Assembly: GCA_016870915.1 (NCBI GenBank)
Contig: VFZY01000041.1
Span: 1-36,452 of the forward strand
Source of the DNA: Acidobacteriota bacterium
GTDB lineage: Bacteria; Acidobacteriota; Terriglobia; Bryobacterales; Bryobacteraceae
Reading direction: 5' to 3'
DNA: 36,452 bases
Shown here: piece by piece, positions 1 to 36,452 of the stretch
Position numbering within the stretch: the stretch's first letter is position 1
Layout: each line of letters starts with the position of its first letter
The notes under the pieces: model-generated
The model's input: the letters and a program-made list of their open reading frames with translations, nothing else
What the model was told of the DNA's origin: nothing
Database searches by the model: none
Made by a program: the position numbers and the translations under genes

Positions 1-71
1 GTTGGTGTAGACTGTTGGGGTCCGGGAGGCCCAAAATGGAAATCCCGGTTTCCTTGAAAAGGGGCATGCAA

Positions 72-3000
72 ATGAAGAAAGTACCGTACTCGCTTCTGGT
101 CGCGATGGCGCTCACGATTCCGTGCGGGGCGCAAACGTTTGGCGAAATCACCGGCGTGGTGACCGATCCGTCGGGCTCCGCCGTCGCAGGCGCGAACGTC
201 AGCGTGACCAACAAAGCCACGGGGGCGTCGCGTTCCGCCGTGAGCAATGAAGCGGGCATCTACAGCTTGCCGTCGCTACTGCCCGGCGCATACGACCTGC
301 GCATCGAAAAGCAAGGCTTCCGCGCCGCGTCGCGCCCGGGCATCGAACTGCAGGTGCAGCAGACGGCACGCGTGGACGCCGCGCTACAACTCGGCCAAGT
401 GAGCGAAGTGGTGGAAGTGTCCGCCACGGGCAGTCTCATCAATACCGAGAACGCCACCGTGGGCACGGTGATCGAGAATCGCCGCATTGTCGAGCTTCCG
501 CTCAATGGACGTAACTTCCTGCAGCTCGTCGCGCTGAGTCCGAACACCAACTATGGGTTTTCGGCGGCGGGATCGGCGAGCCGGCAAGGGGGCACGCGCA
601 CTGAACAGCAGATCTCGATCTCCGGCCAGCGGGTCTTCTTCAATCGGTTCACGCTTGATGGCGTCGAAAACACGGACGTCAATTTCAACACGTACGTGAT
701 TCTGCCCTCCATCGACGCGCTGCAGGAGTTCAAGGTGCAATCGGGGATCTATCCCGCTGAGTTCGGACGCAGCTTCAGCCAGGTGAACGTATCGACGAAA
801 TCGGGCGGCAATGCCTTTCACGGCGCGGTGTTCGAGTTTTTGCGCAACAGCGCGCTCGACGCGCAGCCGTACGCATTCACGAGATTGCGCCCGGCCAAGA
901 GCCCGTTCCGGTGGAACCAGTACGGCTTCGAGCTCGACGGTCCTGTGACGATTCCGAAGCTCTTCAACGGACGCAACCGGCTGTTCTTCATGTCGAACTT
1001 CGAAGGCTTCCGCGAACGGCGGCAGGGCCAGGCCGTATTCAACACGCCGCCGGCTTCGATCCGCACCGGGAATCTGTCGAGCGTGCCCACGCCGATCTTC
1101 GATCCCGCCACGCGCGCGCGGGTCGACGGACGGCTTGTGGCGCAGCGCTTCCCGAACAACACGATCCCGCAGAGCCGGATTCATCCGATCTCGACCAAGT
1201 TCTTCGAGTTCATCCCCGAGCCCAACGTGAACACGCAGGCTCTGGCGAACAACCTTGTGGTTCTGCAGAATCGCCCTATCGACAAGGACCAGTTCCTGCA
1301 GCGCATCGACTTCGTGGAGAGCAGCAACTCGAACTGGTTCGGCCGCTACGCCTGGACCGACGAGCAACAACTGACGCCCGCCATGAAGCTGAATGGACTG
1401 AAGCTGGCCACCGTGGCCAAGCAGGCGCTGATCTCGAACACGCGCGTGCTGTCGGCGAACAAAATCAACGAGTTTCGTTTCGGCTACAACAAGTTCTTCA
1501 ACACGATTGGACCGGAACTCGCCTTTACCCGCAACGTGCTCGGCGAACTGGCCATCCCGAATTTACCGTCGCCCGATCCCGCCGCTTGGGCGCCGCCCGG
1601 CGCCACGATTCAAGGGTTTGCGAACTTCGGCGGAGGCGACGGTCCGTGGACCAACAACAACCACGTGTTCCAGTGGGTGGACAACTTTTCGTGGACCCGC
1701 GGCCGGCATTCGCTCCGTTTCGGCGCCGAGATCCGCCGCGATCGCTACAACCAGCTCGGCAACCAGTTCCTGATGGGGCAATTCAATTTCGATGCGCTGG
1801 CCACGGTGAATCCCGCGGCGCCCACAGGTACCGGCTTCGGCTTTGGCGACTATCTGCTGGGCACGATCCGGCAATCGCAACATGGCCTGGTCCCCGCGGT
1901 AGCGCAGTTCCGCGCGACCGGACAGTACTACTACGTCGACGATGTCTGGAAGATCGGACCGCGGCTCACGCTGACGATGGGACTGCGGTATGAGTACACG
2001 CCGCCGTGGTCCGACCGTACGCGGACGATGATGAATCTTGCCATTGTGGATTGGGCCCGCGGGCAACGCAATGTCGCCGATCGTTCGCGCCATCCGGTGC
2101 TGGTGCGCGCGGGAACGGGCGACTTTTTCGAAGGCACGGTGCTGCGATTCAATCAGGGCATCGAGCAAATCCAGGTGGCGCGCGACGGGCGGCTGGGCGA
2201 CCGGCTGGTCCAAGAGGACAAGAATGACTTCGCGCCGAGGCTGGGACTGGCGTGGAGCCCGACGTCCAAGTGGACGCTGCGCCTGGGCGCCGGCGCCTTC
2301 TATGCGCAAGATGTGGGCAATCTGATTTTCGACATGAGCCGGAATATCGCCGGCCGCAGGCAGGATATCGCCAGCGTCGACGCGCCGGACCTTTCCTGGA
2401 GCCGGGTATTCCTTTCGCCGGGCGGCCAAGTGGTGGTGAACCGGCCCACCATCTTCGGCAACTCGGTGGACCGCCGCACGCCGTACAGCCTGCAATATGT
2501 CGCCAACGTGCAGCGCGAGCTGTCTTCGAAGGAAGTGGTCGAGATCGGATACCTGGGTTCGGTGAGCCACCGGCTGCAATTTCTGACGTTCCAGAACAAG
2601 GCCGTGCCCGCGCCCGCCGATGGAGGCTCGGTGATCTCGCGCCGGCCGTTCACCGAGTTCGGGAACATTCATATGGCGAGCAACGACGGGAACGCCGCGT
2701 ATCACTCGCTGTCGTTCAAGTTCCAGCGGCGGATGAGCGCGGGCCTCACGCATTTGACCAGCTACACGTGGGCGCGCGCGATCGACTACGCGAGCGGCAT
2801 CCGGTCGGACTCCAATGACGGCGGGTTTCCGCAGAACAACGATTGCCTGCGTTGTGAGCGCGGACTGTCGACGTTCCATGTCGGTCACCGTGGGGTGACA
2901 TCGGTGCTGTACGATCTGCCGTTCGGCAGCGGAAAGGCGTATCTGTCGAAGGGCGGGATCGTCAATCAGATGGTGGGCGGATGGCAGGTGAGCTCGATTC

Positions 3001-3422
3001 TGACGCTGCAATCGGGCAGCCCGTTCACGATACGCGCGGGGCGAGATCAAGCGAACACGAGCCGCGACGACGACCGGCCGAGTTCGACCGGCCGCAACGC
3101 CGCGTTTCCGCGCGGCCAGCAGGATCCGCAGCGCTGGTTCGACACGTCGCAGTTCACGCTGGCGCCGTTCGGCACGTTCGGCAACGTGGGGCGTTCCACG
3201 GGCATGAGCAGCGGAATCATCGGTTGGGACATCTCGGTGCTGAAGAATTTCGCGATCCACGAGCAGCACCGGGTGCAGTTCCGCTTCGAAGCGTTCAACG
3301 CGCCCAATCATCCCAACTGGGGATTCCCGAACGCGACCATGAGCAGCACTTCGTTCGGCGCGGTGACCTCGACGCGGGGGAACCTGCGGAGTCTACAGTT
3401 CGCACTGAAGTACCTTTTCTGA
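72..3422 (+). CDS. Oar-like TonB-dependent outer-membrane receptor with carboxypeptidase-regulatory-like domain
   Basis: A 1116-residue outer-membrane receptor predicted to import a bulky substrate with TonB energy; the substrate cannot be told. I start at ATG 72 (MKKVPYS) because a GGGG-type ribosome site lies about 7 bases upstream and the peptide opens with a signal sequence ending near CGAQ. Residues about 24-105 form a CarboxypepD_reg-like beta-sandwich (GVVTDPSGSAVAGANV, then GIYSLPSLLPGAYDL). A plug follows at about 115-240 (ELPLNGRNF, DGVENTDVNFN). The remainder is a large barrel with repeated aromatic beta-strands, ending in ...LKYLF, with the terminal Phe typical of outer-membrane barrels. 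This Oar-like architecture is greatly expanded in Solibacter-type Acidobacteriota. No partner glycanase or SusD-like gene sits beside it. Family call is firm; the substrate is unknown. Confidence 0.9.
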   Translation: MKKVPYSLLVAMALTIPCGAQTFGEITGVVTDPSGSAVAGANVSVTNKATGASRSAVSNEAGIYSLPSLLPGAYDLRIEKQGFRAASRPGIELQVQQTARVDAALQLGQVSEVVEVSATGSLINTENATVGTVIENRRIVELPLNGRNFLQLVALSPNTNYGFSAAGSASRQGGTRTEQQISISGQRVFFNRFTLDGVENTDVNFNTYVILPSIDALQEFKVQSGIYPAEFGRSFSQVNVSTKSGGNAFHGAVFEFLRNSALDAQPYAFTRLRPAKSPFRWNQYGFELDGPVTIPKLFNGRNRLFFMSNFEGFRERRQGQAVFNTPPASIRTGNLSSVPTPIFDPATRARVDGRLVAQRFPNNTIPQSRIHPISTKFFEFIPEPNVNTQALANNLVVLQNRPIDKDQFLQRIDFVESSNSNWFGRYAWTDEQQLTPAMKLNGLKLATVAKQALISNTRVLSANKINEFRFGYNKFFNTIGPELAFTRNVLGELAIPNLPSPDPAAWAPPGATIQGFANFGGGDGPWTNNNHVFQWVDNFSWTRGRHSLRFGAEIRRDRYNQLGNQFLMGQFNFDALATVNPAAPTGTGFGFGDYLLGTIRQSQHGLVPAVAQFRATGQYYYVDDVWKIGPRLTLTMGLRYEYTPPWSDRTRTMMNLAIVDWARGQRNVADRSRHPVLVRAGTGDFFEGTVLRFNQGIEQIQVARDGRLGDRLVQEDKNDFAPRLGLAWSPTSKWTLRLGAGAFYAQDVGNLIFDMSRNIAGRRQDIASVDAPDLSWSRVFLSPGGQVVVNRPTIFGNSVDRRTPYSLQYVANVQRELSSKEVVEIGYLGSVSHRLQFLTFQNKAVPAPADGGSVISRRPFTEFGNIHMASNDGNAAYHSLSFKFQRRMSAGLTHLTSYTWARAIDYASGIRSDSNDGGFPQNNDCLRCERGLSTFHVGHRGVTSVLYDLPFGSGKAYLSKGGIVNQMVGGWQVSSILTLQSGSPFTIRAGRDQANTSRDDDRPSSTGRNAAFPRGQQDPQRWFDTSQFTLAPFGTFGNVGRSTGMSSGIIGWDISVLKNFAIHEQHRVQFRFEAFNAPNHPNWGFPNATMSSTSFGAVTSTRGNLRSLQFALKYLF

Positions 3423-3535
3423 TGACGATCTGACCGATACCGATTGTGTACCCGGCGCCGCCCGCGGCGCAGACGGGGTCCGTTCAAGCGGGCGCGGCAT
3501 GAGTGAAACATTTCGGGTGTGTTATGTTCTTGAAT

Positions 3536-3880
3536 ATGCCCGTTTACCGGATCTTCCGCATGAAAGAGAACCCCCGCCAGCAGTTCAAGTGGGCTCCTCA
3601 TTCAAGCGGCGCCACCGCGGTGAAGCCGAAGGATTTTGAAGAGGGCCCCTCGATTGAGGCGGATAGCGCGTATGCTCTGTGGTTCAACCTGCGCTGTACA
3701 GACCAGGCCCTGAAAGTGGGCGATGTGATTGAGTTGCCCACCGGTGACGTGCGGATCTACAAGTACGTGGGCCTGGAAGAGGCCAAGTGGGTTTTGCCGG
3801 AGGTTCGTCCGTTGGAAGCGCGTTCCCCGGAAGCACCTGCCCTGGAAGGGCCGCAGTCGGCAGCTATTCCGACCGCCTGA
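3536..3880 (+). CDS. Small conserved-type hypothetical protein
   Basis: About 114 residues if started at ATG 3536 (MPVYRIFRMKEN). In-frame GTG 3503 and ATG 3524 are alternatives, and none has a convincing ribosome site. The body is soluble with no signal peptide or membrane span. It contains PRQQFKWAPH, an acidic EEGPSIEADSAY stretch and a predicted beta-rich segment (VGDVIELPTGDVRIYKYVG) that could form a small barrel-like fold. The C-terminal 25 residues are Pro/Ala/Glu-rich and probably disordered. It stands alone after the TonB receptor and converges on the thioredoxin reductase with a 13-base gap. I do not recognise the family; coding is supported by sensible composition and an uninterrupted frame between two genes. 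Confidence 0.6.
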   Translation: MPVYRIFRMKENPRQQFKWAPHSSGATAVKPKDFEEGPSIEADSAYALWFNLRCTDQALKVGDVIELPTGDVRIYKYVGLEEAKWVLPEVRPLEARSPEAPALEGPQSAAIPTA

Positions 3881-3893
3881 TCTCGATACCGGG

Positions 3894-4844
3894 TTAGTGG
3901 CCCTCGGCTTCGAGGAAGCGTTCCGCCTCAATGGCCGCCATGCAACCGGCGCCCGCGGCGGTGATGGCCTGCCGGTAGACACGGTCCTGCACGTCGCCCG
4001 CGTGGAAGACACCCGTGATGTTGGTGCGTGCGCCGCCGTGGCTGACGATGTAGCCGTCGGCGTCAAGGTCCAGTTGCCCGGTAAATGGAGTTGTGTTGGG
4101 AATGTGGCCGATGGCCACGAAGAAGCCGTCCACGTCCTGCTGCCACGCTTCGCCGGTGTTCAGGTTGCGCAGGCGCACGTGGGTGACAAAGCCCTTGGAG
4201 ACATCGAAGACCTCTTCCACCACGGTGTTCGTGACGAATTTGATCTTTGGATTGGCGCGAGCCCGGTCCAGCATGATCTTCGACGCGCGGAACGTGTCGC
4301 GGCGGTGCACCAGGGCCACTTCGCTGCCATAGCGGGTAAGGAAGTTCGCCTCTTCCATGGCGGAATCGCCGCCGCCCACCACCATGATCTTCTTGCCGCG
4401 ATAGGCCCAGCCGTCGCAGGTGGCGCACGAACTGACGCCATAGCCGATGAGCTTCTGTTCGCCTTCGACGCCCACCCAGCGCGCCGAGGCTCCCGAGGCG
4501 ACAATCAGGGTTCGCGTCTCGACGGTGAACGTCTCGTCGGTGGAGCTATCGTGGACGGTGAGTGTGAAGGGGCGCCTGGACAGATCGGCCGCCACCACAC
4601 GCCCTGAGCGGTATTCGGCGCCGAAATGTTCGGCCTGCTTCTTCATGTTATCGACCAGAACGGGACCATCGATCCCTTCGGGGAAGCCGGGGAAATTCTC
4701 CACCAGAGTGGTAATCGAAAGCTGGCCGCCCGGTTCGTGACCGATGAGAACGAGCGGGTTCAGCGAAGCCCGGGCAGTGTAGATGGCGGCGGTGTTTCCC
4801 GCGCAGCCGGAACCAAGAATAACGACGTTGCGCACTCGTTCCAT
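3894..4844 (-). CDS. trxB: Thioredoxin-disulfide reductase (TrxB-like)
   Basis: A 316-residue FAD/NADPH flavoenzyme that would reduce thioredoxin in the cytoplasm. The FAD dinucleotide motif is GSGCAG at residues 11-16, where most family members have GSGPAG. The redox-active pair is C140-A-T-C143-D, followed by the NADPH-binding GGGDSAMEEA at 157-166, the HRRDTFRAS loop, and the C-terminal FAD motif HAGDVQD. Length matches bacterial TrxB (about 310-320). I choose the ATG giving MERVRNVV because the in-frame extension upstream is Arg-rich noise overlapping dnaE2. The gene begins 22 bases after the dnaE2 stop on the same strand, so it may be co-transcribed with the mutagenesis genes, an arrangement I do not know as standard. 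Confidence 0.93.
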   Translation of the reverse strand: MERVRNVVILGSGCAGNTAAIYTARASLNPLVLIGHEPGGQLSITTLVENFPGFPEGIDGPVLVDNMKKQAEHFGAEYRSGRVVAADLSRRPFTLTVHDSSTDETFTVETRTLIVASGASARWVGVEGEQKLIGYGVSSCATCDGWAYRGKKIMVVGGGDSAMEEANFLTRYGSEVALVHRRDTFRASKIMLDRARANPKIKFVTNTVVEEVFDVSKGFVTHVRLRNLNTGEAWQQDVDGFFVAIGHIPNTTPFTGQLDLDADGYIVSHGGARTNITGVFHAGDVQDRVYRQAITAAGAGCMAAIEAERFLEAEGH

Positions 4845-4866
4845 GGTAGCAATGGGGCGGCGGCTG

Positions 4867-7800
4867 TCAGTAGTAATCGTGCGAGGGCGTGGCCGGCTCC
4901 GCCAGGCGCAGCGGACGCACGCGGTCCACTCGAATGGCCGCCGCGCCATCGGGGTTCTGTAGAACGCCTTCCATGATGAGATACGGCTCTCCGGTGAGCA
5001 CGGCTCGAAAGCGGTTGAACTGCGCCGGCGTCAGGATGGCGTTGGCGATTCCTGTTTCGTCCTCCAGGCTGAAAAACGCAAAGCCCTTTGCCGTCTCCGG
5101 CCGCAGCCGACAGATGACACACCCGGCGATGCGCGCCCGCGTATTGGGATGCAGCCCCCGCAATCCAGCCGCTGGCGTCACGCCCAGGGCGTTCAGATCG
5201 TGACGGCGCAGCCCCACCGGATGCACGCCGACGGTGAGCCCGGTACCGGCGTAGTCGGCGGTGAGCCGCTCGATGCGCGTCATGGGGGCCAGCGGCGAGG
5301 GTGGCTGCGGGGGTTCCGGGTCCAGTTGTTCCAGCAGAGGACCCGCCGGCCGCAGGGCCAACTCACCCGTCCACAGATTTTCCCGCCGATGGGAGCCTGG
5401 CGCGATGGCATTGAATGCCCCCACGCGAGCCAGTTGCCGCACCTCATCCTTGCGCAGCAGGGGCACGCGCGACACCAGATCCCGCACGCCGCCGAAAGCG
5501 CCGCGCTGCCGCTCCTCCACCAGCGCCTGGCCGGTTAACTGCCGCAGGCCGCGCACGTAGTTCAACCCCAGCCGCAACTGCCGCGCTCCATCGGAGGCCA
5601 CCTCCACCGCGGCCCGCCACCCGGACCGCGCCACATCCACCGGCAGCACACGCAACCCGTGCCGCTGCGCATCCTTGACGATGGTGGCCGGGTGATAGAA
5701 GCCCATGGGCTGGTTGTTGAGCAGGGCCGCCGTGAACGCCGCGCGGTGGTGACACCGCAGGTACGCGCTGGCATAGGCGATGAGCGCAAAGCTTGCGGCG
5801 TGCGATTCGGGAAAGCCATACAGAGCAAACGACGTGATGGCCTGCACAATCTGGTCCTGCGCCGGGCCGGTGATTCCGTTCGCCTGCATGCCGTTGCGCA
5901 GCCGCAGTTCGATTTCACGCATCCGCAGTTCAGACCGTTTGAAGCCCATGGCGCGGCGCAACTCCTCGGCCTCGCCGCCGGTGAAGTTCGCCGCGATCAT
6001 GGCGATGCGCAGCAACTGTTCCTGAAACAGAGGCACGCCCATGGTTCGCGCCAGTACGCTTTCAAGAGAAGGATGCAGGCTGACGGGCGGTTCCAGGCCG
6101 CGGCGCCGGCGCACGTAGGGATGGTACATACGGCCGACAATGGGGCCGGGCCGGATGATGGCCACCTGCACCACCAGATCGTAGAACCGCGCGGGGCGCG
6201 TCATGGGCAGGCTCGACATCTGGGCGCGGCTTTCCACCTGGAAAAGGCCCACGGTGTCGGCGCGCTGCAGGTCCGTGTAGACCGCCGGGTCATCCTGCGG
6301 CAGATGGGCCAGATCCACCTGCTCGCCATAAGAAGTGCGGATCAGGTCCACGGTCTCCTCAATCGCGGCCAGCATGCCCAGGCCCAGCAGATCCACCTTG
6401 ATCAGCCCCAGATCAGCGCAGTCTTCCTTATCCCACTGGATCACTGAACGGCCGGGCATGGTGGCCGGCTCCAAGGGCACCACCGCATCGAGCGAACCCT
6501 GGCAGATCACCATGCCGCCCGAATGCTGGCCCAGGTGCCGCGGCAGGCTCTGAATCTGTTGGTAGAGAGTGAGAAAGTGAGCCACGCGCGGATCCTCCGG
6601 CGGAAAGCCGGCTTCGGCGAAACGCTCGCGCAGACGCGGCTGGCTGTCTTCATCCTCGTCGCGGAACCCCCAACGCGAAATGAGGGACGACAAACGCCCC
6701 AGGCTCTGTTCGTCAAAGCCCAGCACCTTGCCCACATCGCGCACCCCGGAGCGGCCGCGGTATGTGATGACGTTGGCGGTCATGGCCGCGCCGCGCGCGC
6801 CGTAACGCTGGTAGACGTATTGAATGACGCGTTCGCGCTGATCGCCGCTTGGCAGGTCGATGTCGATGTCGGGCCATTCGCCGCGCTCTTCGGAAAGGAA
6901 GCGTTCAAAGAGAAGATCGAGCGCAATGGGGTCCACCGCGGTGATGCCCAGCGAATAGCACACCGCGCTGTTGGCCGCCGACCCGCGCCCCTGTGCCAGG
7001 ATGTTGTGGGCCCGGCAGAACCGCACAATGTCCCAGACGATGAGAAAGTAGCCCGCCAGATCGAGCTTTTCGATCAGCGCCAGTTCGCGTTCAATCTGTC
7101 GCCGGGCCTTTTCGTGATAGGGCCGGAAGCGCTCCCGCGCGCCCTCGTCCGTGCGCTTGCGCAGAAAGCTGTTCATCGTCTCGCCTTCGGGCACGGGATA
7201 GGGCGGGAAACGGTAGCCCAGATCGGCCAGCGTGAACGCGAGTCGCGCCGCCAGATCGCGCGCGCCGCCCAGGGCTTCGGGCAGGTCCGCGAACAGACGC
7301 TCCATTTCACGCGCCGGCTTCAGGTGGCGGCCGGCATTCCGCGCCAGCAGCCGCCCGGCCGCGTCGATGCGCGTCTTGTGGCGCACGCAGGTGAGCACAT
7401 CCTGCAGCGGGCGCTCTTCCGGCGTCGCGTGGCGGACGCCGTTGGCCGCCACCAGTGGTATGCCGCGGCGCCGGGCTTCTTCGATCAGGCGGTGATTTCG
7501 GGCCTCCTCCTGGCGATCGTGGTGGCGTTCCACGGCGCCATAAACATTGCCGCGGCCGAAGATGCCGGCCAGCGTATCCAGGGAATGCCCGCCGCGCGTG
7601 ACGCAGATGAGCCCTTCAGCGTGAGCCTGCATCAGGGCTTCGCTCGCCGATGCCTGGCCCTTGGGTGCGCTCATCTTCATGGTGGTGATGAGCTGGGAAA
7701 GGTTCCGGTAACCGGCCGGACTTTCCACCAGCACGGTATAGGCGCCGCCGACGGCCGCCGTGATTTTTGCCCCCAAATGCGCCCGCACGCCTGCCTTGCG

Positions 7801-7959
7801 TGCCGCCATGTAGAAGCGCGGCGCGCCGCACAGGTTATCGGTATCGGTAAGCGCGATGGACGGGATCCCGAGCCGCGCGCAGGTGTCGATGAGGTGTTCC
7901 GGGGTGGACGCCGCGGTCAGAAAACTGAACGCCGATTGGGCGAGCAATTCCGGGTACAT
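4867..7959 (-). CDS. dnaE2: Error-prone DNA polymerase III alpha subunit, DnaE2 type
   Basis: A 1030-residue C-family polymerase predicted to extend DNA past lesions as part of the ImuB-DnaE2 mutasome. The N-terminal PHP domain (about 1-200) has lost the usual His-x-His start: it reads ELLAQSAFSFL, so PHP metal binding is probably impaired, although ALTDTDNLCG remains. The polymerase palm keeps its acidic triad: D364, D366 in PDIDID and D523 in KVDLLGLG. A helix-hairpin-helix region lies near 800-850. An OB fold (about 935-1015: ARIAGCVICRLRP, FFSLEDETG) precedes the short tail SHDYY, a C-terminus like that of DnaE2 proteins. The length is typical of DnaE2 and shorter than replicative DnaE1. 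Its ATG overlaps the imuB stop as TGATG, implying translational coupling. Confidence 0.93.
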   Translation of the reverse strand: MYPELLAQSAFSFLTAASTPEHLIDTCARLGIPSIALTDTDNLCGAPRFYMAARKAGVRAHLGAKITAAVGGAYTVLVESPAGYRNLSQLITTMKMSAPKGQASASEALMQAHAEGLICVTRGGHSLDTLAGIFGRGNVYGAVERHHDRQEEARNHRLIEEARRRGIPLVAANGVRHATPEERPLQDVLTCVRHKTRIDAAGRLLARNAGRHLKPAREMERLFADLPEALGGARDLAARLAFTLADLGYRFPPYPVPEGETMNSFLRKRTDEGARERFRPYHEKARRQIERELALIEKLDLAGYFLIVWDIVRFCRAHNILAQGRGSAANSAVCYSLGITAVDPIALDLLFERFLSEERGEWPDIDIDLPSGDQRERVIQYVYQRYGARGAAMTANVITYRGRSGVRDVGKVLGFDEQSLGRLSSLISRWGFRDEDEDSQPRLRERFAEAGFPPEDPRVAHFLTLYQQIQSLPRHLGQHSGGMVICQGSLDAVVPLEPATMPGRSVIQWDKEDCADLGLIKVDLLGLGMLAAIEETVDLIRTSYGEQVDLAHLPQDDPAVYTDLQRADTVGLFQVESRAQMSSLPMTRPARFYDLVVQVAIIRPGPIVGRMYHPYVRRRRGLEPPVSLHPSLESVLARTMGVPLFQEQLLRIAMIAANFTGGEAEELRRAMGFKRSELRMREIELRLRNGMQANGITGPAQDQIVQAITSFALYGFPESHAASFALIAYASAYLRCHHRAAFTAALLNNQPMGFYHPATIVKDAQRHGLRVLPVDVARSGWRAAVEVASDGARQLRLGLNYVRGLRQLTGQALVEERQRGAFGGVRDLVSRVPLLRKDEVRQLARVGAFNAIAPGSHRRENLWTGELALRPAGPLLEQLDPEPPQPPSPLAPMTRIERLTADYAGTGLTVGVHPVGLRRHDLNALGVTPAAGLRGLHPNTRARIAGCVICRLRPETAKGFAFFSLEDETGIANAILTPAQFNRFRAVLTGEPYLIMEGVLQNPDGAAAIRVDRVRPLRLAEPATPSHDYY

Positions 7960-9278
7960 CAGTCATAGTTCCCTTCGATGTACCAGGCCGGGCCGACTGT
8001 GGGCGCGAGGTTCGCTGACAGTGGATGAAAGATGCGGTAGAGGGCGCCGCCGGCCATTTCGATGTCCCAATCCTCGCGGTCCCACGCCTCCTGGCGCCAC
8101 CAGTCGCCGGACCCGCGCCAAGGTCCCGCTGCCCGGAGGATCTTCCCATACAGCCCCGGCGCAAACAGCCGCACCGGCACACCGCCATCGAGATCCACAC
8201 GGGCCTTCAACGGCGGGCGGAAATACCGGAACGCCAGCCGCACGCCGAACTGGCGCGCGGGCTCCTCGACGCGCCAGAGATCGTTGTCCGGCTCCACCAC
8301 GGCGACGGTTCGCATGGTCCAGGCATCGGGGCGGTGCGTATCGAGCAACTCCGGCGATCCCACGTTGTCCGCCCCCACCAGCCCGCGAATCCGGCCCAGC
8401 GTCAGTTCCAGCTTTTCCGGCTGCGGCACGGGCGGAGTGAAGAGGCCGCTCTGCGCCACCCGCGGCGCCACGGGCTGCACGCCAACGGTTACGGCCACGA
8501 CAGCGGCCGGCGCCGGGTGCGCCTCCAGGTCCAGTTGCAGAATCTTGAGCAGGGTGCGCGCGTCGCGCGTGGCAAAGGGAAGCTGCAGCAGCCGCGTGTG
8601 CGTGCGGCTTTCCTCCAGATCGAGCTTCAGGCGCACTTCGGTGGTGGCACGGGTGTGGCGGGCCAGCCGGCCGCAGAGTTCACCGAGCAGGCGGGCCACC
8701 ATGAAGAGCAGGGGTTCGATGCGGTCGACGGGATGGTCGAGTTCCAGTCGCTCTTCAAAGCTGGCGGGGCGGGGAAGTTCGCGCAGCGGCCTTGGTGCGC
8801 CGCCGCGGGCCAGGCGCCAGAGAGTCTGGCCGGCCTGCCCCAGACGCTCAACGACGCCGCGTTCGGGGAGGGCGCAGAACTCGGCGAGGGTCCGGATGCC
8901 CCAGCCTTCGAGGACGGCCAGCGGCTCGGGCGGCAGGCTGAGTTGCGCTAGAGGCAGGTTGCCCAGGAATCGCATCTCTTCGCCCGGCGGGATCACGGTG
9001 GCCCCGGGCCTGTGCCGCGCGGCGATGAGCGCGGTATCGGGCGACGCGGCCACGGCGATGTTTCCCGCCAGCCCGAGTTCATGGGCCCGGCGCGCGATTT
9101 CACTGGCGATTTGGGCCGGGCCGCCCATCATGCGTTCCAGGCCGCTGATGGAGAGGATGGCTTCGGTTTCACCGGGGAGTTCGACCGAGGGTGAGAAGCG
9201 CTGCGCCAGGGCGGTGAGGCGGGCAGAGGCGGCGGGGTCGCCGTGGTGTCCTGGATGAAGATGGATGGCCGCAAACAT
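7959..9278 (-). CDS. imuB: ImuB-like Y-family DNA polymerase protein, short N-terminus
   Basis: A 439-residue relative of ImuB, the inactive Y-family protein that bridges DnaE2 to the sliding clamp. Recognisable parts are the palm/fingers remnant FSPSVELPG...LSISGLERMMGG (28-53), the HhH-like LEGWGIRTLAEFCALP (123-138), the little-finger region, and the family block PEKLELTLGRIRGLVG with GSPELLDTHRPDAW (287-320). Q276-S-G-L-F280 fits a sliding-clamp-binding pentapeptide, which is my inference. Usual ImuB proteins have about 80-100 more N-terminal residues bearing the first Y-family motifs. Here the frame opens directly at MFAAIHLHPG, and upstream in-frame sequence is low-complexity, so the short form appears real. 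It overlaps dnaE2. No imuA is visible next to it. Confidence 0.85.
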   Translation of the reverse strand: MFAAIHLHPGHHGDPAASARLTALAQRFSPSVELPGETEAILSISGLERMMGGPAQIASEIARRAHELGLAGNIAVAASPDTALIAARHRPGATVIPPGEEMRFLGNLPLAQLSLPPEPLAVLEGWGIRTLAEFCALPERGVVERLGQAGQTLWRLARGGAPRPLRELPRPASFEERLELDHPVDRIEPLLFMVARLLGELCGRLARHTRATTEVRLKLDLEESRTHTRLLQLPFATRDARTLLKILQLDLEAHPAPAAVVAVTVGVQPVAPRVAQSGLFTPPVPQPEKLELTLGRIRGLVGADNVGSPELLDTHRPDAWTMRTVAVVEPDNDLWRVEEPARQFGVRLAFRYFRPPLKARVDLDGGVPVRLFAPGLYGKILRAAGPWRGSGDWWRQEAWDREDWDIEMAGGALYRIFHPLSANLAPTVGPAWYIEGNYD

Positions 9279-9421
9279 CCCTGATTCGCCTTGTGTTCGC
9301 CCTTCTAGTGTCGCGCTTTGCGGGGGCGGTGTCAAGGTTTGGGGAGATGGTTGCGGGAACACGGGGCGAGCGTTTTCTTATGACATAATCTGTGAGCGTT
9401 CAAAGCTACTTCGCTAGAAAG

Positions 9422-9842
9422 AGACGTTCGATATACACACGGGGTGCTTCCACGGGCGGTTGACAGCCGTGGGTGGGCATGGGTTCCGCCAAAGCTGCGA
9501 TCGAGAGCATGTGCCGGTACTTGTCGCGCTTGCGCGCCAGGCGATTACGGTGAACGCTGTCAGTCCGAGCGCCTCCCGGGCGCCTCGAATGAGACCACCC
9601 TGATCGGGCAGACGCCTGAGGTGGCCCAAGACCCGCTGAAGGCGTGGGCTGAATCGGGCCGGACACCCACATGGAGACGCATGACCTCCGAAGATGTTGC
9701 AAATGCGTGCGCGATGTTGTGCCTTGAGGAGGCAGGGGTGGTCACGGGGCAAACAATCGCCGTGGCTGGCGGCAGTTCATTGATGAATCCGGACTTTCCG
9801 CTCGCCCTTCAGTGTTCCGAACAGAATACTAACTTCGGCTAA
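9422..9842 (+). pseudogene. Broken short-chain dehydrogenase/reductase, FabI-like C-terminal half
   Basis: Three adjoining reading frames give one continuous SDR-like protein. Frame one (from 9422) reads SIYTRGASTGG, a TGA at 9461-9463, then QPWVGMGSAKAAIESMCRY to about 9520. Frame two (9520 to about 9573) continues with VALARQAITVNAVSPS. Frame three (9582-9842) gives ASNETTLIG, then RRMTSEDVANACAMLC, EEAGVVTGQTIAVAGG and the end. These are the active-site Ser strand, the MGxAK helix, the NAVSP turn and the C-terminal GGxS motif of SDRs. The MGSAK spacing resembles FabI-type enoyl reductases, with Trp where FabI has its catalytic Tyr. One stop and two frameshifts, plus the missing N-terminal Rossmann half, mark it as a decayed gene. 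It ends 6 bases from the convergent hscA stop. Confidence 0.75.
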
Positions 9843-9848
9843 GTTCCA

Positions 9849-11696
9849 TTACTCGATTTTGGTGCCCTTCAGGGCCACCTGGACTGCGCTGTTCATCAGG
9901 TTTTCGGCCAGACCGCGTGTTGTGTGGTCCAGTTGCTCGATTTTGGCGCGGATCAGGAGGTGGTCATCGCCGTGATAGACCACCAGTAACTCATTCACTG
10001 CGCGGTCCACGGAGGCGCGCTCGTCTTCCGGCAGGTCGAAGTAGGCATCGCTCTGGCGGGCCTTCTCCACGGCTGCCTGGACGCGGTCCGCTTCCACGCG
10101 GGCTTCGCGGACCTGACGTTCGCGGAAGTCTTCTTCGGCCCTTTCGATCGATTCGGAGACCATGGCCTCGACTTGTTCGTCGGTCAGGCCGTAGGACGGC
10201 TTTACCTCCACGCTCTGTTCGAGACCTGTGCGGGCGTCGCGGGCCGTTACGTTGAGGATCCCGTTGGCGTCGATCAGGAAGCGGACCTCGATCCGGGCCA
10301 TCCCCGCTGGCATGCCCGCGATGCCTTTCAGATCGAAGCGCGCCAAGCTGCGGCAATCGCGCACCATTTCGCGTTCGCCCTGCACCACGTGAATCAGCAC
10401 GTTGCTCTGGCCGTCGACGCTGGTGGTGAAGGTCTCCGTGGCGCTGGCCGGAATGGTGGAATTGCGATGAATGAGCTTTGAGACGACGCCGCCCATGGTC
10501 TCGATTCCGAGCGACAGCGGAGTCACGTCGAGCAGCAGCGTGTCCGTCACCTGGCCGGCCAGGATGCCAGCCTGAACGGCGGCGCCGAGCGCGACCACCT
10601 CATCGGGATTCAACTCCGTGTGCGGCTTGGCGCGGAACACCGCTTCCACCGTGTCCCGCACCAGTGGAATGCGTGTCGAACCGCCCACCAGCACCACTTC
10701 GTCGATCCGGTCCGGCGTGACGCCGGCATCGGCCATGCACTGCCGGCAGGGGGCCAGCGTGCGGTCGATCACCGGTCCGATCAAACGGTTGAACAGGCCT
10801 CGGGTGATCTCGCGCTGATAGCCACGCCCTTGCCAGTTGAGTTCGATGGAGGTCTCGGGGAGGAACGAAAGCCGCTCCTTGGCCTGGATGACGCCGCGCC
10901 GCAACAACTGCATCGCTTCGTGGTTGCCGGCGATGTCCTCGCCCCATTCGGACTGAATGTCCTCCATGGCCACGCGCATCAGCAGGTTGTCGATATCGTC
11001 GCCGCCCAGGTGTGTGTCGCCGTTGGTTGCCAGCACCTCAAAGATACCGTCGTGGAGCTTGAGAATCGAGATGTCGAAGGTGCCGCCGCCCAGGTCATAG
11101 ACAGCCACCACGCCCTGTTTCCGCTTGTCGAGCCCATAGGCCAGCGCCGCCGCTGTCGGCTCATTGACCAGGCGCAGGACATCCAGGCCGGCAATGCGAC
11201 CGGCGTCGCGGGTGGCCTGGCGCTGGGCGTCGTTGAAATAGGCCGGCACGGTGATGACGGCCTCGCGCACTTCGGCTCCCAATTCGGCTTCGGCATTCTC
11301 CTTGAGCCGCCGCAGGATCAGCGCGCCCACTTCCGGGGGCGTGATGGTCCGCCCGCTCACGTCGAATCGCACCAAGGCTTCGCTCCCAGGCGCCAGGCGA
11401 AACGGCAGCAGCGGCAGTTCAGCCGCTACATCATCGGAGCCCTTTCCCATGAAACGCTTGGCCGAATAGACGGTTTCCGCGGGGTGGCTGACGAGCCGTT
11501 CACGGGCGGCGCTGCCCACCACGGGCTCGCCTTCGGGGGGGAACGATACGATGCTCGGGACCAGGCGGTCCCCGGCCGGCCCTTCGACGACGCGGGGCGC
11601 CGTCAGGTCCATGTAGGCGGCAAGGCTGTTGGTGGTGCCCAGGTCGATGCCGATCACCCGGCGTGTTTCGCCGAAATCGATTTCAAAAGTGCTCAT
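9849..11696 (-). CDS. hscA: Fe-S cluster assembly Hsp70 chaperone HscA
   Basis: A 615-residue Hsp70 that, with HscB, helps transfer Fe-S clusters from IscU. The nucleotide-binding domain shows IGIDLGTTNSLAAY near the start, VPAYFNDAQRQATRDAGRIAG, NEPTAAALAYG, the phosphate loop YDLGGGTFDIS, and VVLVGGSTRIPLVR. The substrate-binding domain (about 390-510: DVTPLSLGIETMGG, HRNSTIPAS) precedes a helical lid. The length and the lack of the long DnaK C-terminal tail fit HscA. The assignment over DnaK rests mainly on position: it follows hscB with a 4-base ATGA-type overlap in an isc operon. The likely client motif, LPPVK, is present in the IscU encoded upstream. Confidence 0.92.
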   Translation of the reverse strand: MSTFEIDFGETRRVIGIDLGTTNSLAAYMDLTAPRVVEGPAGDRLVPSIVSFPPEGEPVVGSAARERLVSHPAETVYSAKRFMGKGSDDVAAELPLLPFRLAPGSEALVRFDVSGRTITPPEVGALILRRLKENAEAELGAEVREAVITVPAYFNDAQRQATRDAGRIAGLDVLRLVNEPTAAALAYGLDKRKQGVVAVYDLGGGTFDISILKLHDGIFEVLATNGDTHLGGDDIDNLLMRVAMEDIQSEWGEDIAGNHEAMQLLRRGVIQAKERLSFLPETSIELNWQGRGYQREITRGLFNRLIGPVIDRTLAPCRQCMADAGVTPDRIDEVVLVGGSTRIPLVRDTVEAVFRAKPHTELNPDEVVALGAAVQAGILAGQVTDTLLLDVTPLSLGIETMGGVVSKLIHRNSTIPASATETFTTSVDGQSNVLIHVVQGEREMVRDCRSLARFDLKGIAGMPAGMARIEVRFLIDANGILNVTARDARTGLEQSVEVKPSYGLTDEQVEAMVSESIERAEEDFRERQVREARVEADRVQAAVEKARQSDAYFDLPEDERASVDRAVNELLVVYHGDDHLLIRAKIEQLDHTTRGLAENLMNSAVQVALKGTKIE

Positions 11697-12232
11697 GATT
11701 CAGGGGCCAGTGCTTTTTCCGCGTCCCGGAGGAGGTTTGAAAGATAGCGGCGGCGGTTGAGCGCGGCGCGAATGCGGGCCAGGTCATCGCGGGACTGGCT
11801 GGCGTCCCAGGAGGCGAAGAGGCCATCGATCGTCTCATCCGTTCCGGCCACCAGGGCCGAGAACTTCCGCCGGGCTTCCTCCAACGGACCGCGCGCGTGT
11901 TCGTCCCCGGCCTTCAACTCCTCCATCGCCATGTTCAGTTCGAACACCTCTTCGAGCAGTTCGGGCGGAACGTCTTTCGACCGCTGTTCTCCGATATCGA
12001 AGCCGTTGAGTTTGAGCAGATATTCCGCGCGGGACACCGGATCGCGCAGGGTGCGGAAGCCGTCGTTGAGCAGGGAACTGAGTTCCAGGGCGCGCGCCTG
12101 CTGTTCGCGGTCCGCCCGGGCGAAGCGGTCCGGATGGAGTTCGCGGCTTCGCTGATAGAACGCGGCGCGCAACGCCTCAGGGTCCACCGAAAGCCGGGGC
12201 GCGATGCCCAGCGCCTCGAAGTATGTAGCCAC
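11693..12232 (-). CDS. hscB: Fe-S cluster assembly J-type co-chaperone HscB
   Basis: A 179-residue co-chaperone that delivers IscU to HscA and stimulates its ATPase. The N-terminal J domain begins MATYFEALGIAPRLSVD and carries the essential H33-P-D35 loop in SRELHPDRFARA. Typical HscB wording follows: LSSLLNDGFRTLRDPVSRAEYLL, then the three-helix IscU-binding bundle (DVPPELLEEVFELNMAMEE and downstream). Length is normal for the family (about 170-200). It overlaps hscA by 4 bases and follows iscA after 3 bases, so translational coupling is likely. Some eukaryotic and bacterial HscB proteins carry an N-terminal zinc-binding cysteine extension; this one does not. Confidence 0.92.
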   Translation of the reverse strand: MATYFEALGIAPRLSVDPEALRAAFYQRSRELHPDRFARADREQQARALELSSLLNDGFRTLRDPVSRAEYLLKLNGFDIGEQRSKDVPPELLEEVFELNMAMEELKAGDEHARGPLEEARRKFSALVAGTDETIDGLFASWDASQSRDDLARIRAALNRRRYLSNLLRDAEKALAPES

Positions 12233-12235
12233 GGG

Positions 12236-12577
12236 TCAGGCTGTGAAGGAGGTTCCGCAGCCGCAGGCCTTTTGCGCGTTCGGATTCTCGAACGCAAAAC
12301 CCGACTGCAGCAGGGATTCCTTGTAGTCCAGCGTCATCCCGTTCAGGTACAACATGCTCTTCGGGTCCACGAAGACCTTCACATCGTCGAAGTCGAAGAC
12401 ATGGTCGGTGGGCCGGGGCCGGGGATCGAACTTGAACTGGTAGCTGAGCCCGGAGCAGCCGCCTCCCAGCACACCCAGGCGAAGACCACCCACCACGCCC
12501 TGCTTCCGGAACTGCTCCCGGATGCGGGCCACAGCCTTCGGGGTGACGGTGAGATTCGCTTCCAATACCGCGGACAT
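12236..12577 (-). CDS. iscA: A-type Fe-S carrier protein (IscA/ErpA family)
   Basis: A 113-residue HesB/IscA-family carrier that accepts or delivers Fe-S clusters. The three conserved cysteines are present: C41 in GGGCSGLSYQF, and C105 and C107 in ACGCGTSF. The start MSAVLEANLTVTPKAVARI is the usual N-terminal helix. The central DDVKVFVDPKSMLYLNG block is also diagnostic. It sits between iscU (8-base gap) and hscB (3-base gap) in the isc operon, hence the name iscA. Sequence alone does not separate IscA from ErpA. Confidence 0.92.
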   Translation of the reverse strand: MSAVLEANLTVTPKAVARIREQFRKQGVVGGLRLGVLGGGCSGLSYQFKFDPRPRPTDHVFDFDDVKVFVDPKSMLYLNGMTLDYKESLLQSGFAFENPNAQKACGCGTSFTA

Positions 12578-12585
12578 GATTTTCC

Positions 12586-12996
12586 TTAGTGGACCTGGGC
12601 AGCGGCCTCGGCCGGGGCTCCGGTCTTCTTCTTGTAGTCCGCGATGGCGGCCTTGATGGCGTCCTCGGCCAGCACCGAGCAGTGGATCTTCACCGGGGGC
12701 AGGCTAAGCTCACTCACAAGCTCGGTGTTGCGGATGGCCAGAGCCTCATCCACCGTCTTGCCCTTGAGCATTTCGGTGGCCAGCGAGGAACTGGCGATGG
12801 CGCTGCCGCAGCCGAACGTCTTGAACTTGGCATCCTCAATGATGCCCGCGCCGTTCACCTTGATCTGCAGCTTCATCACGTCGCCGCACTCGGGCGCACC
12901 GACCATGCCGGTACCCACGTTCGGGTCGCTTTTGTCCAGGCTGCCCACGTTGCGCGGGTTGTTGTAATGGTCCAGAACCTTGTTCGAATAAGCCAT
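12586..12996 (-). CDS. iscU: Fe-S cluster scaffold protein IscU
   Basis: A 136-residue scaffold on which IscS builds [2Fe-2S] and [4Fe-4S] clusters. Cluster ligands are C37 (with D39 in ECGDV), C63 (FGCGSAIASSS) and C106 (KIHCSVLAEDA). The HscA-recognition peptide LPPVK is at 99-103. These positions match those of Escherichia coli IscU as I know it, so no insertion or loss is seen. The C-terminal 15 residues are Ala-rich and slightly longer than usual. Spacing is 28 bases from iscS upstream, with GGAGAA ahead of the ATG, and 8 bases to iscA downstream. Confidence 0.96.
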   Translation of the reverse strand: MAYSNKVLDHYNNPRNVGSLDKSDPNVGTGMVGAPECGDVMKLQIKVNGAGIIEDAKFKTFGCGSAIASSSLATEMLKGKTVDEALAIRNTELVSELSLPPVKIHCSVLAEDAIKAAIADYKKKTGAPAEAAAQVH

Positions 12997-13024
12997 TTTG
13001 CGTTCTCCTCGAAAAGCTGCCGCC

Positions 13025-14239
13025 TCAGTGGGCGGTCCACTGCACCTTGCTCAGGTCAATCCCTTCCTTCACCATCTCGTAGAGCGGGGAAAGTTCACGG
13101 AGCTTCTTCACCACTTCAATCAGGCGGTTGGCCGAATACTCCACCTCCTCGCGAGTGTTGAACCGGCCGATGCCGAACCGGATGGAGGTGTGCGCCAGGT
13201 CATCGCCCAGGCCCAGGGCCTTCAGCACGTAACTGGGCTCCAGGGTGGCCGAGGTGCAGGCGGAACCGCTTGAAACCGCGATATCGTTGATGCCCATCAG
13301 CAGGGACTCGCCTTCGACGTAGGCGAAGCTGATGTTCAGGTTGTGCGGCAGACGGTGCTCCATGGAGCCGTTGATGAACACCTCGTCCAATTCGGTGAGG
13401 AACCGGTTCTTGAGGTAGTCCCGCAGTTCCCCCGCGCGAGCCATTTCCTGATCCATTTCGAGGCGGGCGATCTCGCAGGCCTCGCCCAGGCCGACGATGC
13501 CGGGAACGTTCAGCGTGCCGGAGCGCATGCCGCGTTCGTGCCCGCCGCCGTCCATCTGCGCCGTCACCTGCACGCGGGGCCCCTTGCGGCGCACATAGAG
13601 AGCACCGACGCCCTTCGGCCCGTAGATCTTGTGACCGGAAAGCGAGAGCAGATGGACGCCGTCGCGATTGACGTCCACCGGAATCTTGCCGGCGGCCTGC
13701 ACGGCGTCGGTGTGGAAGAGCACGCCGCGCTCCTTGCAGATGCGCCCGATTTCGGCGACCGGCTGCACCACACCAATTTCGTTGTTGGCGTACATGATGC
13801 TGACCAGAATGGTCTTATCCGTGATCGCCTCGCGCAGCATGTCAAGGTCGATCAGGCCGTCGCCCTTGAGGGGGAGATAGGTGACCCGCGCGCCCTCCTG
13901 TTCCAGGTGCTTGCAGGTATCGAGCACCGCCTTATGCTCGGTGGCCGCCGTGATGATGTGGTTGCCCTTTTCGGCGTACATCTGGAACACGCCCTTGATC
14001 GCCAGGTTGTTCGATTCGGTGGCTCCGGAGGTGAAAATGATCTCCTTCGGGTGCGCCCCAATCAGGTCCGCGATCTGCTTTCGGGCCTTCTCCACCGCCT
14101 CTTCGGCTTCCCAGCCGAAGCTGTGGTTGCGGCTGGCCGCGTTGCCGAACTTTTCGGTGAAGTAGGGAAGCATAGCCTGCAACACGCGAGGATCAAGCGG
14201 CGTGGTGGCATGATTGTCCAGATAGACGGGCAGTTTCAT
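13025..14239 (-). CDS. iscS: Cysteine desulfurase IscS
   Basis: A 404-residue PLP enzyme that removes sulphur from cysteine and passes it to IscU. The N-terminal [20 protein letters not shown] is the standard IscS opening. The PLP lysine is K204 in [11 protein letters not shown]. The persulfide-carrying cysteine is C328 in [14 protein letters not shown], on the long flexible loop of group I (IscS/NifS) desulfurases rather than SufS. The size equals that of classical IscS. It follows iscR after 6 bases and heads the assembly genes. No second desulfurase or suf gene is visible. Confidence 0.97.
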
Positions 14240-14245
14240 TTCTCT

Positions 14246-14728
14246 TTATGTCCTGATGACAGCCAGCCCGGCAAGAGAGGTGAGCGCTTCCGGGGGCGGT
14301 GTTGCACAGCCGGACGCCACGGGCTCATCGTCCACCAGGGTTGCTATTGTGATGCTTTCGAGCAGGCGCAGGATGCTTTCGTGAACGCGCCGCAGAGGCT
14401 CCCGCACGGTGCACAGCTCAGACTGGCTGCATTCGCCATGATCCGTGAAGCAGGCGGTGAGGATGATGGGGCCGTCGATGGACCGCACCACCTCAAGACA
14501 GGTGATCTGCCGCGGGTCGCGGGCCAGACGATAGCCGCCGTTGGTACCGTGTTCGGAGACCACGAATCCGCCGCGTGAAAGCGATTGGAGGATCTTGGAC
14601 AGCAGGGGCACGGGCAGACGGTAGTTGGCCGCAATCTCCTTGGCGCTGGCCGGGCCGCGGGAGGCGTTCACCGCCAGGTGCTTCAGGGCGATCAGTCCGT
14701 AGTCGGCTTTCTTGGTGAGCTTGAGCAT
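14246..14728 (-). CDS. iscR: Rrf2-family Fe-S regulator IscR
   Basis: A 160-residue transcription factor expected to bind an Fe-S cluster and repress the isc operon when clusters are plentiful. I use ATG 14728 (MLKLTKKADYGL, the usual Rrf2 start); the longer in-frame extension runs through the promoter. The winged helix covers about 1-75 (AKEIAANYRLPVPLLSKILQSL, then HGTNGGYRLAR). Candidate cluster cysteines are C93, C100 and C106 in ACFTDHGEC...ELC. The spacing is x6 then x5, one residue more in the first interval than in E. coli IscR (x5, x5). The divergent upstream region contains a strong promoter and a dyad of IscR type 1 form, fitting autoregulation. Confidence 0.9.
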   Translation of the reverse strand: MLKLTKKADYGLIALKHLAVNASRGPASAKEIAANYRLPVPLLSKILQSLSRGGFVVSEHGTNGGYRLARDPRQITCLEVVRSIDGPIILTACFTDHGECSQSELCTVREPLRRVHESILRLLESITIATLVDDEPVASGCATPPPEALTSLAGLAVIRT

Positions 14729-14737
14729 CGGCCAATA

Positions 14738-14756
14738 TACGACTCGATCAGTCGTA
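14738..14756 (-). promoter_or_regulatory. Probable IscR operator (type-1-like dyad)
   Basis: A perfect 19-base inverted repeat, TACGACT-CGATC-AGTCGTA, lies 9 bases before the iscR start. Its GACT-N5-AGTC core with a 5-base spacer is the core of the E. coli type-1 IscR consensus, and outer ATA and AT bases also match. It sits just downstream of the -10 box, covering the expected transcription start, so bound protein would block initiation. The site is seen directly; binding is inferred. Confidence 0.7.
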
Positions 14757-14763
14757 CATTTCG

Positions 14764-14793
14764 AGTATATGTCAGACCGAAATGGTCCGTCAA
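14764..14793 (-). promoter_or_regulatory. Sigma-70-type promoter of the isc operon
   Basis: On the minus strand TTGACG (14788-14793) and TATACT (14764-14769) are separated by 18 bases, close to the ideal -35/-10 pair. The predicted start falls inside or at the edge of the dyad at 14738-14756, giving a leader of roughly 30 bases before the iscR ATG. A second AT-rich hexamer, TATATT, nearer the start codon is a weaker candidate. Confidence 0.65.
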
Positions 14794-15093
14794 GGGGTCT
14801 TGTGTGGGCTTGCCCGGGACTTGGCTCGGATTGGCTGGGCTCGATTTGGTCTGGAATCAACAGATTAAACTGCGATCAATTTGGTCGCCGGAGCCGGTTG
14901 GATGGTTTTCGGGGGGTGTTGCGGGGAAGCCCGGCGAAACCCTGCCGAAAACGGCAAAAAAAGCGGGTGTGGGAAGCCCAAAATCGCGTTCACGTCGAAG
15001 TGAAAACTATTTTTGCCTTGTTTTCAGTGATTTACGCGGGCGATGGCCGAATTCCGGAACGGGCCGTTTGTAGATTACACAGTGAGAGGCGAT
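14794..15093. other. Intergenic region between divergent isc operon and phage-type cluster
   Basis: About 300 bases without a convincing gene. It should contain the promoter of the rightward phage-type cluster, but I see no clear -35/-10 pair. There is a 7-base inverted repeat TGAAAAC (15001-15007)/GTTTTCA (15020-15026) that could be an operator. A small TGCCG-AAAA-CGGCA hairpin lies near 14943 with an A run after it, which is not a terminator on either strand. The stretch is locally more AT-rich around 15000-15030. No tRNA or direct-repeat att-like sequence was noticed. Confidence 0.5.
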
Positions 15094-15354
15094 ATGCGCG
15101 GCACGAAACCAAAAAACAATTCAGAAGAGACCAGTGACGCTACCAAGCCGCAACGGCGGATGAGCCCCAAGAAGTTAGTGGTGGAACTCATCAAGAAAGC
15201 CCAGACGGATCTGCTGAACGAGAAGAACAAGCTCTCGCTGGCGGATCTGGTCCGGCTGCTCCAGATGGAAAAGGAGTTCAAGACGGCCGAGGCCACCGAG
15301 ATCCGGTTCCGTTGGGTGAAACCCGACGGAGACGGTGAGGCCACCGGCGAATGA
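15094..15354 (+). CDS. Small protein in terminase-small-subunit position
   Basis: An 86-residue basic N-terminus/helical protein. ATG 15094 (MRGTKPKNN) is preferred because GAGAGG lies about 6 bases upstream; an in-frame ATG at 15043 has no such site. A charged, probably disordered start is followed by a helical stretch (PKKLVVELIKKAQTDLL, LSLADLVRLLQMEKEFK). The frame overlaps the large terminase by 4 bases (ATGA), the coupling commonly seen between terminase subunits. I cannot recognise a helix-turn-helix or a named family, so the terminase role is inferred from position only. Confidence 0.55.
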   Translation: MRGTKPKNNSEETSDATKPQRRMSPKKLVVELIKKAQTDLLNEKNKLSLADLVRLLQMEKEFKTAEATEIRFRWVKPDGDGEATGE

Positions 15355-16676
15355 GTGAACGGCGGAAGGGCGGTGGAACGCGGGGATCCGTGAAGGAGAT
15401 CCGTATTGAGTACGATGCGCTGCCGTCCCAGGCCAAGTTCCACAATTCGACGGCGCGGTTTAAGGGCTTTTCGGGTCCCGTCGGATCCGGAAAAAGCGAG
15501 GCCTTGTGCCATGAGGCGCTCCTGTTGGCGTTGGCCAATCCGGGGCGCGTGGGTTTGCTGGGCGCACCCACGTATCCGATGCTGCGCGACACGGCGCAGC
15601 CCACTCTGATGAGAGTTCTGACCGATGCGGGCATCGGGTTCGAATTCAACCGCTCGGAAAACTACCTGCTGGTGGCGCCAACGAAATCGAAGATCCTGCT
15701 GAGAAGCGTCGACGAGTTCGAAAGGCTCCGCGGCACGAACCTTGCATGGTTCGGACTGGATGAACTGACATATACCCACGAAGAGGCCTGGACACGCCTT
15801 GAGGGCCGCCTCCGCGACCCCCAGGCGCAGCGTCTGTGCGGCTTTGCCGTCTGGACGCCGAAGGGCTTCGATTGGGTATACCGGCGCTTCATCCGCGACC
15901 GTGTGGACGGCTATGAAACCATCATTGCCGCGCCGCACGAAAACCGGCACATTCTGGAGAAGATCCCGGACTACTATGAACGGCTGAAACGAAGCTACAC
16001 GACTGCCTTCTATGAACAGGAAGTGCTGGGTGTGTACCGCGATTCGCAGCGCGGGCGGGTCTACAACGAGTTCGACCGGCTGAAGCATTTCGGCCCGGCG
16101 CGGCCGGTGGATCCGGCGCGGCCGCTGCTGTGGGCATTGGATTTCAACGTGAATCCAATGTGCTCCGTGGTGGCGCAACTGGATGAAAGCGGCGTGTTGT
16201 GGGTGTTGGATGAAGTGGTGCTCGACCGGGCGTCCACGAATCAGGCCTGCGTGGAATTTCTGCGGCGGTACGGGGCTCATCCGGGGGGCTACATCATTTA
16301 CGGCGACGCGAGTTCGAACCAGATGCGGACCAGCGGACCGACGGACCAGCAGATCATGCGGCGCGCGTTCCTCCACAAGGGCAATCACGACGTGGACTAC
16401 AGGATTCCGAAGACGAATCCGCTGGTGCGGGAGCGGGTGGCGCTGGTGAATTCGATGCTGATGAGCGCCGCGGGCGACATCAAGCTTTACATCGCGGACC
16501 GGTGCGAGAACTTGGCACGCGATCTGGAAGAGGTGCTGTACAAGGACGGCAGCGCGGAAGTCGACAAGGATCGCGACCCGCGTCTGACGCACCTGTCCGA
16601 TGCGCTGGGCTATCTGGCATGGCAGGAATGCCGGCCGAAGCCGCCCATCGGACATCAGGAACATCCGCTCGTTTAG
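15351..16676 (+). CDS. Phage terminase large subunit
   Basis: A 441-residue packaging motor with ATPase and nuclease domains. Walker A is GPVGSGKS at 42-49, preceded by the adenine-site-like ALPSQAKFH. Walker B is LAWFGLDE at about 131-138, with the catalytic Glu at 138. The RNase H-like nuclease domain shows acidic residues D264 (WALDFN), D319 (YGDASSNQ) and D417 (LSDALGYL). Size and motif order fit large terminases of tailed phages and GTAs. Every catalytic motif is intact, so the motor should be active. Whether it packages by headful or from a specific site cannot be read from sequence. Confidence 0.9.
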   Translation: MSERRKGGGTRGSVKEIRIEYDALPSQAKFHNSTARFKGFSGPVGSGKSEALCHEALLLALANPGRVGLLGAPTYPMLRDTAQPTLMRVLTDAGIGFEFNRSENYLLVAPTKSKILLRSVDEFERLRGTNLAWFGLDELTYTHEEAWTRLEGRLRDPQAQRLCGFAVWTPKGFDWVYRRFIRDRVDGYETIIAAPHENRHILEKIPDYYERLKRSYTTAFYEQEVLGVYRDSQRGRVYNEFDRLKHFGPARPVDPARPLLWALDFNVNPMCSVVAQLDESGVLWVLDEVVLDRASTNQACVEFLRRYGAHPGGYIIYGDASSNQMRTSGPTDQQIMRRAFLHKGNHDVDYRIPKTNPLVRERVALVNSMLMSAAGDIKLYIADRCENLARDLEEVLYKDGSAEVDKDRDPRLTHLSDALGYLAWQECRPKPPIGHQEHPLV

Positions 16677-16694
16677 ACGGGCAAGGAAGAGGAC

Positions 16695-18077
16695 ATGGAC
16701 CAAATCACTCTGGAGCATCCGGACTACGCGGCCCGGAAGAAATCATGGCGCCAGTACGGGGATCTCTACACGGGTGGTGAGATCTTCCGGCTGAACGCGG
16801 CGGAGTATCTGACGGCACGGCAGCGGGAACCCGCCGATGTCTATCAGGAGAGGCTGAATCGCGTTTTCTGCGAGAATTACGTGGGGTCGATCATCGACTG
16901 GTACGCGGCGACGCTGTTCCGGAGGGAACCGGTGATCGCGCTGGAGAACGCGCCTCCAGGCTGCTCCACTTTTTATCACTGCTTTCTGGACGACGCCGAT
17001 CAGCGGGGCTCTTCGCTGACGGATTTCTTCCGCCGGCAATTGACCAGCGCCCTGATCTACGGCGCCAGCTATACGCTGGTGGACTTTCCGCGGACGGGCA
17101 TGGCGCCGGCCAACCGGGCCGAAGAGGACCGGATGGGGGTGTCGAGGGCGTACGTGGTGGGATACACGCCACTGGACCTCATCAACTGGAGCCGGGACGA
17201 GCGCGGCAACTTTGACTGGGTGGTGCTCCGAACCACCAGCCTGAACAAACGCGACGTCGCGGCGGCGCAGTGGACGGAGGAGACGCAGTGGGCGTACTAC
17301 GACCGGTCCTCGTTTCAGCGCTACCGGCAGGTGAAGCAGGGTGACAAGGTGGAACCGATCGAACTGGTCGATCAGGGTCCGCATGGGCTGGCGGCGCAGA
17401 ATGTTGTGCCGGTGTTCGAAATGCAGGTGAGCGACGGGCTGTGGCTGATGAACAAGGCCGCGCGCCTGCAGCTTGAACACTTCAACCAGTCGAACGCCCT
17501 GTCGTGGGCGCTGACCACGGGCCTTTTCGCGGTGCCGGTGGTGTTCAGCGAACGCGACATGTCGCAGCGCATCGGGAGTTCGTACTTCATTCAGTTGGGC
17601 AGTGAGGACCGGTTCGCCTGGAGCGAGCCGGAGGGCAAGGTCTACCAGCTTGCGGCCAACAATCTGGCGCGGGTGAAGGACGAGATCTACCGTGTGTCGT
17701 ACCTGATGGGGCAGGCGGGCGGGCCTCCGGGCTCGGCGCAGCAGCAGTCGGGTTTGAGCAAGCAGCGCGATTATGCGGTGACGCAGGAAGTGCTGCGGGC
17801 GTACGGCGATCTGGTGAAGGCGGCGATGAAGCGTATTCTGCGGGCCATCGAATCGGCGCGGGATGACGGCATGACCATCGACGTTTCCGGTCTGGACGAG
17901 TTCGACATCGGCGACTTCACCAGCGACCTTGAGGACGCCGGCCGGCTGCTTTCGCTGGGCATTCCGTCCGAGACGCTGAAGCGCGAGGTGTTCAAGAAGG
18001 TGGCTTTGAAGTATCTGTGCGATGTCCGGAACGAAGTGAAGGACGCAATTGCGCAGGAGATCTCGCGGGTGATCTGA
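16695..18077 (+). CDS. Phage portal protein (DUF4055-like)
   Basis: A 460-residue protein immediately after the terminase (18-base gap, AGGAAGAGG ribosome site), the standard place for the portal through which DNA enters the head. The N-terminal part (YGDLYTGGEIFRLN, YQERLNRVFCENYVGSIIDWYAATLF) resembles portals of the DUF4055 group. The central region (YVVGYTPLDLINWSRDE, QWAYYDRSSFQRYRQV) is typical of portal wing and stem domains. The C-terminal helical portion (LRAIESARDDGMTIDVSGLDEFD) would make the crown. I see no fused protease or head-morphogenesis domain. Position makes the role secure; the family name is from recollection of similar sequences. Confidence 0.8.
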   Translation: MDQITLEHPDYAARKKSWRQYGDLYTGGEIFRLNAAEYLTARQREPADVYQERLNRVFCENYVGSIIDWYAATLFRREPVIALENAPPGCSTFYHCFLDDADQRGSSLTDFFRRQLTSALIYGASYTLVDFPRTGMAPANRAEEDRMGVSRAYVVGYTPLDLINWSRDERGNFDWVVLRTTSLNKRDVAAAQWTEETQWAYYDRSSFQRYRQVKQGDKVEPIELVDQGPHGLAAQNVVPVFEMQVSDGLWLMNKAARLQLEHFNQSNALSWALTTGLFAVPVVFSERDMSQRIGSSYFIQLGSEDRFAWSEPEGKVYQLAANNLARVKDEIYRVSYLMGQAGGPPGSAQQQSGLSKQRDYAVTQEVLRAYGDLVKAAMKRILRAIESARDDGMTIDVSGLDEFDIGDFTSDLEDAGRLLSLGIPSETLKREVFKKVALKYLCDVRNEVKDAIAQEISRVI

Positions 18078-18105
18078 CCCGGCTGGCGAATCAAAGGAGC
18101 AATAC

Positions 18106-18675
18106 ATGGAAGCTGAGATGAACAACAACCAGGACAACGGGGCCGCCGATGTCCGGAGCCTGGTGCGCGAAGCCATACAGGAGTTCGTTCGCGCCGAGCA
18201 GTCCAAGAAGGAGCCGGCTTACCAGGCCGAACTCGTCGAGGAACGGCGGCGGCGTGAGCAGCTTGAGCGCAAGTTGAACGAACTGGCCGAAGAGAACCGG
18301 CGGAACCGGCAGATGGCGGAAGAGGCCGACAGGCACTCAGCCATCCGCGCCGAGCTCCAGCGGCTGGGCGTGACGAAGGTCGATCTGGCGTTCAAGGCGG
18401 TGCGGGATGACGTCCGGCGATCGGAGAGCGGCACTCTGATTGCCGGCGAGGGCGTGGGACTGCGGGATTACCTGCAGGGCTTCGTCACCGAAAATCCCGA
18501 ACTGCTTCCGGCGCGGATCGCGGGCGGATCGGGCATGGCGGCGGCGCACAAGCCGCATCCGGCTCAGCCCGAGGAGATCGACATCGACAAGATCAAACCG
18601 GGCATGAGCCCGCAGGACCTTGAAAAGGTCCGTCTGGAGATCGCGCGGCTGGCGAGCCAGAGTTTGAGGGGATAA
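18106..18675 (+). CDS. Putative capsid scaffolding protein
   Basis: A 189-residue, highly charged protein between portal and major capsid genes, where tailed phages keep the scaffold or the maturation protease. It has no Ser/His protease motif. Residues about 20-95 are strongly helical and probably coiled coil (AELVEERRRREQLERKLNEL, AEENRRNRQMAEEADRH). A Gly/Pro/His-rich linker follows, then a short helical end (SPQDLEKVRLEIARLASQS) that could bind coat protein. AAAGGAG precedes the ATG; a second in-frame ATG 12 bases later is possible. The scaffold role is inferred from position and composition. Confidence 0.6.
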   Translation: MEAEMNNNQDNGAADVRSLVREAIQEFVRAEQSKKEPAYQAELVEERRRREQLERKLNELAEENRRNRQMAEEADRHSAIRAELQRLGVTKVDLAFKAVRDDVRRSESGTLIAGEGVGLRDYLQGFVTENPELLPARIAGGSGMAAAHKPHPAQPEEIDIDKIKPGMSPQDLEKVRLEIARLASQSLRG

Positions 18676-18740
18676 ACGCGATGTGGGGCCGGGCCGTTAA
18701 CGCCTGGCTGTGATATCGCGAACCGCCGGGCCCGGACAAG

Positions 18741-18778
18741 CGGGGCCGTCCCGACCAGGGGCGGCCCCGTTTGCTTTT
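18741..18778 (+). terminator. GC-rich hairpin with T-rich tail before the capsid gene
   Basis: Perfect 8-base stem CGGGGCCG (18741-18748)/CGGCCCCG (18762-18769) with a 13-base loop, followed by TTTGCTTTT. It looks like a rho-independent terminator or attenuator, but lies inside the gene cluster, 42 bases before the capsid start. It could instead protect a processed capsid mRNA. Confidence 0.6.
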
Positions 18779-18820
18779 GAATGGCTCGGCAACACACGAG
18801 ACAGGAAGAAAGGAACAACA

Positions 18821-19732
18821 ATGCCTGCTATTACTTCTGCCAATCTGGCGAATGCGATCGTGAAAATGGTGGCGGCCGAGTCGCTGCCCGCGTTGAGGGG
18901 GAGCCTCGTGATGGGGAACCTTGTGAACCGGGACTTCGAGCCGGTGCTGGCCAATGCCGGCGATACGGTGAACGTACCGATTCCACCCTCCATGACCGTC
19001 CAGAACATTGGCGAAACCGGAACGGTGAACACGCAGAATCCGAACGTCGGCAACGCGCAGATCGTGTTGAACAGGCACTTCGAGGCTTCGTTCTCGATTC
19101 CGGATGTGACCAAGGCGTTCGCCTCGCCGGAGCTCCTGAAGCTGTACCTGGAGCCCGCCGTGTCCGCGATCGCCGAACAGGTGGAGACGGACCTGCTGGC
19201 CACCGCGAGCAGCTTCACCGCCAACCCCGCCGTGGGCACCTACGGCGCGGCGCTCACCGAAAGCTCCATCGACACCGCCGAGACCACCCTCTTCACCAAG
19301 AAGGTGCCGATGTCGGCGCCCCGTTACCTGGTGGTGGACCCGACGGCCTACGGCCAGCTGCGCCAGATCGCGCGGTTCAGCGAATTCCAGACCGCCGGTG
19401 AGGCGGGCCTGAAGGCTCTTGTGGACGGACAGGTGGGCCGGTTGAAGAACTTCTATGTCTTCCGGTCGCAGTTCGTTCCCAAGGCGGGTACGGCTCCGGT
19501 GCAGACCAGCAACCTGGCGTTCTCCAAGAACGCTCTGGGCCTGGTGATCCGCCGCCTGCCCAAGCCGCTGCCGGGCACAGGCGCCATCGCCGAGTACGCC
19601 GAGGCGGGCAACTTTGGCGTGCGCGTGGTGATGAGCTACACGCCGAACACGCTGGCCCAGCAGTTCACCGTGGACATCCTGTATGGCTACGGCATTCTGC
19701 GCAACGATCACGGCGTTCTGGTCCGCAGCTAA
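18821..19732 (+). CDS. Major capsid protein (HK97-fold, possibly P22-coat-like)
   Basis: A 303-residue shell protein. I start at ATG 18821 (MPAITSANLANAIVKM), preceded by AAGAAAGGA; the open frame upstream crosses a hairpin and is not protein-like. The text DFEPVLANAGDTVNVPIPPS, followed by VLNRHFEASFSIPDVTKAF and YLEPAVSAIAEQVETDLL, is typical of coat proteins of the P22-coat group. RYLVVDPTAYGQLRQIARF and the C-terminal SYTPNTLAQQFTVDILYGYG also fit. There is no long cleavable N-terminal delta domain, in keeping with the separate scaffold gene and absent protease. Strong GC hairpins flank the gene on both sides, perhaps to set its mRNA level. Confidence 0.82.
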   Translation: MPAITSANLANAIVKMVAAESLPALRGSLVMGNLVNRDFEPVLANAGDTVNVPIPPSMTVQNIGETGTVNTQNPNVGNAQIVLNRHFEASFSIPDVTKAFASPELLKLYLEPAVSAIAEQVETDLLATASSFTANPAVGTYGAALTESSIDTAETTLFTKKVPMSAPRYLVVDPTAYGQLRQIARFSEFQTAGEAGLKALVDGQVGRLKNFYVFRSQFVPKAGTAPVQTSNLAFSKNALGLVIRRLPKPLPGTGAIAEYAEAGNFGVRVVMSYTPNTLAQQFTVDILYGYGILRNDHGVLVRS

Positions 19733-19756
19733 GCGGTCCGGGGGCGTGGTGCGATT

Positions 19757-19790
19757 GCGGGTCCGGGGGGCGTCTGCTCTCCGGGCCCGC
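19757..19790 (+). other. Strong GC hairpin after the capsid gene
   Basis: Ten-base stem GCGGGTCCGG (19757-19766)/CCGGGCCCGC (19781-19790) with one G-T pair and a 14-base loop, 24 bases after the capsid stop. No T tract follows, so it is more likely an mRNA-stabilising or processing structure than a terminator. Confidence 0.5.
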
Positions 19791-19816
19791 GAAACGAATG
19801 GACAAGGAGTCAACCA

Positions 19817-20161
19817 ATGGACTTGAGATCGTACTACCAGAAGATGCGCGACGTGCGCGCGAAGATCGCGGACGCGCATGTGGTGATCGTCAGCCTGGGC
19901 ACCAGCGACGGTGGCGTGGCGGGCGAACTTCGCGAGGTGAAGCGTGAGACCGCCGCGCAACTGATCGTCGACCAGCGCGCGCGCCTGGCTACCGCCGAAG
20001 AAGCCGGCGCCTACCGGGCTGGCATCGCGGAGGAGCACCGCAAGCACGTGGAGGAGAGCCGGCTCAACCAGTTTCACTACACCATCGTGAGCGACACGCA
20101 GCTTCAGTCGCTTGTGGCCAGCCAGTCCGCGGCACAGCAGAAGAAAGGCGGGAAGCCGTAG
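19817..20161 (+). CDS. Hypothetical phage-type protein downstream of the capsid gene
   Basis: A 114-residue soluble protein preceded by AAGGAG. The N-terminal half is helical with a hydrophobic strand (ADAHVVIVSLGTSDGGVAG). The rest is charged helix (REVKRETAAQLIVDQRARLATAEEAGAYRAG) and the C-terminal end is Gln/Lys-rich. I recognise no family. Genes here in tailed phages often encode head decoration proteins or connector pieces; that is only a positional guess. It is followed after 18 bases by the next cluster gene. Confidence 0.6.
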   Translation: MDLRSYYQKMRDVRAKIADAHVVIVSLGTSDGGVAGELREVKRETAAQLIVDQRARLATAEEAGAYRAGIAEEHRKHVEESRLNQFHYTIVSDTQLQSLVASQSAAQQKKGGKP

Positions 20162-20179
20162 CGCTTTCCGGAACGGATC

Positions 20180-20929
20180 ATGGCACTGTTTACCGATAAC
20201 CCGCTCCGCACCGTTGCGGATCTTCATCAATACGAAGCCGGCGTGCTTGAAACGGCGAACGTCGAAAGCATCGACCTGACTGCGAAGCTCGTGCTGGCGC
20301 AGGGCGAGATCGGCAATCAGGTGGCGCTGTTTCTCATCCAGCGCGGCGTGTACCAGGACGACGGCATCCGCGCCGCCCTGTCGCACGTGGCCGTGACCCC
20401 GCCGCTTGAGCAGTGGCACGCCTATCACACGCTGGCGATGATCTATCGCGACGCGTTCCACAGCCAATACAATGACCGCTATCAACCCAAGTGGAAGGAG
20501 TACGAGCGGCAGGCCGACCTGACCGGCACTCTCGCTTTCCAAACGGGCATTGGCATTGTACCGGCGCCATTGCCGCGGCCTTCGCAACCGCCGGTGGACC
20601 GGATTGCCGGCGCCGTGCCCAACGGAAGCTACATGTTCCAGGTGACGTGGGCCAATTCAATCGGCGAAGAGAGCGCCCCGAGTGAAGCGCTGCTGTTTGA
20701 GACCAATGACGGCTCAGCCGCGCAGTTTCGCGTGGAGAACGCTCCCGCACTGGCCACCGGCTGGAACCTCTACGCGGCGCCGGCGGGTGAGACCCCGACG
20801 CGGCAGAACAGCCTTCCGCTGGGCTTGAGCGAAACCTGGACGCTGCCTCCGGACGCATTGGCAGCGGGACCTGTGGCCGGCACGGGACAGGCGCCGGTCT
20901 ACTACGTCCGAAGCGAATTCAGGCGGTAA
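20180..20929 (+). CDS. Putative head-tail connector with C-terminal fibronectin-III-like domain
   Basis: A 249-residue two-part protein. Residues 1 to about 115 are mainly helical (DLTAKLVLAQGEIGNQVALFL, EQWHAYHTLAMIYRDAFHSQYN), as in head-completion adaptors that sit below the portal. A Pro-rich linker (PAPLPRPSQPPVD) leads to a beta-sandwich at about 130-249 (NGSYMFQVTWANSIGEESAPS, GWNLYAAPAGETP), which resembles fibronectin-III or Ig-like surface domains of virions. The giant hub gene downstream contains a similar module. Location between capsid and tail tube supports a connector role, but no diagnostic motif is present. The ribosome site (GGAACGG) is weak. Confidence 0.6.
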   Translation: MALFTDNPLRTVADLHQYEAGVLETANVESIDLTAKLVLAQGEIGNQVALFLIQRGVYQDDGIRAALSHVAVTPPLEQWHAYHTLAMIYRDAFHSQYNDRYQPKWKEYERQADLTGTLAFQTGIGIVPAPLPRPSQPPVDRIAGAVPNGSYMFQVTWANSIGEESAPSEALLFETNDGSAAQFRVENAPALATGWNLYAAPAGETPTRQNSLPLGLSETWTLPPDALAAGPVAGTGQAPVYYVRSEFRR

Positions 20930-20932
20930 ACC

Positions 20933-21430
20933 ATGGCGCAAACAGCAACAGTCTCAGTGCGCCGCACCGCGGAGGTGCTGCAGGGGAACTCGGGGCTCGA
21001 CTTCTCGCTGGCCAGTGTGACGGCCGGGGAACAGGGTGAGCTCCAGCAACTGCCGCCCGCGCGAGTGGTGGCGCAGAACGTGGTGGCCGATGTGGCCGAG
21101 AAGGGTCCGGGAGTGACCTACCCGGTGGTGTATCTGTTCTGCGACAAGGTGGAGAACCGCCTTCGGGAGAAGTTCAGGACGTTTTCCGGCAAGGCCCATC
21201 TGACCATGGATGTGCGTGTGACGGACCATCATCTGGGCACGATTGAGGACCGGCTGCGGCTCTACGTGGACGCGGCCACTCAGGTGCTCGACAACCATCG
21301 TGGCGATTGGGGCGAAGGCATGTACTTCGCCGGTGGCTACGAGGTGACATTCTCTCCGGTCAAAAGGGGAGGCAAGAATTACGTGCAGACCGCGAAGGTG
21401 CAGTTCGACCTGGACGTGAGTCTGGATTAG
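20933..21430 (+). CDS. Putative tail-completion/tail-terminator protein
   Basis: A 165-residue protein placed directly before the tail tube, where tailed phages encode the tail terminator that caps the tube. Visible features are a mixed alpha/beta pattern with VTYPVVYLFCDKVENRLREKF, the beta-strand KAHLTMDVRVTDHH, then an amphipathic helix (DRLRLYVDAATQVLDNH) and a final strand pair (YEVTFSPVKRGG, VQTAKVQFDLDVSLD). This alternation of strands and helix fits the small alpha/beta fold of terminators such as lambda gpU, but I cannot name a family. It starts 3 bases after the upstream stop. Confidence 0.6.
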   Translation: MAQTATVSVRRTAEVLQGNSGLDFSLASVTAGEQGELQQLPPARVVAQNVVADVAEKGPGVTYPVVYLFCDKVENRLREKFRTFSGKAHLTMDVRVTDHHLGTIEDRLRLYVDAATQVLDNHRGDWGEGMYFAGGYEVTFSPVKRGGKNYVQTAKVQFDLDVSLD

Positions 21431-21442
21431 GAGAAGAATGCC

Positions 21443-22615
21443 ATGGCTTGTTACATCTCAACCAATGCCAACCGGTTCTACCTGGCCGATGAGCCAGCGT
21501 TCGGAACCGTGCCCGCTATCACCGCGCAGAACCGCGTTCCGGCGCTCCGGCTGGAGGCCCGCCAGGAACTGGCGCGCTCCGTGCGGCGCGACAAGACCGG
21601 AAGCCGCACCTTTGCGGGGCTGCCGGCGAACATGCGCCGGTCGACACAGTACGCGCTATCGAGCTACATGACCAGTTGGGGGAACACGGCCCAGCCGCCG
21701 TTGCATGGGCCTCTGTTCAAATCCGCACTGGGGAGCGATGCGCTGATGTTCACGGGCGGAACCGTGGCCGCGGGCACCACCGCCACCCAGATCGTCTTCA
21801 GCGTGAACCATGGCCTGGGCGTGGGCCAGGGTATCCGGTTCGGCGGCGAGATTCGATTCGTTACGGCGATTGTCAGCCCGGTGGCTGTGATTGTGAATGC
21901 TCCGTTCACGATCACGCCGTCGTTGGGTTCGCCGATTGGGGCCACGGCCAGCTATGCACCGCGCACGGAGCTGCCCAGCATGTCGATTTTCGACTACTGG
22001 AGCCCCGCGACAGCTGTGCAGCGGATCGTGCGCGGGGCGGGCGTCGACCGCCTGCGAATCCGCGTCAACGGCGACTTTCACGAGTTTGAAGCCAGCGGGC
22101 CGGCGGCCGACCTTCTGGACACCGCCAGCTTCCAGGCGGGAGCCGGCGCGCTGACGGCGTTCCCGCCCGAGCCTGCCATCTCGGGTTTCGACTACAACAT
22201 CATCCCGGGCCATCTTGGCCAGGTATGGATTGGCACCGGGCCGGACCGGTTTCATACGCTCACCGACGCCGAAGTGATCATCGACAACAACATGTCGACG
22301 CGCGAACTGGAGTTCGGCGCCGATTCGGCCCGGTGTCTGGCGCCGGGTGAACGCAGCGTTCAACTGCGATTCTCGCTCTTTGAGATGGACGATGACGCGA
22401 CTCGCGCCCTGTATCAGGCCGCGCGGACGCGTTCGCCCATTCCGGTGATGATTCAGCTTGGGCAGACACAGGGCCAGTTGTTCGGTGTCTTCATGAGCTC
22501 GATGATTCCGGAAGTTCCGGAGTTCAGTGACCGCGAGACGCGATTGGTGTGGAACTTCTCCGAGTCCCGCGCACAGGGGGTGGCCGATGACGAAATCTTT
22601 GTTGCGTTCGCCTAA
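21443..22615 (+). CDS. Putative tail tube (major tail) protein with inserted domain
   Basis: A 390-residue beta-rich protein in the tail-tube slot, preceded by AGGAGAAG. The first 85 residues (RVPALRLEARQELARSVRRDKTGSR and on) and the last 170 (LGQVWIGTGPDRFHTLTDAE, TRELEFGADSARCLAPGERS, LFEMDDDATRALYQAARTRS, PVMIQLGQTQGQLFGVFM) look like the tube fold. The segment at about 105-180, which is Gly/Thr/Val-rich (GTVAAGTTATQIVFSVNHGL), may be an extra surface domain. This makes it larger than common tube subunits (about 150-250). It overlaps the next gene by 29 bases. The role is inferred from order relative to the chaperone and tape-measure genes. Confidence 0.65.
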   Translation: MACYISTNANRFYLADEPAFGTVPAITAQNRVPALRLEARQELARSVRRDKTGSRTFAGLPANMRRSTQYALSSYMTSWGNTAQPPLHGPLFKSALGSDALMFTGGTVAAGTTATQIVFSVNHGLGVGQGIRFGGEIRFVTAIVSPVAVIVNAPFTITPSLGSPIGATASYAPRTELPSMSIFDYWSPATAVQRIVRGAGVDRLRIRVNGDFHEFEASGPAADLLDTASFQAGAGALTAFPPEPAISGFDYNIIPGHLGQVWIGTGPDRFHTLTDAEVIIDNNMSTRELEFGADSARCLAPGERSVQLRFSLFEMDDDATRALYQAARTRSPIPVMIQLGQTQGQLFGVFMSSMIPEVPEFSDRETRLVWNFSESRAQGVADDEIFVAFA

Positions 22616-22985
22616 CGCGGTGCGGTACGAAAGCAGCCGCGTGGTTGAGTCGGCCGCGCTGCCCGGGGTGAGGTTCACGGTGCGGCGCATGTCCTATGGC
22701 CGCCGGTCTGAACTGATCGCCCGGATGCGCGACCTGATGCGGCGCGCCGAGTTTCACGAGGCATCGCCGGCGCTCGACGGCAAGGCCGAGGCGAGCCTGC
22801 TGGCGATGGACGTGGACAAGCTCTACCTGGAATGGGGCCTGGCACAGGTGGACGGTATCGAGATCGACGGGTTGCCGGCGACGGCGGCCAGCCTGATCGC
22901 GAGCGGTCCCGAGGAGTTGTGCCGCGAGATCGCGCAGACTATCAAGGCCGAATGCGGGCTTGACGAGGAAGAACGAAAAAACTGA
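22587..22985 (+). CDS. Tail assembly chaperone, G-like (0-frame product)
   Basis: A 132-residue helical protein starting at ATG 22587 (MTKSLLRSPNAV) with AGGGGG about 8 bases upstream, inside the end of the tail tube gene. It contains GVRFTVRRMSYGRRSELIARM, a helix-rich middle and a negatively charged end (KAECGLDEEERKN). G-type chaperones coat the tape measure during tail assembly, and in most siphophages a fraction of ribosomes shifts -1 near the end to make a longer GT protein. That is seen here: the last sense codons are CGA AAA AAC before TGA, an ideal slippery site. The gene lies between tube and tape measure as expected. Confidence 0.75.
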   Translation: MTKSLLRSPNAVRYESSRVVESAALPGVRFTVRRMSYGRRSELIARMRDLMRRAEFHEASPALDGKAEASLLAMDVDKLYLEWGLAQVDGIEIDGLPATAASLIASGPEELCREIAQTIKAECGLDEEERKN

Positions 22986-23031
22986 TCGTCGCCTTCCACT
23001 TCCAATACTCCGAACAGGCCGCCTGGAAGTG
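22976..23031 (+). promoter_or_regulatory. Programmed -1 ribosomal frameshift signal
   Basis: The heptamer A AAA AAC (22976-22982) is in exact phase with the G-like frame (CG A|AAA|AAC|TGA), immediately before its stop. Fourteen bases further on begins a perfect 8-base stem, CACTTCCA (22997-23004)/TGGAAGTG (23024-23031), with a 19-base loop, which could stimulate slippage, although 5-9 bases is the more usual spacing. The -1 frame is open without interruption from the heptamer to the TGA at 23318-23320. Confidence 0.78.
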
Positions 23032-23320
23032 CGACTCGTGCAGACAGAGCGGCCTCGATGTGACACGGCGGTGCGGATTCCTGGGCAGGCCGGAGGTGCG
23101 CGATGAGCGGCCCCGGCCGCCGGTGTGGGTCCGCCGCCGTGTCTCGTCCGATGAGTGTCCGAAGTCGTTGATCACAGGCCGGAGCATGGCCTGGATGGAG
23201 TTGTTCTGGTTCTGGAAGACGTTTGGCGGCGTGGATCTGATGTCGCTGGCGGCTCGCGATGTGGATGCTTTGATCGTGCTCGAAACCGAATGGAGGAAGG
23301 AAGCTCATGACGTTGGATGA
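22982..23320 (+). CDS. T-like extension of tail chaperone (made by -1 frameshift)
   Basis: This 112-residue frame has no good start of its own at its beginning. It is entered by slippage from the G-like gene, giving a fusion of about 244 residues. It begins LIVAFHFQYSEQAAWKC and includes cysteines in CDSCRQSGLDVTRRCGF, a possible small zinc knuckle. A Trp/Phe-rich helix follows (SMAWMELFWFWKTFGGVDL), then VDALIVLETEWRKEAHDVG. In lambda the T domain recruits tail tube subunits to the tape measure. A GTG at 23060 could in principle start an 86-residue product, but that would remove the conserved-looking opening. It overlaps the tape-measure start by 14 bases. Confidence 0.7.
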   Translation: MIVAFHFQYSEQAAWKCDSCRQSGLDVTRRCGFLGRPEVRDERPRPPVWVRRRVSSDECPKSLITGRSMAWMELFWFWKTFGGVDLMSLAARDVDALIVLETEWRKEAHDVG

Positions 23321-23918
23321 CATTCAAAACGACTTGCGCCGTCTGAGCGACGGCGTCCGCCTGGCGGCGGTGGCGAGCGCCTTGCAGGCTCCCTCGCGCA
23401 ATGAGGCGGCGGCCGATGGCGCGGACCCGCTAACGCAGGCGATCGGCGCGTTGAACGGCCAGATTGAGGCTCTGCGCGGAGTCTATGCATTGCAGACGGA
23501 CTCCGCCTCGGCACAGACAGAGGCGTTGCAGGACAATACGCGGGCACAGATCGCCTCAGCGGCATCGCGTGGATCGGTAGCGGCGCGCGCCGGATCGGGC
23601 GTATTGGGGCACCTGCTTTCGGCGAATCCTCTGGCCGGTGCTGTTGCCCGTCTGTTTGGCGGACGGCCGGAGCCTGCTCCGGCGCCGTTGGCGATCACGC
23701 CGCGGCCGCCTTCGATTGCGTTTGAAGGCGTGGTGGGCGCGACGCCACCCCGTGCGGCGGCCCCGCGGCCGGCCGCGGCTTCGGTGGCGAACATCACGGT
23801 GCAGGTGCAGGCGCTGGATTCACGGTCCTTCGTCGACCGGCGTGACGACATCGCCCGGGCGGTGCGTGAGGCGATGCTCGAGTCGCATGCCCTGAACGAC
23901 GTGATCTCGGAGATCTAG
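23307..23918 (+). CDS. Very short tape-measure-like protein
   Basis: A 203-residue protein after the G/GT chaperones, the fixed place of the tape measure that sets tail length. AGGAAGG precedes the ATG. Helical N-terminal half (MTLDDIQNDLRRLSDGVRLA, ALNGQIEALRGVYALQTDS), then a small hydrophobic Gly/Leu/Ala segment (SGVLGHLLSANPLAGAVARLF), a Pro/Ala-rich linker, and a C-terminal unit (ANITVQVQALDSRSFVDRRD, IARAVREAMLESHALNDVIS). Most siphophage tape measures exceed 600 residues. By the usual rule of about 0.15 nm per residue this one would give a tail near 30 nm. RcGTA also has a tape measure of about this size. Role inferred from position. Confidence 0.62.
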   Translation: MTLDDIQNDLRRLSDGVRLAAVASALQAPSRNEAAADGADPLTQAIGALNGQIEALRGVYALQTDSASAQTEALQDNTRAQIASAASRGSVAARAGSGVLGHLLSANPLAGAVARLFGGRPEPAPAPLAITPRPPSIAFEGVVGATPPRAAAPRPAAASVANITVQVQALDSRSFVDRRDDIARAVREAMLESHALNDVISEI

Positions 23919-23920
23919 CC

Positions 23921-24280
23921 ATGCCGCAGTTTCCTATTCTCAAGACCGGCGCCGTGGCCCAGTATCCGCTGCGGCGTGACACGCTGCACGCGGTGCGGAC
24001 ACTCCGATTCGTGGATGGAACCGAGCAGCGGTTCCGGCAGAGCGCGGGACCGCTCAAGCGGTGGACCATTGCCCTGGCTCTGCTGGACGAAATCGAGCTG
24101 TCCTCGCTGCGGCGATTTTTCCTTGAGGCGAAGGCCCAAGGTGGTTTTTTTTCTTTTACCGATCCGCTGGATGGAAGCAACCATCCGAACTGCGTGATCG
24201 AAGGCGACGAGTTCGAGGCTTTGCTTGAAGGCGATCTGAGAGCTTCGGCGTCCCTGGTGATCAGCGAGGCACGAGACTGA
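23921..24280 (+). CDS. Distal tail protein, short paralogue
   Basis: A 119-residue protein: FPILKTGAVAQYPLRR, LRFVDGTEQRFRQS, WTIALALLDEIELSSLRRFFLEAKAQGG, FSFTDPLDG. This sequence of a beta strand pair, a helix ending in FF, and F-x-DP-x-D resembles DUF2460-type distal tail proteins found after the tape measure in GTAs and siphophages. The N-terminal region of the next gene has the same pattern, so the two appear to be tandem paralogues. Its codons include an 8-T run at 24145-24152 (Gly-Gly-Phe-Phe-Ser). Stop and next start overlap as TGATG. Confidence 0.65.
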   Translation: MPQFPILKTGAVAQYPLRRDTLHAVRTLRFVDGTEQRFRQSAGPLKRWTIALALLDEIELSSLRRFFLEAKAQGGFFSFTDPLDGSNHPNCVIEGDEFEALLEGDLRASASLVISEARD

Positions 24281-25074
24281 TGTTGACCTTTCCGCAATTG
24301 AGTTCCGGCGCCATGGGCCAGTTCCCCCTCAAGGCGCGCGTTTCCCGGCGCACTGTGACCAACCGCGGCGCCGGCGGCTCACTGGTGCAGTGGGTTGATC
24401 CAAGCTGGGCATTTGTTGAGTGGGATCTGCGGCGCGACGATCTGTCGGCCTCCGAATGGGAAGCGGTGGAGATGCTGTTCGCGGACACCGAGGGCGGCCT
24501 GCTGCCGTTCACGTTTCTTGATCCCATGGACAATCTGCTGCGGTGGAGCGAGGATCTTGCTTCCGCGGTCTGGGTGAAGGGTTCGGGGATCCAACTCACC
24601 GCCGGTCTTGCCGATCCCCTGGGCACTACACGGGCCGTGCGCGTGCGCAACACCGGGGCCACACCGCAGCGTCTTTCGCAGACCATTGCCGCGCCCGCGG
24701 ACATGACCTACTGCTTCAGCGCGTACCTGCGCGCCTCCGCGGCCACCACTGCAAGGCTGGTGCGGGCCTCGGGTGTTTCGGAGGAGAAGGCCGCGGCAGC
24801 CGGCTCCGCCTGGCGGCGCTTTGCCACCAGCGGAAATCTGGGCGGCGCTGGCACCACGATGACGTTCAGCGTGGACCTGGACCCGGGCGCGGAAGTGGAT
24901 GTATTCGGGCTGCAGGTGGATGCGCAGCCGGCGGCATCGCCGTACAAAGTGACAACGAATGGAAGCGGCGTCTATCCGGATGCGCGCTTTGGAAGCGATG
25001 AACTGCGGGTGACCGCGGGATCGCTGGGGTTGAATTCCGCCACGGTGCACATCGTGGCAAGGCTTGAGGGGTAA
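24280..25074 (+). CDS. Distal tail protein with C-terminal carbohydrate-binding-like domain
   Basis: A 264-residue protein. Residues 1-85 repeat the plan of the preceding protein (FPQLSSGAMGQFPLKA, LSASEWEAVEMLFADTEGG, PFTFLDPMDN). Residues 86-260 form a beta-sandwich of the sort attached to phage tail proteins (NLLRWSEDLASAVWVKGSGI, RLSQTIAAPADMTYCFSAYL, WRRFATSGNLGG, VDVFGLQVDAQPAASPYKV), which in related proteins is read as carbohydrate-binding. It may contact the cell surface. It overlaps its upstream neighbour by one base and ends 4 bases before the hub gene. Family names are from recollection; the duplication is seen in the sequence. Confidence 0.65.
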   Translation: MLTFPQLSSGAMGQFPLKARVSRRTVTNRGAGGSLVQWVDPSWAFVEWDLRRDDLSASEWEAVEMLFADTEGGLLPFTFLDPMDNLLRWSEDLASAVWVKGSGIQLTAGLADPLGTTRAVRVRNTGATPQRLSQTIAAPADMTYCFSAYLRASAATTARLVRASGVSEEKAAAAGSAWRRFATSGNLGGAGTTMTFSVDLDPGAEVDVFGLQVDAQPAASPYKVTTNGSGVYPDARFGSDELRVTAGSLGLNSATVHIVARLEG

Positions 25075-25078
25075 TGGC

Positions 25079-28000
25079 ATGCCAGACATTCACATGATCA
25101 AGGAACAGAGCGTTCCCGAAACTCCGCTGGTGATCTTCGACTGCGAGTTCCCCTCGGGCCAGGTGCATCGCTGGTCGACCCACCGTGTGACGGTGGAAGG
25201 GGAAGAGTACAGCCCGCGTGTGCTCGGCCACAGCCTCTTCGATTTGCGCAGCGGGGCCGACGAAGGGATCGATGCGGCGTCGAAGATCGCACTGACGCTG
25301 GCCAACGCGGACTCCCTGGCCTCCCAGTTGGACCGGGCGGAAGGGTTCAAGGGTTCCAAGCTCACCGCACGATTTGTGTTCCAGGACCTGAAGACTGATA
25401 CCACATCCGCCGGCCCGGTGGTGGTCTTCCAGGGTTTGGGCAACGCCCCCGAGGACATTACGGAGAGCGAACTGCGCGTGTCGTTTGGCAGCCGGTTGAG
25501 CCTGCAGCGGATCGCTGCGCCGGCCCTTCGCATCCAGCGGCACTGCCAGTGGACGTTTCCCGAGACGGCCGCTCAGCGGCAGGAAGCGGTGAGCGGGGGC
25601 GACCGCGGGAAGTACTCGCCGTATTTCCCCTGCGGGTATTCACCGGATCAGCCGGGCGGCAGCGGCAACCTGAATGGGGCGGCGCCGTTTACCTCGTGCA
25701 ACTTCACGCGGTCGCAGTGTGCCGAGCGTGGCATGCTATCGACCGACTCGGCCAGCCGCCCCACGCGGCGGTTTGGCGGCATCGGCTTTGTGCCAGCAAA
25801 CGTGCTGGTGCGCAGCCACGGCGAACGCGGCATGCATGTCTCCGCGGCAGCGGACAATCGCGCCGTCTACAACGACACCGTGCCCATGATCTATGGCACG
25901 TGCTGGTATCAGCCGCCCGTGACGCTGGCGCGAAACGACGGCAACCTGACGCGGATGGAAGTGCTGCTGGGCCTGGGCGAGATTCAGGGCGTACTGAAGG
26001 TTCTGGTGAACGGTGTCGAGGTCCCACAGGGGCAGGCGGGCCGCAACATGACCGGGACGGGGTGGTTCAATCCCGTGAGCCTGGGCAATCGAACCGGCAA
26101 CTACAACCTGGACTTCACAGCGGGCGCACCGAACACCGATGGGGACCCTTATGGCAGCATGGCTGTGCTTTCGGTTGTGGTGCCCAGCCGGCTGAGCTCC
26201 GGAGCGGCGCTGCCGCGTGTGGAAGTGCTGGTGCAGGGCCTGAAGCTTTCGGTATTCGACGAGGCCGGCCTGTACGTGGGAGAGCAGTTCACGAACAATC
26301 CGGCCTGGGTTCTGCTGGACCTGCTGCGCCGCAGCGGCTGGGATCACGATGAGTTGGATCTGGCAAGCTTCGGCAAGGCGGCGGTGTTTTGCGCAGGCAC
26401 CGTGCCATCGCAGGATCTGAACGGAAACCCGATCAGCATCCCCCGCTATCAATGCAACCTGCCGCTGCGGCGCCGGCGCAGTCTGGCCGATGTTGTGCGC
26501 GGTGTGCGGCTGGGGGCGGCGTTGTTTCTGGCGTATGGAATCAACGGGCGGCTGCAACTCTTCCCCGAGGGGTCTCTTGCTTCTCAGCAGCCGATGAAGC
26601 CGGCGGGCAGCAACGCGGCGGCGGTGCTGAATGGCGGATGGCCCGCCTATGAGTTCGGCGACGGCGTGAATGGGTCGTCGGGCCTGCTGCGGCGGGACAA
26701 TGGCGAGCCGGCGATCCGGTTCTGGTCGCGAAGCAATGCGGAGACACCGAACCGGTTCTCCGTCGAGTTCCAGGATGAGTTGAATGAGTTCCAACAGGAC
26801 AGCCTCTCTCTGGTCCATTCAGGCGATTCGGCGCGAGCCGGGCAGGAGGTTCAGGCCGTGCTGCCGGCGATGGGTTTGCCGAATCCCGATCAGGCGGCAC
26901 GCATCGCCCGCCTTGCTCTAGACCGCGCCGTGCTGGGCAACCGGTACGTGGAGTTCGAGACCAGCATGAAGGGGCTGGGCTTGCGACCGGGCGATCTGAT
27001 CACCTTGACGTACTTGAAGGAAGGTCTGAACCGGACTCCCTTCCGGGTGACTAAGGTGTCGCCGCGGTTGAACTTTGAAACAGTTCTGATTACCGCGCAG
27101 ATCCACGACGATGCCTGGTACGGACGGACGGGACTGGCGCATTCGACGGGACGGCGCCAACCGGATCACGATCTCGCGGCGCCGCGCCCATTGGTCGGCA
27201 CGGTGGCCGGCTCGGATGGCCGTACTGACTTGGGGATCGCGGAAACGGCTGTGGAACAGGCGGATGGATCCGTGCTGGTCCAGTTGGCGGCTTCGTTCGT
27301 GGCTCCGGCGAAACCGGTGCCAGGAAAAGTGGGTGTTCCCCTGCTGAGCCTGTCTCCGGTGATCGCTTCGACCGGGGGCACACTGGCGGGAAATCAGACT
27401 CTGTACTACGCCGTGAGTGGCGTCGACGCTGGGGGCAATGAGGGGCCCCTGTCGTTCGTGGTGCGGGCTGTGATTCCGGCCGGCACGAACACGAACAAGG
27501 TGACTCTCACGGGGCTGAGCCTGCCCGCGGTGGCTGCGATGCGGCGCGTGTATCGTGGGCCGAGCCCGCGGCAGTTGCTGCGGATTGCCGAGTCGGCGGT
27601 ATCGGGAAACCAGTTCGTTGACGAGGGCGTGGCAGCCATGCTGTTGCCTCCGCCCGACGACCAGTTCGATCACGCCAACGTGTACTGGCGGCCGGAAGTG
27701 TTGGCTGAGACGCAGGCGGACTTGTTTGGGGCGTCTTCCGTGGGTGCGTCGGGGCTCGCGCTGAGCGTGAACGCTTATCGTGGCATGACGGTGCGGATCA
27801 CGCGCGGGAAGGGCGCGCCGCAGGAGCGGACGATTGCCGCGAATACGGATACAGCGTTGTCGGTATCGAGCCCGTGGGATATCGTTCCGGATGGCTCAAG
27901 CTACTTCGCGGTGGCTGAGTCGAGCTGGCGCTTTGGCGCGCGGACGGAGTCCAGCCCGGCCGTGATCGAGGTTCCCAATCGTGCCGGGGAGACGGTGCAC

Positions 28001-28996
28001 GTACTGGGTGCGGCGGCCAATGCGCAGGATGTTGAGTGCCCCTATGAGATCTCGCCGGTGACGCGAGTTCAGGTGACGGGCGACGGTGGGATGAACCAGG
28101 ATGCGTATGTGCCTGGAGAACCCGTCTACTCACTGTTCACGCCGGGCGATGGAACGCTGAGCATCGCTGGCTTTGGTTTCGCTTCCCTTGAGAACACCCG
28201 GACTATTGAGGGCGCCTCCATCACGGTGCATCTGGTGGATGAACTGGCGCCGGTCAAGGGCATGCTGGCAAGCTCGGCCACCGCGGGCGCCGGCGTGTTG
28301 ACGATTTCCTCGCCCATGGCAGTGGGCGCGGGCGACTACCTGCAGGTGGGCAGCGAGATCGTGCTTCTGGACGCCGTGGCCGGAACCGCGCTGACGGTTA
28401 CCCGAGGGCAGTTGGGTACGACGGCGGTGAGCCATGCGAGCGGTGCGATGGTTTGGAAGCTGGAGCGCCGTGTGCGGGTGATCCCGTTTGTTCGCGACTT
28501 TTTCGGGGGCGAGGGAAGCGGCGACTTCAGCCATTCCATCGAACTGCCGTACGCCCGTGTTGCCGCTACGGAAGTGGTGATGACGAACTCACGGGGTGAT
28601 AGCCCGGTTGGAGTGGTCTCGGTGACGGATGGGGCCGACCTGGGTTTGCGGACTTTCGGAGGCGGGCAGTACGCCATTCAGGTGGAGGGCTTCCTGGCGA
28701 TTCAGTCGAAGGCGGCTCCGCCGCTGGTGGTTGAGGCTCCGCGCTCGCCGCGCGACGTGTTCGCGGTGTTGAACCAGGCGCCCATGGGTGGCGCGGTGAC
28801 GCTTGAGGTGCGGCGCGGGCCGGCGTTGTACTGCTCCCTGACGGTGGCCAGCGGAAGCACGGTGTCGAACGTGGTGAATGGAGCTACGGTTGCGGCGCTG
28901 GCGGCATCCGACGAGGTGACGGTGGACATCGTATCGGTGCCGCCGGGGGCGGCGGGCACTCCGGGCCGCGACCTGACTGTCGTCATCCGGACCTGA
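25079..28996 (+). CDS. Giant tail hub/host-specificity protein (gpL-gpJ-like fusion)
   Basis: A 1305-residue protein started at ATG 25079 (MPDIHMIKEQ) with GAGGGG 8 bases upstream. Residues 1-150 resemble DUF2163-type tail proteins. Residues 150-240 hold C156, C185, C207 and C214 ahead of RRFGGIGFVP; the C-x21-C-x6-C part resembles the Fe-S-binding domain of lambda-type tail-tip protein gpL. From about 268 the text MIYGTCWYQPP, LLGLGEIQGVLKVLVNGVEV is typical of baseplate hubs. The middle (about 560-690) carries long beta structure like gpJ. Fibronectin-like modules follow (about 755-870), then Gly/Val/Thr-rich beta domains to the end, likely receptor-binding. No NlpC/P60 peptidase is visible. 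Confidence 0.75.
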   Translation: MPDIHMIKEQSVPETPLVIFDCEFPSGQVHRWSTHRVTVEGEEYSPRVLGHSLFDLRSGADEGIDAASKIALTLANADSLASQLDRAEGFKGSKLTARFVFQDLKTDTTSAGPVVVFQGLGNAPEDITESELRVSFGSRLSLQRIAAPALRIQRHCQWTFPETAAQRQEAVSGGDRGKYSPYFPCGYSPDQPGGSGNLNGAAPFTSCNFTRSQCAERGMLSTDSASRPTRRFGGIGFVPANVLVRSHGERGMHVSAAADNRAVYNDTVPMIYGTCWYQPPVTLARNDGNLTRMEVLLGLGEIQGVLKVLVNGVEVPQGQAGRNMTGTGWFNPVSLGNRTGNYNLDFTAGAPNTDGDPYGSMAVLSVVVPSRLSSGAALPRVEVLVQGLKLSVFDEAGLYVGEQFTNNPAWVLLDLLRRSGWDHDELDLASFGKAAVFCAGTVPSQDLNGNPISIPRYQCNLPLRRRRSLADVVRGVRLGAALFLAYGINGRLQLFPEGSLASQQPMKPAGSNAAAVLNGGWPAYEFGDGVNGSSGLLRRDNGEPAIRFWSRSNAETPNRFSVEFQDELNEFQQDSLSLVHSGDSARAGQEVQAVLPAMGLPNPDQAARIARLALDRAVLGNRYVEFETSMKGLGLRPGDLITLTYLKEGLNRTPFRVTKVSPRLNFETVLITAQIHDDAWYGRTGLAHSTGRRQPDHDLAAPRPLVGTVAGSDGRTDLGIAETAVEQADGSVLVQLAASFVAPAKPVPGKVGVPLLSLSPVIASTGGTLAGNQTLYYAVSGVDAGGNEGPLSFVVRAVIPAGTNTNKVTLTGLSLPAVAAMRRVYRGPSPRQLLRIAESAVSGNQFVDEGVAAMLLPPPDDQFDHANVYWRPEVLAETQADLFGASSVGASGLALSVNAYRGMTVRITRGKGAPQERTIAANTDTALSVSSPWDIVPDGSSYFAVAESSWRFGARTESSPAVIEVPNRAGETVHVLGAAANAQDVECPYEISPVTRVQVTGDGGMNQDAYVPGEPVYSLFTPGDGTLSIAGFGFASLENTRTIEGASITVHLVDELAPVKGMLASSATAGAGVLTISSPMAVGAGDYLQVGSEIVLLDAVAGTALTVTRGQLGTTAVSHASGAMVWKLERRVRVIPFVRDFFGGEGSGDFSHSIELPYARVAATEVVMTNSRGDSPVGVVSVTDGADLGLRTFGGGQYAIQVEGFLAIQSKAAPPLVVEAPRSPRDVFAVLNQAPMGGAVTLEVRRGPALYCSLTVASGSTVSNVVNGATVAALAASDEVTVDIVSVPPGAAGTPGRDLTVVIRT

Positions 28997-29012
28997 CGCG
29001 CTATCCTGGAAC

Positions 29013-30203
29013 GTGCTCGCCGCCCAGCACGTTTCCAAGGACTTCACGCTTGATGCGCATCCGATGGCCCGGCTGCGCTCCGCGCTGTTGGGCGGCACGG
29101 CGGGGAAGCGGTTCCGGGCCCTGGACGATGTGAGCTTTGAGGTGGCCCGGGGCGAGACGTTTGCCTTGATCGGCCCGAACGGGTCCGGCAAGAGTACGCT
29201 CTTGCAGATCGTGGCCGGGACGCTTGAGCCAACGTCCGGCCGCGTTCTGCGGCAGGGGCGCGTCGCGGCGCTTCTGGAACTGGGGGCTGGCTTCAACGTG
29301 GAGTTCTCGGGCCGTGAGAATGTCCTGCTGAATGCCGGCATCATGGGCATGAGCCGGCGCGAGATCGACGCGGCGTTTTCGTCGATTGAAGAGTTCGCCG
29401 GTATCGGCGCGTTCATGGATCGTCCCGTGCGGGAGTATTCCACGGGTATGTACGTCCGTCTGGCGTTTGCCGCTGCCATACACGCCGAGCCCGAGGTGCT
29501 GATTGTGGATGAGGCCCTTGCGGTTGGCGATGCGGCCTTTTCGAACCGCTGCATCCGCAAGCTGGAGGAGATGCGGTCACGCGGCACGACCATCCTTTTT
29601 GTATCCCATGACCTTGGTCTGGTGAAGCGTCTCGCCGACCGGGCCCTGTTTCTTCACAACGGCCGGATGGCCTCGCTGGGCGTGCCCAGCGATGTGGTGA
29701 ATCAGTACATCGGCACGGTGCTGGAGCAGCAGAGCGGCGAGGAGCCCGCACGCGTTCCCGAGCGGCGCCATGGCGACGGCGCCAGCAGGATCATCGATGT
29801 GGCATTGACGGACGAATCGGGCCACGAACGCAGTTCCTTCACCCATGGCGAGTTAATGCAGCTACGGCTGGTGATTGAGTTCAAACAGCCCGTGGCGCGG
29901 CCCATGGCCGGATTCGCCATCAGGAACCGGTTGGGCATCGATGTGGCAGGCACCAACACGCGCGTGGAAGGGCTGGAGATGGGTCCGCAACAGGCTGGCG
30001 GGCGCGTGCGAGTGGATTTCCGCATACCCTGTCTGTTCACTCGCCAGGACTATACAATAACGGTTGCCTCGCAGCACTGGGATGGCTTCAGCCAGGATTG
30101 GCTGGATGACGTTCTCACCTTCAGCGTGGCTGAGCCGCGCGACTGGGGGGGTATTGTGAATCCGGGTGTCGCGGTGACTGTAGCGGTGGAGGACAAGCGG
30201 TGA
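29013..30203 (+). CDS. Orphan Wzt-like ABC transporter ATPase (polysaccharide export type)
   Basis: A 396-residue ATPase with GTG start at 29013. Walker A is GPNGSGKST at 54-62, the signature is the YSTGM form at 142-146 used by O-antigen/teichoic-acid exporters, Walker B is VLIVDEA near 162-168, and the switch His lies in FVSHD (H199). Residues about 255-396 match the Wzt C-terminal carbohydrate-recognition domain (LRLVIEFKQPVARPMAGFAI, FSVAEPRDWGGIVNPG). Such ATPases need a Wzm-type permease, but none is visible in the window. It lies 16 bases after the tail hub gene and overlaps the next transporter gene by 4 bases. Confidence 0.88.
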   Translation: MLAAQHVSKDFTLDAHPMARLRSALLGGTAGKRFRALDDVSFEVARGETFALIGPNGSGKSTLLQIVAGTLEPTSGRVLRQGRVAALLELGAGFNVEFSGRENVLLNAGIMGMSRREIDAAFSSIEEFAGIGAFMDRPVREYSTGMYVRLAFAAAIHAEPEVLIVDEALAVGDAAFSNRCIRKLEEMRSRGTTILFVSHDLGLVKRLADRALFLHNGRMASLGVPSDVVNQYIGTVLEQQSGEEPARVPERRHGDGASRIIDVALTDESGHERSSFTHGELMQLRLVIEFKQPVARPMAGFAIRNRLGIDVAGTNTRVEGLEMGPQQAGGRVRVDFRIPCLFTRQDYTITVASQHWDGFSQDWLDDVLTFSVAEPRDWGGIVNPGVAVTVAVEDKR

Positions 30204-31642
30204 CAAACACGGCCGACCGCGCCTTTTTCGGACATCCCAAGGGGCTCTCAACGCTCTTCTTCACGGAGATGTGGGAGCGCTTTAGCTACTATGGCATGCG
30301 CGCCCTGCTGATTCTCTACATGACCGGCAGCGCGGCGTCGGGAGGACTGGGGTTCGACGTCGCGACCGCGGGCGCGATCTACGGGCTCTATACATCGTCG
30401 GTCTACCTGATGAGTCTGCCGGGCGGGTGGATCGCGGACAAGGTCACCGGGTCGCGACTGGCGGTTCTCATCGGCGGCATCATCATCGCCTCAGGCCACT
30501 TCCTCATGGCCGTTCCATCCCTCACCACCTTTTATGTGGGCCTGGCCGTGATTGTCATCGGCACGGGGTTGTTGAAGCCGAACGTCAGCGCGGTGGTCGG
30601 CATGCTATATCAGGCCGGCGATACGCGGCGCGACGCCGGTTTTTCGATTTTTTACATGGGCATCAACACGGGAGCCTTCATTGCTCCGCTTGCCTGCGGC
30701 TATGTTGGCCAGCGGATCAACTGGCACTGGGGCTTCGGTCTGGCGGGCATCGGCATGACTTTGGGCGTGGTGCAGTATGTGCTGGGGTGGAAGCATCTGG
30801 GTGACGCGGGGGCATTGGCGAAGCGCGATCCGGCAAACGTCACGAAGTTGTGGCGCGCGGCCGCGCTGGCGGCGGTGGTGGGCACGAGTGCGTATCTGGC
30901 GGCCGGGCAGGTCACCGCGGTGGACGTGGCGAACGTCTTCGGGCTGGCGCTGATGGGCGTGGTGGTGCTGGTGTTCGGCGGCATGCTGCTGGCCAAGGGC
31001 TGGACACCCGAGGAACGAAAGCGCGTGGTGGTGATCACGGTGCTGTTCCTGGCGGCGTCGCTGTTTTGGGCAACCTTCGAGCAGGCTGGCTCGACGCTGA
31101 ACCTGTTCGCGGACCGCAACACGGACAACAACATCATGGGCTGGAGCGTGCCGGCTTCGTTCTACCAGTCGGTCAATGCGATGTTTCTGATCCTGCTGGC
31201 GCCTCCCCTGGTGTGGCTGTGGATGACGCTTGGTTCGCGCAACCCTTCTGTGCCCGTGAAGTTTGTGGTGGGCCTGGTGGGCGCGGGCCTGGGTTTTGTG
31301 TCGGTGGCTCTGGGCGCCGGGTTGAACCCTGGGGGTGGGGCGAGCCCGTGGTGGCTGATCGCGACGTACTTTTTCCATACCGTGGGCGAACTCTGCTTGA
31401 GCCCGGTAGGACTGAGCGCGATGACAAAGCTGGCACCGGCGCGTGTGGCGGGGTTGATGATGGGATGCTGGTTCCTGTCGAACTCCGTGGGGAACTATCT
31501 GGGCGGACGCATGGCGGGCTTTTATCAGGCGCTACCGCTTGATCAGTTGTTCGGCGCGGTGGCGGCGTTTGCTATTGCGGCGGGCGTTATTCTGCTGTCG
31601 TTCCGCGGCGCAATTGTGCGATTGATGGGAGGCGTGCGCTAG
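30200..31642 (+). CDS. Proton-dependent oligopeptide transporter (POT/PTR2 family)
   Basis: A 480-residue inner-membrane symporter for di- and tripeptides, with about 12-14 hydrophobic helices. The family E-x-x-E-R-F-x-Y-Y-G signature is present at the start (TEMWERFSYYGMRALLI, about 22-38). The second signature region is FSIFYMGINTGAFIAPL. The length agrees with DtpT-like proteins. GTG start overlaps the ATPase stop by 4 bases. Followed after 3 bases by an M24 peptidase, which suggests coupled peptide import and hydrolysis. Confidence 0.93.
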   Translation: MTNTADRAFFGHPKGLSTLFFTEMWERFSYYGMRALLILYMTGSAASGGLGFDVATAGAIYGLYTSSVYLMSLPGGWIADKVTGSRLAVLIGGIIIASGHFLMAVPSLTTFYVGLAVIVIGTGLLKPNVSAVVGMLYQAGDTRRDAGFSIFYMGINTGAFIAPLACGYVGQRINWHWGFGLAGIGMTLGVVQYVLGWKHLGDAGALAKRDPANVTKLWRAAALAAVVGTSAYLAAGQVTAVDVANVFGLALMGVVVLVFGGMLLAKGWTPEERKRVVVITVLFLAASLFWATFEQAGSTLNLFADRNTDNNIMGWSVPASFYQSVNAMFLILLAPPLVWLWMTLGSRNPSVPVKFVVGLVGAGLGFVSVALGAGLNPGGGASPWWLIATYFFHTVGELCLSPVGLSAMTKLAPARVAGLMMGCWFLSNSVGNYLGGRMAGFYQALPLDQLFGAVAAFAIAAGVILLSFRGAIVRLMGGVR

Positions 31643-31645
31643 TCG

Positions 31646-32809
31646 ATGGACCGAATTTTTCAAGAGATTCCCGAAGCGCTCAGGCAGGCCGGTGTGGACG
31701 GCTGGCTTTTCTATGATCATCACCGGCGCGATCCGTTGGCGTACCGCGTGCTGGGTTTCGAGCCGGCGCAGCAGGTGACGCGGCGCTGGTATTACCTGGT
31801 GCGTTCGGATGGCTCCGTGGAAGGTCTGGTGCACCGCATTGAGAGCCACGTGCTGGATCCGCTGCCGGGGCCGAAGGCCGGCTATGCGGGTTGGGAACTC
31901 CAGAAGAGCGAGTTGGCGCGGATGCTGGGCGGCTTGAAGCGGGTGGCGATGCAGTATTCGCCGCTGAATGCGATTCCGTATGTCTCGATGGTGGACGCCG
32001 GCACCGTGGAACTGGTGCGGAGCCTGGGCGTCGAGGTGGTGAGCTCGGCCGACTTGGTGCAGCACTTTGAGGCGCGCTGGACAGCGGAACAGTTCGAGAT
32101 GCACCTGGAGGCCGGGCGCCGTGTGGACCGGACACGCGCCGATGCATTCCGGCATGCGGGCGAGGCGCTGGCCGCCGGCAGGCGGTTGACCGAGTTCGAG
32201 TTGCAGGGGTTTATACTGGATCGCTTCGTGGAGCGTGGGTTGGTGACCGATCATGGTCCGATTGTGGCCGTGAACGCGAACGCGTCGAATCCGCACTATG
32301 GGCCCGAACGGGACTGGTGTTCAGTGATCGCGCCCGGCGATGTGCTGCTGCTGGACATGTGGGCGAAGCTCGACCGGCCGCGGGCCGTGTACTACGACAT
32401 TACGTGGATGGGGTATTGCGGCGCGGTGCCCCGGCCAGAGGTGGAGCGTGTCTTCGGCGTGGCGCGCGCGGCGCGCATGGCCGGCGTGGAAAAGGCCTGT
32501 TCGGGCGGTGTGGTGCATGGATTCGAGGTGGACGACGCGACGCGCGGCGTGATTGCCGGGGCGGGGCTGGGTGAGTACTTCTTTCACAGGACCGGCCATT
32601 CCATCGGCGAAGAGGTCCATGGAACGGGCGTCAACATGGACAACCTGGAGACACGCGATTCGCGCCGCATCGTGCCGGGGCTCTGTTTTTCGATCGAGCC
32701 CGGGATCTATCTGCCGGAGTTCGGTGTACGAAGCGAGGTAAACGTGTTCATGGGCGCGGACGGCGGCCGGGTGACCGGCGAGGAGCAGGAGCGGCTTGTT
32801 CTGGTGTAG
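31646..32809 (+). CDS. M24-family metallopeptidase (Xaa-Pro aminopeptidase-like)
   Basis: A 387-residue cytoplasmic dimetal peptidase that would release residues before proline. The N-terminal creatinase-like domain covers about 1-140. The pita-bread domain contains all five ligands: D237 (LLLDMW), D251 (YYDITW), H318 (RTGHSIGEEVHG), E351 (SIEPGIY) and E364 (RSEVNV). The catalytic set is complete, so activity is expected. It lies directly after the POT transporter, which makes a role in using imported peptides likely. The coding end overlaps the next gene by 14 bases. Confidence 0.92.
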   Translation: MDRIFQEIPEALRQAGVDGWLFYDHHRRDPLAYRVLGFEPAQQVTRRWYYLVRSDGSVEGLVHRIESHVLDPLPGPKAGYAGWELQKSELARMLGGLKRVAMQYSPLNAIPYVSMVDAGTVELVRSLGVEVVSSADLVQHFEARWTAEQFEMHLEAGRRVDRTRADAFRHAGEALAAGRRLTEFELQGFILDRFVERGLVTDHGPIVAVNANASNPHYGPERDWCSVIAPGDVLLLDMWAKLDRPRAVYYDITWMGYCGAVPRPEVERVFGVARAARMAGVEKACSGGVVHGFEVDDATRGVIAGAGLGEYFFHRTGHSIGEEVHGTGVNMDNLETRDSRRIVPGLCFSIEPGIYLPEFGVRSEVNVFMGADGGRVTGEEQERLVLV

Positions 32810-34241
32810 CCTGCGCGCGGCGGCACTGCTGGCGTTGTGCGCCGGTGTGTTGAGCGCCGGCAACGTACTGAAGTACGCGCGCAAGGGCCCGCGCGTGGTG
32901 TTCCAGTTGGATGATGGCGAGGCTGTGATCGACTGGATCAGCGGGGCGTCCGTGGAGATTTCCCGGGCGCGCCGGGGGGGCGCGGTGGCGGAGGAGACGC
33001 TGCCTCGCGTGGCGGTGAAGTACTTCGATATCGACCGGACATCCTCGGTGCTGCTGCGGTCCGATGATCTGGTTCTGACCATCCACAAGCAGCCGTTTCG
33101 TGTTGAAGTACGGGATTCCGAACAGCGCACGCTCCTTTCGGAACTGGGCATGGTGTGGGGCGCGGGCGGCAAGGTGCGGATGGAGTTCGCCGCGCCGCGT
33201 GACGAGCAGTGGATGGGGCTGGGCTACCGGCGCGATCAGAGACTTGCCGCCAACGGCATGATGATCGAAACGCGGCATCCGGCCGTGCTGTCGACGTGGA
33301 AGTATTTTCTACGGTTCCTGAACCCGGGCCTATACCGGTTCGATGTGGGCAAGGCTGACGACACGCGCCGGAGCGTCTCCTTTGACGCGGCAGAGCGTTT
33401 CAGCTACCGGTTTCATCTTGGCGGCAATCTGAAGGGCGCCCTGGAAGAGGCGATGATGGATCGCGCCGTGCAGCCGCCACCGCCGGATGGGCAGGACGGC
33501 TTGATGCTGCTGCACGGCAGCCTGTCCGGCATCCTGGTGCCGGCGGTCAGCGCCGCTCCGCTTGCACCCGGGCTGCGCGGCATGCGGGATAAGCTCGATC
33601 CCTACATGGTGACTTACGTGCAGGAGGCGAAGGATCGCGGGTTTCCGGTGGTCCGGCCGCTGGTCCTGCAGTTCCCTCGCGATCCCAAGGCGGCAGGGGA
33701 GACGGGCGCGTACATGCTGGGCGATGAGATTCTGGTGGCCCGCGAGCGGAACGTCTATCTCCCGATGGGTTCCTGGACGGATTTCGACAGCAACCGCGTG
33801 TACGAGGGCAGGGCAGCCGCGTTGCTGGACGCCCCGCCGCGCTTCCTGGTGAAAAGCGGCAGTGTGCTTCCGCTGGAAGAGGCGCCTGGCGGGCGGCGGA
33901 TGTCGCTGCACTACTTTCCGAACAACGGCGGCGAGTTTTTCATCTGGGAGCCGGATTTGGCGAACATCTCCCAGGTTCATGCCGCGCCGGCGGGCGACTT
34001 CATGAGGGTGGAGATCGAATCGCTGGTGGACCGCGAGTATGAGTGGGTGATTCACCACGCGCGGCGGCCCACGGCGGTCCGGATGGATGATGTGGCGCTG
34101 ATTGAGTCGCCCGGAGGCATCGAATGGCGCTCCGGGACGTGGTACTTTGACCGCTCGAAGGGTAATCTGCACGTGCGGTTGTTCTGCGTCGCCGGGCAGG
34201 ACGTCATAGTGAATATCACGATGGAGGGAAGTGGGGCATGA
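32796..34241 (+). CDS. Exported GH31-like protein lacking the catalytic barrel
   Basis: A 481-residue protein starting at TTG 32796 (AGGAGCAGGAGC upstream) with a signal peptide (LRAAALLALCAGVLSAG). Residues 25-205 look like the N-terminal beta-sandwich of family 31 glycosidases (FRVEVRDSEQ, WMGLGYRRDQRL). Residues 268-365 match the region just after the barrel (DPYMVTYVQEAKDRGFPVVR, YMLGDEILVARERNVYLPMG, WTDFDSNRVYEG). Between them there are only about 60 residues where the family has a TIM barrel of about 300, including the catalytic Asp motif; none is present. The join is clean and the frame intact, so this is a non-catalytic derivative, perhaps a glucan-binding protein, rather than a fresh pseudogene. 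Confidence 0.72.
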   Translation: MFWCSLRAAALLALCAGVLSAGNVLKYARKGPRVVFQLDDGEAVIDWISGASVEISRARRGGAVAEETLPRVAVKYFDIDRTSSVLLRSDDLVLTIHKQPFRVEVRDSEQRTLLSELGMVWGAGGKVRMEFAAPRDEQWMGLGYRRDQRLAANGMMIETRHPAVLSTWKYFLRFLNPGLYRFDVGKADDTRRSVSFDAAERFSYRFHLGGNLKGALEEAMMDRAVQPPPPDGQDGLMLLHGSLSGILVPAVSAAPLAPGLRGMRDKLDPYMVTYVQEAKDRGFPVVRPLVLQFPRDPKAAGETGAYMLGDEILVARERNVYLPMGSWTDFDSNRVYEGRAAALLDAPPRFLVKSGSVLPLEEAPGGRRMSLHYFPNNGGEFFIWEPDLANISQVHAAPAGDFMRVEIESLVDREYEWVIHHARRPTAVRMDDVALIESPGGIEWRSGTWYFDRSKGNLHVRLFCVAGQDVIVNITMEGSGA

Positions 34242-34450
34242 GCCAGTTGCAGCCGGGGTATGTACTGAACGCGTTGCTTTATTCGGGCCTGGGCCTGCTG
34301 TTGTTCCTGGGTGTGATCCGGATCTTGTCGCGCATGATTCCAGGCGGAGCGTGGGAACAGATCGCGCACCAGAAGAACAGCGCGGTGGCGATCGCTTTCG
34401 GGTTGTTGGCGCTGAGCGCGGCCGTGATCATCGCCGCCACTTTGCACTGA
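34238..34450 (+). CDS. Small DUF350-like membrane protein
   Basis: A 70-residue protein with two hydrophobic spans (LNALLYSGLGLLLFLGVIRIL and VAIAFGLLALSAAVIIAATL) joined by a short loop (GGAWEQIAHQKNSA). This is the shape of one repeat of the DUF350 family, whose N/S-A-V/A-A-I motif is visible in KNSAVAIAFG. The function is unknown. It overlaps the GH31-like gene by 4 bases (ATGA) and is 14 bases before the beta-lactamase-like gene, so all three are probably co-transcribed. Confidence 0.75.
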   Translation: MSQLQPGYVLNALLYSGLGLLLFLGVIRILSRMIPGGAWEQIAHQKNSAVAIAFGLLALSAAVIIAATLH

Positions 34451-34464
34451 GAGGGGAGATACCG

Positions 34465-35373
34465 ATGCGGCGAACCTTTTGCGGATTGATGCTGGCATGC
34501 GCCGGTTGGGCCGCGGACCCGGGATTGGAACGGCTGGAGCGTGAGATGGCCCGCGTGGCACGCGGGGCAGGCGCTGTCGCCGGTGCATCGGCCATTCACA
34601 TCGAGACCGGCCGCCGCGTGTCGCTGCGGGGCGGGGAACGCTTCCCCATGGCGAGCACCTTCAAGATTCCAGTAGCGGTGGAATTGCTGCGCCGTGTGGA
34701 CGCAGGCGACGAGCGGTTGGACCGCATGATCACACTGGCGCCTGAGGACCTGGCGCCGGGCAGCGGCACGCTATCCGATCTATTCAACAAGCCCGGAGTC
34801 GCGCTGAGCGTGCGGAATCTGCTGGAACTGATGCTGCTGATCAGTGACAACACGGCGACCGATATCCTGCTGCGTGAAGTGGGCGGCGCGGCCCCGGTCA
34901 CGGCCCGCATGCGGGCGTTGGGCATCATGGGGATCGATGTCATCCGGCCGACACGCGATCTGATCGCCGATTTCAGAGTGTCGTCGAAGCAGTTTCAGAC
35001 CGATGCCCGTGACACCGCGACGCCGGATTCCATGGCCTCGCTTCTGGCGCTGATCCACGAGCGGAAACTGCACAAGCCGGCCTCGGCGGAGTTGCTGCTG
35101 GATATCCTGCGGCGCTGCCGGACGGGCGAGGCGCGGTTGAAGGGATTGCTGCCCCCGGGCACGGAAGTGGCGCACAAGACCGGCAGCATGGGGCGGGCCG
35201 GCCGCATTGCCACCAACACCAACGATGCCGGCATCGTGACGCTACCCGATGGGGCTGGGCACGTGGCGATCGCGGCGTTCGTCAAGGATGGCGAGGGGCC
35301 ATTGGAGGCGCAGGAACGGGCGATCGCCGAGATTGCCCGCGCCGTGCACGACTATTTTCTGTTCGTACGCTGA
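34465..35373 (+). CDS. Class A beta-lactamase-like serine hydrolase
   Basis: A 302-residue exported protein started at ATG 34465 (GAGGGGAG upstream); the short signal peptide is MRRTFCGLMLACAGWAA. Motifs of the serine penicillin-recognising fold are S64-T-F-K67, S127-D-N129 and K238-T-G240, with the RDTATP turn. The omega loop reads RPTRDLIADF, so the general-base Glu and Asn of class A enzymes (R-x-E-P-x-L-N) appear to be replaced by Thr and Ile. It may therefore be a slow acylating, poorly hydrolysing relative or belong to a distinct subgroup. It ends one base before the convergent DUF1080 remnant. Not linked to any AmpR-like regulator. Confidence 0.82.
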   Translation: MRRTFCGLMLACAGWAADPGLERLEREMARVARGAGAVAGASAIHIETGRRVSLRGGERFPMASTFKIPVAVELLRRVDAGDERLDRMITLAPEDLAPGSGTLSDLFNKPGVALSVRNLLELMLLISDNTATDILLREVGGAAPVTARMRALGIMGIDVIRPTRDLIADFRVSSKQFQTDARDTATPDSMASLLALIHERKLHKPASAELLLDILRRCRTGEARLKGLLPPGTEVAHKTGSMGRAGRIATNTNDAGIVTLPDGAGHVAIAAFVKDGEGPLEAQERAIAEIARAVHDYFLFVR

Positions 35374-35374
35374 G

Positions 35375-36051
35375 TCAGCGGGTGCGGATGCGGATGTCGC
35401 GGAATTCGACGAAGCTGAAGCGGTCGTGCAACTGAAGTCCGATGGGGCCTTTCCTGGCCCTGGCCGGATCGCCGGGGCTTTCGGCGGCCAGTTGACCGTT
35501 GAGCCGCACGCGGATGAGCTCGGGGCGGGACTCGATCTCAAGAACATTCCAGTCGTTGGCGCGCTGCAGGCCCGCCTTGGCCGGTGAGAACAGGTAGACA
35601 CTGCCCGATGGATACTTCGTCTGGTCCGAGTGGTAGAGCTGGATTTCGTAGCCGATGTGAGCAGGAGTCTTGCGTTCCCCGGCACCGAAGGAGCTGCGGC
35701 CGCGCGAGCTGTCGCGCAGGCTGACGCCGCTGTTGCCCAGCGGTGGCAGGCGGTATTCCAGGCGCAAGTCGTAGTTTTCGAACTCTTCGGCGGTGTAGAG
35801 TAGAGCCAGCTTTGCTGGTCATACCAGTGGATGTAGGCTTTGTCTGTCGCCGGCCAGGGACCGAAGGGCTCTTTGCCCGGCAGCTTGGCGCGCGCCACAA
35901 GAGATCCGTCGGCGCGCACGATCCACACTCCTTCGCCATGGACTTCCCAGCCCGCCAGATCGCGTCCGTTCAACAACGGACGCCACTCCTGCGCTTGCAC
36001 GGCGCAGACCGCGAGCCATAAGACACCAAATCGAACCATGAAATCCATCAT
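35375..36051 (-). pseudogene. DUF1080 (LamG-like, putative sugar hydrolase) gene broken by a frameshift
   Basis: The first frame encodes a signal peptide (MVRFGVLWLAVCAVQAQ) and the DUF1080 opening EWRPLLNGRDLAGWEVHGEG, continuing to HWYDQQSWLYST. The next frame continues without a gap: TAEEFENYDLRLEYRLPPLG, then NSGVSLRDSS, WNVLEIESRPELIRVRLNGQ, IGLQLHDRFSFVEFRDIRIR and the stop. The shift coincides with a tandem 5-base duplication at 35796-35805; removing one copy restores a protein of about 220 residues. Start is uncertain among ATG 36051, 36048 and 36039. DUF1080 proteins are exported sugar-active or sugar-binding proteins common in Acidobacteriota and Planctomycetota. A sequencing error is possible, but a 5-base repeat is more like slipped replication. 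Confidence 0.78.
35796..35805 (-). repeat. Tandem TAGAG duplication causing a frameshift
   Basis: TAGAG occurs twice in a row on the + strand (CTCTA twice in the gene). One copy restores the reading frame of the DUF1080 protein as W-L-Y-T-A-E-E-F, so this is probably the inactivating mutation. Confidence 0.7.
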
Positions 36052-36160
36052 ACCCACATTTCCGTTTTGAGCCGCGCGTGCGAATCTCCTGGATGCTCGT
36101 CCGCATCAATATCGATAGGGGTTTGAAGGCAGCGAAGACCCCTGCGGAGGACAGCACCCA

Positions 36161-36452
36161 ATGGGTGACAAACAAAACCAGCCCTTTCAGCTCTCGTTCA
36201 ACGGCCTTCTCAAGATCGACTTCCAGGGATCGCGCGTTACTTCCGATGGTGGTCTGATCCTGGTGCGTGAGTTGGATGAACGGCTGGGCTTCGGTGCTCT
36301 CATTGCCCAACACCTGACTGACTCACGGCGCGGCAAGAATACCCAGCTTCCGCTGGCGGACCTACTGCGCCAGTCCGTCTACAGCCGGATTGCCGGCTAC
36401 GAGGATGTCAACGATGCCGAGCGGCTCTCGCAGGATCCAACCTTCCGGCTGA
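36161..36452 (+). CDS. IS1380-family transposase, N-terminal part (cut by window end)
   Basis: At least 97 residues from ATG 36161, with GGAGG about 9 bases upstream. The sequence FQLSFNGLLKIDFQGSRVTS, DGGLILVRELDERLG, LADLLRQSVYSRIAGYEDVND is characteristic of the start of IS1380 DDE transposases (the N-terminal region before the catalytic core). The frame is still open at the end of the window. An inverted repeat AGGGGT (36117-36122)/ACCCCT (36138-36143) lies just before the ribosome site and may form an mRNA hairpin limiting read-through translation. The left terminal repeat must lie between about 36058 and 36116, but I cannot fix it. The insertion sits close upstream of the broken DUF1080 gene. 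Confidence 0.85.
   Translation, partial: MGDKQNQPFQLSFNGLLKIDFQGSRVTSDGGLILVRELDERLGFGALIAQHLTDSRRGKNTQLPLADLLRQSVYSRIAGYEDVNDAERLSQDPTFRL

Follow-up and report, generated by a model that had tools for sequence, protein, structure and literature searches.

A likely gene transfer agent locus with a P22-type coat, vertically inherited in the Bryobacteraceae (Acidobacteriota)

The window analysed here, a stretch of 36,452 nucleotides from a member of the Bryobacteraceae, a family of soil bacteria, holds a compact head-and-tail operon on the + strand (15043-28996) which, on sequence grounds, is likely the structural locus of a gene transfer agent (GTA), domesticated from a tailed phage in an ancestor of the Bryobacterales and related families and then inherited vertically. 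Its particles would most likely carry the bacterium's own DNA to neighbours. The initial annotation had placed a packaging, head and tail cluster at 15094-28996 and read it as a candidate GTA outside the alphaproteobacterial lineages. The cluster is present and slightly longer, its start being moved to 15043 because the first small-terminase-like ORF overlaps that of the large terminase (TerL), and the GTA reading appears supported after examination of integrase and att signs, presence in relatives, the TerL clade, dN/dS and tree congruence. The gene order is small-terminase-like, TerL, portal, scaffold, P22-type coat, neck, tail terminator and tube, followed by frameshifted chaperones, a 203-aa tape measure, a DUF2460 distal tail protein (Dit) and a 1305-aa hub (Table 1). 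These proteins derive from tailed phages, as in the definition of GTAs given in a passage of PMC9662315. That definition further describes particles that contain mostly random host DNA, cannot hold the agent's whole genome and pass their DNA to other cells. In the traits that sequence can show, the cluster has the defining features of a GTA, with a coat type distinct from that of RcGTA.

Table 1. Features of the head-and-tail operon and its right flank (window coordinates).
Feature	Position	Strand	Basis
Small-terminase-like gene (gene 1)	15043..15354	+	Variable N-terminus, conserved C-terminal segment
Large terminase (TerL)	15351..16676	+	phrog_2 E 6e-35; Terminase_6N E 2.8e-10
Portal protein	16695..18077	+	phrog_145 E 1.4e-51
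Scaffold-like protein (putative role)	18106..18675	+	Precedes coat; charged sequence
Major coat protein, P22-coat family, 303 aa	18821..19732	+	P22_CoatProtein PF11651 E 7.2e-17; phrog_283 E 4.3e-45
Small conserved gene	19817..20161	+	Present in 18/19 relatives with full stretch
Neck protein, adaptor by position; helical part and Ig-like part	20180..20929	+	Weak phrog_8040, E 0.013
Tail terminator	20933..21430	+	AlphaFold model pLDDT 83.5, Foldseek
Tail tube protein	21443..22615	+	phrog_290 (minor tail protein) E 1.1e-5; tube role from size and position
Tail assembly chaperone, upstream frame	22620..22985	+	39-59% conserved; probably lambda G-like, by position
-1 slippery heptamer A AAA AAC	22976..22982	+	Directly before stop codon
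Chaperone, downstream frame	22964..23320	+	Probably lambda GT-like
Short tape-measure protein, 203 aa	23307..23918	+	Conserved C-terminal motif (alignment); weak phrog_3779, E 0.024
Distal tail protein (Dit), DUF2460	23921..24280	+	PF09343 in 14/14 members, best E 9e-13
Second Dit-like/minor tail protein	24280..25074	+	Conserved; between Dit and hub; PHROG matches weak
Tail hub / host-specificity protein	25079..28996	+	Phage-tail_3 E 7e-11; phrog_31, phrog_1101
Host genes: ABC ATPase, POT-type transporter, Xaa-Pro-type peptidase	29013..32809	+	ABC by Pfam, other two named from sequence

Among the packaging genes, the TerL motifs had been described as intact, and the residues that we take to be Walker A (GKS), Walker B (DE) and the three nuclease Asp are indeed invariant in 52/52 aligned TerLs. 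Gene 1 matches no Pfam or PHROG family at E 0.01; an HMM of 14 members recognises it in 139 of the 175 loci with TerL, seed members counted, and in none of nine phage-type loci, one of which (L313) stops short of TerL. The scaffold-like protein, without a family match, is 42-60% identical among relatives. The coat start, initially put at 18710, was corrected to 18821 by alignment, the protein being 303 aa long in 19 of the 20 genomes measured and 304 in one. In a profile search of the PDB at E 0.01 the coat matches only 8zdh_A and 9jwb_A, with RcGTA absent. With a coat of the P22 type and a scaffold-like gene ahead of it, the cluster would not be expected to hold a protease. The neck protein model (pLDDT 90.5) has no Foldseek match in the PDB at E 0.001; its Ig-like part reaches Z 8.9 to an SPO1 capsid chain, the top ranks being the SPO1 capsid Ig-like domain and latrotoxin parts, and hence uninformative.

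In the tail region, the terminator model matches by Foldseek the tail terminators of T5, lambda (gpU) and RcGTA (6tba_4A, E 1.6e-3). A conserved -1 frameshift site links the two chaperone frames: the downstream frame is shifted by -1 in 19/19, and the slippery heptamer stands in the correct frame at 118/124 loci. The window's own Dit matches DUF2460 at E 7.4e-6, under the Pfam cut-off. The Phage-tail_3 match of the hub, which most likely starts at 25079, is found in 10/10 members, and its matches to the PDB are weak only. In 15 of 20 genomes the hub is followed by a large extra tail gene (scanned in PHROGs), absent at that place in the window, and a distant relative of this gene stands alone at G000:C47.

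The locus, whose absence from close relatives had been named as grounds for rejecting the GTA reading, is widespread, TerL and/or coat being found in 85/91 sampled genomes of the same family (71/76 genera), mostly as one copy per genome. Both markers are absent in the other six, which include at least one good assembly (G010, 50 contigs, 96% complete), and in two genomes (G050 and G053) the cluster retains its structural genes but has no TerL. Gene order is unchanged in 19 other genomes, with all 14 genes in 17 and 13 genes in two. When the cluster tree was compared with that of one host marker, rpoB, in 26 genomes (30 loci, four dropped: G082 with two copies; G064, G079 and G087 partial), it contained 10/10 well-supported rpoB splits, across families, and 13/23 splits were common to both trees, where 2000 label shuffles never gave more than 3. 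The rpoB tree lacks four of the well-supported cluster splits and is itself unresolved at those points. As judged with rpoB in these 26 genomes, the cluster was thus inherited vertically and diversified together with its host; a passage of PMC9662315 gives both as GTA traits. The dN/dS ratio, which the initial annotation had suggested computing for TerL, capsid and hub, is low among relatives in 13 genes (medians 0.09-0.21), indicating purifying selection. These values come from NG86 counting with pairs non-independent; some loci are one contig carried under two ids, and identical sequences were merged. All pairs are among relatives, the window's own copy being too diverged, the gene set leaves out gene 1 and the small gene at 19817-20161, and for the hub a single pair falls in the dS range applied.

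With regard to integration, none of the five phage integrase (PF00589) matches listed for the source genome lies on the window's contig, in a search of 20 genomes whose listed matches reach E about 4e-11, weaker fragments being able to escape it; among these matches, the nearest integrases on cluster contigs are tens of kb off (G004, G098). Neither tRNA nor flanking direct (att-like) repeats were found on the window, and the combination of integrase and att repeats which the initial annotation had held to be decisive against a GTA is therefore not seen. Integration and lysogeny genes, as in a temperate phage or prophage, were not recognised with the structural genes, and the claim of the initial annotation that no integrase, repressor, replication or lysis gene is visible was borne out, none being recognised in the cluster and no repressor among its ORFs in Pfam and PHROG scans. 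The cluster has a host-like GC content (0.641, flanks 0.640 and 0.641) and follows host GC in 20 genomes (r 0.82). By sequence, the agent would thus be endogenised, since no integrase is listed on the contig, no att-like repeats occur and GC is that of the host; a passage of PMC9662315 describes GTA genomes as fully endogenised, often at several loci. The phage-lysozyme family PF18013 has no match in the source genome, and lysis and regulation genes, not found in the cluster, would have to lie elsewhere in the genome.

The cluster had also been placed between an isc operon and transport genes. Both adjoin it here, but the isc neighbour is not conserved in relatives: a conserved isc neighbourhood was not supported, the operon recurring only in G047 (downstream of the hub) among 20 other genomes. 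The right flank is a partly conserved neighbourhood: in 13/48 genomes, source genome counted, one or more of its host genes lie no more than 9 kb downstream of the hub. In G047, a recombinase-like ORF lies 181 bp after the hub.

Phage-type relatives occur in the same family (G032:C144, G041:C156, G053:C157 and IMG/VR contigs L313-L315), some sharing a genome with the cluster. All six have a portal homologue, only 30-35% identical to cluster portals, five have a coat 55-68% identical to the cluster coat, and five (G032, G041, G053, L314, L315) have TerL. No hub homologue was found in the phage-type stretches examined, some of which may end before the hub position. The ORFs of L258 were read as phage genes for SSB, a ParB-like protein, HNH, dUTPase and a 944-aa tape measure. 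In the TerL tree the cluster clade (31 rows) stands apart from four phage relatives (100/99), contrary to the nesting within temperate phages that would have told against a GTA. The coat tree leaves phages versus cluster unresolved (AU p 0.468), and gene exchange with phages is therefore possible. Coat relatives are encoded by at least 557 IMG/VR stretches; among the best 80 of these, 79 are cluster-type and one undecided, and all are on contigs of at most 20.7 kb. By contrast, of three contigs of phage type, two are longer, at 47 and 66 kb.

The existence of these phages, with coats 55-68% identical and some in the same genomes, speaks for a temperate phage or satellite family circulating only in this bacterial family. 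However, the cluster tree has every well-supported host-tree split, no integrase is listed on the contig, the cluster is mostly single-copy and none of the best 80 of at least 557 IMG/VR matches is on a contig above 20.7 kb; on tree congruence and the lack of integration genes, this explanation was rejected as highly improbable. A decaying prophage remnant appears less credible still. Stop codons are indeed seen in a few relatives (hub of G012, TerL of G041, small gene of G055, g12 of G078), TerL is missing in two and G047 has its recombinase-like ORF, but purifying selection acts on 13 genes among relatives, the frameshift site is kept there and the window's frames are intact, as the initial annotation had noted in arguing against simple decay; dN/dS and the conserved frameshift led to its rejection.

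Two further explanations accept domestication. PBSX has a phage-like head that packages host DNA, and acts as a bacteriocin without delivering that DNA; a similar domesticated killing particle would need the same gene content of head, TerL and tail, and the extra tail gene, present after the hub in 15/20 genomes and absent there in the window, means that target range may vary between lineages. Nevertheless, the hub is conserved along its full length (40-54% identity), not fast-evolving, and few gene families recur in at least three of 20 flanks, none of them immunity- or lysis-like as judged from sequence, so that such a particle is unlikely. A domesticated particle serving some other purpose, such as DNA release into biofilm or carriage of other cargo, is slightly less likely again. 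Domesticated phage parts take several roles, function cannot be read from sequence, and G050 and G053 keep particle genes without TerL; against this, a TerL with invariant catalytic residues and a hub-bearing tail are kept, which best fits DNA delivery.

Under the preferred GTA reading, the operon would be expressed in a minority of cells, where capsids would assemble around scaffold and portal and TerL, guided by a small-terminase-like protein without a recognised DNA-binding domain, would load the heads with host DNA drawn largely at random. After release by lysis genes encoded elsewhere, the particles may then deliver this DNA to kin through short tails that bear the conserved hub.

Few GTAs have a known genetic basis, and the prevalence of GTAs is posed as an open question in a passage of PMC11841831. 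A vertically inherited candidate in 85/91 family genomes offers a testable case outside Alphaproteobacteria, and tree congruence, dN/dS, the frameshift site and the gene-1 HMM give a comparative yardstick for telling GTA from prophage. Host-encoded loci of this kind are counted as viruses in virus catalogues (cluster-type in 79 of the best 80 IMG/VR matches, of at least 557), and the cluster would be one origin for the bacterial DNA present in soil virus preparations, for which a passage of PMC6172770 raises GTAs as possible, naming no host. The chances seem evenly balanced that a P22-coat tailed phage was independently domesticated, as deep as the family split within one class, into a working gene transfer organ of nearly all Bryobacteraceae, with loci catalogued as IMG/VR viruses probably by the hundred and particles that could explain part of the bacterial DNA in purified soil viromes.

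Compared with known systems, the likeness to RcGTA first proposed holds for layout and fails for coat type. RcGTA has a short tape measure, a hub of about 1300 aa and a gene order similar to that of the cluster, which shares with it a compact head-tail operon and both of these proteins. A DUF2460 distal tail protein, which RcGTA presumably has, is common to both, the RcGTA protein being matched only at E 0.74 by that of the cluster, and the terminator fold matches RcGTA 6tba_4A. In contrast, the coat is P22-type by Pfam with a scaffold-like gene, not HK97-type as in RcGTA and its relatives (Rhodogtaviriformidae); RcGTA carries an NlpC/P60 gene, for which no match was found in the cluster; and the host phylum differs. 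The bias of Rhodogtaviriformidae towards amino acids cheaper than those of viral relatives was sought and not found here: in TerL, coat and portal the carbon content per residue is not lower than in four, five and six phage relatives respectively, and it is higher in the portal. RcGTA gp1, the small terminase, appears to be without a helix-turn-helix according to a passage of PMC6854486, and the small-terminase-like protein of the cluster likewise has no recognised DNA-binding domain; vertical descent, described for RcGTA-like agents in a passage of PMC9662315, is a further shared trait. In the passages of PMC5900883, PMC6172770 and PMC12142844 concerned, no GTA in Acidobacteria is described. 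GTAs of Bartonella (BaGTA), Brachyspira, Desulfovibrio and Methanococcus are presented in parts of PMC9662315 and PMC11841831 as phage-like, host-encoded and DNA-packaging, evolved more than once; they belong to other hosts and are likened to the cluster by description. The same holds for the candidate 10.5-kb GTA-like operon of Faecalibacterium, found in a MAG, in a study that sequenced capsid-packaged DNA (PMC12946183, in part): it is also non-alphaproteobacterial and of another phylum, the cluster being known from the genome alone.

The window, 36,452 bases long, is one entire contig from a draft genome of 6.6 Mb, and its head and tail genes form a single continuous operon. The location given in the initial annotation, between isc genes and host-type transport genes, was borne out on both sides, most of the flanking gene names being read from sequence.

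Features of the contig, with coordinates where assigned
Feature	Position	Strand	Content
Head-and-tail operon	15043-28996	+	one operon
Left flank of cluster			isc genes, host-type
Right flank of cluster			ABC ATPase, POT-type transporter, peptidase; host genes
Adjoining DnaE2-like and ImuB-like genes	4867-9362	-	mutagenesis cassette pattern (named from sequence)
Beta-lactamase-family enzyme	34231-35373		PF13354, E 1.5e-49

The initial annotation had regarded absence of the locus from close relatives as speaking against a gene transfer agent (GTA), and such an absence was not observed, TerL and/or coat in the cluster form being present in 85 of 91 same-family genomes and 71 of 76 genera. The TerL search covered 151 genomes, 91 of them from the family including this genome; 78 of the 91 matched at E 0.001, 74 of these over a long alignment with at least 50% identity and mostly as one copy, and the coat was matched in 81. 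Neither protein was found in six same-family genomes (G009, G010, G021, G051, G068 and G074). Outside the family, cluster-type TerL and/or coat was detected in two genomes of family f2 (G091 and G093) and in one each of f3 (G098), f4 (G111) and f12 (G119), while the listed f3 genomes of genus g78 carried neither. When 396 genomes sampled from the phylum were searched with the hub at E 1e-20, the only matches were in this genome, G088 and G402 (31% identity, partial), the same-family member G024 giving none. The partial hub of G402, from a different family of the phylum, sits at a contig end (L312) and is perhaps part of another related particle. In the species-genome collection, 199 stretches encoded a coat relative; among the 80 listed, 77 were cluster-type by their neighbouring genes and 3 undecided, and the titles were those of acidobacterial MAGs (Bryobacterales, Solibacter, Sulfopaludibacter, Paludibaculum and others) apart from two that appear mislabelled. 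The cluster lies on L079 and L153, contigs titled Arcobacter and Acidimicrobiia that apparently correspond to the same-family genomes G044 and G031 and look mislabelled.

Gene order was identical in the 19 further genomes whose sequence spans the whole cluster, and 17 of them contained all 14 genes from TerL onward, the exceptions being G088, without a match for one small gene, and G111, without one for the chaperone extension. The stretch of a twentieth genome, G015, stops after the scaffold gene, and the coat is 303 aa long in 19 of the 20 genomes measured. In a wider set of 55 genomes, 43 had 14/14 genes and a contig edge ended the cluster in 8 of the remaining 12. In 15 of 20 genomes the hub is followed by a further tail gene (about 900 aa); this genome has only a 34% relative of it (1016 aa), alone on another contig and surrounded by host genes (L308, G000:C47:25330-28380). 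Many family genomes hold further scattered relatives (about 30-36%), and an f3 genome without a coat match, G103, has a 52% identical copy (G103:C91:37091-39781), perhaps the remnant of a lost cluster. In 13 of 48 genomes, this one among them, at least one right-hand host gene lies downstream of the hub, many others being too short to judge. Downstream of the hub in G047 (L039-L040), 181 bp away, a 195-aa ORF resembles from its sequence the N-terminal region of a tyrosine recombinase, and in G098 the tape measure and DUF2460 genes are separated by four additional ORFs (28592-32114 once L064-L065 are joined and turned).

With regard to vertical descent, trees of 11 concatenated cluster proteins and of rpoB were compared for 26 genomes. 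The cluster tree recovered 10/10 well-supported rpoB splits, and 13 of 23 splits were common to both trees as compared with a maximum of 3 in 2000 label shufflings; G098, G111 and G119, from other families, branched identically in both. Four of 17 well-supported cluster splits were missing from the rpoB tree. Cluster and rpoB distances correlated at 0.72 overall (shuffle maximum 0.53) and, for genomes of the family alone, at 0.68, a value reached by 0/2000 shuffles (maximum 0.63).

Phage relatives of the cluster were found as second loci in three same-family genomes and on three IMG/VR contigs, their coats being 55-68% identical to the cluster coat in 5 of the 6 loci and their portals just 30-35%. 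The same-family loci (L256, L257 and L258) have coats 63-68% identical, and L258 encodes SSB, ParB-like, HNH and dUTPase proteins and a 944-aa tape measure, all named from sequence. In the TerL tree against phages, proposed beforehand together with estimates of dN/dS, the cluster forms a single clade apart from four phage-type relatives (support 100/99); the coat tree does not separate cluster from phages (AU p 0.468). Among the matches listed from phage records, the best TerL was 34% identical (cyanophage KBS-S-2A) and the best coats 22-30%, and no hub match spanned more than 9%. IMG/VR held at least 557 stretches encoding a coat relative, both types pooled; of the best 80 matches (L156-L235), 79 were cluster-type on contigs of 4-21 kb, all at most 20.7 kb. 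These are apparently a host-encoded locus catalogued as virus, and the short contigs would fit a locus that was clipped from contigs of the host.

The dN/dS values among relatives were low, with medians of 0.09-0.21 across 13 cluster genes in distinct pairs with dS of 0.1-0.8 (one pair only for the hub, and this genome's copy in none); the highest single-pair value was 0.48, and the G008/G079 pair gave 0.027-0.166 over the 12 genes shown. TerL catalytic residues were invariant (52/52). Where the first chaperone ends, the heptamer A AAA AAC opens into a -1 frame that follows in 19/19 regional genomes, and it is in register in 118 of 124 distinct loci as compared with 0.098 such runs per kb overall. 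This is the arrangement of lambda G/GT, in which chaperone frames are joined by a -1 frameshift, and its retention suggests that tail assembly is still under selection.

Two genomes, G050 (L260) and G053 (L259), have host-type genes immediately before the portal and no TerL in the cluster, nor was a cluster-type TerL found when their assemblies were searched; most structural genes downstream of the portal are kept, with no match for the tape measure in G050. Stops interrupt the G012 hub, the G041 TerL, the G078 DUF2460 gene and a small gene of G055, the last of which may be an ORF-calling artefact. These TerL-less clusters and stops are counted against the GTA reading, as are the fairly long branches of this genome's TerL and coat in the trees and the absence of the low-carbon signature, an amino-acid composition in which the cluster is unlike the alphaproteobacterial RcGTA. 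Set beside the GTA definition of PMC9662315, which also has three experimental features, the cluster displays those testable in sequence, and is thus regarded as a strong GTA candidate but not yet as proven. Packaging by such a candidate would presumably be random. The cluster is also unlike RcGTA in its type of coat. RcGTA-like TerLs group among headful packagers (PMC7947584).
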